From the NCBI GenBank assembly GCA_021158185.1, contig JAGGVC010000045.1, positions 1 through 53,888 of the forward strand: 53,888 nt of DNA, written 5' to 3'. Source of the DNA: a bacterium (GTDB lineage Bacteria > 4484-113 > JAGGVC01). The notes under the pieces were generated by a model that did not search any database, was not told the origin of the DNA, and worked only from the letters and a program-made list of their open reading frames with translations. This document shows, in pieces, positions 1 to 53,888 of this stretch (within the stretch, counting starts at the first letter, position 1; each line of letters starts with the position of its first letter). Made by a program: the position numbers and the translations under genes.

Positions 1-2
1 AC

Positions 3-848
3 GCGGAAGGCAGCGGTACATTGATACCTGCCACCGAAATGGAATTGAAGATACCTAAAGCAGTGCTCTTCAAATATCCTTGCAAGGCTGCCATCGGGCT
101 TGTTTCAAAGGTCAGTGCCACGGCGCTTTCCAGAGCGGATGATCCCGAAGGACTCGGGCTGGTTCTCGATCAGCCGTCGCTCAGTTTCGCGTTGCCTGAA
201 CTGCACGATTCGAGTGGAATGGCATCGGCAGATGATCCTGTCTTGATATGGACGTCCCTGGACGATTCTGCTCGGGATGATGCGCGACCTGCCTTGAGGC
301 GCGGCCTGGTGAATCATACCTTTATGCAGCATCTCCCGTTCGGGCAGGATCGGAAAATCGATGTTGCTCGCGAACTTGAACATCAAGTGACCAGCGGCAT
401 TCTTTCGACCGACGATGCAGAATTCGTGCTGGCGGATTCGATAGCGCGGTTTTTTGAAACCGACCTTGGCGAAAGGCTTCAGGGCAGGGGACGAGCCATG
501 ACGGAGTGGGGATTCATAGCCAGGCTAGGCAGGGATGAGATGCTAATTTCCGAGAGAATACTCTTTGCGCTTGGCGATGTCGAGAAACAGCATATTTTAG
601 TTCTTGACGATGACGATTTCGTTGTTCTCCAGGGCATCGTCGACCTGGTTTATGAGGATGAATCCGGCAGGATTATAGTTGATTGGAAAACCGATAATGT
701 ATCGGCAGACCAGTCTCAGGAGCGCGCGCGTCGGTATGAACTGCAGATGTGGGCATACTGTTATGCAGTTAACGGTGTGTTTGGCAATGTGGACAATGCC
801 GCTCTTGTCTTTCTGAAGCCCGGATCTGTGGTTGTCCCTGATCTGTAA
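3..848 (+). CDS. addA: AddA-type helicase-nuclease, C-terminal nuclease domain (5' truncated)
   Basis: This is the C-terminal end of a large DNA helicase-nuclease of the AddA/RecB type, which processes double-strand breaks. The frame stays open to the left edge, so helicase motifs lie outside the window and the TTG at 21 is not a real start. A RecB-type PD-(D/E)XK nuclease domain is visible: entry histidine in NHTFMQHLPF, metal-binding Asp in QGIVDLVYED, catalytic DWKTD, and the closing YELQMWAYCYA helix, in the usual order and spacing. All core residues are present, so the nuclease should be active. The partner subunit is not seen downstream. AddA is preferred over other UvrD/Cas4-like nucleases because the domain is C-terminal and ends shortly after the last motif, but without the helicase part this remains probable rather than certain. 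Confidence 0.7.
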   Translation, partial: AEGSGTLIPATEMELKIPKAVLFKYPCKAAIGLVSKVSATALSRADDPEGLGLVLDQPSLSFALPELHDSSGMASADDPVLIWTSLDDSARDDARPALRRGLVNHTFMQHLPFGQDRKIDVARELEHQVTSGILSTDDAEFVLADSIARFFETDLGERLQGRGRAMTEWGFIARLGRDEMLISERILFALGDVEKQHILVLDDDDFVVLQGIVDLVYEDESGRIIVDWKTDNVSADQSQERARRYELQMWAYCYAVNGVFGNVDNAALVFLKPGSVVVPDL

Positions 849-965
849 TGTTCCAAAGGCCAAATTGAGTCTGCGATAGCCGGATTGGCGGTTAAGGCAC
901 AGATAGCTCAATTCTGTAAATCCTGATTATTTGACTCTCGGGCAGCAAGATTGCCGTCAGGCATG

Positions 966-971
966 TATAAT
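966..971 (+). promoter_or_regulatory. -10 box (TATAAT) for the beta-propeller gene
   Basis: A perfect TATAAT ends 19 nt before the ATG at 991, with GGAGG at 981-985 between them, giving a very short leader. No good -35 hexamer sits 17 nt upstream. The same compact layout recurs at 32319-32324. Confidence 0.45.
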
Positions 972-990
972 ATTGGATTCGGAGGTTGTT

Positions 991-2142
991 ATGAACGTGC
1001 TGAAAGTATTTTTCAGTAGCTTCGCAATGACGGTGTTTCTGAGCGTGGCAGCGGTGTTGTATCTTGCTTCTCCAGCAACTGCCGACAATCCGTTCGCGCG
1101 AACTCTGAGCTTTACCGACGGGAGCAGGATCGCTGCTTTTGAATGGTTCGATGACCACAACATTCTTCTTTATGCAGTTAATCAAGACGGTTGTATTCTC
1201 TGGAAGCACGATATTTACAATGGAGCACGGACCAAGATCATTACGGCAACCCAGCTTGCGAAGCTATTCTCGCCAGAAATAGATATCAGCAAATTGAAGG
1301 TGAGCGTCTCGCCGTCACACAATTACCTGTTGTTCTACCAACCTTATTCGAATCCCGATGAAAAGCCGTTTTTCAGAGTAATTCGAATTGATGGCGCAAC
1401 TCCTGAAGTCGTGGAGTTCGCGAATTTTCCTGATGATTTCTGGGTAAACGAGTTTGCATGGGATCCTAACGACCAGTATTTATACGTTTCGGGTGTGCCA
1501 TATCTGTTTCCCAATGAAGTTGCGAGTATCGGTCGTCTGAGTTTGAACACTAACAGCTTCGTTGCTCTTGTTGTAAAGGACAATGCGGATCTGATAGATG
1601 AAATCGTCTACAGTTTCAACCTTGATGCTCTCATTATCAATTGCTGGAGTTTCCGCGGCGAATATCCAAGAGAGCACTACATTTTGAAGTACAACTTCTA
1701 TGAAAACGACATTGAGATCCTTGGGCTTTTTCCATATGTTCATAATGTCCATATTACCGAGAGCGGCGAGGACATTTTCTTTAGCCTTTCGAGCAGAGAC
1801 ACGAACCGTGACGGCTTCCTGGACTCGCTTGACGAAAGCGATATCTCGACGTTCAATCTGAAAAAAAAGGAGAATCAGATTCTGGTCCGCTATAGCGGCT
1901 ATGAGCTTGCACCCAGCGTTACGCTCGACCGCAAGTGGATGGGTTATTTGCGTATACCTGAGAGAATGGGCAGGAAACCCACGCTTGACGATCAGAAACA
2001 GCTTTGGATAATGGACATTGCTGAACGAAGGGAAATTCAAGTAAGCGAGGATTGCGACGGCTACCTTTTCAGCCGCGATTCAAAGAAGGTTCTGGCATTG
2101 AGCTCGGATCATCTGCAGGTTGAAATTTTTGAGCTTCCGTAG
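991..2142 (+). CDS. Secreted TolB/WD40-like beta-propeller protein
   Basis: A predicted exported protein of 383 aa. The start is placed at the ATG at 991 because GGAGG lies 5 nt upstream and translation from here begins with a clean signal peptide (MNVLKVFFSS..., a hydrophobic stretch to about residue 30 ending SPATA). The mature part repeats blade-like units with WDPNDQYLYVSG and SRDSKKVLALSS type motifs, as in TolB/YncE-like propellers. A Ca-binding-type loop, DTNRDGFLDSLDESD, sits around residue 270. No catalytic motif is seen, so a periplasmic or surface binding role is likely but unproven. It stands alone between the nuclease gene and the NifU gene. Confidence 0.6.
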   Translation: MNVLKVFFSSFAMTVFLSVAAVLYLASPATADNPFARTLSFTDGSRIAAFEWFDDHNILLYAVNQDGCILWKHDIYNGARTKIITATQLAKLFSPEIDISKLKVSVSPSHNYLLFYQPYSNPDEKPFFRVIRIDGATPEVVEFANFPDDFWVNEFAWDPNDQYLYVSGVPYLFPNEVASIGRLSLNTNSFVALVVKDNADLIDEIVYSFNLDALIINCWSFRGEYPREHYILKYNFYENDIEILGLFPYVHNVHITESGEDIFFSLSSRDTNRDGFLDSLDESDISTFNLKKKENQILVRYSGYELAPSVTLDRKWMGYLRIPERMGRKPTLDDQKQLWIMDIAERREIQVSEDCDGYLFSRDSKKVLALSSDHLQVEIFELP

Positions 2143-2195
2143 AGTATAGGATAACGGCCGATTTTTCCAGATTGAATTGAGCGCGGAGTTAGAAT

Positions 2196-2861
2196 GTGAA
2201 TGACGAGGAAATGGTGAACTGGCTATATAGCGATGTCGTTAAGGATCATTTCATGAATCCCCGCAACGCCCTTTTTGAAGATACGGCCACGTGGGACGAG
2301 ATCGCGGACGGTATTGGAACCGTAGGTTCTCCCGTGTGTGGAGATATGATGCGGGTTTGGATCAGGGTTGATCCCGATGCAGAGCGGATAACCGATTTGC
2401 GGTGGAAAACGTTCGGCTGCGCAAGTGCCATCGCGAGTACATCCATGATGAGCGAGCTTGTCCTTGAAGGCGGCGGGATGGCACTTGAAGAAGCAAGGAA
2501 AATTACGCCAAAGGATATCCTGGCTAAGCTCGGAGGGCTGCCTGAGCGCAAGATTCATTGCAGTGTGCTCGGCGATAAGGCGTTGCGTGCAGCGATCAAT
2601 GATTTTTTCAAGCGAACGGGTCGAGATGATCGCGTGGATGAGTCGCCCGCAAGGATTGTGTGCGAGTGTTTGCAGGTGACCGATCATGACATTGAAGAAG
2701 CTGTGCTTGAAGGTGTTCGGGATTTCGAGGGGCTTCAGTATCGGACCAAAGCGGGAACAGGCTGCCAGAAGTGCCACGAGGACCTTAAGGCAATGCTTGC
2801 CAAATATATTGCAGAGCATTTTCCCGGCTACGAGATTGGTGTGGAGAACGACAAATCCTGA
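2196..2861 (+). CDS. NifU-like Fe-S scaffold with C-terminal BFD [2Fe-2S] domain
   Basis: A 221-aa iron-sulfur assembly scaffold. Residues 10-140 form an IscU/NifU-N domain with the expected cluster ligands C48 and D50 (PVCGDM), C75 (FGCASA) and C122 (IHCSVLG). Residues 154-195 form a BFD-like domain with C156-x-C158 and C190-x-x-C193, a [2Fe-2S] site as in the middle of NifU. The NifU C-terminal Nfu domain is absent, so this is the shorter IscU-BFD fusion found in anaerobes. The GTG start has GGAG 7 nt upstream; the nearby ATG at 2194 runs straight into a stop. No cysteine desulfurase gene is adjacent. The rubrerythrin-like gene follows 34 nt downstream and is probably co-transcribed, consistent with Fe-S supply and oxygen protection. 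Confidence 0.85.
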   Translation: MNDEEMVNWLYSDVVKDHFMNPRNALFEDTATWDEIADGIGTVGSPVCGDMMRVWIRVDPDAERITDLRWKTFGCASAIASTSMMSELVLEGGGMALEEARKITPKDILAKLGGLPERKIHCSVLGDKALRAAINDFFKRTGRDDRVDESPARIVCECLQVTDHDIEEAVLEGVRDFEGLQYRTKAGTGCQKCHEDLKAMLAKYIAEHFPGYEIGVENDKS

Positions 2862-2895
2862 TAATTCAGTGTTGTTCTTTGCCTTGGAGGAAGAG

Positions 2896-3114
2896 ATGGC
2901 TGATATAAAGGTTGAAGGATTCAGCGACCCGGTTGAAGCGATTCATTACGCGCAGGAAGCTGAAAAGCGCGCCGAAGCACGTTATCGCAAGATTGCTGAA
3001 ATGACCGATGATCCCGGAGTTCGCGTGCTTATGCTTGAGCTTGCCGAGGAAGAGAAAGGCCACTTCAACAAGCTCCAGGATATCCTGGATGAGTTCTTCC
3101 ACGCGGAGTTCTAG
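2896..3114 (+). CDS. Half-length rubrerythrin-like (ferritin-like diiron) protein
   Basis: A 72-aa protein starting at the ATG at 2896, with GGAGG at 2886-2890. It contains two helices of the rubrerythrin fold: AIHYAQEAEKRAEARY with candidate ligands E23 and E27, and ELAEEEKGHFNKL carrying the ExxH signature E53-x-x-H56. That is one half of the usual four-helix diiron bundle, so the protein would have to dimerise to build a complete site. The C-terminal rubredoxin domain of classic rubrerythrin is absent. Lying just after the NifU-type scaffold, it probably serves in peroxide or oxygen protection or iron handling. Confidence 0.7.
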   Translation: MADIKVEGFSDPVEAIHYAQEAEKRAEARYRKIAEMTDDPGVRVLMLELAEEEKGHFNKLQDILDEFFHAEF

Positions 3115-3244
3115 CCACAAGGACGAGATGACTGCACTGTTTCCGAAGTAGTCCGCTTTGCCTGCACACGACCGATATCTGGAGCAGATAATCATCGAAG
3201 CAAGAAGACCGTTCGGTTGTGTGTGTGGTGCTCAGTGTGTCCGG

Positions 3245-5131
3245 CTATTTCTCCCTCTCGATCACCACTTCCTCGATCGGGCAGTTGGTCAGCTGGGGCG
3301 CCCGATCCATCGGTGTGAGCTTCAGCCCCTTGACGTAAGGTTGAACGAGCATTGTCGGTGAGTTGACGAACATCAAAACCCAGGGGGCATCTTCCATGAC
3401 TATGCCTTCCGCCTTCGCATAGAGAGCTTTCCTCTTTTCTTCGTCAACGACACGCTGAGCTTCCCGTACAAGCTTGTCGAATTCGGGATTCGAATACCGC
3501 GCGATGTTGCCTGGCGCACCCGCCTGGCTGGAATCGAGAAGCGTGAAAAGCCAGTTGTCGGGATCGGGATAATCTGCAAGCCATGTATTCTGGAAAAATT
3601 CGGCATCGCCCGCGTAAATCTGCTCAAGGAACGTGCCCCAGTCTTTGCGGTTTATCTCTATCTGGATTCCAAGATTTCGTAAATCCTCCTGTACCGCAAC
3701 GGCGATCTTGTATCGGAATTCCTGGTTGTCGATATTGAGCGTGATAGACGGGAGGCCATCGCCATTCGGATATCCGGCCTGTGCGAGAAGCTTCGCTGCC
3801 TTGTCGGGATCGTAGGGATAGCCCTCTGATTCTCCCAGAAAATGGAACGTTCCCTCAGGAACGTATGAATTCATCCTGGTGAACTTGCCTTCGAGAATAT
3901 TGTCGATGATGTTTTCCTTGTCTATCGCATAGTTGATCGCCTTGCGGAGAAGCTTGTTGTCCTTGAACGGCGGCTTGGAACAGTTGAATGCATAGCCGTA
4001 CATATCCATTGCCGGTCGCTGGATGATTTGCTTGCTGAGGACGCCGTCGCGCATTACCTCGGCCATTCTCCCGCTGGGCACATCGGTATGTTCCAGTCTG
4101 CCGTTCTTGAATTCTTCGTAGCGCGTGTTCTCGTCAGCAACGATTCTATAGAGAAGCTTGTCGATTCCGGGCGGCTTCCTGAAGTGTGTGCGGTTGGCTG
4201 CAAGCAGCACGTTGACGTCGGGCTGCCATTCTACGAAGAGGAACGGCCCCGTTCCGACCGGAGCAAGCCCGAAACCTTCGCCTTTTTCCTCGACTTCTTC
4301 CCTGGGGACGACGTAGCAGTTCGTCATTCCGAGCACCATCAGAAACGGTGCATATCCTTCATCAAGCACGATCTTGAGAGTGTGATCATCGATCGCGGAA
4401 ATGCCTTCGACGGAATCCGGCGGAGTAACGCTTGATGCAAGTCCGTCAAGCTCCGCTTTGAGTTCATCCGACAGTTTTGTTGCGTTTGATGTGATGGCGG
4501 CGTCGAGCATTCTCACCGCAGCATCTGTGCTTGTGCCGTCTTTGAATTTCACATACTTGATGCTGTCGGCGAGCGATGCAAGCGCTTCGTGGAATTCAGG
4601 CGTGTCGCCGGGATTTTCCGACAGGAACCCCACGCTGCCGGGGAATGTCCTTGAAAAGAAGTATGCCCGTGCACCTTTGATCGGATAGAGCAGGCCTGCG
4701 CGTTCGCTCTTTGTGGCCGGTTCGAGAAGGCGAGTGAAGGAATAGACAAAATCATCAGCCTTCACCTTCCGCCCGTTGTGGAATGTAACGCTGTCTTCCA
4801 GGAAAAACTTCCATTCCCTGCCGTCTTCGCTGGCAACCCAGTTCTTTGCGATACTCGGCTTAAGCAGGCCGTTTTCGTCGAACCTTACAAGCCCGTCGAA
4901 AATCCTTCGTGCGACCGAATCGCTCACGGTATCGGTGATGTGCGCAGGGTCAAGGCTCATCGGATTGCTGGGAAGCGGGAAGCGATATATGCTTTCCTCA
5001 AGCTCGTTTTGTGTGTCTACGTTTTTTCTGGCAATTTCACCGCTTTCGGTATCCGGGCCAGGACAGGCACATAGAAACACGAGGAGCCCCACAAACGTTA
5101 TTCCAAGCAAGAATTTCGAAAATACCTTCAT
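3245..5131 (-). CDS. Peptide ABC transporter substrate-binding lipoprotein (OppA/DppA family, copy 1)
   Basis: A 628-aa extracytoplasmic solute-binding protein of family 5 (oligopeptides or dipeptides). The start is the ATG ending at 5131, with GGAGG 8 nt upstream. Translation yields a lipoprotein signal with lipobox LCAC. Family landmarks include SLDPAHITDTVSDSVARRIF near the N-terminus, the FHNGRKVKADDFVYSF segment, and LDNLGIQIEI-type and NTWLADYPDPDNWL motifs toward the C-terminus. About 85 extra residues (roughly 155-238) interrupt the fold between KGARAYFFSR and GISAIDDHTL, whereas ordinary family members have a short link. It is a tandem paralogue of the gene at 5243-7294, and no permease or ATPase gene accompanies the pair. 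Confidence 0.85.
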   Translation of the reverse strand: MKVFSKFLLGITFVGLLVFLCACPGPDTESGEIARKNVDTQNELEESIYRFPLPSNPMSLDPAHITDTVSDSVARRIFDGLVRFDENGLLKPSIAKNWVASEDGREWKFFLEDSVTFHNGRKVKADDFVYSFTRLLEPATKSERAGLLYPIKGARAYFFSRTFPGSVGFLSENPGDTPEFHEALASLADSIKYVKFKDGTSTDAAVRMLDAAITSNATKLSDELKAELDGLASSVTPPDSVEGISAIDDHTLKIVLDEGYAPFLMVLGMTNCYVVPREEVEEKGEGFGLAPVGTGPFLFVEWQPDVNVLLAANRTHFRKPPGIDKLLYRIVADENTRYEEFKNGRLEHTDVPSGRMAEVMRDGVLSKQIIQRPAMDMYGYAFNCSKPPFKDNKLLRKAINYAIDKENIIDNILEGKFTRMNSYVPEGTFHFLGESEGYPYDPDKAAKLLAQAGYPNGDGLPSITLNIDNQEFRYKIAVAVQEDLRNLGIQIEINRKDWGTFLEQIYAGDAEFFQNTWLADYPDPDNWLFTLLDSSQAGAPGNIARYSNPEFDKLVREAQRVVDEEKRKALYAKAEGIVMEDAPWVLMFVNSPTMLVQPYVKGLKLTPMDRAPQLTNCPIEEVVIEREK

Positions 5132-5242
5132 TATCCCGTCCTCCGAAATTGAGTCATTCAAGCTAGAATACGAATACAGATGCAACACGAAATGCAATTG
5201 CATCATAGAGCACAAACCAGGACAAGCCCGGTGTACTGCTTT

Positions 5243-7294
5243 CTATTCGGTATCGACCGGCATAGCCTGCTCGTTGGCTGGATTATTCGTTGAGCCTGTT
5301 TTTGCACTGTCCGAACTGTTCTTGACGCCGTGATCGATCCATACCTTGCTCAGATCGGCATTTGGAAGGCTTGCATCGGTGTCCATTCCGGAAAGCTTGA
5401 TTCCTCTAACCCGGGGTTTGATAAGCACGTTGCTGGTCTGGACGAATGCGAAAATCCAGGGGGCGTCTTCGAGAACGATTTCCTCGATTCTCCAGTAAAG
5501 CTGCTTTCGCTTGTTCTGGTCAAGACTTGTACGTGCTTCGTCTATCAGCCTGTCCACTTCGGGATTGCGATACCAGGCGAAGTTGCCGCTTGCACCGCGT
5601 TGGCTCGAATGCAGAAGCGTGTAGATCAAGCTGTCAGGATCGGGAAAATCGTATGACCAGCCAAGCCTGAAGAAGGAAAGCCGATTGTTCTGCATAGCGT
5701 CAATGTACGCTGCCCATTCCAAAAAGTTCAAATCCGTCTTAATGCTTATATTCCTGAGATCGCCCTGTACCTCTGTCAGAATCGCGGGATAGTCTCCCTT
5801 CCTGTCGGAGCTCAGCCGGACCTGTTCAAGGAAAAGACCCTGGGGATGCCCGGCTTGTTCAAGCATTTTGCGTGCTTTTTCAGTATCGTAGGTGTAGCGG
5901 GGTCGCTTCGCGGTTTCGGGGTTTGTCCATTCCTTCAAGCTTGGCGGGATCAATCCAACGAATGGCCGGAAGCGGCCTTCGAGGATTTCTTCGCAGATGT
6001 ACTCGCGGTTTATCGCGTAGTTTACAGCCTGCCTGAGCGCTTTTTTCTCCTGGAAAAGCTCGTTTCGCCAGGGGTCTTTTGTAAGGTTCAGGACGAAAAA
6101 CTGGATTGCGAGCTGGTCTTCTCTGTGCAGTTCTTTTGAGAGAGACGCGTCGTTCTTTATCTTCGAGTACTGTCCGGTCGGTACGTTCGAGATGTCAAGC
6201 TCGTTATTCAGATACTTTTGAAACTGCGTTTGGCGATCCGGTTCGACGAGGTACCGGATGGTTTTTATCCGCAGCTCGGGTTTGTTCTTCTGCGGAAACG
6301 CTTCAAGGAGCAAGTACCTGTCCACTTTCCATTCTTTCAAGCGGAATGCTCCAGTGCCGATCGGTTGACGGCTGAACGTGTCCTTGTCTTCGTACGACTC
6401 GATTACCTCCCGTGGCACAGGTGCGAAGTTGATCATCGCCATCTGCGAGACGAACGGCCTGTAAGGTTTCGCAAGCGTGATTTCAAACGTATAAGGATCG
6501 GGAGCAGATAGTCCTGAGACAGAATCTATCGGCAGAAGCTCTTCCCGCAGGTTAAGCAGATATTCCAGGACAATTTGATCGATACTGTCAGAGCGCTCTT
6601 TCAGGTTTGCATCAATTGCTGCGATTATCGGTTCGATATCCACGCTGTCAGGAAAAACAGGATCGTCGTTGATTCCGGATGTGCTGCCTGATTCATCTAC
6701 AGGTTTTCTTAATTCCAGTTCATACTCAAGACTGTCTTTAATTCGTTCGAGTGTATTTGCCGGCTCGTTTTCATCGGTGAAATTACCCTTTGCAAGGTAG
6801 TCGCAAGTAATCGGGAACATGCGGCTGAAGTAATACGCGCGCGCGCCCTTCACGACAAAGAGAAGCGAACCTCGCTCACTCGCCGTTTTCGGATCGAGCA
6901 ATCGGGTGAAGCTGTACACGAAATCGTCGGAGGTGCATTCACGGCGTTTTCCACCGAACGCCGGATGATCGTGGAAGAGAATACCCTTCTTTAGCTTGAA
7001 AGTTACAACGCATCCATCCGGTGAAGTTGAGTAGTTTTCAGCCATTTCGGGTTGAAGCTTCACATTTTCGTCAAAGCGCACAAGTCTGCCGAATAATTGT
7101 GTTGCAACCGCAAAGCTGGTGACATCTGTCATATGTGCGGGATCAAGCGTGGGAACAGCTGTGTCAAGAGGCAACCTGAGTTCATCGGAAACGAAATCCG
7201 TCGAATTGCCGGGTACTGCTCCGTTCTTGTTGCAGCTTCCAAACAAAAGACAGACCAAAACACACGCAAAAAAGATGAAGAACGCGTTTTTCAT
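5243..7294 (-). CDS. Peptide ABC transporter substrate-binding lipoprotein (OppA/DppA family, copy 2)
   Basis: A 683-aa family-5 solute-binding lipoprotein, paralogous to the next gene at 3245-5131 and 111 nt upstream of it on the same strand. The second of two close ATGs (7294) is chosen because GTAGG then lies 8 nt upstream. The lipobox is LFGSC. Motifs shared with the paralogue include TLDPAHMTDVTSFAVATQLF, TSDDFVYSFTRLLDPKTASE and a PDPDSLIYTLLHSSQRGASG segment near the C-terminus. It also carries an insert of about 100 residues (roughly 155-258), between KGARAYYFSR and SGLSAPDPYTFEI, acidic and predicted helical. Function in peptide uptake is inferred from the family; the partner permease must be elsewhere. 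Confidence 0.85.
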   Translation of the reverse strand: MKNAFFIFFACVLVCLLFGSCNKNGAVPGNSTDFVSDELRLPLDTAVPTLDPAHMTDVTSFAVATQLFGRLVRFDENVKLQPEMAENYSTSPDGCVVTFKLKKGILFHDHPAFGGKRRECTSDDFVYSFTRLLDPKTASERGSLLFVVKGARAYYFSRMFPITCDYLAKGNFTDENEPANTLERIKDSLEYELELRKPVDESGSTSGINDDPVFPDSVDIEPIIAAIDANLKERSDSIDQIVLEYLLNLREELLPIDSVSGLSAPDPYTFEITLAKPYRPFVSQMAMINFAPVPREVIESYEDKDTFSRQPIGTGAFRLKEWKVDRYLLLEAFPQKNKPELRIKTIRYLVEPDRQTQFQKYLNNELDISNVPTGQYSKIKNDASLSKELHREDQLAIQFFVLNLTKDPWRNELFQEKKALRQAVNYAINREYICEEILEGRFRPFVGLIPPSLKEWTNPETAKRPRYTYDTEKARKMLEQAGHPQGLFLEQVRLSSDRKGDYPAILTEVQGDLRNISIKTDLNFLEWAAYIDAMQNNRLSFFRLGWSYDFPDPDSLIYTLLHSSQRGASGNFAWYRNPEVDRLIDEARTSLDQNKRKQLYWRIEEIVLEDAPWIFAFVQTSNVLIKPRVRGIKLSGMDTDASLPNADLSKVWIDHGVKNSSDSAKTGSTNNPANEQAMPVDTE

Positions 7295-7321
7295 ACACAT
7301 AACCTACTTCAGAATCGCAAA

Positions 7322-7330
7322 ATTATAACA
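7322..7330 (-). promoter_or_regulatory. Extended -10 (TGTTATAAT) upstream of the solute-binding protein pair
   Basis: On the minus strand the sequence reads TGTTATAAT, a TGn-extended -10 element, 27 nt before the ATG at 7294. No strong -35 is visible, which fits extended -10 promoters. The same nonamer occurs at 14141-14149. Confidence 0.5.
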
Positions 7331-7438
7331 CGCAGAATCGCCGAAGGTGATTGAAATACTGAGGCTTTGCTGAAGTTAAGCGGCATTTCAGATAATGCTG
7401 TCGAGTGTTTCGGTGATGGAGCATAATCGGGATTATGC

Positions 7439-7467
7439 TTGACACCTGCCAGGACGATTCCTATACT
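7439..7467 (+). promoter_or_regulatory. Sigma70-type promoter of clpP
   Basis: TTGACA at 7439-7444, a 17-nt spacer, then TATACT at 7462-7467: a near-consensus housekeeping promoter. It sits 37 nt upstream of the clpP start codon. Confidence 0.8.
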
Positions 7468-7504
7468 CGCGAGGGTTTTTCCTGGATTGGAGGACGAGCA
7501 ACAT

Positions 7505-8101
7505 ATGACGTATATTCTGTCACCACTCGATGGAGACAAGTTTCTCTACGACCTTTACGCGCGCCTTCTGGAGGAGCGGATAATTTTTGTGACCGGGACG
7601 ATCGATGATGAGATGGCCGATCGCGTGATCGCACAGCTGCTGTACCTGGAAACGCTTAGCCTGAAGACCGATATTCTGATGCTGGTCAACAGCCAGGGCG
7701 GAGCGGTCACTGCTGGAATGGCAATACTTGATACTATGCGCGCCCTCAAATGCCAGATTTCTACGCTTTGCATAGGGCAGGCCGCAAGTATGGGCGTGAT
7801 CATTATGCTGGGTGGTGCAAAGGGCAAAAGGCTCTCTCTTCCCAATTCACGTTTCTTAATCCACCAGCCTCTAGGTGGTGCGCAAGGAACAAGTATAGAC
7901 ATCGAGATTCAAACGGAAGAGATACTCCGAATCAAGGAATTGCTGAATCGCTTGATGGCTGAAGAAACGGGACAGAAATTAGAGGACGTTGTTAAGGACA
8001 CCGATCGCGACAATTTTATGAGTGCCCAGGAAGCCAAGAAGTATGGGATTATCGACAAGATCGTGAAGACGATCCCGAAGATTGCCAACGCCAAGAAATA
8101 G
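7505..8101 (+). CDS. clpP: ATP-dependent Clp protease proteolytic subunit
   Basis: A 198-aa ClpP serine protease that forms the proteolytic barrel used by Clp ATPases. The catalytic triad is complete: S95 in GQAASMG, H120 in FLIHQP and D169 in TDRDNFMS. The length matches the family (about 195-205 aa), and there is no signal or propeptide beyond a short N-terminal extension. The ATG at 7505 is chosen because GGAGGA lies at 7489-7494; an upstream in-frame TTG overlaps the promoter -35 and is rejected. No clpX or tig gene is adjacent, which suggests a stand-alone or second copy. Confidence 0.93.
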
Positions 8102-8188
8102 CCCGGTTCCGCAAGTACGTTTCTTTTGAATTCCCGTGGCGTAGTTTTAGATGACCTGTTATCGAATCGTATCGCAGGAATCTATTCT

Positions 8189-8947
8189 GTGAAACAGACA
8201 AATCGTTCAATGAGTCAAGTGGCAGGAAGCCTCGTTGCCTTGGTTACAGGGAGCACGCGCGGCATCGGGCTGGCTATTGCGAAAAGGCTTGCGTGCGATG
8301 GATATCGCATAGCTCTGAATTACAGATCGAACGACGAACAAGGTGGGGCGGCGCTTGAAGCTGTACACTCGCATTCCGGAGAGAGCATTCTCGTCAAGGC
8401 GGATGTAACAAGCGAGTCCGGCGCGGCAAAACTGATCGGCGCGGCTATGGATTCCTTTTCAAGGATCGATGTCCTCATCAACAACGTAGGCCCGTTTCTG
8501 ATTAAAGGCATTGCGGAAATGAGTGTTGAAGAATGGCGGCATATGATCGACGGCAATCTCACTAGCGTATTTCTCTGCTCAAAACTCGTAATTCCCCTGA
8601 TGCGCGCACAAGGCGGAGGGCACATCATCAATATAGGTACTGCAAAAGCTGGAAGCGCATCTGCTGTAGGAGCATACGGTATCGCAAAGACCGGAGCCGT
8701 GATGCTCGCCAAGTACATCGCGAGAACCGAAGGCAAGAACGGTATCCGTGCAAATGCGATCAACCCTGGTTTTATCAGAACGGATGAATACACCGATGAA
8801 ACAGCCGCCGAGATGGAGGCGAAGGTTCCTCTCGGCAGGCTCGGCACACCCGATGAAGTTGCAGCAACGGTGAGCTTCCTTCTTTCGGATGACGCGAGTT
8901 ATATTAACGGCGCGGTTATCGATGTCGGCGGGGGGCTGTGGGTGTGA
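8189..8947 (+). CDS. Short-chain dehydrogenase/reductase (FabG-like)
   Basis: A classical SDR oxidoreductase of about 252 aa. The N-terminal nucleotide-binding motif is TGSTRGIG, followed by NNVG and the active-site Y-x-x-x-K in AYGIAKTG. The C-terminal part has NPGFIRTDE and the DVGGGLWV ending of FabG-type reductases. The usual catalytic serine 13 residues before the tyrosine is not there; the aligned residue appears to be threonine in INIGT, with one residue missing from the loop. The start is the GTG at 8189, with AGGA 9 nt upstream; the ATG at 8210 has no ribosome site but is possible. The substrate is unknown, and a 3-oxoacyl reductase or sugar dehydrogenase role are both possible. Confidence 0.8.
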   Translation: MKQTNRSMSQVAGSLVALVTGSTRGIGLAIAKRLACDGYRIALNYRSNDEQGGAALEAVHSHSGESILVKADVTSESGAAKLIGAAMDSFSRIDVLINNVGPFLIKGIAEMSVEEWRHMIDGNLTSVFLCSKLVIPLMRAQGGGHIINIGTAKAGSASAVGAYGIAKTGAVMLAKYIARTEGKNGIRANAINPGFIRTDEYTDETAAEMEAKVPLGRLGTPDEVAATVSFLLSDDASYINGAVIDVGGGLWV

Positions 8948-9033
8948 CACTCGTCTCGCGATTATATTGGGCAAGCGAGTAAACTCCACACATACATCGG
9001 ATTTTCCCTTGAGCGAAATCCAATTAAATGAAC

Positions 9034-9059
9034 AGGGGAAAGGCAAAGGCCTCTCCCCT
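9034..9059. terminator. Hairpin between converging genes
   Basis: AGGGGA at 9034-9039 pairs with TCCCCT at 9054-9059, and AGGC with GCCT inside it after one A.C mismatch, closing a 4-nt loop. It lies between the convergent SDR gene and the repeat lipoprotein gene. It lacks a strong T-run, so the terminator role is tentative. Confidence 0.45.
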
Positions 9060-9127
9060 GATTTGGCTCAAAACAATTCTATTTACCCGGCATTCGCTGT
9101 CGAGCGCCTGCAAAGCGAATTACAGAT

Positions 9128-11371
9128 TTACAAAGGTATCGGGGGTTCTGTTTCGGTCCCTTCATCGTCATCGTCTGGCCATCCACCGCCTCCACCCCAG
9201 TCTTTGTCGGGCGGTGGGCGTGTGCCGGCTGTTTCGATGCCGCCCCAGCCGCCGCGCACGTTTGAATCGTACGGCCATAGGTAGAACTCCATCTGCGGGT
9301 AAGCAGTATCTACCCAGAAAAATGTGTAGAGATTGGCAAAGCCCTGATCTTGTGCATCGATGTCGATTGCGTACTCCGTCGGCACGAGGTTCATCGTGAA
9401 CACGCCTTCGCTGTCAGTAATCGCGTCTTCCCAGTACTTGTTGTCGCTCGATACAACGTACAGCCTTGCGCCAATCACCGGCTCGCCCGTTGTTCCATCG
9501 ATCACGGTTCCTGTGAAGTAGACGCGGTCGATTACAGGCGGCGTGTAAGTTACAAGCGTAAAGTCTATTCTGCGAACATCGTTGTCGCCGATGAATACTT
9601 CCACGCCTTCCGCGGCATAACCCGCCGCGTATGCGCCGACGATCCACAAACCCTCTGGGATGTTGTCAATCCTGAAATGACCGCTTGAATCGGTGAACGT
9701 GAACGGATCACGATTAGGCTGCACGCAGTTCACGAGAACATCGGGAAGCGGCTCGCCATCCTCGTTTGTCACGTTGCCTTCAACGCTTCCTACGGGTGTG
9801 TTAATGAGAACCACTTCGACTTCAGTCGAGCCGTCCGGTGCAACTTCCACCATGTCGTTGAAGGGAAGGTACCTGAATGCGTCGGCAAAAACGTAGTACG
9901 GGCCAGCAGCAAGCTCGTCGATCGAGAACTCGCCGTTCTCGTCCGCCTGCACCGAATAGTATCCTGTGAAGTAAGGATCGCCTTCCATCTGGCTTGAGTC
10001 ACGGTTGCTGCGCTGCTGGTGAAGGAACTGCATAAACATCGGGTTGTCGAAATCGTTGTTTCCGCCTTGCTCTCCTGCCGTAGGTGCTCCTGCGCCTGCA
10101 AGCGGCATCGGAGCGCCGTCGCTTCTCTCGGCGTAATCCTCGGCTGCATCGTTGACGCCTTCAACCCAGCCGCTAGCAAATCCCGTGTCCATCATCGGCA
10201 TCGCCCAGCCGCCGCCGGAACCGCCCTGAAAGATGAATTCCACCCATGCATTCGGCACGGGATCACCATTGTCGTCGATCGTGCGTCCAGTTACACTCGT
10301 CATTATCAGCGGCTCTACACTGAGATCGATCACGAATGTATCGCCCTCAAGCGGTAGTTCCGACCACTGGTTTGCAGGCAGGTAATTATCGGCATTTACG
10401 GTGAAGTATGCCGAATAGCCGACCACTCCATCTGCAAACTCGAAGTGCCCGCTCGCATCGGTAAGTGTTTCCTGGTAACTCGGCATATAGGGCATAGCGG
10501 GCATATACTCAATTGCGCTATCTTGCTGCGCAGGTTCGTCAGGTCCCGGCCAGCCAGGCGCACTCCCTGAAGAGCCTCCGCCTTCTACCGGGCCCTCTTC
10601 TTCAAGCAAAGGTGCTGGCCCTACTTCCTCAGGATAACCCCAGCAGCCCGTGTCCACCATCATCGTAACGAGTGCGTCTGCAACTGGAGAACCTGTGACT
10701 GAATCGGTCACGGTTCCGCTGACCATTATTCCGGCAGGCGGCTTGGGCGGGCCTGTCGGCGTCAGGTGAATATCCTGAACGCTCTCGCCGCCGCCCTGCA
10801 CTTCGACAACGGATACGCCTGGATTAAACCCGTCCTTCCAACCTAGCAAAAGCCAGTGCCCGGAAGGCAGCTCCATCGAATACGCGCCGTTCTCGGTTTT
10901 ATCGAAAAACAGACCACCTTCGTATGCGAACGCGATAACAATGGCTCCATCGAGCGTGTTTCCTTCGCGCTCGTCAAAGACGGTTCCCGTAAGCAGGCCT
11001 ATTTCATCGCCCGTGGCTTCAAAGACAAAATCAGCATTTCCCCCCAGGGAAGGCTTGATCAAATCTTCAGCAAAGATGATCCCGCCCAAGCCGAGCGATA
11101 GATGATAGTTTGATGTTGCTCCTTGGTTGAAGTGGGCTTCATTCAAGAAGAACCCTCCTTCAGTATCTGTCGTGATGCCCGTGTTCTGACCGTCGAGAAG
11201 CACGTTCAGTCCCGGAACCGGATTGCCGTCGCTGTCAGTTACGGTACCGCTGACAGTGCGATTATCCGGATTGGGTCCAGGATCCGGAGGGATAATAGAG
11301 TTTTTCCCTCCGCACGCGGCAAGAGCCGATGACAATACGGCAAATAAAAGAATCCACACAATTCTCCTCAT
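9128..11371 (-). CDS. Lipoprotein with tandem carboxypeptidase-regulatory-like domains
   Basis: A 747-aa surface or periplasmic lipoprotein. The ATG at 11371 is preceded by GGAGGG, and translation gives a signal peptide with lipobox ALAAC. The body consists of about six repeats of the carboxypeptidase-regulatory/CnaB-like beta-sandwich. Examples are VSGTVTDSDGNPVPGLNV near residue 40, VSGTVTDSVTGSPVADALV, VTGRTIDDNGDPVPNAWV, VEGNVTNEDGEPLPDVLV and FTGTVIDGTTGEPVIGARL. Low-complexity linkers rich in Gly, Pro, Glu and Asp separate some repeats, and the tail is Gly/Asp/Glu-rich. There is no enzymatic domain. The likely role is structural or adhesive at the cell surface. Confidence 0.75.
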   Translation of the reverse strand: MRRIVWILLFAVLSSALAACGGKNSIIPPDPGPNPDNRTVSGTVTDSDGNPVPGLNVLLDGQNTGITTDTEGGFFLNEAHFNQGATSNYHLSLGLGGIIFAEDLIKPSLGGNADFVFEATGDEIGLLTGTVFDEREGNTLDGAIVIAFAYEGGLFFDKTENGAYSMELPSGHWLLLGWKDGFNPGVSVVEVQGGGESVQDIHLTPTGPPKPPAGIMVSGTVTDSVTGSPVADALVTMMVDTGCWGYPEEVGPAPLLEEEGPVEGGGSSGSAPGWPGPDEPAQQDSAIEYMPAMPYMPSYQETLTDASGHFEFADGVVGYSAYFTVNADNYLPANQWSELPLEGDTFVIDLSVEPLIMTSVTGRTIDDNGDPVPNAWVEFIFQGGSGGGWAMPMMDTGFASGWVEGVNDAAEDYAERSDGAPMPLAGAGAPTAGEQGGNNDFDNPMFMQFLHQQRSNRDSSQMEGDPYFTGYYSVQADENGEFSIDELAAGPYYVFADAFRYLPFNDMVEVAPDGSTEVEVVLINTPVGSVEGNVTNEDGEPLPDVLVNCVQPNRDPFTFTDSSGHFRIDNIPEGLWIVGAYAAGYAAEGVEVFIGDNDVRRIDFTLVTYTPPVIDRVYFTGTVIDGTTGEPVIGARLYVVSSDNKYWEDAITDSEGVFTMNLVPTEYAIDIDAQDQGFANLYTFFWVDTAYPQMEFYLWPYDSNVRGGWGGIETAGTRPPPDKDWGGGGGWPDDDDEGTETEPPIPL

Positions 11372-11420
11372 AATGCCCTCCGTTCGCATAATGCGAAACA
11401 ATAAGATCAACCTGCCCAGA

Positions 11421-11426
11421 ATTATA
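11421..11426 (-). promoter_or_regulatory. -10 box (TATAAT) for the repeat lipoprotein
   Basis: On the minus strand the sequence reads GGGGTATAATTC, 49 nt before the ATG at 11371. A TTGACG lies only 10 nt upstream of the box, too close to serve as a standard -35. Confidence 0.4.
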
Positions 11427-11566
11427 CCCCGGATTCCGTCAACTGAGGACTTCCATTTGATCAGTATCTTTGGGGTACCAATTCAAAGGGGTGATTACCG
11501 ATTATTGTCCGGTTTCGTGTGAAGAGCCGACGAAATCCAGCATTTGCTGTAGGGTTGCTGCAGATG

Positions 11567-13261
11567 CTATTGTGTTTGTCTGGATAACAGCTCGATTATT
11601 TTCTTCTCGCGTTCGACGAGTTTCTGCGCGGCAAACGTCATGCTGTATTTAATCATCCAGATTGCCAGAAGAAACGATACGGGAGCCAGAATAAATCCGA
11701 TTAACGCATTCCCGAAAAAGAACGGCACAACTATTAACGCCATCATCGGCAGTGCGAACGCATTTGTAACGAAGGTGGCAAGTAGGTAGATGAACTGAAA
11801 TGTACATCCCCCTGTCTCGAATTGAGCCTGTCCGCGTCTTCCGCTCGTCGTTGCCATCTTGTAGGGGAAATACACACTGAGAATGTTGCCCCAGGCTTCA
11901 ACGACCAAAGCTCCAACTGCCATCGCAAGAACGCATAGAACTGCGAGAGCAAAATTCATTTTCAGAAGAACTGCAGCCAGGATTATGATCAGTATGTTTA
12001 TTCCCTGGAACACGCCGATACCGAATACGGTTTTTGCGAGCATCAGCTTCGTGCGCGAAACCGGCGATAAGAGCAGGCATTCAATTGCCTGGCCGTCCAT
12101 CCCGAATTTGTTTACCGCAAGCCTTAATTCTCCTACAACGGACAGGTATGCAAACAATGGAAGAATGTAATTGCCGAATGTGGCGAATCCGGATTTGTTT
12201 CGACCTAGAAAGAGAAATAATGCGATGAGGTAAACAATCATCATCACGCTGTTGAGGAACCGAACCTTGTAAATCGGCTCGCGGAAGAGGTATCGCAATT
12301 CTTTTGCTACAATTGCGATACTGCCCGGGCACAGTCCGAGCGTTGATGTAATTATGCCGAGCAGGCCTCGTGCAAATGAGGAGCCCGAGGAAGGCTCTCG
12401 ACCTTCTTTCGTGACTATCTCCCGTGATTTCACCGCACTTCCCAGCGTAAGCTCGCCTACGAAAAACTTTTCGATAAGCTTACCTGCAAGGATGGCGAGC
12501 AGAACAAGTTGGATGACGAGTAGTCCGAGCGGCAGAATTGCACCTGTGAAATCGCCGCGATCTACGCTGTTGAATGCCCATCCCGCGAGTCCCGGTGGGA
12601 AGAAATCGAATATCACCGCAAAGGGTTTCAAAGATACAATTTTCTGTGCCAAGTCAGGATTTTCAATTGTCTCTGAATAGAGAAAAATCCGGGATGTGTA
12701 TATGAGGAAACCAGCTATTGCTCCGACAACAATCGCTATATCCGCAAAGCGCCTGCTTGCAAGGATGCGTCCGAATGCAAGGAGGATTAACTGACCTGTA
12801 ATCAGAAGACCGATCCAGAAGATCACCGAAATAATAAATGCTGCAAGACCGATTATTGGCGTTCTTCCGAAAACAATGGGTATGAGGACGATAATCAGAG
12901 GAATGAAGACTCCGTTCAACCCGACAAGCGAGTTTATTACAAGTGCTCCAACAAACGTGCGGCGGGGAATAGGAAGGAGCGCCAGCCCTTCAAAATGAAG
13001 GCTCTGGTTGAGTCCGAGGGGGCTGAACGGTATCACAAGCCATATGAAGCACATAATCCAGTGGGCTGCGGGAAATATGTGCCCCCTGATGTCGGGTTCT
13101 GCATTTCGAAAGAAAAAGCCCAGCGCTGTTGAAAGACTCAGAAGCAAGATGGCGAAAAATACAACTAAAATTATCCGGAAGATTATTTCCGAGGTGTTTT
13201 TCGCGCCCATTCTGAATGCAAGCTTGAGCTTTATTCTAAGTATTGCCTTCAGTTGATCCAC
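11567..13261 (-). CDS. ABC-2 type exporter permease
   Basis: A 564-aa integral membrane protein with about 12 hydrophobic segments (for example IILVVFFAILLLSLSTALGF, FIPLIIVLIPIVFG and AVLCVLAMAVGALVVEAWGN). It is the membrane partner of the ATPase encoded immediately upstream: its ATG overlaps the ATPase stop by 13 nt. The size and the pairing with a single ABC-2-type ATPase fit a large exporter permease rather than an importer. The substrate cannot be read from the sequence. A charged loop near residues 270-290 (SAVKSREIVTKEGREPSSG) probably faces the cytoplasm. Confidence 0.75.
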   Translation of the reverse strand: MDQLKAILRIKLKLAFRMGAKNTSEIIFRIILVVFFAILLLSLSTALGFFFRNAEPDIRGHIFPAAHWIMCFIWLVIPFSPLGLNQSLHFEGLALLPIPRRTFVGALVINSLVGLNGVFIPLIIVLIPIVFGRTPIIGLAAFIISVIFWIGLLITGQLILLAFGRILASRRFADIAIVVGAIAGFLIYTSRIFLYSETIENPDLAQKIVSLKPFAVIFDFFPPGLAGWAFNSVDRGDFTGAILPLGLLVIQLVLLAILAGKLIEKFFVGELTLGSAVKSREIVTKEGREPSSGSSFARGLLGIITSTLGLCPGSIAIVAKELRYLFREPIYKVRFLNSVMMIVYLIALFLFLGRNKSGFATFGNYILPLFAYLSVVGELRLAVNKFGMDGQAIECLLLSPVSRTKLMLAKTVFGIGVFQGINILIIILAAVLLKMNFALAVLCVLAMAVGALVVEAWGNILSVYFPYKMATTSGRRGQAQFETGGCTFQFIYLLATFVTNAFALPMMALIVVPFFFGNALIGFILAPVSFLLAIWMIKYSMTFAAQKLVEREKKIIELLSRQTQ

Positions 13262-14133
13262 GAAAGTTCCTCGGTTTCCATGTGTCCGTCACCGGCGATT
13301 TCGACGAATACATCTTCGAGCGTTCTTCCGCTTGCCCTGATCTCGGACATAGGCGCGTGGAAGTGAATCTGCCCGTGGTGAATAATGGCGACTGACGTGC
13401 AGAGTTTTTCGACAAGCTCCATCACGTGGCTAGAAAAGAAAATCGTTACTTTGTGTCTTACGAGCCTGTTCATAACATCCTTGATTTTTCTGCTTGCAAT
13501 CGGATCTATCCCGCCGAACGGTTCGTCGAGGAAAAGCACCTTCGGATTGTGGATCATCGCGGCCGCGAGCACCGTTTTTTTGCGCATTCCCGTCGAATAA
13601 TCGATGATCATCTTATTCGCCGCGTCCTCAAGATCCATCAGTGCCAATAGCTCTTCGGTGCGGAGGTCGGTTTCCCCAGGGGCGAGACCATACATCCGTC
13701 CTATGAACTGAAGGTATTCCCGCGATGTCAGCCTGTCGTACAGGTGCGGCTCCTCAAGCATCACTCCGATGTTCGCCTTGACCTTCAATGGCTCGCTTCG
13801 CAGGTCGCAACCTGCAATCCTGATATTCTTGTAGCTGGCAGTGATCAGTCCAACAAGAACCTTGATAGTCGTTGATTTTCCCGCACCGTTAGGCCCGAGA
13901 AATCCGAAGAACTCCCCTTCCGGCACGGCAAGGCTGATGTTGTCCACAGCTGTAAAGTCGTCAAAACGTTTGGTCAGTCCGTCTATTACAACAGCAGGCG
14001 GCTTCTTCAAACGATATGCGCCGGTTTGCCCATTGGCATCGTAAGAATCGCCCAAGGCATCGCCCGTGTGGTCGTTGATCACAACTGGTTCGCCGTTCAT
14101 ACGATCAGGCTTCGATTCCATACCATTTTTCAT
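13249..14133 (-). CDS. ABC-2 type exporter ATP-binding protein
   Basis: An ATPase of about 294 aa with Walker A GPNGAGKST, Q-loop region GVMLEEPHLY (Glu replaces the Gln), signature YSTGMRKK, Walker B VLFLDEP and switch histidine FSSHVME. This is the CcmA/DrrA-type pattern of ABC-2 exporters. The frame is open to 14271, but the segment upstream of 14133 does not look like family sequence. An extended -10 (TGTTATAAT at 14141-14149) lies only 7 nt before the ATG at 14133, so the transcript may start at or next to this codon and be leaderless. ATGs at 14121 and 14100 are alternatives, and none has a clear ribosome site. It forms an operon with the permease gene. Confidence 0.85.
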   Translation of the reverse strand: MKNGMESKPDRMNGEPVVINDHTGDALGDSYDANGQTGAYRLKKPPAVVIDGLTKRFDDFTAVDNISLAVPEGEFFGFLGPNGAGKSTTIKVLVGLITASYKNIRIAGCDLRSEPLKVKANIGVMLEEPHLYDRLTSREYLQFIGRMYGLAPGETDLRTEELLALMDLEDAANKMIIDYSTGMRKKTVLAAAMIHNPKVLFLDEPFGGIDPIASRKIKDVMNRLVRHKVTIFFSSHVMELVEKLCTSVAIIHHGQIHFHAPMSEIRASGRTLEDVFVEIAGDGHMETEELSWIN

Positions 14134-14503
14134 CCGGCGGATTATAACATTGCAGAATGGTTTCGTGGCCTGGATTTTTCGCTTTTTTTCAGCAGAAGCC
14201 CAGTTTAGCGCGCGGAATAAAGGCGATTTGCGCGATATTTCGAGAATGTCGTTCCAGGTTTTCCTCTTCAATCCCTGCTCTCTTTGGCGTTTTGGAGCGA
14301 TAAATGAGATACTGATTTTCCGTGCATAATCAGTTGCGGCTGCATACTAACATATGTTACGTTGTGTTTGGCGTTGGACTTGGAGAATATCTTCAATATC
14401 GTCGTCGTAATACTGCTTTGGCATGTGAAGTAACTTACATGATCTAGATGTTGCTGATGTTTGCTCTGTCTTAGATGAGCGGTTTCATTTCGAGGAATTC
14501 CGG
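14134..14503. other. Intergenic region between divergent ABC operons
   Basis: About 370 nt separate the minus-strand ABC-2 operon from the plus-strand heterodimeric exporter. The only clear elements are the extended -10 at 14141-14149 and the ribosome site GAGGAA at 14492-14497 of the downstream gene. No convincing gene or RNA was seen in the rest. Confidence 0.4.
14141..14149 (-). promoter_or_regulatory. Extended -10 (TGTTATAAT) of the ABC-2 exporter operon
   Basis: The minus strand reads TGTTATAATCC, with the hexamer ending 7 nt before the ATG at 14133. With normal promoter geometry the transcription start would fall at the start codon itself. Confidence 0.45.
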
Positions 14504-16348
14504 ATGTGGTGGCATTTTGAAGAAAGCGAGGAAGGAGTCAGGAAGCAGAGTGCTCTTGAACTTCTGCGCAAGGTCGTGCCGCTTTTTCGCCCGCATGCAA
14601 AGTACTTATATCTTGGCTTCGGTCTTCTAATTTTTGTTACCGCATCGCAGCTCATCGGTCCGCTGATCCTCCGTTACATTATCGACAAAAGCATTCCTGC
14701 CGCAGATACGCGGAGCCTGCTTTTTGCTGCTGTAATCTATGTTTGTATTGCAGGATTAGGTGCAGGATTCGGCTACATTCAGGCGATCACGCTTTTCAAG
14801 CTTGGCATCAATATCATTACAGACCTGAAATCGAAGCTTTTCGAACATGTACTTCATCTCGGACTGGACTTCCACGAAAAGCACTCGCCTGGGAGGCTCA
14901 TCAGTCGTGTTGAAAGCGACACCGAGACGCTCAAGGAGCTGTTCGGCGATGTTTCCGTTAATCTGCTAAGAAACGTCATCTTCTTTATCGGCATTCTGAT
15001 TACTCTGGTTGTCACCGATTTCGGGATTGCGGCGTGGATTCTCTTGCTTGTGCCCCTTTTCTTCGGAGCGACATTCTGGTTCATTGTGAAGATGAAGCCG
15101 CTCTGGCGTGAGTGGCGAGCGCAGTGGGCAATCGTTACTGGATATGTGACGGAATACGTTCAGGGCATAGATGTAATTCAGCAGTTCAACTACCAGAATC
15201 GCGCGCGCGCGCGGATGAAGGATGTGAACCTCAATAAGTACCGGATCGAGGTCCCCGCGACGTTTATTGAGTACGGATTCTGGGGCGGATTCATGTTCGG
15301 CGAGATCGCCGCGATCATCATAGTGTTTATCGTCGGAATCCCGCGCGCTTTCGCGGGCACGCTCACCATCGGCACGCTGATTATGTTCATCGATTTCATC
15401 CGGCAGATGTTCTTACCGATAATACAGCTATCGGAGCAGATAAACTTCATCCAACGTTCGCTGATCAGCGTTGAACGTGTGTTCGGTATCCTAGAAACTG
15501 AGCGATCAATTGAGGATGGACCATTGAAGGATGAGGAGCTTTTGTTTGAAGAAGAAATCCGGTTTGAAAACGTCTGGTTTGCATATGAGGAGGACAACTG
15601 GATTATCCGCGATGTGAGCTTTTCAATCAGAAAGGGGCAGAAAATCGCGCTAGTCGGAATGAGCGGAGGCGGGAAGAGTACCGTTGTAAATCTCCTGCTC
15701 CGTTTTTACGATCCACAGAAAGGCAGAATCACGATAGACGGGAGCGATATACGCGAGTTTCCGGTAAAAGCATGGCGCGAAAAACTGGGGCTTGTGCTGC
15801 AGGATATATTCCTTTTTCCAGGGAGCGTAAGCGATAACCTCAGAGTTTTTGACAAGACCGTTCCGATTGAGCACATAGAGAAAGTCGCTGCGATCGCGCG
15901 TGCCGACGGCATAATCGGAAAGCTTCCGGGTCGTTATGAAGGCGAGCTTGCGGAAAGGGGCGCGAATCTGTCTGTCGGAGAGAGACAGCTGATCAGTTTC
16001 GCGCGCGCGCTTGCATTCGATCCGCCGCTTCTCGTGCTTGACGAGGCGACCAGTTCCGTCGATCCTCACACCGAAAGGCTCGTGCAGGAGGCGCTAGATC
16101 AACTGCTCGAAGGGCGCACTGCGGTTATCGTCGCGCACAGGCTTTCAACAATCATCAATGCCGATCAGATTCTTCTCATACACAACGGGATTGTTGAAGA
16201 ACAAGGCAAACACGATGAACTTCTCGAAGAGAACGGCCTTTATGCGAAGCTGGTCAGGCTTCAGTTTGAAGAGGCTGTCGGCCCTTTGACAAATGAGCGT
16301 ATATCCAGCACTGTTCCACGGCTTAATCCTGCCAGAGGTGAGTCCTGA
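14504..16348 (+). CDS. Heterodimeric ABC exporter half (consensus Walker B, degenerate signature)
   Basis: A 614-aa half-transporter: six transmembrane segments in residues 35-320, then an ATPase domain. Walker A is GMSGGGKST, Walker B LLVLDEATSSVD with the catalytic Glu, and the H-loop VIVAHRLST. The signature is LSVGERQ rather than LSGGQ. Its partner starts 1 nt into its stop codon and has the complementary defect (Asp in place of the catalytic Glu, intact signature). This is the pattern of asymmetric bacterial multidrug exporters of the LmrCD, BmrCD and TM287/288 type. GAGGAA lies 6 nt before the ATG. Export of drugs, lipids or peptides is possible; the sequence does not decide. Confidence 0.88.
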   Translation: MWWHFEESEEGVRKQSALELLRKVVPLFRPHAKYLYLGFGLLIFVTASQLIGPLILRYIIDKSIPAADTRSLLFAAVIYVCIAGLGAGFGYIQAITLFKLGINIITDLKSKLFEHVLHLGLDFHEKHSPGRLISRVESDTETLKELFGDVSVNLLRNVIFFIGILITLVVTDFGIAAWILLLVPLFFGATFWFIVKMKPLWREWRAQWAIVTGYVTEYVQGIDVIQQFNYQNRARARMKDVNLNKYRIEVPATFIEYGFWGGFMFGEIAAIIIVFIVGIPRAFAGTLTIGTLIMFIDFIRQMFLPIIQLSEQINFIQRSLISVERVFGILETERSIEDGPLKDEELLFEEEIRFENVWFAYEEDNWIIRDVSFSIRKGQKIALVGMSGGGKSTVVNLLLRFYDPQKGRITIDGSDIREFPVKAWREKLGLVLQDIFLFPGSVSDNLRVFDKTVPIEHIEKVAAIARADGIIGKLPGRYEGELAERGANLSVGERQLISFARALAFDPPLLVLDEATSSVDPHTERLVQEALDQLLEGRTAVIVAHRLSTIINADQILLIHNGIVEEQGKHDELLEENGLYAKLVRLQFEEAVGPLTNERISSTVPRLNPARGES

Positions 16349-18111
16349 TGAAACATATCAGGTGGATATGGCGTTTCTGGCAGCCCCACAGGCCGTGGAT
16401 TTGGCTATTGCTTTTCCTTACGCTTCTTTCGAGCGCGGTAACGCTCTCGTACCCGCTGATCTTCAAGTTCATGATCGATGCGCTCAATGCCGCGCTTACA
16501 GACGCAAATCCCGATGTTGCGCGCACAACGACATGGAAGCTCATCTGGATGGCAGTTGCAATTGGTGTAGCACGCACCCTTACCTACCTTTACCCCGGAT
16601 TCAGGGCGATGCTGAACGCGCGCCTCGAGATGGGCATCCGCGAGCATTACTTCGGAAGAATCCTGGAAAAGGGATTCAGGTTTTTTCAGCGTTTCAGGAC
16701 GGGGGATCTTGTAACGCGCCTTACCGATGATATTGGCGGATTTCCGAAAATCGCCTGGTTTTCATGCTCAGGCATCTTTCGTGCGGTGGAGTCTTCATCC
16801 AAGTTCATCTTCTGCATGGTGATCATGCTTGCGATGAACTGGAAGCTTGCGCTCCTGTCTATTACGCCGCTTCCGGTAATGCTGATGATCTTTTATTACT
16901 TGCGCAAGGAAATAGGTATACGCGCTACTGAGCGCCAGAAGGTCATGTCGAAAACGAACGATGCGCTCGAAGCAGCATTCAGCGGAGTTCGAATACTAAA
17001 GGCGTTCAGGGGCGAAGCCAACCAAGTTCGCGAATTCCGCACGCTTCTTGACGAGAGAATACGCATCGAGATCAGTCTTCTTCGCCTATGGATGGGCTTA
17101 ACGAATACTTATTGGGCAATTCAATTCGTCGGACAGATAATCGTGATTGTTGCGGGCGGACTGATGGTGATAGACGACCGTTTGTCGCTGGGAGAATTTT
17201 ACGCCTTCTACGTGTACCTTTCGCTCTTCCTGCAGCCGCTTATGGATATTCCGCATTTGTTTGTTACAAGCCGCCAAGCTTTTGCCTGCATCGACCGCGA
17301 GATCGAGATCGAAGAAACACCAGGCGGTGTGGAGGGAATTTATGACGGAACAATTCCTGTAGAAAGCATAGACCAGGTAGAAATCAAGAATGCCACATTC
17401 AGATACGAGGATGACCTGCAGCCAGCGCTTCAGAACATCAATATGGTATTGAGGAGCGGTGAGCGTACCGCCGTTGTTGGCGCGGTTGGGAGTGGCAAGT
17501 CCACGCTTGTGAAGCTTGCTGCGGGTATCCTGCCTCCCTCGGATGGTGAAATCACTGTAAATAATCACGCGCTTAAGGATATTTCAATTGCTGACTACCG
17601 ATCGCGCGTGGGCTATATCCCTCAGGAAGCGACACTTTTCTCCGAAAGCGTGAAGGACAACGTCTCGTATGGCCGTGAATTCGACTCAAGTAGCGTTAAT
17701 TCGGCACTTCGGATGGCACAGATCAAGGATGAAATGCATGCGCTGCCTGAAGGAATCGATCAGATGCTCGGACAGCGCGGCCTGTCCATTTCGGGTGGGC
17801 AAAAGCAGCGGCTCGCGATTGCCAGAGCACTGGTTGGAAAACCGGATCTGTTGCTTATGGACGATGTAACTGCGAGCCTCGATGCCGAAAATGAACGGGC
17901 GTTCTGGGATGATTTTGCGGTGGAACTTCCTAACGCCGCATGCCTTATTGTAACTCACAGGCTCGCAACCGCCCGCCAGGCGGATGTTATTTACGTTCTG
18001 TCGGAGGGGAGGATAGTAGGACGCGGTACTCACTCGGAGCTTCTCGAAACTTGCGAGGAATACAGGAGTTTCCTTTCGAGAGAGGAACTGGCGGCGGCGT
18101 TAAGTGTCTGA
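16348..18111 (+). CDS. Heterodimeric ABC exporter half (degenerate Walker B)
   Basis: A 587-aa half-transporter with six transmembrane segments followed by an ATPase domain. Walker A is GAVGSGKST, the signature is the consensus-like LSISGGQKQR, and Walker B is LLLMDDVTASLD, with Asp where active ABC ATPases have the catalytic Glu; the H-loop is IVTHRLAT. In the heterodimer this subunit would supply the degenerate ATP site together with the LSVGE signature of the upstream gene, while the other site is catalytic. The ATG overlaps the upstream TGA by one base (TGATG), implying translational coupling and 1:1 production. Confidence 0.88.
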   Translation: MKHIRWIWRFWQPHRPWIWLLLFLTLLSSAVTLSYPLIFKFMIDALNAALTDANPDVARTTTWKLIWMAVAIGVARTLTYLYPGFRAMLNARLEMGIREHYFGRILEKGFRFFQRFRTGDLVTRLTDDIGGFPKIAWFSCSGIFRAVESSSKFIFCMVIMLAMNWKLALLSITPLPVMLMIFYYLRKEIGIRATERQKVMSKTNDALEAAFSGVRILKAFRGEANQVREFRTLLDERIRIEISLLRLWMGLTNTYWAIQFVGQIIVIVAGGLMVIDDRLSLGEFYAFYVYLSLFLQPLMDIPHLFVTSRQAFACIDREIEIEETPGGVEGIYDGTIPVESIDQVEIKNATFRYEDDLQPALQNINMVLRSGERTAVVGAVGSGKSTLVKLAAGILPPSDGEITVNNHALKDISIADYRSRVGYIPQEATLFSESVKDNVSYGREFDSSSVNSALRMAQIKDEMHALPEGIDQMLGQRGLSISGGQKQRLAIARALVGKPDLLLMDDVTASLDAENERAFWDDFAVELPNAACLIVTHRLATARQADVIYVLSEGRIVGRGTHSELLETCEEYRSFLSREELAAALSV

Positions 18112-18253
18112 GTATTCAGTATTACTGCTGCTTCGCTTCAATCACCAATGACCAATTTCTGGAACTGCCAGTATATTATTCAAGCAAGCGAGGCTGGTTT
18201 CTGCAGGCAAGGGTATCTTATGGACGCGATTTGCCGTTATTCGGCAATGGAAG

Positions 18254-18280
18254 AAGGCGGGCATGAGAGACCCGCCTTTT
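18254..18280. terminator. Bidirectional rho-independent terminator
   Basis: AAGGCGGG at 18254-18261 pairs perfectly with CCCGCCTT at 18271-18278 around a 9-nt loop, and T-runs lie on both sides in the appropriate strands. It lies between the converging ABC exporter and SLH porin genes. Confidence 0.85.
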
Positions 18281-18301
18281 CCAAGACCAGAAAGGAACTA
18301 C

Positions 18302-19843
18302 TTAAAACTTGACTACGAGGTCAAGGTTGACAGTCTGACGTGTGTCATCGGCGAGATAGCCGAAGCCGTTCTTGAGATCGTTAACAATATACTCGAACTG
18401 TAGCTTGGTGTTGTCTGTGAATGAATAATCGAAGTAGAGGTTGTGGGCGTTGCTGTTTGCTCCGATATCATCTGCGTCGGCAAAGTTGCCTACAACAGCA
18501 GTAGCTCCAACGCTCTTGTAGTAGTAGCCGAAATCCCAGGTGCCCGCAGTCTTCGCTTTTCCATAGCGGAATCCGAAAAGCCATCCAACGTGATCCTCAT
18601 CATCGACGCTGAGCCGTGTGTCTACGCCGAATGGAATATCGGGATTAATGTTGGCTACGTAGTCGCCATGAACTAAAATCGGCTCGCTGACCTGGTTTAG
18701 ATTGAATGTATAGTTGCCGCCGATGTTCAGAATGTTGTACTTCGTGGCGATACTGTCGTTGTTGTTAATGACGCCGTCAAGGTTGACATCAACGCCTCCA
18801 CCTGCGAGATTGCCCATGTATCCATCGGCAGCGAAGTTATTACCTCCGCCTACGATGTTCTGGAAGTGATAATAGCTGGCGTACCAGTTGAGATCCTCTG
18901 TAAGGAAATCATCCGTAGCGAACTGCCATCCGATAAGCCACTCGTCATCCTCGATGTAATCGCCGTTGTTTTCGTTGAGTATGCCCTGAACCGCGTTGAA
19001 CTTCCATTTGCCCCACATCGGGTTTGTCCAGGCGGGGAGCTCGAAGTGCTGTCCCGTTCCGTCAAAGTTCAGGTCACTGTCCCATACAATGCCGGCGGGA
19101 TTCGTTTCAAGGAAATTAGCGAAACGCCCGAAGTAGAGCGTGTTTTTCCAGGGAATCCAGGGTGCGTGATACTCAAGATATGCCCGATCAATGCCGAAAC
19201 CGTAGTTCCGGAAATAGTTGTCAAGCGTTTGGTTGGTGCTTGTGCCGCCGGAACCTGTCGCGAGACGACCTTTGAATGTGAGCGTATCTTCAATGATGGG
19301 CGCTTCAAACTTCAGACGAAGGCGAATGCGCTCACGGAAACGCTCGGCGTCGGCTGCTTCGCGATCGCTCAACGCAATACGAAAGCGGAAGTCACCGCCC
19401 CAAGCGATGTTGCCGATCCGCTTCTCAAGTTCATCGACACGCGTTCCCATCGTTGTGAGTGAGCCAGAAAGCTCGTCGATGCTTTCAGCGTTCGAGTCCA
19501 CCTGTGCTCGAATATCGGCCAGCTCCGCGGAGAATTCATCTTCGAGCGCGTCGATCATGGCCTTGGTTGCCGCATCATCCACGCCTGTCTTCTGAGCGTA
19601 GCTGACGACTCGATGAACCGCGATAGCAAACTCGTAACGGGTTAGGGTTCTTGCACCCATGAACTCATTCCCTGGATAGCCTTCAAGAATGCCTGATTCC
19701 ATCATGGCCTTGACAGCATCCCATGCCCAATGGTCGGCTGGAAGGTCAACCGGCGGGAACTTGTTGTTGCTCTGGGCGAAGACCTGACTGGAAAGAAGAC
19801 ATATGGCTGTCAAAGCAATAAACACAATAATGAATCTTCTCAT
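18302..19843 (-). CDS. SLH-domain outer-membrane porin
   Basis: A 513-aa exported protein. The ATG at 19843 has AGAAGGGG 7 nt upstream and opens a signal peptide ending SSQVFAQ. Residues of about 30-80 are an S-layer-homology domain (DHWAWDAVKAMMESGILEGY, then LTRYEFAIAVHRV). Next comes a coiled-coil stalk of about 55 residues (AELADIRAQVDSNAESIDEL region), then a C-terminal beta-barrel of alternating strands ending in aromatic residue plus V-V-K-F. This is the OmpM-type architecture of diderm Terrabacteria (cyanobacteria, Negativicutes, Deinococcus), in which the SLH domain ties the outer membrane to the cell wall. It is the best taxonomic hint in the window. The small lipoprotein gene 40 nt upstream is probably co-transcribed. 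Confidence 0.85.
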   Translation of the reverse strand: MRRFIIVFIALTAICLLSSQVFAQSNNKFPPVDLPADHWAWDAVKAMMESGILEGYPGNEFMGARTLTRYEFAIAVHRVVSYAQKTGVDDAATKAMIDALEDEFSAELADIRAQVDSNAESIDELSGSLTTMGTRVDELEKRIGNIAWGGDFRFRIALSDREAADAERFRERIRLRLKFEAPIIEDTLTFKGRLATGSGGTSTNQTLDNYFRNYGFGIDRAYLEYHAPWIPWKNTLYFGRFANFLETNPAGIVWDSDLNFDGTGQHFELPAWTNPMWGKWKFNAVQGILNENNGDYIEDDEWLIGWQFATDDFLTEDLNWYASYYHFQNIVGGGNNFAADGYMGNLAGGGVDVNLDGVINNNDSIATKYNILNIGGNYTFNLNQVSEPILVHGDYVANINPDIPFGVDTRLSVDDEDHVGWLFGFRYGKAKTAGTWDFGYYYKSVGATAVVGNFADADDIGANSNAHNLYFDYSFTDNTKLQFEYIVNDLKNGFGYLADDTRQTVNLDLVVKF

Positions 19844-19883
19844 GTTTGTACCCCTTCTAAATATTTCCTCGCCATTATCAGGC

Positions 19884-20366
19884 CTAATCGGCAATTGCAA
19901 AATTGCCTCCAAGGCCGGTGGCTCCATTCGGCAACGTTACCACCACTGTGTTGCCGTCGACAACACCGTTGATGCCGGCAAAACTGATCCAAATCTGGTT
20001 TTCTACGTCGAACCAGAACAGCGCAAGCTCAACACCATCGTCGTATGTTCCCGAAATCGGGAATGTCAAAACGGTTTCGGTGGTGGTCGTTCCGCCGGGA
20101 ACCCAGAAGAAACCTTCCCCGACCATAGTCCGGTCGCCGGGAAGGGCAATCTGAATTGCATCATCTTCAATAATGTCTGAAACCGTGATTACGCCGCCGC
20201 CCCAATCGGCAACAACAATCTTCAAGCCGGAGCCGGTGGTCGCGATTCCGGTGCCAAGAGCGTCCGAATTTACGGTCACAACGCCAGTACTTGAGCTGCA
20301 TGCTACCGAAAGCGAGAGCGCAACAAGCATGGCAAATGCCAAAACAACTAAAGAATGTTTCTTCAT
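19884..20366 (-). CDS. Small lipoprotein with beta-sandwich domain
   Basis: A 160-aa lipoprotein with lipobox LSVAC and a purine-rich ribosome site (GGAGAAGGAGG) directly before the ATG. The mature part is beta-rich, with LTFPISGTYDDGVELALFWF and a C-terminal GGNFAIAD. That pattern resembles ZU5-like or FAVA-ending domains that often decorate surface proteins, but the match is weak. It lies upstream of the SLH porin gene in the same orientation. Function unknown. Confidence 0.6.
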   Translation of the reverse strand: MKKHSLVVLAFAMLVALSLSVACSSSTGVVTVNSDALGTGIATTGSGLKIVVADWGGGVITVSDIIEDDAIQIALPGDRTMVGEGFFWVPGGTTTTETVLTFPISGTYDDGVELALFWFDVENQIWISFAGINGVVDGNTVVVTLPNGATGLGGNFAIAD

Positions 20367-20595
20367 CCTCCTTCTCCTAACCCAAACGATAAATACAAGC
20401 CGGGATTAACGCTCGGAAATGCCGAGATGATCAACGTTTTCCAGTCGCATACGGCAAAAGAGCGCCTTCCGGAAAGCAACTCAATTATAGCTTTTTATTT
20501 CCAAATGTGAACATTCTCCCAATTTCTCAAGCAAAACGCGAGCGAGCATGAGCTTGAGATCAGCCGGTCGTTGTAGTGCTTTGCTGGATTTAGGA

Positions 20596-20601
20596 TATAA
20601 T
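20596..20601 (+). promoter_or_regulatory. -10 box (TATAAT) of the PKD/zincin lipoprotein gene
   Basis: TATAAT at 20596-20601 precedes GGAGGT at 20623-20628 and the ATG at 20636. A weak TTGTAG lies 19 nt upstream of the box. Confidence 0.5.
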
Positions 20602-20635
20602 TTGAATGTATCCAAACCTCTTGGAGGTGTTGTAG

Positions 20636-23600
20636 ATGTTCTTTCGCAAAGTAATAGGTCTGGCGGTATTGGCAGCAATCATTGTCATGTTATTCGGCTG
20701 CTCAACCGGCAGAGGAGATATCTCGCGTGTGGCGAAACAGGATTCAGTCGAATCGAGTGCGGCGATAGTTCGTCAACAGGCTGACGCCGACAGAGTACTC
20801 GCGGATCTGAATGAGTACGAAGTCCCGCCCGATGTTGATTCCGAGCTTTTTGAGCGGCTTGCGGAGAAGCTCCTGTACGATATCGAAAGAATAAATTCTA
20901 ATCGGAATACGTCTCAGGCTGAGATGGAAATTCCCGAACTCAACCTCGTGCGTGTGGGCAACATAGACGGTACAACGACCTTTTTCTGGCGCTATTTCAA
21001 TGTAGGTGATTACGATATGTCAGGGGAAGTCGGCATTGCGGATATTACGCCGATAGCACAGAATTACCTTGCGGACACTGATGACGGCGTGAACGACTAC
21101 TTCGAATTGTTCATCGATGGAGACGAATCCGGGGACATCGGAATTTCCGACATTACACCGATTGCAAACAACTACCTGAACACATGCAATGTGGAAATCG
21201 GCATCTTCGAGCTTCCGCCGGATATGAACTGGACATCCACTGAATGGACTGACAACGCTGTGGTCGCCCTTTCCGGTGGTCTCGTTCCATCGCCTGAAGA
21301 AGAGGGTGGATTCTACCTTCATATAGATATCGAGGATGAGGAACTTTACGGCCAGCTCGAATTCACAGTTGACGATTCGGTTTTCATGGATGTCACCCAG
21401 AATCACCTTTATTTCGGCGTACGTGACAATGCCGAGCCTTGCCTGTTTGGAAGCTATGAAATGTTCTCCCTGGGCAGCGGTGATGTTCCACCGGTAATCG
21501 AGAGCGTTTCTCCCGTTGGCGGTGATGAAGGTGAGGAAGTCATATTTCAAGCCAAACTGACTACGGGCACAACGCCGTTAATTTATGATTGGGATTTCGG
21601 AGGTGCCGCTACTCCAGATACATCCACCGATTCGGCTCCGCGTGTTATCTTGTCGTCGGCTGGCTCTTACGATGCATCGCTGACCATTACAAATGACTTC
21701 GGCAGCGATACGTTTAATTGGGTAATTGACGTTGCGCAGCCCCCGGAAATTCTCAGCATGGATTTCACTCCCGCAAGCCCCGGTGCATATCCCGGACAGG
21801 ATGCCATCTTTACGGTGGAAGTGCGTGGAACCGGCCCGTTCACGTACAACTGGGATTTCGGCGATGGCGCAAACCCGTCATCCAGCGATGATGAGTCGCC
21901 AACGGTAGCATTGCGAAACGAGGGTGATTATCTTGCCGCGCTCACGGTTACGAATGATTTTGGAGCTGACACATCAGAGTTGCCGTTCACGGTTTTGCCG
22001 CCTGGAGATGTGCCTGACATTACGGATGTAGCTCCAACAATGGGTTTGACCGGCGAACCGATTACATTTGTTCCGACCTTGACAGGCTTTGAGCCGATGA
22101 TGTTCTTCTGGAACTTCGACGGAGGAGCGATACCCGATTCGAGTATGGATGCAAATCCGGAAGTCATTCTAGGTGAGCCGGGAACGTATGATGCGAGTGT
22201 TATGGCATCGAACATCTTTGGAAATCATACGTACAACTGGACGCTATTTGTGGATACGCCGATTGTGATAGACGAGGTCACGCCCCTTTCGGGTTTCCAG
22301 GGGTTTGATGCCACGTTCTCGGCAACTTTTTCAGGAGGAACTTTGCCGTACAGCTATGAATGGGACTTCGGCGACGCTGCGACTCCCCCTGTGTCGAACC
22401 AGGCGTCACCGACAGTTCAGCTCGGCGAAACGCCGGGTAACTACGACTGTCTGCTGACCATTTCGGACAAGGCAACATCAACCGACTTCCCGTTTACATT
22501 CGAAGTGGTAATGCTGGATCCCAGCCGCTATATCGTTCTCACTGTCACGCCCGAAGGTCCGATCAGTGCTGGGGAAACCGCGGTTTTTACAGCCACAACG
22601 TATAACGGCGACGATCTGCAAGTGTACGATTCATTTTTCGATGTCTATCTCGATGTTAATACACCATACGGAACCTTTGATCAGATGCCCGATGATACAT
22701 CAGCCCGAATGATCGAGATGACCGATAACGGTGATGGAACGTACACGCATTCCTTGTACTTCGATGTGGCGGGCGATTATTACTTCAGCGCGTGGGTGGA
22801 TAATACGGACACGGGGACGAAAGAACCCGGGGTTTTCGACGAAGCAAGTCTGTCGGTGAATCCTGGAGATATCACTAAACTTCTGAAATCCGACCATTCT
22901 TACCATAAGGGAGTATGGTTCTACGGGGAAGATTCCCTTGGCAACTCCTGGGACGTGCCTTCGCTGAGTGGTATCACTTATTCATCCAGCATGCCTGGAA
23001 TAACCGCACTTGAGCCGGTAATCGAAGGGAAAGTGCTTTTCGGTGGTTTTACTGCAACCGACTATGGTACAAGCGTATTGACCTTTGAACTTGCGGGCAA
23101 CCCGGATAAAATCTTCGATCAGGTCGGTTTCTGTCCGATTGAGATGCACGTGGAACGAGACGAAGGAATTGGCGGCAAGGGCGTAACAGGGGACTCTTCG
23201 TTCGAGTTGATCGCAGAGGTAAAGAACCCTGAAGACTATGGAAATCCCTGGTCGTTTGCATCCTTTGATGTGTCATATCCCGATACAGCTCCTGTAACCT
23301 TTGTTCTAGGCAGTTCCGGATCGGATGACCCAAATGTGAATGTTACCATCGAGGAAATGGGTTTCCCAGGCCAGGAACACATTCTTGTATCCGTGGATTG
23401 GATTGGTGCTGGGTCTCCTCCCGCAAGCGTACCAGTTACACTGTTCTTTAACACTGACGCAGTAACAGAGCAGGAATTCTTCGATTTCACGGTATCAAAC
23501 ACAATTTATCTTGAGGATGCCGAAGGAATTGAAATTGATTGGTCAATGTCTGAATTCCCAGATTACTTCTTCATATATCCCATCGTACTGAAACCTGTAA

Positions 23601-24232
23601 AAACGCTTGATATGCATGTTTATGTTGTCCAGGGCGAAGCGACGGAAGCTCAGGTGCAGGCGGATGTACAGAAGACGCAGGATCTGTTCGACAAGGCAGC
23701 GATGAACTGCAGCCTGGAATTCTTCATCGTTTTCAACCTTCAGATTACGACGATTTCCACTTCAGACTGGAACGACGATATCGATACAGACGGCGATGGT
23801 CTTGACAGGTACGACAGAAATGGGGATGGCGATTACGCCGACGACGGCGACAACAACGATCTCTTTAATGCCATGATCACCGATCCCCCGTACTATGATT
23901 CCGATCCCAACACCGAGAACATTTACTACGTTCCGTCCATCAGGGGCGGCGCGCTTGGCACTACGTACTGGCCGAACGGTCAGGTCGCGATCGATAACGG
24001 TCTGGATTCGGATAACCTTACACTTGCCCACGAAAAGGTACACGAGCTCGATCTTAGAAAGGACGGCGACTTTGATGTTCTTGACGGGGCGGATATGGAT
24101 GATTCACGCGCCGGAATTCAGGAGGATCCGACAGCGCGCGCCCAGGGCGCATACCGCGCTGGTAACATAATGAACTACAACAGCACAGGTGACGGTTTGA
24201 CCGCCGATCAAGGCCAACACCTGGACCCGTAA
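20636..24232 (+). CDS. Giant lipoprotein: dockerin-like repeats, four PKD domains, C-terminal zincin
   Basis: An 1198-aa lipoprotein (lipobox MLFGC). Residues of about 125-181 hold two EF-hand loops, DYDMSGEVGIAD and DGDESGDIGISD, each followed by ITPIA-NYL, in a dockerin-like duplicated Ca-binding arrangement. Four PKD-type Ig domains follow at roughly 284-368, 368-455, 458-541 and 541-625 (YDWDFG, YNWDFGDG, FFWNFDGG, YEWDFGD). A further Ig-like domain and a cohesin-like beta segment occupy about 630-980. The C-terminal 200 residues contain Asp-rich Ca loops and a zinc motif, H1132-E-K-V-H1136. A Met-turn, NIMNYN (M1179), then LTADQGQ close the protein. This looks like a metzincin-related peptidase, although the third ligand position is not the usual His. 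GGAGGT supports the start. Confidence 0.75.
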   Translation: MFFRKVIGLAVLAAIIVMLFGCSTGRGDISRVAKQDSVESSAAIVRQQADADRVLADLNEYEVPPDVDSELFERLAEKLLYDIERINSNRNTSQAEMEIPELNLVRVGNIDGTTTFFWRYFNVGDYDMSGEVGIADITPIAQNYLADTDDGVNDYFELFIDGDESGDIGISDITPIANNYLNTCNVEIGIFELPPDMNWTSTEWTDNAVVALSGGLVPSPEEEGGFYLHIDIEDEELYGQLEFTVDDSVFMDVTQNHLYFGVRDNAEPCLFGSYEMFSLGSGDVPPVIESVSPVGGDEGEEVIFQAKLTTGTTPLIYDWDFGGAATPDTSTDSAPRVILSSAGSYDASLTITNDFGSDTFNWVIDVAQPPEILSMDFTPASPGAYPGQDAIFTVEVRGTGPFTYNWDFGDGANPSSSDDESPTVALRNEGDYLAALTVTNDFGADTSELPFTVLPPGDVPDITDVAPTMGLTGEPITFVPTLTGFEPMMFFWNFDGGAIPDSSMDANPEVILGEPGTYDASVMASNIFGNHTYNWTLFVDTPIVIDEVTPLSGFQGFDATFSATFSGGTLPYSYEWDFGDAATPPVSNQASPTVQLGETPGNYDCLLTISDKATSTDFPFTFEVVMLDPSRYIVLTVTPEGPISAGETAVFTATTYNGDDLQVYDSFFDVYLDVNTPYGTFDQMPDDTSARMIEMTDNGDGTYTHSLYFDVAGDYYFSAWVDNTDTGTKEPGVFDEASLSVNPGDITKLLKSDHSYHKGVWFYGEDSLGNSWDVPSLSGITYSSSMPGITALEPVIEGKVLFGGFTATDYGTSVLTFELAGNPDKIFDQVGFCPIEMHVERDEGIGGKGVTGDSSFELIAEVKNPEDYGNPWSFASFDVSYPDTAPVTFVLGSSGSDDPNVNVTIEEMGFPGQEHILVSVDWIGAGSPPASVPVTLFFNTDAVTEQEFFDFTVSNTIYLEDAEGIEIDWSMSEFPDYFFIYPIVLKPVKTLDMHVYVVQGEATEAQVQADVQKTQDLFDKAAMNCSLEFFIVFNLQITTISTSDWNDDIDTDGDGLDRYDRNGDGDYADDGDNNDLFNAMITDPPYYDSDPNTENIYYVPSIRGGALGTTYWPNGQVAIDNGLDSDNLTLAHEKVHELDLRKDGDFDVLDGADMDDSRAGIQEDPTARAQGAYRAGNIMNYNSTGDGLTADQGQHLDP

Positions 24233-24367
24233 AGGTCTAGGCGTGAGTTATCCCGTGTCGGAGAGTATCCGGTCGGCGGAATGCATCGATTTCAAGGGGG
24301 AAATCGCATTTTTCGTCAATTGGTGTACGTTCCATTGGCATTGTTTCTTCAAGCCCAATTGAACACA

Positions 24368-24376
24368 TGTTATACT
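24368..24376 (+). promoter_or_regulatory. Extended -10 (TGTTATACT) of the secreted protein gene
   Basis: TGTTATACT at 24368-24376 is a TGn-extended -10, 28 nt before the ATG at 24405. It differs from the nonamers at 7322 and 14141 by one base. Confidence 0.5.
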
Positions 24377-24404
24377 CTCGCTTACCTTAAGTTGGTAGGT
24401 GGAT

Positions 24405-26033
24405 ATGGACACTCGGAAATTCGCATTTATTCTGGGCATTGTTGTTGTTTGTTTCGTCATGACGGCTGGCGTGCCGGCTGACGCGAAAGTACCTATGACA
24501 TGCGATGAAACGTGGTATATCGACATAGGCTACTACATCGATAAGATCGAGAAGATATTCTTTGAAGGCAAGTTCGCGGAAGACCATCCTGAGGCGGCAA
24601 AGGTACAGTTATTCCTTGAAAAACTGGGGCTTCTTTCGTTCGAGGAATGCACAGGTGAGTTCAGGATTGGCAGCGACGGCCTTTTCTACAAGGAAGTTAA
24701 CACTCTCGATCCGGCAAGGTCTGCTAGCTTTTTGAACAGGCTTTCGGAGATACCCGACGAGCAGCTGAGAATAGGGGGCATCATCAATCCGTCCTCGGCG
24801 CTTCTTTCAGTCTCCGTTACAAATCCCGTAGAAATCATGGAGGCGGTCTGGGATACGATCACTGATGAAGCAACATTGAAAGAACTTACCGAGATGATGG
24901 GTGGTTCCGGTGAGATCGCTGAAGCTGTCTCCGGGCTCTCGATGGCGAATATGATGCTTGAGGGAATGGGCGGCTTCGAGACTTTCAAGGAAGTTGTCGG
25001 GAGTGAGTACGACTTCGTGGTTGTTGAGCTGCCAGAAGGTGATATGTCGAAGCCTGATTATCCCTGGGATAATACGGTTTTCATCTTCGCGATCGCAATA
25101 GACGATTTTGGAAAGTTCAACGAGTTGACTGGCGGCATGCTCGACATGTTCTTTTCGGGCGAGCCCGTATATACGTTGAACGGTGTGAGCTATTACAATT
25201 TCAAAGACGGCCTTGTTATCGGCAAGGGGAAGGGATTCCTGATTGTTGGGGGCGGTGGCGAAAGGCTCAAGACTATTCTTAAGTCGAACAGGCCGCAAAT
25301 CGATCCTCCGACTGTTGGTTCATACCTTCGAGTGGATGTCAACCGGCTGTGGCACAAGCATATTGAGCCGCTGACCAGGAATGAAGCGATTCCATATTCG
25401 CAGTTCGCAATCGCAATGCACAAGGAATTCTGGGATGTAACTCCGGACACCGATTTCGGCGTATTGGAAATGGGGGTTCACAGAAAGAAGAACAAGCTCA
25501 CAAGCGAGATATCGGCCAACGGGGAAATACTCAATCTATTTGGGCTGACGTATACGCTTGGAATGGCGATTGCGATTGGTGCGCAAGATGGTATGGAGGC
25601 TTATTGCCCTGACGAAGCAGTACTGGTTGAGGAGTCGGAAACCGCATGGATGGAAGAAAACTCGATCACGCTCCTCTATGTGATTCAGGAATCGCTTGAG
25701 GATTACAAGGTGGATTACGGCGTCTATCCAAGAAGGATCGAGGAACTCATAGAAAAGGATTATATGGAAGTATTTCCGTTGAATCCCTTCTCTGACTATG
25801 AGCCGATGGTGCCAAGGTTGCTTACGGATTATGCTCCCGGGGATTTCGTATACGTTCCGGAAGCTGAGAATGACGTTGTCGTCGGCTACCACCTGTTCCT
25901 GTTTGGTGCTGAAAGATATTCGGGGATGGATATCGTTTCCGTCAAGAACGCGTTCCCAACGGGGCACTGGGAAGAGGCCGGCGACGGGAAGCCTGACGGG
26001 ATTATTCTCGTCCTCGAAAATCTCTATGACTAG
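24405..26033 (+). CDS. Secreted protein of unknown function with pseudopilin-like C-terminal motif
   Basis: A protein of about 542 aa with a signal peptide (MDTRKFAFILGIVVVCFVMT, cleavage near VPADAK). The central 350 residues are a repeat-free alpha/beta region with Gly-rich stretches such as LIVGGGGERLK. It resembles the DUF3352-type lineage-specific exported proteins, which I cannot assign. Toward the C-terminus, residues of about 424-462 (LEDYKVDYGVYPRRIEELI, then EVFPLNPF) closely follow the conserved C-terminal pattern of type II secretion pseudopilins (GspG). However, no N-terminal pilin methylation site exists. The start may be the ATG at 24405 or the GTG at 24399; GGTAGGTGG overlaps both. 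Confidence 0.5.
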   Translation: MDTRKFAFILGIVVVCFVMTAGVPADAKVPMTCDETWYIDIGYYIDKIEKIFFEGKFAEDHPEAAKVQLFLEKLGLLSFEECTGEFRIGSDGLFYKEVNTLDPARSASFLNRLSEIPDEQLRIGGIINPSSALLSVSVTNPVEIMEAVWDTITDEATLKELTEMMGGSGEIAEAVSGLSMANMMLEGMGGFETFKEVVGSEYDFVVVELPEGDMSKPDYPWDNTVFIFAIAIDDFGKFNELTGGMLDMFFSGEPVYTLNGVSYYNFKDGLVIGKGKGFLIVGGGGERLKTILKSNRPQIDPPTVGSYLRVDVNRLWHKHIEPLTRNEAIPYSQFAIAMHKEFWDVTPDTDFGVLEMGVHRKKNKLTSEISANGEILNLFGLTYTLGMAIAIGAQDGMEAYCPDEAVLVEESETAWMEENSITLLYVIQESLEDYKVDYGVYPRRIEELIEKDYMEVFPLNPFSDYEPMVPRLLTDYAPGDFVYVPEAENDVVVGYHLFLFGAERYSGMDIVSVKNAFPTGHWEEAGDGKPDGIILVLENLYD

Positions 26034-26365
26034 GATTTGACTCGGAAGGGAGCACAGAATCGCTGATGCTTTAGGCTTGGGCACTGCTTCGGTTTTGCGA
26101 TTGACTGCATTCATGAAGGTGCGCGCATCAAGCGAACTTTGTTTCGATAGCTCGCCATTGCTTCCCTATCCGATTGTTGCTTTGCCCTGAAAGCATCTGT
26201 CTGGGCGTACCCTTCGGATGATGGGGTTATCTTTCCGGAGCAGTTAATAAGGGAGATGAAGAAAAGGCAGTGCCTGAATAAATATATCGTGATTTATGCG
26301 CCTTGCTGGAGGTTGCCAAGATTCGATTTATTGACTAAAATCCAGGCTTCGTTTTGAGGTGATTT
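26034..26365. other. Intergenic region, no clear gene
   Basis: About 330 nt with no recognised RNA, promoter or repeat. The only coding possibility is a 33-codon frame at 26256-26357, described separately. Confidence 0.4.
26256..26357 (+). CDS. Possible 33-aa leader peptide before the M20 peptidase
   Basis: ATG at 26256 directly follows AAGGGAG and encodes a basic 33-residue peptide beginning MKKRQCLNKYIVIY. Its TGA at 26355-26357 overlaps the GAGGTGAT ribosome site of the peptidase gene, a layout that could couple translation. The ribosome site is very close to the ATG and no homology is known, so it may be chance. Confidence 0.2.
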   Translation: MKKRQCLNKYIVIYAPCWRLPRFDLLTKIQASF

Positions 26366-28066
26366 ATGGAGCGCAAGTATTTCAACAGATGTTTCAGCTT
26401 AACCAGGCGTCTCTGCAAGATACCGAGTGTGTGCGGCACTCGGGGAGAAGCAACGCTTGCCGAATTTCTATTTCATTACCTTGTATCGCGTCCTGAAGTG
26501 AAAAACCTTGGTCTTATACCGGAGATGGTCGAAATACCGGGCGAGAACCACAGGAAGGCAGTGCTTATGTTTATGCCCGCCGCGTCGAAGCCGGTAATTA
26601 AGGAGTATGAGTTAGAGAACGACGAGGCAGGTATGGCTCCGGCATTTCCAGCGGAGCAACCTGCCTTGGTGCTGATGGGCCATTTTGATACTGTCGGAAT
26701 TGAGGATTTCGGTACGCTTAAGAGCATTTCGTCAGACAGCGCTCGTCTGAAGCAGGCTTTTGCACAGAAAATGATGCTTCCTGACGATGTAAGGCAGGAT
26801 CTCGAATCAGGCAAGTACGAGTTTGGTCGCGGATGGCTTGATATGAAGAGCGGTGTTTCCGCTATTGTCGAGGTTTTTCTAGAATATGCAAAAAAAGGCG
26901 GCGCGGACGGTGCGATGATTCTCGCACTTTGTCCTGATGAAGAAGGGAATTCTACAGGGGTCAGGGCGCTCGCTCCGCACATCAACAGCATTCTTACACA
27001 GCGTAAGCTCAAGCTCAAGTGCGTTATAAACGCGGACTATACAAGCCCGCTCGAGCCTGAAGATACTACCCGGCATGTTTATACTGGAACGATCGGCAAG
27101 CACCTCATGATGTTCAGCGTGTTCGGGCGAGAGAGCCACGCGAGCCAGGTCTGGGAAGGTATTAGCGCTTCTGCGCTTGCAGGTTGGCTCGCAAGCAATC
27201 TGGAGAGTGATCCTCAGCTTGTGGATCAGCTCGCACAGGAGGTTACGGCGCCACCTGCAACGATATACTTGAAGGATACTGCATCGACTTACAGCGTAAT
27301 GACGCCGTCAGCCGCGCATTTTTTCCTGAATCAGTTTACCGTGAAAATGACGCCTGACCAGCTTTGCTCGAAGTACATCAACCGCATCAGGGGTTTCACG
27401 CGGCACTGGCTCGAGCGGCGCGCAAAGCGTTTCGACCGTTTCCGGGACGTTGGCGGAAAGGGGAAGTTTCTCAATCTGCCCGTTCCAGTATTGGATCTAA
27501 CGGGGTTGCTTGACCAGGCCAAGAAAGTAAGCCAGGATGATAGTTTTTTGTCTCGATACGAGGAAGCTCGTGAGGAATTCGCTGCAAAGGAACCGGACGA
27601 ACGCAGAGCGAGTATGAAGATAATCGAGTGGCTTGTCCATCAGGCAAATGCGTCTCCGTGCATCGTTGTCAGTTTCGCAATGCCGTTTTACCCAAGCAAT
27701 TATCTTCTCGGAGAAGAGCGGGAAATGGTTGTATCCGCTGCGGAAAAAGCATTTGCTGAAGCAGCCAAAGGAGAGGAGCTGGCGATTCGCAGATTCTATC
27801 CATTTATAAGCGATATGAGTTTCTTCAGCTTTCCCGACGTTCCACTTAGAAGCTCGCACTGGCGCTTCCTCATCGAGAATTGCGCATATCCCATAGATCT
27901 TGAAGAATGGACTCTTCTGGGCGAGCTGAATGCCCCTGTTGTGGACATTGGACCTCACGGGCACGGCGCGCACACGGTTTTTGAACGCGTGGAGCGCGAT
28001 TGGAGTTTTGAAACGCTTCCGCTTGTCATTGAACAAATGATCTCTGAGCTTTTCAAAGTTCCTTAG
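26366..28066 (+). CDS. M20 family metallopeptidase, RocB-like
   Basis: A 566-aa zinc-dependent M20 hydrolase of the RocB-like subgroup. The metal and catalytic motifs are all present: GHFDTVG near residue 108, GWLDMKSG near 156 and CPDEEGNSTG near 190, plus GRESHASQVWEGISA, the dimerisation-domain histidine region. The long form (over 540 aa, versus about 400 for ordinary M20 enzymes) and the C-terminal PHGHGAHTVFERV fit RocB proteins, which occur near arginine catabolism genes in Bacillus. No arginine genes are adjacent here, so substrate is open. The ATG has GAGGTGAT just upstream. Confidence 0.85.
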   Translation: MERKYFNRCFSLTRRLCKIPSVCGTRGEATLAEFLFHYLVSRPEVKNLGLIPEMVEIPGENHRKAVLMFMPAASKPVIKEYELENDEAGMAPAFPAEQPALVLMGHFDTVGIEDFGTLKSISSDSARLKQAFAQKMMLPDDVRQDLESGKYEFGRGWLDMKSGVSAIVEVFLEYAKKGGADGAMILALCPDEEGNSTGVRALAPHINSILTQRKLKLKCVINADYTSPLEPEDTTRHVYTGTIGKHLMMFSVFGRESHASQVWEGISASALAGWLASNLESDPQLVDQLAQEVTAPPATIYLKDTASTYSVMTPSAAHFFLNQFTVKMTPDQLCSKYINRIRGFTRHWLERRAKRFDRFRDVGGKGKFLNLPVPVLDLTGLLDQAKKVSQDDSFLSRYEEAREEFAAKEPDERRASMKIIEWLVHQANASPCIVVSFAMPFYPSNYLLGEEREMVVSAAEKAFAEAAKGEELAIRRFYPFISDMSFFSFPDVPLRSSHWRFLIENCAYPIDLEEWTLLGELNAPVVDIGPHGHGAHTVFERVERDWSFETLPLVIEQMISELFKVP

Positions 28067-28244
28067 CGGGAGCGCAGCCTGAGTCCTTGCCGCAATATGC
28101 CCGTCTGATCCAGGAAAGATCGACCTGAGTGCGGGCTGCTCGTTATAAGTCCATTTCTATCTGAAAAGACCTGACAACCTTGCTCCGCGCATGCATAATT
28201 TGCTATTGTTTTGCAGACCGAAGTGCTAACATAGATATACCTGG

Positions 28245-28381
28245 GCATCGGGGAGCCATTGGCTGAGAGGGTTTTTGAACGGTGGCAAACGGCGTTTTGC
28301 TCGAAAGGCATTTTTACCGTTTCGCCGGATCATCGACCGACCCGCTGAACCTGATTCGGGTAATGCCGACGAAGGGAATGC
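28245..28381 (+). ncRNA. TPP riboswitch (THI element)
   Basis: The conserved thiamine-pyrophosphate aptamer blocks are present in order: GGGGAGCC and GGCTGAGAGG near 28250-28270, then ACCCGCTGAACCTGAT at 28340-28355, CGGGTAATGCC, and CGAAGGGAA near 28369-28377. P1 closes with GCAT (28245-28248) and ATGC (28378-28381). The stretch between the two halves is an enlarged P3 arm. Just after P1, CACCTC at 28384-28389 is perfectly complementary to GAGGTG at 28423-28428, the ribosome site of the transporter gene. The most likely mechanism is therefore ribosome-site masking when TPP is bound. No terminator hairpin was found. Confidence 0.95.
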
Positions 28382-28434
28382 AGCACCTCTCCATCTCCCC
28401 AGCACCAACGCAGATTTTTTGTGAGGTGATGGGT

Positions 28435-29823
28435 ATGTCTTCGTTTGATACTGCGAGCACAGCGGAGAACGCGCGCGCGAAAAAGAACGCTGCGTCGAAG
28501 CTGAGCGGACTGGATCTCGCACTGTTGTGGTTCGGCGCGGCGGTTGTCGTGGACGAGCTATGGAGCGGCGCGCAGGTCGCTCCCGTGGGGATCGCGCTCG
28601 GCATCGTGCTGATCGTCGCAGGAAGGCTCACCGGCAATCTGCTTCTGGGCCTCGTTGCGAAGATGGGCGCGGAGACGGGCAGGCCTACGATGGTTCTTTC
28701 GCGCGCGAGCTTCGGCATCCGCGGCAGCATCATCCCCGCGCTCTGCAACATAGCACAGCTTATCGGCTGGACGGCCTATATGCTGGTGGTTGCGTCCGAG
28801 GCGATTGCGCTCGTGTTCGGAAGGGAGCTTACGACCGGCGAAGACATACTCGTCAAACTCATCATCGGCGCGATTACGACGGCGTGGGCGGTGGGCGGAA
28901 GCCGCTACTGGAAGATCGCGCATCGCATCGCGGTCGCGCTTCTCCTCGCGCTTTCGATCGTGATGACTTACTCCATTTTTCGCGAGCACAGCTTTGCAAG
29001 CCTTATGGCGGTGCCGCGGCCGGAGGGCCATCCGCCGATGCTCATCTTCGATGTGATCGTCGCGATGGCGATAAGCTGGGTGCCTCTCGCCGCGGACTAT
29101 GGAAGGTTCGCAACAAGCGCGCGCGCGGCCGCGCATGGAACCTACTGGGGCTATTTCGCCGGTTCGACCTGGATGTATATCGTCGGGCTTCTCGGCGGAT
29201 TCGCATTTCTCGCCGCAAATCCCGGTACGCCGGTATACGAACTTGCTCCCGGCGCAGTCGTTCTCGGCTCGCTTTCGGCGATGAAGCTCGCGGTCGCAGG
29301 TCTGATACTCGTCGTTGTATCCACGATTACAACGACGTTCCTCGATATCTATTCGACAGCCGCCAGCGCGCTCAACATCGTGCCCAACGCGAACGAGAAG
29401 ATGCTCACGATTGTGGGCGGCGCGCTCGGCACGCTTCTCGCGTTCTTCATCAATATGCACAGCTACGTGCCGTTCCTTCTCCTTATCGGCGTCGTTTTCC
29501 TCCCGATGTTCGCCGTGATCGCAACGGATTATCTTTTCATCAAGCGGGGAAGGATCGCGTCGGACGAGCTTTTCAATTCCCGCGGGATTTACTGGTACTC
29601 GGGCGGATTCAACATCGCGGCCATCGTCTCGTGGGTAGTCGGAATGGCGATCTCGATCTGGGCGGAAGCGCCGCTCTGGTTGTCCGAAATATTCGGCGTA
29701 GAAACGTGGGCGCCGTTTTTCCTCGGCAAAACCATACCGAGCTTTTTCATCACGGCTGCGCTCTACTACATATTGTCGCAGCTATTTGGCAAGCGCACCG
29801 AACGCGTGAGTGAGAAAGCGTGA
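28435..29823 (+). CDS. cytX: CytX-like hydroxymethylpyrimidine transporter (NCS1 family)
   Basis: A 462-aa NCS1-family permease with about 12 transmembrane segments (ALLWFGAAVVVDELWSGAQV, IVMTYSIFREHSF, FAVIATDYLF and others). NCS1 proteins import nucleobases and related compounds. The TPP riboswitch directly upstream identifies this as the CytX type, proposed to take up the thiamine pyrimidine precursor HMP. The start is the ATG at 28435 with GAGG 8 nt upstream; the ATG at 28429 is too close to the ribosome site, and frames opening at 28282 lie inside the riboswitch. No thi biosynthesis gene is adjacent, suggesting pyrimidine salvage. Local codon use is markedly GC-rich compared with the following restriction-modification genes. 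Confidence 0.88.
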   Translation: MSSFDTASTAENARAKKNAASKLSGLDLALLWFGAAVVVDELWSGAQVAPVGIALGIVLIVAGRLTGNLLLGLVAKMGAETGRPTMVLSRASFGIRGSIIPALCNIAQLIGWTAYMLVVASEAIALVFGRELTTGEDILVKLIIGAITTAWAVGGSRYWKIAHRIAVALLLALSIVMTYSIFREHSFASLMAVPRPEGHPPMLIFDVIVAMAISWVPLAADYGRFATSARAAAHGTYWGYFAGSTWMYIVGLLGGFAFLAANPGTPVYELAPGAVVLGSLSAMKLAVAGLILVVVSTITTTFLDIYSTAASALNIVPNANEKMLTIVGGALGTLLAFFINMHSYVPFLLLIGVVFLPMFAVIATDYLFIKRGRIASDELFNSRGIYWYSGGFNIAAIVSWVVGMAISIWAEAPLWLSEIFGVETWAPFFLGKTIPSFFITAALYYILSQLFGKRTERVSEKA

Positions 29824-30071
29824 GTGCGAAGGTTTGATGAATATTGCTCGTTTCGCGCGATAAAGAGCGTTGCGGCTAATCAGCTATGATGCCCGCTGAA
29901 TGCACATTATCAAGAGCAAACTACCCAACTCAGGGTTTGCTCCAAGGTAACCTTTGAAGTTTGGTACAATCTCATCGGGTAGATCAGCTACGGATTTCGT
30001 TATTGACATCGTGCTTGGCAGTGGCATTCTGTGGAGCATAATGGTCTGAATGGCGATAGAGACGGTGAAAT

Positions 30072-31010
30072 ATGGCTGCATTGTTGAAATCTGAGGAAGA
30101 AAAATCAGAGCTTTTGCCAGCAATGGTTCTCGAAGGAGATCCACTGCATGGGAAATTGCTGCCAATTAACTCCCAAAGATCGTGCGATTGTAAGCCATCA
30201 CATCTGAACTGTATGACAGCGAAGGAATGGCTAAAAAGCCAATTGGGTGTTTGGCAGTTTTATTATGAAAAACGCGATGTACGCGACAAGAAAGTCCATC
30301 CTGCAACCTTTCCAATTGCGCTTGCAAAAAAGGTAATCGAACTGTTCTCACATTCGGGAGAACTTGTCCTTGACCCATTTGTTGGTAGCGGTACAACTCT
30401 TGTCGCTGCCAGCGACTTGAATCGAAATGCTGTGGGTTTTGATCTAAAGAGAGAATATGTCCAACTATGCTCCGAAAGGCTTCAAGAAAACACAAACATG
30501 TTCAATCATGCAGCTCAGATTTCCATACAGGATGATGCAAGGAACATTTCATACTATTTGGAAGAGGAATCCGTATCATTAATCTGGACTTCACCACCGT
30601 ATGCCAACCTCTTGAATCGGAAGCGAAAAAACAAATCACGGCGGAACAGAAAAAACGAACAGCTTGGAAAAATAGAGCAATACTCAAATGACGAACGCGA
30701 TCTTGGAACTCTTGCGCTGGATGGTTATTCGGAAGCGATGGGGGACATTTTTGAAAGACTTCTGCCTCTGTTACGCCCTAAAGGTCATTGCGTAATAAAC
30801 GTTCCTGATATGTGGTGGGAGAATCAGCGAATAACCATACACGTCTCTCTAGTCGAAGAGCTGAGGAAGCGGGGATTTGAATTACGCAATATCATAATAT
30901 GGGACAGAACAAACGTTGTTAACCGAATTGGCATTTTTGGCTGGCCCAGTAATTATATTACTATGGGCGTAACCTTCGAATATCTTCTTGATTTTTGGAG
31001 ACCAGAATAA
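30072..31010 (+). CDS. Type II DNA methyltransferase (probable N4-cytosine)
   Basis: A 312-aa DNA methyltransferase. The SAM-binding motif DPFVGSGTT begins near residue 101, and the catalytic SPPY (in TSPPYANL) near residue 174. An S-P-P-Y catalytic motif is typical of N4-methylcytosine enzymes, and the MvaI/BcnI-type endonuclease encoded 19 nt downstream is usually paired with such a methyltransferase. Both genes are clearly AT-richer than their neighbours. A target such as CCWGG or CCSGG is plausible from the family but cannot be read from the sequence. Confidence 0.85.
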   Translation: MAALLKSEEEKSELLPAMVLEGDPLHGKLLPINSQRSCDCKPSHLNCMTAKEWLKSQLGVWQFYYEKRDVRDKKVHPATFPIALAKKVIELFSHSGELVLDPFVGSGTTLVAASDLNRNAVGFDLKREYVQLCSERLQENTNMFNHAAQISIQDDARNISYYLEEESVSLIWTSPPYANLLNRKRKNKSRRNRKNEQLGKIEQYSNDERDLGTLALDGYSEAMGDIFERLLPLLRPKGHCVINVPDMWWENQRITIHVSLVEELRKRGFELRNIIIWDRTNVVNRIGIFGWPSNYITMGVTFEYLLDFWRPE

Positions 31011-31029
31011 TCCACTACTAGGTGAACTT

Positions 31030-31812
31030 ATGTGTGTCATTACCAAGGAGGCGTTGATACATAATCTGCGTGAGATTCGCGACAGAGGATGGATACCTAA
31101 TGCAAGGCCAGGGAATCCCGGAGGTGTAGGTAACACACTGGAAGACTTGCTTGGAATTGAAGAAAACAACTTGCCGATTCCAAACGCGGCGGAATGGGAA
31201 CTGAAGTGCAAACGTGCAGCTTCATCTTCGTTAACAACCTTATTCCATATGGAACCATCTCCTCGGGCAATTAGATTTGTTCCAAAAATACTGCTCCCAA
31301 AATACGGTTGGGCGCACAGGGAAGCAGGAAGCTGCTATCCTGAGAACGAGATGAGCTTCAGGCAGACTATTAGTGGATTATCTACTACAGACAGAGGATT
31401 TGCGATATCTGTTGACCGCAGGTCGCGCAAGGTTACTGTCTCATTTGATTCGAGCAAAGTTGATGTGAGACACACTGAGTGGCTAGATTCTGTTGAGGAT
31501 CGAGCCGGACTTAACGAGTTGGATCCTCAACCATATTGGGGATTTGACGATCTTTTTCACAGTGCAGGGAGGAAATTGCTCAACTGCTTCTATATACAGG
31601 CTGATGTTAGACGTGTCGAGCGCCGGGAGCAGTTCAAATACTCGAATATCAGTATGTTGCAGAAATTCTCGCTTGAGAAATTTATTAAGGCAATCGAGGA
31701 AGGCAACGTTCTAGTGGATTTTGATACAAGAACGGGGCACAACCACGGCACGAAATTCCGCATGCGGCAGAATGCGTTTCCGTCTCTATATGCGGAAGTA
31801 ACAATAATATAG
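31030..31812 (+). CDS. MvaI/BcnI-family type II restriction endonuclease
   Basis: A 260-aa endonuclease of the MvaI/BcnI (MutH-like) family, whose characterised members cut CCWGG or CCSGG as monomers. The family core is seen at GNTLEDLLGIEENNLPIP (E38) followed by E57-x-K59 in EWELKCK. The acidic metal ligand expected 14 residues after E38 and 5 before E57 is Asn (N52, codon AAC) in this protein, which could weaken or abolish cleavage. AGGTGA precedes the ATG at 31030; an upstream TTG at 30988 overlaps the methyltransferase and is less likely. It forms a compact restriction-modification pair with the preceding gene. Confidence 0.82.
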   Translation: MCVITKEALIHNLREIRDRGWIPNARPGNPGGVGNTLEDLLGIEENNLPIPNAAEWELKCKRAASSSLTTLFHMEPSPRAIRFVPKILLPKYGWAHREAGSCYPENEMSFRQTISGLSTTDRGFAISVDRRSRKVTVSFDSSKVDVRHTEWLDSVEDRAGLNELDPQPYWGFDDLFHSAGRKLLNCFYIQADVRRVERREQFKYSNISMLQKFSLEKFIKAIEEGNVLVDFDTRTGHNHGTKFRMRQNAFPSLYAEVTII

Positions 31813-31878
31813 AGCTTATCCCTTGAGGTTACCTGTGAGCGTAGCGTGAAAAGCAATGTGAAGATCATTTTGGGTTGC

Positions 31879-31914
31879 CGCGCCGCAAGGCGCGTTACGG
31901 TATCAGGCGTGATA
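31879..31914. other. Two adjacent hairpins in the intergenic gap
   Basis: CGCGCC at 31879-31884 and GGCGCG at 31889-31894 close a GCAA tetraloop. TATCA at 31901-31905 and TGATA at 31910-31914 close a GGCG loop. They lie between the converging endonuclease and BON lipoprotein genes and may help terminate transcription, but no T-run follows on either strand. Confidence 0.4.
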
Positions 31915-31943
31915 CGCGCGAAAGGGCGGCTTAACGGAGCAAT

Positions 31944-32297
31944 CTAAAATCCCAGCGCGGTTCCGGCGGGTGTGCTCACGTGATCCTGCAACATTCCGCT
32001 GTCGATTTCCTGCATCGTGATCCTGTTGATTACGGATTTCACGCCCTCAACTTCCTTTGTCATCTCGCCTGCAAGCTCGATGAGTTCGGGCAGCGATACT
32101 TCGCCAGCAAGCGTTACTTCGCCCGTTTCCATATTGGCTGTGATTGTCAAGTCAGAGGACCTCAGCCGTACATCCGTATCGAGGTACTGCCGTACCTTTC
32201 TTTCGAGATCATTTTCATTCTGGAGCTGGTCGAGTGCGTTGCACCCGATGATTGCAAAAAGAACCGCAAAGAAAATAATTACCAGTAATGCCTTCAT
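31944..32297 (-). CDS. BON-domain lipoprotein
   Basis: A 117-aa lipoprotein (lipobox AIIGC) followed by one BON domain: ERKVRQYLDTDVRLRSSDLT, TGEVTLAGEV and VEGVKSVINRITM. BON domains bind phospholipids or stabilise the envelope, as in OsmY. The ATG at 32297 has GGAGGTG upstream and a TATAAT box at 32319-32324. It is monocistronic. Confidence 0.8.
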   Translation of the reverse strand: MKALLVIIFFAVLFAIIGCNALDQLQNENDLERKVRQYLDTDVRLRSSDLTITANMETGEVTLAGEVSLPELIELAGEMTKEVEGVKSVINRITMQEIDSGMLQDHVSTPAGTALGF

Positions 32298-32318
32298 ACC
32301 GCACCTCCGTCACGAATG

Positions 32319-32324
32319 ATTATA
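32319..32324 (-). promoter_or_regulatory. -10 box (GGGTATAAT) of the BON lipoprotein gene
   Basis: The minus strand reads GGGGTATAATC, ending 21 nt before the start codon, with GGAGGTG in between. Confidence 0.45.
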
Positions 32325-32375
32325 CCCCGGCGAGGGATTATGCGTCCATCCCCTGCATGAATCCGGCAGTTCCTG

Positions 32376-32381
32376 TAAAAT
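32376..32381 (+). promoter_or_regulatory. -10 box (TAAAAT) directly before the pseudouridine synthase gene
   Basis: TAAAAT at 32376-32381 lies 6 nt before the GTG at 32388, leaving no room for a ribosome site. With usual geometry, transcription would begin at the start codon. Confidence 0.35.
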
Positions 32382-32387
32382 AGGGTT

Positions 32388-33662
32388 GTGGAAAAGCAGT
32401 CTGGAGATGGGCGGGAATCCGCCAGGGTCGAATTCAGCGTTTCGAAAAGCGACGCCGGAACGCGCGCGGACGTCTTCCTCACGCGCGCGCTTTCATCGCG
32501 CCTCAAGGAAAGCTTAAGCCGCGAGCGCGTCAAGGAGCTTTTTTCGGCGGGACTCGTCAACCAGTATGGCCGCGCGCTGAAGCCGTCTTCAAAGCTTGCA
32601 GCAGGTATGCTCGGAATCATCGCCGATCCGGAGAAACTCGCATCCATCGTCGCAGGCGGGACATCGCGTCTGAGCATCGAGCCTGCCGACCTTCCGCTCG
32701 ACGTTTTGCACGAGGATGACCGGCTTGTCGTTATAAACAAGGCTGCGGGGATGAGCGTACATCCTGCACCGGGCGATCGCGATCCGACGGTCGCAGCCGC
32801 GTTGATGCACCGTTGGGGAATCGCGCCTACGGATGTCGAGAGCGGCTTCGAGAGGATGGACGAGCGGAACGATGCGCCGGATATGGATGGTGACGAGGGC
32901 AGCGGGTATGCTAGGGTGCTCGATCCGGCGGAAGCTCTAAAAAGAGCGCTTGTCAAAGCGAGGATTGGCATTGTTCACCGGCTCGATAAGATGACGTCGG
33001 GGTGCCTGCTCGTAGCGCGCGATGCTGCGGCGCACGCGTTCATGGGCGCGCAGTTCGCTGAAAGAACAGTTCGGAAGGAGTATCTTGCAGTAACTGTAGG
33101 CGTGCCCGCGCAGGAATCCGGCACGATAGATGCACCCATCGCGCGCCACCCACGCGACAGGATGCGGTTTCTCGCGATCGCGCGCGCGAAATCGGATGAA
33201 AGCTTGACGCGCGCGGCCAAGGATGCGCGAACGGACTATTCAGTTATTTCGGAGTCGCATGGCTTAGCTCTTTTGAAACTCAGGATTCATACAGGCCGCA
33301 CTCACCAGATCAGGGTTCATCTGAAATCAATCGGCGTCGAGATCATCGGCGACGCAATGTACGGAACGGGCGCAAACGAGCGGTTTCTCAAGTTTCTTGA
33401 GGGAAGCAGGGGCAAGGGGACGCCGAAGGATTGGCTTGAGCTTGCCGATGAAAAAGCCGAGTCGGGCGATGCCGCCGTCTGGTCGCAGGGGATCCTCGAT
33501 GCGCTCGGATTCGATGGTGAGGCATGCAGGGCAGGGCAGATGCTTCACGCGCGGATGCTTGCGTTCACTCATCCTGATGGCAACCGGATGGATTTCACAG
33601 CCCCGCTGCCCGCGTATTTCGAGAGCATACTTGAGGTTTTGGGACTTGAACATCAGCCCTAA
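32388..33662 (+). CDS. rluD: RluD-type 23S rRNA pseudouridine synthase
   Basis: A 424-aa enzyme with an N-terminal S4 RNA-binding domain (residues of about 10-70, TRADVFLTRALSSRLKESLS) and a RluA-family catalytic domain. The catalytic Asp is D200 in HRLDKMTSG, preceded by PLDVLHEDDRLVVINKAAGM and followed by TGRTHQIRVHLKSIG and GDAMYG. Two inserts stand out: about 35 residues rich in Asp, Glu and Met just before the catalytic motif, and about 50 acidic residues after the GDAMYG strand. Both make it longer than typical RluD (about 320 aa). The GTG start is probably leaderless. Confidence 0.85.
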   Translation: MEKQSGDGRESARVEFSVSKSDAGTRADVFLTRALSSRLKESLSRERVKELFSAGLVNQYGRALKPSSKLAAGMLGIIADPEKLASIVAGGTSRLSIEPADLPLDVLHEDDRLVVINKAAGMSVHPAPGDRDPTVAAALMHRWGIAPTDVESGFERMDERNDAPDMDGDEGSGYARVLDPAEALKRALVKARIGIVHRLDKMTSGCLLVARDAAAHAFMGAQFAERTVRKEYLAVTVGVPAQESGTIDAPIARHPRDRMRFLAIARAKSDESLTRAAKDARTDYSVISESHGLALLKLRIHTGRTHQIRVHLKSIGVEIIGDAMYGTGANERFLKFLEGSRGKGTPKDWLELADEKAESGDAAVWSQGILDALGFDGEACRAGQMLHARMLAFTHPDGNRMDFTAPLPAYFESILEVLGLEHQP

Positions 33663-33798
33663 TAGGCTGAGTATCGCGTGGCTCAAGATGAGCTTTCCAC
33701 TCATATTTTTTCTTGCGTGCTATTATGCGCTGCTTTCGAGCACGATCTCACAGCAGTAATTTCGATGTATTCTCTGCATTTTTGATGGACTTGATTGG

Positions 33799-35379
33799 AT
33801 GAGCAATCTGCCTGGCAAACTGATTATTGTTCTTCACGCCCACCTTCCGTTCGTGCGCCATCCCGAAAACGAGCGCCATCTTGAGGAGCGCTGGCTTTTC
33901 GAGGCGATCACGGAAACCTACATACCCCTTCTCAAGATGATGGAGCGGCTGTCGAACGACGGCGTGCCTTTCAGGCTAACGATGTCGCTAACGCCGACGC
34001 TCCTTGCGATGTTCGAGGACGAACTTCTGAGAGTCCGCTATCTTCGATTTCTCGATGAGCATCTCGAACTTGCGAGCCGCGAGATCGACCGCACCTATCG
34101 CGAGGCGCGCGATTTTCATCATCTCGCGCACATGTACAAAACGCGATTCGAGGAGTGCCGCGGTGTTTTCGCGGATCAATACGATACGTTCCTTGCGCGC
34201 GGCTTCAGGCGGTTTTACGATGAAGGCTCACTCGAAATAATCACGTGCGCGGCGACGCATATGTTTCTTCCGCTTGCCCAGCCGACTCCGTCCGCAATCC
34301 GCAGACAGATCGCGGTCGGATGCGCGTACCACGAGCGTGTGCTCGGACGCCGCCCGCAGGGAATTTGGCTTCCGGAATGCGGGTACTTCCCAGGGCTCGA
34401 AATGAAGCTGCTCGACGAGGGCATCCGCTATTTTTTCGTGGATACGCACGCCATCGAGCACGGCGATCCGATGCCGGTGTACGGCGTGCATGCACCTGTG
34501 TACTGTGAAAACGGCGTCGCTGCGTTCGGCAGGGACAAGGAATCTAGCAAGTCCGTCTGGAGTGCGGAGGAGGGCTATCCGGGCGATCCAAGCTACCGCG
34601 ACTTCTACCGCGATATCGGGTTCGACCTGCCACTCGATTATGTGTCCGAGTTCATTCACGACGGGAAAGTTCGCATTCACACGGGTTTCAAGTACCACGC
34701 GATCACGGGCAAGACCGCGCAAAAGCGCGTCTATAACGCGCACCGTGCGTGGGAGATGACGGTTGAGCACGCGGGGAACTTCTGCTTCAACAGATGCAAG
34801 CAGGTGGAACACCTTGCCGATGTTATGGACCGCCCGCCCGTCATCGTTGCGCCGTACGACGCCGAGCTGTTCGGGCACTGGTGGTTCGAGGGGCCGCTCT
34901 TCCTTGAAAATGTCATTCGCAAGTGCGCGGAGAATTCAGAATTCGTGCAACTGGCAACCGCGCCGGACTGTCTTGAGGAGTTTCCGGTAAATCAGGTTGT
35001 TGCTCCCATTTTTTCAAGCTGGGGGGACAAAGGATTCTCCAACTTCTGGCTGTCGAGTGCCAACGAGTGGATCTATCCTCACCTTCTTGAGCTCGCAGGG
35101 CGTATGGACGAGCTTGAGGCGCGCTTCCAGCATCACGAGAACGGCTTCGTCAGGCGCGCATTGAGGCAGGCGAAGCGCGAGTTGATGCTGCTGCAAGCGA
35201 GCGACTGGGCGTTCATCATGCAGACGGGTACGGTCGTTGATTACGCGGTTTCGCGCACTAAAGCGCACATCGCGAATTTCAATCACATCTACGAAGGACT
35301 TGTAACCGGAACCCTCGCGGAGGAATTCCTTGCAGATTGCGAGTGGAAGAACAATATATTTCCCGACGATATTCTCTAG
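33799..35379 (+). CDS. Glycoside hydrolase family 57 (1,4-alpha-glucan branching enzyme type)
   Basis: A 526-aa GH57 enzyme. Its N-terminal HAHLPF motif starts the (beta/alpha)7 barrel, the nucleophile is E193 in GIWLPECGYFPG, and the acid/base is D354 in APYDAELFGHWW. The WSSAN-type helical C-terminal domain (NFWLSSANEWIYPHL, then LLQASDWAFIM) is typical of the GH57 branching-enzyme subgroup rather than the 4-alpha-glucanotransferases. It would make or remodel glycogen. The ribosome site is weak (TTGG). A TATTCT element at 33768-33773 may be the -10. Confidence 0.85.
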   Translation: MSNLPGKLIIVLHAHLPFVRHPENERHLEERWLFEAITETYIPLLKMMERLSNDGVPFRLTMSLTPTLLAMFEDELLRVRYLRFLDEHLELASREIDRTYREARDFHHLAHMYKTRFEECRGVFADQYDTFLARGFRRFYDEGSLEIITCAATHMFLPLAQPTPSAIRRQIAVGCAYHERVLGRRPQGIWLPECGYFPGLEMKLLDEGIRYFFVDTHAIEHGDPMPVYGVHAPVYCENGVAAFGRDKESSKSVWSAEEGYPGDPSYRDFYRDIGFDLPLDYVSEFIHDGKVRIHTGFKYHAITGKTAQKRVYNAHRAWEMTVEHAGNFCFNRCKQVEHLADVMDRPPVIVAPYDAELFGHWWFEGPLFLENVIRKCAENSEFVQLATAPDCLEEFPVNQVVAPIFSSWGDKGFSNFWLSSANEWIYPHLLELAGRMDELEARFQHHENGFVRRALRQAKRELMLLQASDWAFIMQTGTVVDYAVSRTKAHIANFNHIYEGLVTGTLAEEFLADCEWKNNIFPDDIL

Positions 35380-35402
35380 CGATTTCCGTATCTGCCACCG
35401 GG

Positions 35403-35408
35403 TATAAT
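35403..35408 (+). promoter_or_regulatory. -10 box (CGGGTATAAT) of the Hfq-like gene
   Basis: TATAAT at 35403-35408, preceded by GGG as at 11421 and 32319, lies 35 nt upstream of the ATG at 35444. Confidence 0.45.
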
Positions 35409-35443
35409 ATTGCGTCTGAACTTCATTGGCAGGGGATGAGCAA

Positions 35444-35698
35444 ATGGCAAGGCTTGTGGATAAGTACCGTGACGAGAAGACCATTCTCAACGTCACAGGA
35501 AACAGCGGCACGCACTATAACGGCGTAACGATTGTGGCAACCTACGACGATTTCATCGTGCTGGACGGCGAGTCCGCGGCGGAGCGGGCAGGTGGGAACT
35601 GGCGCGGGGGAAGGGTGAACGTTCTCATCGGCTCTATTACCCGGTTCGAACCCGTCGCAGTCAGCCAGAAAGTAAGGCTGAACCTGAAAGGACGCTAA
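35444..35698 (+). CDS. Small Sm/Hfq-like protein (tentative)
   Basis: An 84-aa protein, ATG at 35444 with AGGGG 8 nt upstream. Its middle resembles the Sm fold of Hfq: a G-x-x-Y-N-G-V strand, then ATYDDFIVLDGE (cf. the Sm1 F-D-x-F-x-x-L pattern), a Gly-rich loop, and VLIGSITRFEPV (cf. the Sm2 K-H-A-I-S-x-x-x-P pattern). The KH of canonical Hfq is replaced by IG, so RNA-binding details would differ. No Hfq companion such as miaA or hflX is nearby. The assignment rests on fold-level resemblance only. Confidence 0.45.
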   Translation: MARLVDKYRDEKTILNVTGNSGTHYNGVTIVATYDDFIVLDGESAAERAGGNWRGGRVNVLIGSITRFEPVAVSQKVRLNLKGR

Positions 35699-35735
35699 AC
35701 ACAAAATCGGATACAGCACTGTCAGGGCTGACTCA

Positions 35736-36704
35736 TTAAGCCAGCGCTTTGGCGAGTTCCTCTTCTAGCAATGGAACGATTTCGAAGAGGTCGCCGACAA
35801 TTCCATAATCCGCAACCTGGAAGATCGGTGCTTCCGGATCGTTGTTGATCGCGACGATTACTTTGGATGTCTGCATACCCGCAAGGTGTTGGATCGCGCC
35901 GCTGATCCCGCAGGCGATATAGAGCTTGGGATTGACGGTTTTCCCCGTCTGCCCGACCTGGTAGCTGTGTTCGATGTGCCCTGCGTCAACCATCGCGCGG
36001 CTTGAGCCCATCGCCCATCCAAACCGTTCCGCCATTTTTCTGAGCGGTTTGAATCCATCGGCGTCCTTCAGTCCGCGCCCTCCACTGATGATAATTTCGG
36101 CTTCTATCAGATCAACCATTCCAGCTTCCTTTGGCCGAAGTTCCTTTGTAACCGCGCTGTCGCTGCTTGCGTCGAACTGCATCTCGACAATCTCGCAAGA
36201 GCCGTCGCCCGCGTCAGCTGCGGGGAAGTTGTTCGGGCGGATGCTAAATAGCTGGATGCCGTCTCCGCGCAGCCTGCACTTGCTTATAATCTTGCCCGCA
36301 TAAAGGGGCTTGGTTGCGATGATGCGTCCGTCATCCTCCTTCTCAAACGCCGTGACATCGTCGAGAAGCCCTGCGTCGAGTTTTGCAGCGAGTCTTCCCG
36401 AGATATCGCGTCCGAACGATGTGAATCCGAAGAGAACGATTCCCGCACCTTCGGCCTCGATCGCTTTCTTCACGCTCTCGGCGAAGGATCTTGATGCAGC
36501 GGTGTTGAGCGCGGGATCATCCACGACATATACCTTCGATGCACCGCGCGATCCAAGCTCGCCGGCTGCATCTTTCGCGCCTTTTCCGAAGATAATCGCG
36601 GCGAAATCACCATCGATCGCGCGCGCGGCGCCGATAAGTTCGTAGCTTATCTTTCTAGATTTACCCTCGTTCGTTACTTCAGCAACTATAAGAGTTCCAG
36701 CCAT
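35736..36704 (-). CDS. etfA: Electron transfer flavoprotein alpha subunit
   Basis: A 322-aa ETF alpha subunit. The N-terminal domain begins [10 protein letters not shown], and the C-terminal FAD domain has [30 protein letters not shown] and the FAD-binding [20 protein letters not shown]. It pairs with etfB (56 nt upstream, same strand) to form the FAD heterodimer that accepts electrons from acyl-CoA dehydrogenases. The facing gene, a membrane ETF:quinone-type oxidoreductase, is the likely electron acceptor. GGGAG precedes the ATG. Confidence 0.93.
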
Positions 36705-36760
36705 TTTTTTCTCCCTGATTCTGAAAGAATGATTGCCGTTTCAATATTCTCCGGCGTACC

Positions 36761-37540
36761 CTAAAATACCTTAGAATCCTCGCTAAGCGCTCTCACGAGT
36801 TCCTTGACTTTATCCGCGGGCTCACCATCAATGATCCGTCCAGCTTGCCTTGCGGGTGGTGTCGAAAATTCGACGTATTCGACCTGGGATTCGGCGGGGT
36901 TTGCAAGTGATTCATCGAGGCCGAGATCGCTCAGCTCCTTCGTCTCCCACGGCTTTTTCTTTGCGCCCATGATGCCTTTGAGCTTTGGGTAGCGCGGCAA
37001 GTTTAGCCCCTTGTCCGCGGTGATCACGGCGGGAAGCGATACTTCTACAACTTCGACTCCGTCATCCGTGTTGCGCTCGCATATCGCTTTGCCGTCCTCG
37101 ATGTCGATCTTTATAGCCATCGAAACATGCGGAAGCCCAAGGTATTCGGCTACGAGAAGCGGAGTCTGCCCGTAGTCGTAATCAACGCCTTGTTTTCCCG
37201 CAAGGATGAGATCTGGCTTTTCCGATTCGAGTACCTTCGCAATGATTTTTGCCGCGCCGCGAGGGTTTGACCCTTCCATGTCGGTGCGGTTAACGACGAT
37301 GGCACGGTCTATACCCATCGCAAGGACGTTCAACAGAACCTTCTTCTCCGATACACCGCCGACCGTGACGAAGAATGTTTCGCCTGATAGGGCTTCGGCT
37401 TTCGTTATTGCCTCTTCCACGGCGTACTCGTCGTACGGGTTGACGACGTAATCGATGCCGTCACGGCTCACGCGCCCGCCTTCAATTCTAGGTCTCGATT
37501 CGGTGTTCGGAACTTCTTTTACAAGAACCGCTATCTTCAT
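36761..37540 (-). CDS. etfB: Electron transfer flavoprotein beta subunit
   Basis: A 259-aa ETF beta subunit. The start at the ATG at 37540 gives the family N-terminus MKIAVLVKEVPNTE with GGAG 6 nt upstream; the frame continues upstream without family similarity. Landmarks include NPYDEYAVEEA, GMDRAI-type motif (MGIDRAIVVN), LAGKQGVDYDYGQTPLLVAE and AEYLGLPHV. The insert GANAAD-type AMP site is present as expected for ETF-beta. A TTGACG-18-TATAAA promoter lies just upstream. Confidence 0.93.
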   Translation of the reverse strand: MKIAVLVKEVPNTESRPRIEGGRVSRDGIDYVVNPYDEYAVEEAITKAEALSGETFFVTVGGVSEKKVLLNVLAMGIDRAIVVNRTDMEGSNPRGAAKIIAKVLESEKPDLILAGKQGVDYDYGQTPLLVAEYLGLPHVSMAIKIDIEDGKAICERNTDDGVEVVEVSLPAVITADKGLNLPRYPKLKGIMGAKKKPWETKELSDLGLDESLANPAESQVEYVEFSTPPARQAGRIIDGEPADKVKELVRALSEDSKVF

Positions 37541-37574
37541 TTCAACTCCAAGAGAAGCAGGATTTAAGCACTTT

Positions 37575-37604
37575 TTTATACCATTGGCCAAATGAGCACG
37601 TCAA
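37575..37604 (-). promoter_or_regulatory. Sigma70-type promoter of etfBA
   Basis: Minus strand: TTGACG (37599-37604), 18-nt spacer, TATAAA (37575-37580), with the start codon 34 nt downstream. This is a good match to consensus. Confidence 0.7.
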
Positions 37605-37746
37605 GAGAAGAACGCTTCAAGTTATTTATCGTTCACAAGCATACGCAGTAGAATGTAAGAACGCATTATTGATGCTGCGCGTATGCAAACTCTGCGATGA
37701 ATGACTTTTTCCCGCCATGTTTGTGATTTCACGATGTAGAAGGGTT

Positions 37747-37774
37747 TTGCACAGGTTGCCGCAGCTGATATACT
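37747..37774 (+). promoter_or_regulatory. Probable promoter of the membrane Fe-S oxidoreductase gene
   Basis: TTGCAC at 37747-37752, 16-nt spacer, TATACT at 37769-37774, 40 nt before the ATG at 37815. The divergent arrangement with etfBA suggests joint regulation. Confidence 0.55.
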
Positions 37775-37814
37775 TTTGTATCACTCGCGTTCATTCCATT
37801 TTCCGAGGGAATCT

Positions 37815-39833
37815 ATGGATCCGACGTATTTCGGTGTAGTTAAGGCCCTGTATGCAGTCATTCTTCTTGGTTGCATCGGGTTCTTTTTCCTCCAGATTTT
37901 CCAGAGATTCAAGCATCTTCTTAAGGCAACGCCGATTCATCGAACCGACCGCGTCGGCGAGCGTATCGCCGGGTTTTTCAAATACTACCTGGGGCAGGGC
38001 AGGCTTTTTCATGGCTACCTCCTAGCTGGATTGATGCACGCTTTCATATTCTGGGGATTCTGGGTCGTTAGCGTCAACACGATCCATGCGATTATGGGCG
38101 GATTCGTCGCCGGATCGCATCTTCCCTGGCTCGGGCGAGAGCAGGCGCTCGGATCGCTCTACATCCTTTGCCGCGATATTTTTGAAGTGCTCGTGCTCGT
38201 TATGGTGGCGCTTGCAGGATTGCGCAGGCTGGTGACGCGTCCCAAACGCCTGACGTACGGTTTCGCGGCGCATCTGGTTCTGATCCTCATCGCCATCCTG
38301 ATGGTATCGGATTTCTTTATCAGCGGCGCGGAAGCAGTTGCAACAAATCCGCACAGACTTAGCTTTGTCGAAAACTTGATGTGGCCGTGGATGAGTTCCT
38401 GGGGGCTTGAGAGAGCAATCACTGTTGGAGTTGTCGCCTGGTGGATTCATCTCCTTGGCCTGCTTTATTTTCTGAATCTTCTTCCGAACGGCAAGCACTT
38501 TCACGTTGTAACGAGCGTATTCACTGTGTTCTTTAGAAGACTCGGTGCGCCCGCGCTTTCAAAGATCAATCTGGACGAGGCCGAGGAAGCGGAGAAATTC
38601 GGCGCGGGCGCGATATACGATCATCCCTGGAAGTACCTGCTCGACAGCTTTTCATGTACGGAGTGTGGGCGATGCCAGGACAACTGCCCTGCGTTCCTTA
38701 CGGAAAAGGAGCTCAGTCCCAAGCTCATCCAGGTCGATCTTCGGCATTATTTGTTCGATAATCAGCGCGCGCTCCTTGCGGGAAAGACGGAGGCGGACGA
38801 GGAAGGCGGTGTGCCGATGCTCCTTGGCGACACCATCGCTCACCAGCGGATATGGGACTGCACGACCTGCCGCGCGTGCGAGGAATTCTGCCCGCTTCTC
38901 ATCGAACACTTGGGGCCGATTATGGGCGCGCGTCGCTATCTCACGATGGACTTGGACGAGTATCCCGAGGAACTCACGCTGTTCTTCCGCAACATGGAGA
39001 GCCAAGCCAACCCGTGGGGCATAGGCCAGGAAAACCGCACGGCTTGGGCGGCAGGGCTTGATGTGCCGATTATGGCCGAGAATCCCGACAAGGAAGTACT
39101 GCTTTGGATTGGATGCTCGGCGAGTTTCGACGCGCGAAACCAGAGGATCGCGCGCGCGCTTGTAAAGTGTCTGAACGCAGCCGGTGTGGATTTTGGCTAC
39201 CTGGGCGAAGAGGAGACGTGCAACGGCGATCCTGCAAGGCGCGCGGGGCACGAGTATATGTTCCAGATGATGGCGGAGCAGGTCGTCGAGACGATAAAGC
39301 AGTATAAGAATCTCAAGAAAATAATCACGCTTTGCCCGCACTGCTTCAACATATTCGCAAACGAGTATCCGCAGATGGGGCTTGAGATCGAGGTTGAGCA
39401 CCATTCGATGATTCTTGCGCGGCTCGTGCGGGAAGGGAAACTGAAGCCGTCTAAGAGAACCGAACTGGGAAAACTCGTCTATCACGACAGTTGCTACCTC
39501 GGACGCTATAACGGTGTTTACTCGCAGCCGCGCGAAGTGCTTTGGGCGGTGCCCGGCGTAAAGGTGGTCGAAGCCGAGAGGCATCACGCAAAGGGGATGT
39601 GCTGCGGTGCGGGCGGAGTGCGCATGTTCCTCGAAGAGAGCACCGGCACACGGATCAATCACTTAAGGCTTGAGCAGCTTGCAGCAGGAAAGCCCGATGG
39701 TATTGCCACGGCGTGCCCGTTCTGCCTTACGATGCTCGACGACGCGATCAAAGAGACCGACCAGGCCGACAAGTACAAGATTATGGACATCGCCGAAGTC
39801 CTCGCAGCCGGGCTTGAGGAAGGAAGCGCGTAG
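37815..39833 (+). CDS. Membrane-bound ETF:menaquinone-type Fe-S oxidoreductase (HdrD-like with NarI-like domain)
   Basis: A 672-aa redox protein. Residues of about 5-240 hold five to six transmembrane helices with several histidines that could bind b-type haem (for example FHGYLLAGLMHAFIFWGFW and WWIHLLGLLYF). Two [4Fe-4S] motifs follow, CTECGRCQDNCP near residue 281 and CTTCRACEEFCP near 349. Two CCG domains then end in CCGAGGVRMF and CPFCLTML. This architecture matches the family that passes electrons from ETF to menaquinone in syntrophic acyl-CoA oxidisers, and the divergent etfBA genes agree. The ATG at 37815 has GAGGG 5 nt upstream. Confidence 0.82.
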   Translation: MDPTYFGVVKALYAVILLGCIGFFFLQIFQRFKHLLKATPIHRTDRVGERIAGFFKYYLGQGRLFHGYLLAGLMHAFIFWGFWVVSVNTIHAIMGGFVAGSHLPWLGREQALGSLYILCRDIFEVLVLVMVALAGLRRLVTRPKRLTYGFAAHLVLILIAILMVSDFFISGAEAVATNPHRLSFVENLMWPWMSSWGLERAITVGVVAWWIHLLGLLYFLNLLPNGKHFHVVTSVFTVFFRRLGAPALSKINLDEAEEAEKFGAGAIYDHPWKYLLDSFSCTECGRCQDNCPAFLTEKELSPKLIQVDLRHYLFDNQRALLAGKTEADEEGGVPMLLGDTIAHQRIWDCTTCRACEEFCPLLIEHLGPIMGARRYLTMDLDEYPEELTLFFRNMESQANPWGIGQENRTAWAAGLDVPIMAENPDKEVLLWIGCSASFDARNQRIARALVKCLNAAGVDFGYLGEEETCNGDPARRAGHEYMFQMMAEQVVETIKQYKNLKKIITLCPHCFNIFANEYPQMGLEIEVEHHSMILARLVREGKLKPSKRTELGKLVYHDSCYLGRYNGVYSQPREVLWAVPGVKVVEAERHHAKGMCCGAGGVRMFLEESTGTRINHLRLEQLAAGKPDGIATACPFCLTMLDDAIKETDQADKYKIMDIAEVLAAGLEEGSA

Positions 39834-39946
39834 CCGTTTTTCTGTTACCGATCCTGATTGTCGCCTGCGTCCTTGTCCAGGGAATGGGATGTTGCGTCGG
39901 GAACGGAGTTGCATCGCTCGTAGGGTGCGAAGGCCGCATTTCTAAT

Positions 39947-40831
39947 CTACGCGTGGCTTAGAGTAGTTTCGATTTTGTCGAGGATCTTGGGCTTTATGCG
40001 CTGCCTGTTGAATCCAAGATTCTCGTACTGAATCCCTTGTGCGAGTGCAAGGAGCTGGAAATAGTAAACGGGCGGCGTGTTGAAATCCTCGCCGAACCTT
40101 TTCCCCACTCTCACCTGGCCATGGTCGAACTGCGAAAAACACGTCGGGCAGATCAGGCACAGAATATCAGCTTCGACATCTCTGACCGTGGACAGAATAT
40201 CGCGCATCATATTGGCGGGGATGTCTTCGTCCTGGCAGGCTTTCCCGCAGCAGAGGAACCAGTTGCGGTGTCTGACGGGCGTCGCGCCGAGCGCGGTAAT
40301 GAGCGCTTCCATAACTTTGGGGTCGTTCGGATCGTCCACGTTCATGATCTTGCTCGGCTTTAGCAGGTGGCAGCCGTAGTGGATTGCGACCTTCAGACCT
40401 TCGAGTTTGCACTTCACGGATTCCTTGACTGCCTCATAACCTGCCACGTCCCTGACCACCGTAACGATGTGGCGTACTCTCACTTCGCCTTTGTACTCGC
40501 GGTCTATGCGGGCGAGGCGCTTGTTCACCTTAGTGCGAAGTTCTTCGTCCTCCAGAAGGTGGCGCGCCTCTGATAAGGTCGCCGTGCAGCCGGAGCAGTT
40601 GGTTACGATGTCGAGCCCTTTATCTTCTGCCAGGCACAAGTTGCGGGCGGCTATCGAGAGCCAGGAAAGCTTGTCCTTCGACTTGAAATAGATCGGGTCT
40701 GGGCAACAGGACGCTTCGGGAAGATCTTCGAGCTCGATCCCCAGGTTCGGCAGCGTCTTCCTGATGGCGTATTCCATATGAGGGTATCTCGCTGGAATCA
40801 TGCAGCCCGGAAAGAATGCGAACTTGTTCAT
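39947..40831 (-). CDS. hdrB: Heterodisulfide reductase subunit B (HdrB)
   Basis: A 294-aa HdrB with two CCG domains that in methanogens bind noncubane Fe-S clusters: FFPGCMIPARYP, EASCCPDP and TNCSGCTATL in the first; HYGCHLLKPSK, WFLCCGKACQDED and LICPTCFSQFD in the second. All cysteines expected for both clusters are present. In methanogens HdrB reduces the CoM-S-S-CoB disulfide; bacteria lack that substrate, so here it must act on another disulfide or redox partner. It is the last gene of the minus-strand operon, and its ATG overlaps the hdrC stop by 4 nt. Confidence 0.9.
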   Translation of the reverse strand: MNKFAFFPGCMIPARYPHMEYAIRKTLPNLGIELEDLPEASCCPDPIYFKSKDKLSWLSIAARNLCLAEDKGLDIVTNCSGCTATLSEARHLLEDEELRTKVNKRLARIDREYKGEVRVRHIVTVVRDVAGYEAVKESVKCKLEGLKVAIHYGCHLLKPSKIMNVDDPNDPKVMEALITALGATPVRHRNWFLCCGKACQDEDIPANMMRDILSTVRDVEADILCLICPTCFSQFDHGQVRVGKRFGEDFNTPPVYYFQLLALAQGIQYENLGFNRQRIKPKILDKIETTLSHA

Positions 40832-41361
40832 TTGCCCGAATCCTCCTCCGCAGGAGCGAGAAGCTTATGAATTTCGTCCATCGGAATTTCCTCGAGAGGC
40901 TTGAGTCCGAGCTTTGCCCTTTCTTTGGTCACCGCGCTGCTGAGCTGAACCGTTCGTCCGGTTTTTTCGAAAGTATCAATGATCCTTGAGACGGTCTTCG
41001 GGACGATTCCCCTGTCCGCCAGCATGTTCTTAAGCGATATAATGACTTCGACCGGCTTAACATCCTGGGGGCATCGCTCTGTACAGTTGTAGCAGTTCGT
41101 GCAAAGCCAGAGAACCGAATCTTCCCCGATCAGCTCCTTTTCAAGACCGTAAAGCACCTTGAGCATTATCTCGCGTGGGTTGAAGTCGTCGCTGTAGAAA
41201 GTTGCAGGGCAGTCTCCCACGCAAGCGCCGCACTGGTAGCAAAAGCTCGCGAGATTGCCTTCGACCTTTTCGGCAAGCTCCTTTCTGAAGGCGAAATCGA
41301 TCCGAACAATCTCGTCTTCCTTGGGCTTGTCCAGATTGTTTTCGCTACTCATCCGATTCAC
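40828..41361 (-). CDS. hdrC: Heterodisulfide reductase subunit C (HdrC)
   Basis: A 177-aa HdrC, the electron conduit between HdrA and HdrB. Two [4Fe-4S] ferredoxin motifs are seen: CYQCGACVGDCP near residue 41 and CTNCYNCTERCP near 87, with the helical tail typical of the family. The GTG at 41361 is chosen because AAGGAC sits 8 nt upstream; the ATG at 41352 is possible. It overlaps the zinc-ribbon gene by 17 nt in front and hdrB by 4 nt behind, so it should be tightly coupled to both. Confidence 0.9.
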   Translation of the reverse strand: MNRMSSENNLDKPKEDEIVRIDFAFRKELAEKVEGNLASFCYQCGACVGDCPATFYSDDFNPREIMLKVLYGLEKELIGEDSVLWLCTNCYNCTERCPQDVKPVEVIISLKNMLADRGIVPKTVSRIIDTFEKTGRTVQLSSAVTKERAKLGLKPLEEIPMDEIHKLLAPAEEDSGK

Positions 41362-41512
41362 CAGTTTTGTCCTTCACCGCGCGTTTTTTCATGTGGCGTA
41401 TGCTGTTGGAGCGGCACATCGGGCAAGTGCGCTCCTTGTCCTCGCCCGGCTCCACAGGTTCTTCAAATTCATACCCGCACATCATGCATCGAAAACTCTC
41501 TTTCTTGGTCAT
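41345..41512 (-). CDS. 55-aa zinc-ribbon protein within the hdr operon
   Basis: A short gene between hdrA1 and hdrC. Starting at ATG (41512, GGAG 6 nt upstream), it encodes MTKKESFRCMMCGYEFEEP..., with C9-x-x-C12-G-Y and C30-P-x-C33, a four-cysteine zinc-ribbon or rubredoxin-like knuckle, followed by a basic helix. Its stop overlaps the start of hdrC by 17 nt. It may bind metal or act as a small electron carrier or assembly factor for the Hdr complex. No close family is recognised. Confidence 0.65.
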   Translation of the reverse strand: MTKKESFRCMMCGYEFEEPVEPGEDKERTCPMCRSNSIRHMKKRAVKDKTGESDE

Positions 41513-41531
41513 CACCGACTCCAGATAGGAA

Positions 41532-43997
41532 CTAAGGTGTTGAAACGGAAGCTTCAGTCTGCTTGGCGGACTTGGCTTTCCGCTGTTTCTTCGGCTTCTC
41601 CTGCAAAGCTTTGATCGTTTGCTCGATTTCTTCCTTCGTAACTTTCTTTCGAAGCTCTTCGACCTGCACCATTACCTTGGCGAACTTCTGACCTTCAGCG
41701 GCGCTTATCCATTCGAGCTGGAGCCGCTCCGGACGGATACCCAGGCGGTCCAGCTTGTTCCAGAGCCTTTGAACGCGCTTCACGGTCTGGCGGTTTGCGT
41801 TGATGTAGTGGCAATCCGCATAGTGACAGCCTGATACGAGTACGATCGGTGCTCCGCATCGGAACGCTTCAAGCACCATATCCTCCGAAACTCTGGCCGA
41901 GCACATCGTGCGGACCACGCGGTTGGTTGACGGGTAGTGGATTCTCGATATTCCTGCCATATCTCCGCCCGCGTAGCTGCACCAGTTGCACGCGAACACG
42001 AACACCTTGTCCTCGGGCTTGTCGGCGAGAATCGCGCGAATTTGGGCGATGAGCTGTTCATCGGTGAAGTGGCGCATGACGATCGCGTTGGATTTGCATG
42101 TCGCACCGCAGCAACCGCATCCTGCACACGCAGCCTCGACAACCACTGGAAACTGCCCTTTCTCCCAGATAATCGCGCCGTAGGGGCAGACGGATGCACA
42201 TGCGCCGCATTTGGTGCAGGCGTCCTCGATTATGTAGCTCGTTATTGCCTCGACCGTAATCTGACCGGCATTCAGGAGCGCACCCGATCGTGATGCCGCT
42301 GCACCTGCCTGGCAGACGGAATCCTTAATGTCCTTGGGGGATTCGCAGAATCCGGCGAAGTACACTCCCCTGGTGGGGGCGTCGATCGGCTTGAGTTTCG
42401 GATGAGATTCGAGGAAGAAACCGTCGGAGGTTTTCGAGAGCGTAAGAAGCCCGGATATCTTCGCCAGATCCTTCGGCGGGATGACTCCTACCGACAGTAC
42501 AAGCATATCGAACTCGTGCCTTTCGAGTTTGCCGGTGGTTGTATTCTCGACGGTTACAAGCAGGTTCCTGGTGAGCGGGTCTTCCTCGATATCGCCGGGC
42601 AGTCCCCTGATGTAGCGCGTGCCGGCTTCCTTCGATCTCTGGAACATATCCTCGAACGACTTGCCGAACGCGCGTATGTCCTGATAGAAAACGGTGTTAG
42701 TCAGATCCGGGTAGTGGTCGGCGAGAAGGAGCGTATCCTTGATCGTGTTCATACAACAGATATTGCTGCAGTACGGGCGACCGATGGCTGCGTTTCTCGA
42801 CCCGACGCACTGGACAAAGCCAATGCGCTTTGGTCTTTCGCGGTCGGTCGGTCTAATGAAGTGCCCGGCAGTTGGGCCGCCTGCGCAAATCAGCCTCTCG
42901 AACTCCATCGAGGTGATCACGTTCTCGAATCTCGTGTAGCCGTAATCGTCGAGTTCCGTCGGATCGTATACATCAAGGCCTATCGCAACGATTACCGCAC
43001 CTACGTCGCGCTCGATAATCTCATCCCTGTCGTCGTAGTCGATGCATTCCTGCTCGCACACATCTGCGCATTTCCCGCATGCGATGGGTGTTGTGCCAAG
43101 GCAGTCGTCCATATTAAGGATGTACGAGCACGGAACCGCCTGCGGGTAAGGGATGTATATCGCCTTGCGCGAGCCAAGTCCCATCTGATATTCGTCGGGC
43201 TTTACAACGGGGCACACTTTCGCGCATTCGTTGCAGGAGTTGCACACCTCTGGATCCACGTAGCGCGCCTTTTTTCGGATTTTCACGCTGAAGTTTCCGA
43301 CGTACCCGGAAACAGCTTCAACTTCGCTGTAGGTCAAAAGCTCAATATTTGGATGTCGACCGACATCTATGGCCTTGGGGCCCAAAATTCATATGGAACA
43401 GTCCATAGTGGGATAAGTCTTGTCAAGCTGAGCCATAATCCCGCCGATGGACGCCTCCTTTTCGACCAGAACAACTTTGTGGCCTGCATCTGCAAGCTCA
43501 AGGGCGGCTTCCATGCCGGCAACACCCCCGCCGATGACCAGCGCTGCCTTAGTTACGGGGACGGTCATCTCAACCTGCGGTTCGAGGAATCGCGCCCTGG
43601 CCACAGCGCCTGCCACAAGGTCCTTCGCTTTCGCGGTCGCGCCGTCCCAATCCCCAGGATGAACCCAGGAGCAATGCTCGCGCAGGTTCGCCATCTCCAT
43701 CAAGTACGGATTAAGCCCCGCTTCGAGCACGCACTGTCTGAAAGTCGGCTCGTGCTGCCTGGGAGTGCATGATGCAATAACGACGCGATTCAATCTGTGT
43801 TCGCGTATCGCGTTCTTGATCTCGTTCTGCCCCGGATCGGCGCATGTGTACTTGTTGCGGACGGCGCACACGACATCGGGCAGCGTTTCGGCATATTCGC
43901 TTACGGCGGCGCAGTCTACCGCTCCCGCGATATTCAGACCGCAGTCGCATACAAATACTCCGATCCTCAGATCTCCATCAACTTGTCTTTCGGACAT
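41532..43997 (-). CDS. hdrA: HdrA1: selenocysteine HdrA with C-terminal MvhD domain
   Basis: An 821-aa HdrA if the TGA at 43391-43389 is read as selenocysteine (U203). Without this the gene is split exactly inside the conserved DCSI-[C/U]-ILGPK motif. The start is the ATG at 43997, with GAGAGG upstream. Modules in order: N-terminal Fe-S domain (CDCGLNIAG, CADPGQ, CTPRQHEP); FAD domain GGGVAGMEAAL; the Sec motif; CNSCNECAKVCP and CGKCADVCEQEC near 250 and 307; CVGSRNAAIGRPYCSNICCM; two more ferredoxin motifs near 592 and 620; and from about 660 an MvhD [2Fe-2S] domain (FACNWCSYAGG, CHYADCHY). The tail is Lys-rich. HdrA carries the bifurcating FAD in the family. Confidence 0.9.
43352..43367 (-). 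promoter_or_regulatory. Putative bacterial SECIS of hdrA1
   Basis: On the minus strand GATGTC-GGTC-GACATC forms a perfect 6-bp stem with a G-first loop, beginning 21 nt after the TGA, so the loop is 27 nt away. This spacing and the leading G of the loop fit the bacterial SECIS consensus. The identical 16-mer follows the TGA in hdrA2. Confidence 0.75.
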
Positions 43998-44055
43998 ACA
44001 GTTCCTCTCTTCCTCGGAGATCAACGCGCCGGCTGTGTGCAAAACAGATCAGCAC

Positions 44056-45207
44056 TCAGTCCAGCGCTTCGACAACAAGTTCCGCTAAATCCTTGATTTC
44101 AATCTCGATATCCTCTTTAAGATTCGGGTCGTTCATTGCACACTTGAGATGAACCTGGCATTTGGGACAGCAAGTCACAAGCGTTGAAGCGCCCGTTGCT
44201 TTGGCTTCCTTCAATCGCCCGACCTGGATAGCCTTCGAATACCTGTCGCAATTCGTCCAGGTGCTTCCCGCACAGCAAACAGCGCGCTTGCCCGACTGGT
44301 GCATTTCAGCGAGTTCGATTCCGGGAAGTAAACCCAAGACGCTTCTGGGCGCGTCGTAGATTTCGAGATGCCTGCCGAGCCTGCATGGATCCTGGTAAGT
44401 AACGATGCGAGCATCCCCGTTTTCCTTGAAGCTAAGGTCGTTGTTACGAGCATTGATGAACTCAGAGATATGGAGAATTTCAGGGGGGCGTTGAGAGAAG
44501 TAAGGAGCATAATCAATCTTCCAGGTGCGCAGGCACTCCGCACAGGAAACGACGAGGATCGACGCTTTGCTGCTCTCTACCAGCTCGACGTTGTGCTTCG
44601 CAAGCAGATCGAAGCTTTTCCTGTCTCCGCCCCAAAGCAGATCGTGACCGCAGCATCTTTCCGATGGTGACACTATTGGCGTTATCCCGTGCTGGTTCAG
44701 TATTGAAATTGCAGCGCGTGTGCCGTTAAGCGAATGGACGCCCAGCTCATCGAAGAAGGCGTCCAAGTACATTGTGCATCCTGTCCAGTAGAAGACTTCG
44801 CTTTCATCCGACGTGATTCTGATGTCGTCTGTGATCCAGTCCATGCGGTTTTGCACCGTTTTTCCAGCTGCCATCATACGCATTGTAGACTGCAACGCGC
44901 CGCCGTGGGGGCAGCCAACATTATCCTCGCGATAGGTGTATTCCCTCAGTTTTTGCACAAGCTTAGAGTACTCCACAGAGGCGGGGCAGCTGCTGTCGCA
45001 CTTCATACAAGTAAGGCATATACCGAGAGAGCCGTTGCTCTCAATAGCTTCCCGATGATCGAGGTTGGTGGAGAGCACTTGTCTTCTGGGGCTGAATGGC
45101 GCGCCCGCTCTCGCTATCGGGCAGTTCGCTGTGCATTTCCCGCAGTCGTAGCATGCCCATGCACGGGTTTCCTTTCCGATTTGTGTTAGCCTGTCCATAT
45201 CGCTCAC
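44056..45207 (-). CDS. HdrD-like protein (fused HdrC-HdrB modules)
   Basis: A 383-aa Fe-S protein. Two [4Fe-4S] motifs (CYDCGKCTANCP near residue 19 and CLTCMKCDSSCP near 64) are fused to two CCG domains: FYWTGCTMYLD, ERCCGHDLLWGG and SCAECLRTW; then YQDPCRLGRHLEIYDAPR, RAVCCAGSTW and TCCPKCQVHL. This is the HdrD/GlpC-type architecture, a soluble single-chain equivalent of HdrCB. It may supply a second disulfide-reducing or electron-exit site in a complex with the MvhD encoded just upstream, whose stop overlaps its ATG by 4 nt. hdrA1 follows 58 nt downstream. Confidence 0.85.
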   Translation of the reverse strand: MSDMDRLTQIGKETRAWACYDCGKCTANCPIARAGAPFSPRRQVLSTNLDHREAIESNGSLGICLTCMKCDSSCPASVEYSKLVQKLREYTYREDNVGCPHGGALQSTMRMMAAGKTVQNRMDWITDDIRITSDESEVFYWTGCTMYLDAFFDELGVHSLNGTRAAISILNQHGITPIVSPSERCCGHDLLWGGDRKSFDLLAKHNVELVESSKASILVVSCAECLRTWKIDYAPYFSQRPPEILHISEFINARNNDLSFKENGDARIVTYQDPCRLGRHLEIYDAPRSVLGLLPGIELAEMHQSGKRAVCCAGSTWTNCDRYSKAIQVGRLKEAKATGASTLVTCCPKCQVHLKCAMNDPNLKEDIEIEIKDLAELVVEALD

Positions 45208-45695
45208 GGCTTCCCGTTGTTGCTACCCGCACGACGGCTTGAGAAAGGTCCGGGGCCAAGATCGCGTATCTGATCGGTGAACTCGTTAATCACCTCGGCA
45301 AATCGCGCGCCTTCGGCCGCGCTAATCCACTCCAGACGAAGCCTGCCGTCCTCGATTCCAAGTAGTTTGACCATTCTCTGGGTTCGCTCAAACTGCTCTA
45401 CGGCGCGCTCGTTCCCGAAAATATAGTGGCAGTCGCCGAAGTGGCATCCCGATACCAGGACACCATCTGCCCCTCTCTCGAAAGCCTTAAGGACAAATGC
45501 AGGTTGAATGCGTCCGGAGCACATAACACGAATAATTCTGAAGTGGGGCTGGTGCTCAATCCGCGTAACGCCGGCCGTATCCGCGCCCGCGTAGCTGCAC
45601 CAGTTGCAGGCAAAAACGATGATGTTGGGCGTCCAGCGGCGTTTGCTCTTTCGCGGCGTAACAGCATCCTTCGTTTTCACTTGCTCCGATGTCAC
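45204..45695 (-). CDS. mvhD: MvhD/FlpD-like [2Fe-2S] protein
   Basis: A 163-aa MvhD, the small subunit that in methanogens passes electrons from hydrogenase or formate dehydrogenase to HdrA. Motifs FACNWCSYAGADTAG, VMCSGRIQ and GCHFGDCHYIFGNE supply the [2Fe-2S] ligands. The start is GTG, overlapping the hdrA2 stop by 4 nt (GTGA). No MvhAG, formate dehydrogenase or NADH-module gene occurs in the operon, so its electron donor or acceptor is unknown. HdrA1 carries a second copy of this domain fused at its C-terminus. Confidence 0.9.
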   Translation of the reverse strand: MTSEQVKTKDAVTPRKSKRRWTPNIIVFACNWCSYAGADTAGVTRIEHQPHFRIIRVMCSGRIQPAFVLKAFERGADGVLVSGCHFGDCHYIFGNERAVEQFERTQRMVKLLGIEDGRLRLEWISAAEGARFAEVINEFTDQIRDLGPGPFSSRRAGSNNGKP

Positions 45696-48600
45696 AGCTT
45701 AGCCTCCACGGGGAGTGCTGCATCAATCATCGCGTTAATCTGCGCGTCGGTAAAATGCATGGCGGATATCGCTCCGGATGGACACCAGCTTGCACAGGTT
45801 CCGCATCCCTTGCACATGCTGGCGTTGATCCTTGCAGTGAATACGCCAGGTGAAACCTCATGCAACGACGGCGCTTTGAACAAGCAGATCTCTGCACATT
45901 TCCCGCATCCCCTGCACTTCTCTTCATCTACCACAGATACAGCAGGATCGAGCCGTACGTTGTCGTGTGCGAGAAGCGTCGCAGCCTTGGCCGCGGCAGC
46001 CGAGGCCTGCGCCACCGAATCAACGATGTCTTTCGGCCCCTGAACTGTGCCTGCAATGAAGACACCTTCTACCGCGGTCTCAACCGGCGCCAGCTCCGGG
46101 TGAAGCTCAAGGAAGAAGCCGTCAAGACCGAGACTTGTTTTGAGCATATCATGGAACTTGTGCGTCTCGGGCTGCCTGGGTCTCATACCCACGCTCAAGA
46201 CAACAAGATCCGTCGGTATTTCGAGCGTTTTGCCCAGAAGATCGTCTTTGCAGCGAACAGCGGTCGCCTTCTCGTCTCCGATGACTGAAGGTGTATCCGT
46301 TTCCGAATGGCGGATGAATAAAACTCCAAGCCCTCGCGCCTTCCTGTACATTTCCTCTGCGCCTGCAGATACCGTTCGAATGCCGCGATGCAGAATGGTG
46401 ACGTTGATTCCGATCTCTGCAAGCTGGATTGCCTGCTTTATTGCTGTTGGGCAGCAGTACCTTGAACATCCGGTGAACCCATTGGGGTCGCGTGAGCCAA
46501 CGCACTGTATGAATGTAACGTTGATTGGTCGTTTCCCGTCCACCTGCAGATCGCTTATGTCCATCATCAGAAGGTTTTCGAACTGCTCGCTCGTAATAAC
46601 ATTATCGAGCTTTCCGTATCCGTATTCACCCACGGGAACGTACAAGTCAGCCCCTATTGCAAGGATGATTGCTCCAATGTGCAGAACATCGTTGCTTTTG
46701 CCGGAAAGTTTGGCCTCGAAGTTGCCGACGTATCCTGAGATGCCGTCTACATCTGTTTCAAGAAGAACGCGTGCCCCGCTGTTTTTCAAGCGGTCAAGTT
46801 TTTCATCCATAACTTCGGAAGCCGGGCGCATATTCGGGTACATGCATTTAAGGAAGGGAATATCCAGGCGTCCGCCGAGCCTGGCTTCCTTTTCCACAAG
46901 CGTCACTTCGAATCCCTGTGCTGCAAGGTCGGTTGCGGATTCTATTCCCGCAATTCCCCCGCCGATTACGAGTGCTGCCCTTTGCATAGGAGCTTCGCCT
47001 TCGTACAGCGGATTGAGATTACGCGCTCTTGCAACGCCCATTCGAATCAAATCGCGCGCCTTTACCTGGGCGTCCTTGCGGGACTTCGAATGTACCCACG
47101 AACACTGGTCGCGTATGTTGACCATTTCAAACATGTAAGGGTTGAATCCGATCTGTGAGCACGTATCGCGGAACACGGGCTCGTGTGTTCTCGGCGTACA
47201 GGCGGCGACAACGATTCGATTAAGGTTATGTTCTTTGATCAGCTCTACGATCGCATCTTGCCCCGTTCCACTGCAGGTGAACTGGTGACCGGTGGCGATA
47301 ACGACATCAGGGATCTCAGATGAGTATTCGACGAGTTCGTCGACATCGAGAACACCCGCTATGTTGATGCCGCAATGGCATACTACGACGCCGATTCGCG
47401 GCGGCCCAGAAAGATCAAGCTGCTCTATGTCTGCTTTCTTCACGTCAATCCTGTGCTCATTCAGGAACAGTTGTGAACGAGATGCAGCTGCGGATGCCTG
47501 GGCAACACAGTCAGGTATTACTTCGGGGCCCGATGCGCTTCCACAGACGAATACACCTTCACGTGATGTTTCGACCGCGGACACAGCAGGATCCTTCCGG
47601 GAAATGAAGCCGTATGTATCCGTATCGATCCCCAGAATTTCTGCGAGTTCAACTGCGCCCTTTCTCGGTGCCGCAGCAAGCGAAAGCACCACAAGGTCGG
47701 CCTTCAAGCGAAGCTGCTCTCTGCTTGTCGTATTCTCGACGAATAATTCCAGCGAATCGGTTCCGGGAACGAGATCGATTTTCGCCGGACGTCCCCTAAG
47801 ATAAGTGGCGCTGTTTTCGGACTTCGAGCGCTCCACAAAATCGTCAAAGCCTTTTCCGAATGCTCTGAGATCGGAATAGAGAATCGTTATTTCCTCAACC
47901 TGGGGGTCGTGCTGTCTTATGAGCATCGAGTCTTTGACGGCGTTCATACAGCAGAACCTGCTGCAGTAATGACGTCCGCCTTCGCCGCGGGCTCCCACAC
48001 ATTGAACAAAGGTGATGTTTTTCGGGGTCTTGTGATCCGAGGGACGAACCACGTGCCCATTCGTAGAGCCGGAAGCGTTGAGCATCCTTTCCAGCTCGAG
48101 GCTTGTAATAACGTTTTGAAACCTGCCGAACCCGTAGTTGCCAAGCTTCCCTGCGTCAAACTCATCGAAACCGATCGCAACGATGATCGCGCCTACGTCG
48201 ATCTCGATTTCCTCTTCCTTCATATCGAAGTCGATTGCATCAACGTCGCAAGCCTTGACGCAGCGCCAGCATTGGCGGCAGTATTCATCGTCGATTACAT
48301 ATGCTGCAGGCACCGACTGCGGGAAGGGGCGATAGATAGCTTTGCGAGCCTTCAGGCCAAGGTCGAATCTGTTGCCGATCACTTCAGGGCATGCATCGAC
48401 ACATAATCCACAGGCCACGCAAATGTCCTCGTGTACGTACCTGGGTTTCTTGCGAAGCTGAACTTTGTAGTTGCCCGGCTCACCCTCGCAGCTTATGACC
48501 TCGGTCATGGTCATTACTTCCACTTGGGGATGTCGACCGACATCCATCATCTTAGGACCGAGGATTCATATGCTGCAGTCCATCGTAGGGAAGGTCTTGT

Positions 48601-48817
48601 CGAGTTGAGCCATCCTTCCCCCTAGTGTGGGTGATTTTTCTGCGAGCACCACTTCGATTCTTGAGTTGGCAAGATCGAGTGCAGCCTGGATGCCGGCAAT
48701 TCCGCCGCCGATTACCAAGGCTTTCTTTGCTTGCGCCGGATCTACACCCGTCCCCAATAAATCTGCATTAGCCAATACTAGCAATACCTCGCACAGAAAT
48801 AAAACCCTCGCTGGCAC
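45692..48817 (-). CDS. hdrA: HdrA2: selenocysteine-containing tandem double-HdrA
   Basis: A 1041-aa protein if the TGA at 48568-48566 is selenocysteine (U84). GTG at 48817 is preceded by TAGG. The first module lacks the usual N-terminal Fe-S domain and opens directly with the FAD motif [11 protein letters not shown], then [39 protein letters not shown] and [19 protein letters not shown]. At about residue 479 a second HdrA begins with its own Fe-S domain ([19 protein letters not shown]), FAD motif GGGIAGIES and CVGSRDPNG. It ends with [11 protein letters not shown] and [12 protein letters not shown]. The second module has no Sec or Cys at the DCSI position; the aligned segment reads [15 protein letters not shown]. 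Two flavins are therefore likely in one chain. Confidence 0.88.
48528..48545 (-). promoter_or_regulatory. Putative bacterial SECIS of hdrA2
   Basis: On the minus strand GGATGTC-GGTC-GACATCC forms a 7-bp stem with loop GGTC. The inner 6-bp stem begins 21 nt after the TGA, exactly as in hdrA1. Synonymous sites in the intervening codons (ILGPK) differ between the two genes, but the hairpin bases do not. Confidence 0.75.
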
Positions 48818-48826
48818 ACATTAAGC

Positions 48827-49414
48827 CTATGTGCCTGCTTTTACTTTCTTACCGGATTTCCCTTTGGCAGCATCTCCGAATTCCTTATCGAAGTACTCAC
48901 AGCCGGCATCAAACGCCTTGAGATTCAGTTCTTCCGTCCCAGCGGGAACTGAACTCAATACGGCTTCTCGCAATGCTTCTCGAGGCGCAATCTTGGTTAC
49001 AGAGCCGAAGAAACCGAGCATTACTATGTTCTGTACGATCTTGCGGCCCAGCGATTCCGCTATTCGTGTCGAAGTTATCCCGTAGGAGGCCTGGCCTTTC
49101 TTCAGCTTTGGATGAACGAGGTCCTTCTCGTAAATAAGTATTCCGTCATCCTTCAGTTCGTCACGGTATTGGTTGTATCCCTCAGATGACATAACCACGA
49201 ATATGTCTGGGCGCTGAATGTAAGGGTAGAGTACTTCAGTATCGGATACAACGAGTGTTGTGCTGCAGGCTGAGCCGCGCGCTTCGGGGCCGAAGCTCTG
49301 GATCATCGTTGCGTGCATCCCGGCGTTTATCGCGCAGGCATGGCCGATGATATGACCAGAGAGCACCACTCCCTGGCCTCCGTAACCTGTAATCCTTATC
49401 TCCGTTCTACTCAC
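48827..49414 (-). CDS. korC: 2-oxoacid:ferredoxin oxidoreductase gamma subunit
   Basis: A 195-aa gamma subunit: RITGYGGQGVVLSGHIIG at the N-terminus and FGPEARGSACSTTLVVS in the middle are hallmarks of Kor/Oor/Vor gamma chains. It contributes part of the CoA-binding and thiamine active-site region in the alpha-beta-gamma enzyme. Its ATG overlaps the beta-subunit stop by 8 nt, and hdrA2 begins 9 nt after its stop. The tail is Lys/Gly-rich. Confidence 0.9.
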   Translation of the reverse strand: MSRTEIRITGYGGQGVVLSGHIIGHACAINAGMHATMIQSFGPEARGSACSTTLVVSDTEVLYPYIQRPDIFVVMSSEGYNQYRDELKDDGILIYEKDLVHPKLKKGQASYGITSTRIAESLGRKIVQNIVMLGFFGSVTKIAPREALREAVLSSVPAGTEELNLKAFDAGCEYFDKEFGDAAKGKSGKKVKAGT

Positions 49415-50300
49415 GGATCATTCCCCCTTCGTTACTCATCGGTACGTACCTGTCGCCAAGAGTTCGTTTGTAATGATCGTGCATCATATCGAGGAAGGTC
49501 GGTCTTTCTTCGTCGATGAATTTGCCGCAGATGATCTTGTCCTGGAAGGAGATGTCGATATCCCGCGTGTCGACGCCGTTTCGGATCTCGGAGCTCTTTT
49601 CGTAGTAGTTAATGAGATTGAGTCCGGTGCCGAGCTTGTTCAGGCGCGCGTAGAGTGTGGAGCACGGCGTTACAATCTCGATAAAGCGGAATCCCTTCCT
49701 TGAAAGAGCTTCCTTGAACGCCTTGGTCATACGTCTTACATGGAGGCTTGTGTAGCGAGCGACATATGATGCACCGCAGCTTGCAGCAAGATGCGGGATG
49801 TTGAACGGACGCTCGAAGTTGCCGAAGGGCATCGTGGATGTTTTGGCCGTAATAGGCGTTGTAGGTGCGTTCTGTCCACCGGTCATCCCGTAGATGAAGT
49901 TATTGATGAGAATAACCAGCAGGTCGATATTCCGTCGGGCCGCGTGGATGAAGTGGTTTCCGCCGATGCCGACCAGGTCGCCGTCGCCCGAAAAAACTGT
50001 GACGAGAAGCTCCGGCCTGCCTAGCTTGAGACCGGTTGCAAAGGGAACGGCGCGCCCGTGCGTTGTGTGGAAACCGTCCAGATTCATATACCCGGCGGTT
50101 CGTCCTGTACAGCCGATGCCGGAAACAATCGATACCTTGTTGATATCGATGCCGCTTTCGTCAAGCGCCGTGGCATAGCATTTGACTACGGTGCCAATGC
50201 CGCAAGTCGGACACCATATATGGGGCATGCGATCCATCCGGATGTAAGGTGAAATCGGGTGTTCGGTTGCATCTATTGTTCTTTCGATTACTTTGCTCAT
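49407..50300 (-). CDS. korB: 2-oxoacid:ferredoxin oxidoreductase beta subunit (TPP-binding)
   Basis: A 297-aa beta subunit that binds thiamine pyrophosphate and a [4Fe-4S] cluster. IWCPTCGIGTVVKC gives the first cluster ligands, FSGDGDLVGIGGNHFIHAAR and NNFIYGMTGGQNAPTTP form the TPP site. The start overlaps the korA stop by 4 nt. The order ferredoxin-alpha-beta-gamma is that of oorDABC, so 2-oxoglutarate is the favoured substrate, with branched 2-oxoacids as the alternative. Confidence 0.9.
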   Translation of the reverse strand: MSKVIERTIDATEHPISPYIRMDRMPHIWCPTCGIGTVVKCYATALDESGIDINKVSIVSGIGCTGRTAGYMNLDGFHTTHGRAVPFATGLKLGRPELLVTVFSGDGDLVGIGGNHFIHAARRNIDLLVILINNFIYGMTGGQNAPTTPITAKTSTMPFGNFERPFNIPHLAASCGASYVARYTSLHVRRMTKAFKEALSRKGFRFIEIVTPCSTLYARLNKLGTGLNLINYYEKSSEIRNGVDTRDIDISFQDKIICGKFIDEERPTFLDMMHDHYKRTLGDRYVPMSNEGGMIRE

Positions 50301-51454
50301 TTAGCAGCCTCCAGAATTGCATCCCGAATATCTTCCGGATTGTGCACTCCTCCACCCATATGGGAGACCAGTATTGCAGGAACCTTGCCTGCTGCGCACC
50401 GTTCGACTTCCAGAACGATCTGGCCGTAGTTGATCTCCGGCACGACGAACGCCTTTATTTTCCCTGCAAGCTCCCGTATCCGTTTTTCGGGGAAAGGCCA
50501 GACTATTTGAAGCCTAATCACTCCGACTTTCACTCCTTTCTTCCGGGCAAGATCGATGCCCATCCGCGCAACGCGTGCGGTTATCCCGTATGTCACCAGC
50601 ACTACATCTGCTCCGTCAACCCCATCTTCTTTATACTTTGCGATCTCGTCCGCGTTCAGCCTGATTTTATCTACAAGCCTTTTAACAAGGACTGCCTGGC
50701 ATTCTTCGCTCATTACAGGGTAACCTTTTTCGTCATGCGTCAGGCCGGTAGTGTGAAATTTGTATCCATCGCCCGCACGGGCGAACTCGGGGATCATATT
50801 CCCGTTAACGAGGTAAGGTTTGTATTCCTCCGGTTTAGCTCTCGTCAGCTTCCGGGGTACGATGTCAATTTTGTCAGGGTCCGGTATGACAACCTTCTCC
50901 GTCATATGTCCGACGCACTCATCCATCATAAACAGAACGGGAGTACGGTACTCTTCGGCCAGATTGAATGCGTCTGTCATAAGATCGAATGCTTCCTGCG
51001 GGGATTCGGGACAAAGTGCGATGATTTCATAATCCCCATGTGAACCCCACCTGGCCTGCATCATATCGGCCTGTCCGACCATCGTAGGCAGGCCTGTCGA
51101 AGGGCCGCCGCGTTGGACATTCACGACCACACACGGTGTCTCCATCATCGCTGCAAGCCCGATATTCTCCATCATTAGGCTGAAGCCGGGGCCGCTCGTC
51201 ACGGTCATTGACTTCACGCCTGTCCACGAGGCACCGACAATAGCGGCCATGCTGGCGAGTTCGTCTTCCATCTGGATGAAAGTGCCGCCGATCATCGGGA
51301 ATCTCTGGGAAATGCGCTCTACAACTTCCGTGGAAGGTGTGATCGGGTATCCGGCAACGAATCTGCAGCCCGCAGCCATTGCTCCTTCGCCACAGGCATA
51401 ATCGCCATCGAGGTAGTGTTCGCCTGTTAAGACTCCCAAAGGGTCGGTTTTCAT
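50297..51454 (-). CDS. korA: 2-oxoacid:ferredoxin oxidoreductase alpha subunit
   Basis: A 385-aa alpha subunit. GYPITPSTEVVERIS (the 2-oxoacid-binding Y-P-I-T-P-S/S-T motif), TSGPGFSLMMENIGLA and NVQRGGPSTGLPT are diagnostic. The C-terminal domain II ends VSHMGGGVHNPEDI. It reads through from korD with a 4-nt overlap. Reaction: oxidative decarboxylation of a 2-oxoacid plus CoA to acyl-CoA, CO2 and reduced ferredoxin. Confidence 0.92.
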   Translation of the reverse strand: MKTDPLGVLTGEHYLDGDYACGEGAMAAGCRFVAGYPITPSTEVVERISQRFPMIGGTFIQMEDELASMAAIVGASWTGVKSMTVTSGPGFSLMMENIGLAAMMETPCVVVNVQRGGPSTGLPTMVGQADMMQARWGSHGDYEIIALCPESPQEAFDLMTDAFNLAEEYRTPVLFMMDECVGHMTEKVVIPDPDKIDIVPRKLTRAKPEEYKPYLVNGNMIPEFARAGDGYKFHTTGLTHDEKGYPVMSEECQAVLVKRLVDKIRLNADEIAKYKEDGVDGADVVLVTYGITARVARMGIDLARKKGVKVGVIRLQIVWPFPEKRIRELAGKIKAFVVPEINYGQIVLEVERCAAGKVPAILVSHMGGGVHNPEDIRDAILEAAK

Positions 51455-51777
51455 AAAGCTACCATCCTTGGTGTTGTCTCAGGTTCGAATGATTCGATTT
51501 CCTGATCGACGAGTCGTCTGTTTTCAAGCTGTATGCAGAAAATGGCGAATTCCGGGCAAATCATTTCGCAAAGGCCACAGTTAACGCACTCGTTCGGTTT
51601 GACTACGATGGGCGAATGATAGCCCTTTGCGTTGAATTCCGTGGACATCTCCAAAACGTCCTTCGGACAATACTCAACGCAAAACTCGCAGCCCTTGCAG
51701 CGATCCGCAATAATGTGAACTTCACCTCGGGGAATTTCCACCTGGTCCAGATCAAGGGGTTTACGCCAAAACTTCAT
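51451..51777 (-). CDS. korD: 2-oxoacid oxidoreductase delta subunit (2[4Fe-4S] ferredoxin)
   Basis: A 108-aa ferredoxin-type subunit with CKGCEFCVEYCP near residue 29 and CVNCGLCEMICP near 63, both complete [4Fe-4S] motifs. It begins MKFWRKPLDLDQVEIPRG and has a short acidic tail. It is the first gene of the operon. No ribosome site precedes the ATG at 51777, and a GATAAT -10 lies only 18 nt upstream. It would carry electrons out of KorAB to free ferredoxin or directly into the Hdr proteins encoded downstream. Confidence 0.9.
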   Translation of the reverse strand: MKFWRKPLDLDQVEIPRGEVHIIADRCKGCEFCVEYCPKDVLEMSTEFNAKGYHSPIVVKPNECVNCGLCEMICPEFAIFCIQLENRRLVDQEIESFEPETTPRMVAL

Positions 51778-51795
51778 TGTATTTCGGGGCTTGGG

Positions 51796-51801
51796 ATTAT
51801 C
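51796..51801 (-). promoter_or_regulatory. Possible -10 box (GATAAT) of the kor-hdr operon
   Basis: The minus strand reads GGGATAATCCC 18 nt before the korD start, giving a leader of about 12 nt with no ribosome site. No matching -35 was found. Confidence 0.35.
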
Positions 51802-52378
51802 CCGTTACCCGCCTCCTGTTTATCTACAAAAACTACACACCGACCAAGGTCCTTTCCGCAATGATGCGCAATGGCGGAATTTGGGAAGAAAGGCGCGCCG
51901 AGCACGGGATATGTGCTTTGCGAACCAATGTCGAATGGGGGAGGTTATGCGACCGATGAAAGGGTTTCATGGTGAGAGCATTTTTTCCTTCTTCATCTTG
52001 CCCTAGGCAAATGCAAGAAATCATGCTTTTGATCACCAGCATCAAGGTCGGCTACGTGCGGAAAAATGATATCCAGAAATGAAAGCTACCATCAGTCCTA
52101 CAACAACTTACAATCCACCATAATTATGTTATCAACATGTGAATTCAATCGCAAAGAAGGTTGCTCATGTGCCATTCATCACAAACTCGCATAATTTATA
52201 TGCTCCTTATTGAAAAATGCATATTTGGTCAATTATCGAGAATCCTTGTTATGCACAGGATTAGCGGCACATTAATCCGGATATTTAGTATCAATACTGA
52301 AGTAAACATTAAGGTCTGGTTGTGTATTTTCACAAGCTCAACAAATTGGTTTGGGCAAGGATATTTTACATCTGGCAC

Positions 52379-52406
52379 TTGATATTATTTCATTATCCAT
52401 TATAAT
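52379..52406 (+). promoter_or_regulatory. Strong sigma70-type promoter
   Basis: TTGATA at 52379-52384, a 16-nt spacer and perfect TATAAT at 52401-52406. It drives the small Cys-rich gene. Confidence 0.75.
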
Positions 52407-52468
52407 CAATATATGCAAGGTGTCTAGATCGTATATGGATGGTCGTGTCAGCTGGGAGGCAATCGGGA

Positions 52469-52720
52469 TTGTTAATCTCCAAATCCAATCAGGAGCGAGT
52501 GTGCGAGGAGTGTGGTAAGCCTGTTAAGGTTTCCATTCTCTTCCGGCTTCCAATGCAGCGCGGCCTTGGTGGAATGGAAAGACCGAAGCGCGGCGGGTTC
52601 TACCAGGTCGAATGCGAAAATTGCCAGCAATGCAAGAAGCTCGGTCGCGACTGTGTGTGGGCGGTCGGTATGATGCAGAGCAAGCGCGATCCTTTGGGCT
52701 TGAGATTGCCGATTGAGTAA
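52469..52720 (+). CDS. Small cysteine-rich protein of unknown function
   Basis: An 83-aa protein. TTG at 52469 is chosen because GGGAGG lies 9 nt upstream; the ATG at 52439 in the same frame would add 10 residues. Cysteines are spaced VCEECGKP near residue 11 and ECENCQQCKKLGRDC near 48-62, suggesting one or two zinc-binding knuckles or an Fe-S site. The protein has no signal peptide. It is transcribed from a near-consensus promoter and is convergent with the radical SAM gene downstream. Confidence 0.5.
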   Translation: MLISKSNQERVCEECGKPVKVSILFRLPMQRGLGGMERPKRGGFYQVECENCQQCKKLGRDCVWAVGMMQSKRDPLGLRLPIE

Positions 52721-52858
52721 GCGCAGGTGATTTTGGCGGCTTTATGTGGCCGCCGATGAGAAATATGAAACGGCGTGTAATCGTCGTGCGGGTTCGCGCG
52801 GTAGGGGCAGCTGGCAGCCATCTGTGTGATATTCGCATTTCCCAGACTGATCGGCACA

Positions 52859-53887
52859 TCAAGCTGTCTTTTCCACCAGCGACAAGCCTGCGCGCGCCAT
52901 TATGCTCAGGTAGTACTTCCTCAAATCGAGATACAGCCTCTGCAGGTAGCAGTCCGAGGCCGGGCATTTAGCGACCGAACCTGTCGCAACGTAATTCGTC
53001 GCCGGACATCCGCCCGTACAGCTTTTTTGCGCTTTGCATTTCACGCATTTCTTTCGCTCTACACTTGAAATCCTGTAATACTCCAAGCGGTTATCGAGTC
53101 TTTCCTTCGAAAAGCCGTTCACGACATCGCCGAGCGGCAGGAATCCCTCGCCGTCGAAAGCGCCCTGACCCTTCGCGCACGCCTGTATCTTTCCATCAAC
53201 GTCCACGCTTATTCGATAGCGCCCCGCGCTGCATCCCCAGACGTGGGTCATATCCGATTCGTCCAGCGTACCCCAGTTCTCAAGAAGCGAAATTCGTATC
53301 GGATGTTTCTTCTTCTTCAGGGCGACGTAATTGTCGAGAACCCGTTTCATCTGTTCGATAAACACGCGGTAGCCTGCCTTCGGCCATTCGATTCCCGTCG
53401 CGCACCCGATTATGAACTGGTTTATGCCGAGATCCACTAGCTCCATCACATCGTCCGCGAGCCTTCCCACGGTTTCGGGCGTTGGCGTTACCCGCGCGCC
53501 TAGCCACGGCTGGAAGTACTTCATCATCGGAATCCGGCTCGCAATCGTATCGAACGTGCCCGTGCCGTCGGGGAATTTCCGATGCGTGTTATGCGATTCC
53601 CGACCGCCGTCCATACTGAGAAGCAGGTTTACATTGTAGCCGCGGAAAAACTGCATCATCTCGGGCGTAATCAGGCTCCCGTTTGTCGTGATGCTGAATG
53701 ACGCCTTCTTGCCCGCGCGCATAAATTCACGCCGCGCGTACGGCACGAAGTCTACGATGGTATCGAATACGAGAAGCGGCTCCCCGCCGAATAATAGAAA
53801 TTGAATGCTCTCTTCGCTTCGCGATTCGCGCAGTATAAATCGAACTGTCTGCTTCAGTACGTGAAATGTCGTATCTCTGCGTTTCTT
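52859..53887 (-). CDS. Radical SAM enzyme with C-terminal SPASM domain (5' truncated)
   Basis: 342 residues are visible, and the frame stays open to the right edge, so the CxxxCxxC cluster motif lies outside the window. Core SAM-barrel motifs are present: FLLFGGEPLL (GGEP) near the visible start, SITTNGSLIT and LLLSMDGG. The SPASM domain that binds auxiliary clusters follows: CSAGRYRISVDVDGKIQAC, then CVKCKAQKSCTGGCPATNY and CPASDCYLQ. This architecture is used by peptide-modifying and sulfatase-maturing enzymes (anSME, PqqE and RiPP maturases). The substrate is unknown; the neighbouring small gene is convergent with it and so an unlikely precursor. The GTG at 53746 is internal. Confidence 0.85.
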   Translation of the reverse strand, partial: KKRRDTTFHVLKQTVRFILRESRSEESIQFLLFGGEPLLVFDTIVDFVPYARREFMRAGKKASFSITTNGSLITPEMMQFFRGYNVNLLLSMDGGRESHNTHRKFPDGTGTFDTIASRIPMMKYFQPWLGARVTPTPETVGRLADDVMELVDLGINQFIIGCATGIEWPKAGYRVFIEQMKRVLDNYVALKKKKHPIRISLLENWGTLDESDMTHVWGCSAGRYRISVDVDGKIQACAKGQGAFDGEGFLPLGDVVNGFSKERLDNRLEYYRISSVERKKCVKCKAQKSCTGGCPATNYVATGSVAKCPASDCYLQRLYLDLRKYYLSIMARAGLSLVEKTA

Positions 53888-53888
53888 C

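Follow-up and report, generated by a model that had tools for sequence, protein, structure and literature searches.

Two HdrA genes of one bacterial gene cluster carry an in-frame TGA, very probably a selenocysteine codon, at the residue aligned with an inter-subunit cluster ligand

The window analysed here, meaning the whole stretch of 53,888 nucleotides (contig JAGGVC010000045.1 of assembly GCA_021158185.1), is contig C52 of a bacterial genome of 2.33 Mb in 136 contigs, with 91% completeness, referred to below as the own genome (G000). On its minus strand lies a cluster that starts with korD-korA-korB-korC-like genes for a 2-oxoacid:ferredoxin oxidoreductase (48827..51777; names assigned by inspection only), followed by hdrA2 (45692..48775), which codes for a tandem, two-HdrA protein ('type II') of 1027 aa if its internal TGA is read as selenocysteine (Sec); the start codon is uncertain, the TTG at 48775 having been taken while a GTG at 48817 is open too. 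Downstream of it are an mvhD/flpD gene (45204..45695), whose start overlaps the hdrA2 stop, and a gene for a GlpC/HdrD-like iron-sulphur protein (44056..45207) with CCG domains, no internal stop and all NCBIfam matches below cut-off. The cluster continues with hdrA1 (41532..43997; 821 aa with Sec), an HdrA carrying an MvhD/FlpD domain at its C-terminus ('type Ia', NF040770), and with an hdrC-like (40828..41361; TIGR03290, 108.6 bits, below the cut-off of 160) and an hdrB-like gene (39947..40831; TIGR03288, 296.7 bits, below the cut-off of 345).

Both hdrA products match 5odc_A, with E-values of 2.7e-232 for hdrA1 and 9.5e-208 for hdrA2. Against NF040770, hdrA1 reaches 1124.3 bits (cut-off 1100), which places it in the HdrA family, and hdrA2 scores 1061.3 bits over three stretches, below the cut-off of this single-HdrA model. 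In the available part of PMC12054007, type Ia has been defined as HdrA fused to MvhD and type II as two HdrA units, with E356 and K409 named as bifurcation residues. Residues 665-781 of hdrA1 form an FlpD domain, as in type Ia, and equivalents of E356 and K409 are found in both hdrA2 halves in all seven Sec-type tandem genes, as in type II. The tandem frames are longer in G004, G006 and G015 (1065, 1081 and 1064 codons) than in the window, G005, G009 and G010 (1026-1042), and the hdrA2 alignments at three loci (L064, L066, L069) break near residue 168, by an inserted ferredoxin domain. On another contig of the own genome (C70; L073, L094) a further HdrA relative has Cys at the same residue (DCAACILTPK); it shares 49% identity with hdrA2 over residues 19-131 and lacks GGTC at the place of the hairpin described below.

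Other genes of the window were noted in passing. At 35736-39833, etfA-like and etfB-like genes (by inspection) adjoin a gene for a 685-aa FeS oxidoreductase with CCG domains and, judged by eye, a hydrophobic N-terminal part; this locus may possibly link beta-oxidation to the quinone pool by electron transfer. Positions 20636-24232 encode a probably secreted protein of 1198 aa in which Pfam identifies PKD domains, and a radical SAM/SPASM peptide-maturase-like protein (PapB-like, below cut-off) at 52859-53887 is cut by the contig end.

Within hdrA2 the minus-strand bases 48571-48563 read ATA TGA ATC (Ile-TGA-Ile). The TGA (48566..48568, minus strand; residue 70 of the protein P0002) is the single internal stop of the gene; 84 codons are open ahead of it and 957 behind it. 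Likewise, hdrA1 has a single internal stop, the TGA at 43389..43391 on the minus strand (residue 203 of P0001), flanked by 219 open codons upstream and 618 downstream, in the context TMDCSI*ILGPKAIDVGRHP (also written TMDCSI*ILGPKAIDVG). The two genes share the motif DCSIU, in which Sec would be the last residue of CxxC/CxxU, and a gap-free alignment places both TGA-encoded residues opposite residue 197 of 5odc_A; the statement of the preliminary description that a second HdrA has a TGA at the same conserved site is thus borne out by motif and alignment alike. Under translation table 11, what remains of hdrA2 is a frame of 952 aa starting at 48550, without the first 75 residues, and hdrA1 breaks up into one frame of 617 aa and one of 217 aa.

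In a search of 60 genomes (own genome included), which combined an hdrA2 query, motif reading in the loci and a covariance-model search with strict filters, a TGA at this HdrA residue was found in at least 14 hdrA genes from at least eight genomes, and in both hdrA genes of at least six (G000, G004, G005, G006, G010 and G015). In G009 a TGA was seen in hdrA2 only, the contig ending in mvhD. G032 has it in an hdrA1-like gene and has Cys in the tandem hdrA on its contig C67, a second tandem hdrA on C145 lying outside the site reading, and the tandem HdrA of G050 has Cys at the site. All ten available genomes of the own phylum were covered by the search; six gave matches at E <= 1e-30, and five of these six have the TGA. 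G004, G005, G006 and G009 belong to the own class. The double TGA occurs in three phyla, since neither G010 nor G015 has any rank below domain in common with the own genome and G010 is alone in its phylum. A scan for named relatives gave a single locus, a Cys-HdrA in a Bathyarchaeota bin.

The genes follow each other as kor-hdrA2-mvhD-glpC-hdrA1-hdrC-hdrB also in G004, G005, G006 and G015. In G004 and G006 korC follows hdrB, and in G006, whose contig begins in korA, korD was not seen; G010 has hdrC and hdrB before hdrA2 and, in the stretch read, part of the kor set only. In G015, which belongs to another phylum, the cassette is complete and has TGA in both hdrA genes (L069), at 81.5% identity for hdrA1 and 65% for hdrA2. 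In the hdrA1 and hdrA2 trees alike, G015 falls inside a well supported group with the own-class genes, the forks within these groups being weak. This nesting of the G015 genes suggests transfer of the cassette, a probable case of a two-selenoprotein cluster being transferred.

Behind each TGA the coding sequence can form a short hairpin with a 6-bp stem, GATGTC/GACATC, and a GGTC loop (48529..48544 in hdrA2 and 43352..43367 in hdrA1, both on the minus strand). Counted from the T of the TGA it spans nucleotides 25-40, and all 14 TGA sites of the eight genomes conform to GATGYC-GGTC-GRCATC. When any residue was allowed at the site, 125 sequences (124 loci and the window) yielded 29 distinct HdrA sites, of which 14 have TGA and 15 have Cys (11 TGC and 4 TGT codons); a narrower pattern admitting Cys, stop, Ser or Ala only returned the identical 14 and 15 sites. 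GGTC at nucleotides 31-34 is present at 14/14 TGA sites and at 0/15 Cys sites, two of the latter (L046 and L075) having 6-bp stems too, but with other loops. Among 95 invariant degenerate residues, just three are codon-identical in all 14 genes, namely +8 (GAT), +10 (GGT) and +12 (CAT), and all three fall inside the hairpin.

All 84 stem cells are paired, and the pair formed by columns 29/36 is CG in seven sites, UA in seven and broken in none, with at least four changes on a tree built without the hairpin columns. A tree-aware covariation test counted three supported independent pairs, all in one direction (p 0.25). None of 500 shuffles reached the observed covariation score or share of paired cells, in a control that ignores relatedness; the number of double-change pairs was reached by 249/500 shuffles and the number of pair types by 500/500, the covariation resting on one pair. 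Minimum free energy folding of 57 nt gave the GGTC hairpin in 13 of the 14 sites, the hdrA2 site of G006 folding in a different register, and RNAalifold recovered the same helix together with a weaker one at columns 11-13/18-20. With a covariance model of the region, searched against the 60 genomes with strict filters, the 14 TGA sites were recovered at E <= 5.3e-14, and the other matches listed had E-values of 0.005 (the Cys-HdrA site of G050), 0.006 (an HdrA region of G010) and 0.048. The Rfam model SECIS_1 (RF00031) matched neither the own genome nor any of 14 controls. A scan of the window for a TGA codon with a hairpin gave 14 candidates beyond the two hdrA sites.

Bacterial SECIS elements typically have a GGUC loop, and a literature search for this loop together with SelB returned no paper. 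In archaeal Sec decoding the SECIS lies outside the reading frame; this is the decoding used for the Sec-HdrA of methanogens, whereas the hairpin described here lies within the frame, downstream of the UGA, which is the bacterial arrangement. We infer that the hairpin behind both TGA codons is a bacterial-type SECIS that would be bound by SelB.

The own genome encodes the machinery such decoding calls upon. A tRNA-Sec was found at 70.7 bits and called by ARAGORN as tRNA-SeC with anticodon tca, the next three matches of that search (L002-L004) being two Ser tRNAs and one uncalled by ARAGORN. SelB (285.7 bits, cut-off 242.25), SelA (435.6 bits including neighbours in frame, cut-off 267.9) and SelD (358.4 bits, cut-off 125) all exceed their thresholds. 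The selD gene (G000:C107:3022-3948; L018, L074) has one in-frame TGA, read as CAG-U-AGK, so that SelD is likely to be a selenoprotein itself; the UAGK stretch fits UxxK, the motif given for known Sec-SelD in the accessible portion of PMC13188914. Of the 16 genomes tested for SelB, 12 have a match above its cut-off; the matches are below it in G004 and G006 (frames of 679 and 699 codons) and in G003 (414 codons), and in G050, which has Cys at the tandem HdrA site, none was found at E <= 1e-30. At E <= 1e-9, tRNA-Sec was found in six of nine genomes tested (G000, G004, G005, G010, G015 and G032) and was not found in G006 (88% complete), G009 (77% complete) or G050.

Several readings of the TGA codons have to be weighed. 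They could be true stops or assembly or sequencing errors in hdrA genes that are decayed or miscalled, as a fragmented assembly of 136 contigs might lead one to suspect, but the recurrence of the same TGA in 14 genes of eight genomes makes this extremely improbable: in none of these genes was an ordinary stop or frameshift seen elsewhere, the pattern that the preliminary description had named as refuting it, each frame being open to its normal end; dN/dS on both flanks of the TGA is 0.03-0.15 in the eight of 14 segments with unsaturated dS (in each of the 14 segments compared, dS either reaches about 1 or more or is saturated, the latter in six); and the GGTC hairpin stands behind TGA sites only. 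Reassignment of TGA throughout the genome, for instance to Trp or Gly, or its suppression by a near-cognate tRNA would equally leave the frame open when TGA is read through. This too is hardly credible, as against it stand the Sec machinery, the presence of Cys at all 15 homologous sites that lack TGA even with any residue allowed, and the use of TGA as the normal terminal stop of hdrA2 in 7/7 Sec tandems (45692-45694 in the window, overlapping the mvhD start), with no conserved reading beyond it in any of the seven. Genome-wide reassignment was rejected on the grounds that TGA terminates the tandem hdrA and that the non-TGA sites are all Cys. Both TGAs are therefore very probably selenocysteine codons, hdrA1 and hdrA2 encoding selenoproteins, as far as can be judged from sequence. 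The preliminary description, which had considered error or decay very unlikely and had envisaged two selenoprotein HdrAs in one pathway, is upheld in both respects, two such proteins encoded in one operon being the best reading given the SECIS-like hairpins with their compensatory change; two of the checks it had proposed, for selenoprotein machinery and for the same double TGA in related genomes, gave tRNA-Sec, SelA, SelB and SelD in the own genome and the same pair in five genomes besides it.

What the inserted residue would do is a separate matter. One possibility, which agrees with the preferred explanation on Sec reading, is that it forms a redox-active CxxU pair, acting by thiol/selenol chemistry or as a switch, and is not a ligand of an FeS cluster. 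We compare CxxU with thioredoxin-type redox sites, which it resembles, and the family table of PMC13188914, in the part available, lists HdrA as CxxU with no ligand role; we nevertheless find this reading rather doubtful in view of what occupies the position in HdrA with Cys. The residue numbering of 5odc is presumably that of the published structure in which the ligand was described, and the aligned position agrees. In the portion of PMC9012536 at hand, Cys197 of the solved Cys-HdrA is the trans ligand, supplied by one HdrA to the N-terminal FeS cluster of its partner; the paper also describes fused HdrAs whose parts complement each other in residue 197 and the N-terminal domain. The same complementarity is found here: the N-half of hdrA2 has the Sec and lacks the N-terminal cluster domain; in the C-half the N-terminal Cys motifs are present and there is no Cys at 197. 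This arrangement holds in all nine tandem genes aligned, seven with Sec and two with Cys, as would be expected for a ligand donated in trans. A point against the ligand reading is that the C-half of the window copy contains a Cys only a few positions ahead of the 197 region, which is absent from its relatives. The reading that Sec is a ligand of the N-terminal FeS cluster has, on this comparison, roughly an even chance of being right.

Selenocysteine in HdrA is not new. HdrA was listed as a bacterial selenoprotein family with 16 members in 2006, with seven Sec-HdrA in Syntrophobacter fumaroxidans and four in Syntrophus, and hdrA-hdrA neighbours were described (PMC1794560, in the part available). 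As far as this source goes, the Sec-HdrA of Deltaproteobacteria and Clostridia are like those reported here in the in-frame UGA, often in several genes per genome, and in the hdrA-hdrA neighbourhood; they differ in that the operons described contain the hydrogenase genes frhA/frhD/frhG and a Sec-GlpC, while the present cluster combines HdrCB with kor-like genes, and its GlpC-like gene is free of internal stops. Desulfobacterium autotrophicum HRM2 has Sec-HdrA1 and Sec-HdrA2 and, together with HdrL, resembles the present case in having several Sec-HdrA paralogues, linked to mvhD; its Sec-HdrAs are associated with hydrogenase genes and NADH-type HdrL fusions, unlike the kor genes found here (PMC2702500, available part). 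In Methanococcus maripaludis a Sec-HdrA (HdrA-U) likewise occurs alongside an isoform with Cys, expression following selenium according to the text accessible to us (PMC11097638).

Regarding architecture, the type II and Ia HdrAs (PMC12054007) and the HdrA 3/4 of ANME and the tandem HdrA of Moorella (PMC9012536) share with the present proteins the fusion layout and the complementary residue 197 and N-terminal domain, to judge from the parts of these papers available. In ANME HdrA 3/4, however, the cluster domain is in the N-half, whereas in hdrA2 it is in the C-half and residue 197 is Sec. An earlier example of a tandem HdrA with Sec may exist, as Moorella has a tandem HdrA and is listed with one Sec-HdrA in the available part of PMC1794560. 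Sec-HdrA with CxxU and genomes with multiple Sec-HdrA are thus already published, and hdrA1 and hdrA2 add another case. A literature search for HdrA Cys197 returned PMC9012536 only, in the accessible text of which the sole mention of selenocysteine concerns FdhA; a search joining selenocysteine, HdrA and 2-oxoglutarate ferredoxin oxidoreductase returned no paper, and the link between HdrA Sec at CxxU and the trans-ligand residue 197 was not met with in that part of the literature covered.

According to the model proposed here, the UGA would be decoded as selenocysteine by the SelB and tRNA-Sec of the cell, directed by the GGUC-loop hairpin. In hdrA1, the HdrA-MvhD fusion, the Sec would be donated to the N-terminal cluster of the partner protomer in a homodimer; in the tandem hdrA2 the donation would take place within one chain, the N-half giving the Sec and the C-half carrying the cluster domain. 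HdrA1-HdrCB and HdrA2-MvhD-GlpC would work with the kor-encoded 2-oxoacid:ferredoxin oxidoreductase. With MvhD, HdrBC, a GlpC/HdrD-like protein and the 2-oxoacid:ferredoxin oxidoreductase encoded together, the cluster is likely to serve in flavin-based electron bifurcation or confurcation with coupling to the ferredoxin pool. Taken as a whole, the proposal that Sec serves as a natural selenolate FeS ligand across the HdrA-HdrA interface, tuning the low-potential branch of bifurcation, and that the paired cassette with the 2-oxoacid:ferredoxin oxidoreductase moved between phyla with both SECIS elements, is one on which our judgement is evenly balanced.

These observations correct the annotation of two genes, both of which a standard gene caller would truncate, and add a double Sec-HdrA in a small phylum, represented here by ten genomes. 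They also bring together two published facts, given in the available parts of the respective papers, namely that HdrA has Sec at CxxU (PMC13188914) and that the residue at the aligned position serves in trans as the ligand of an inter-subunit FeS cluster (PMC9012536). If the ligand role is true, the tandem hdrA2 would provide a single-chain test case for selenium in an electron-bifurcating FeS relay.
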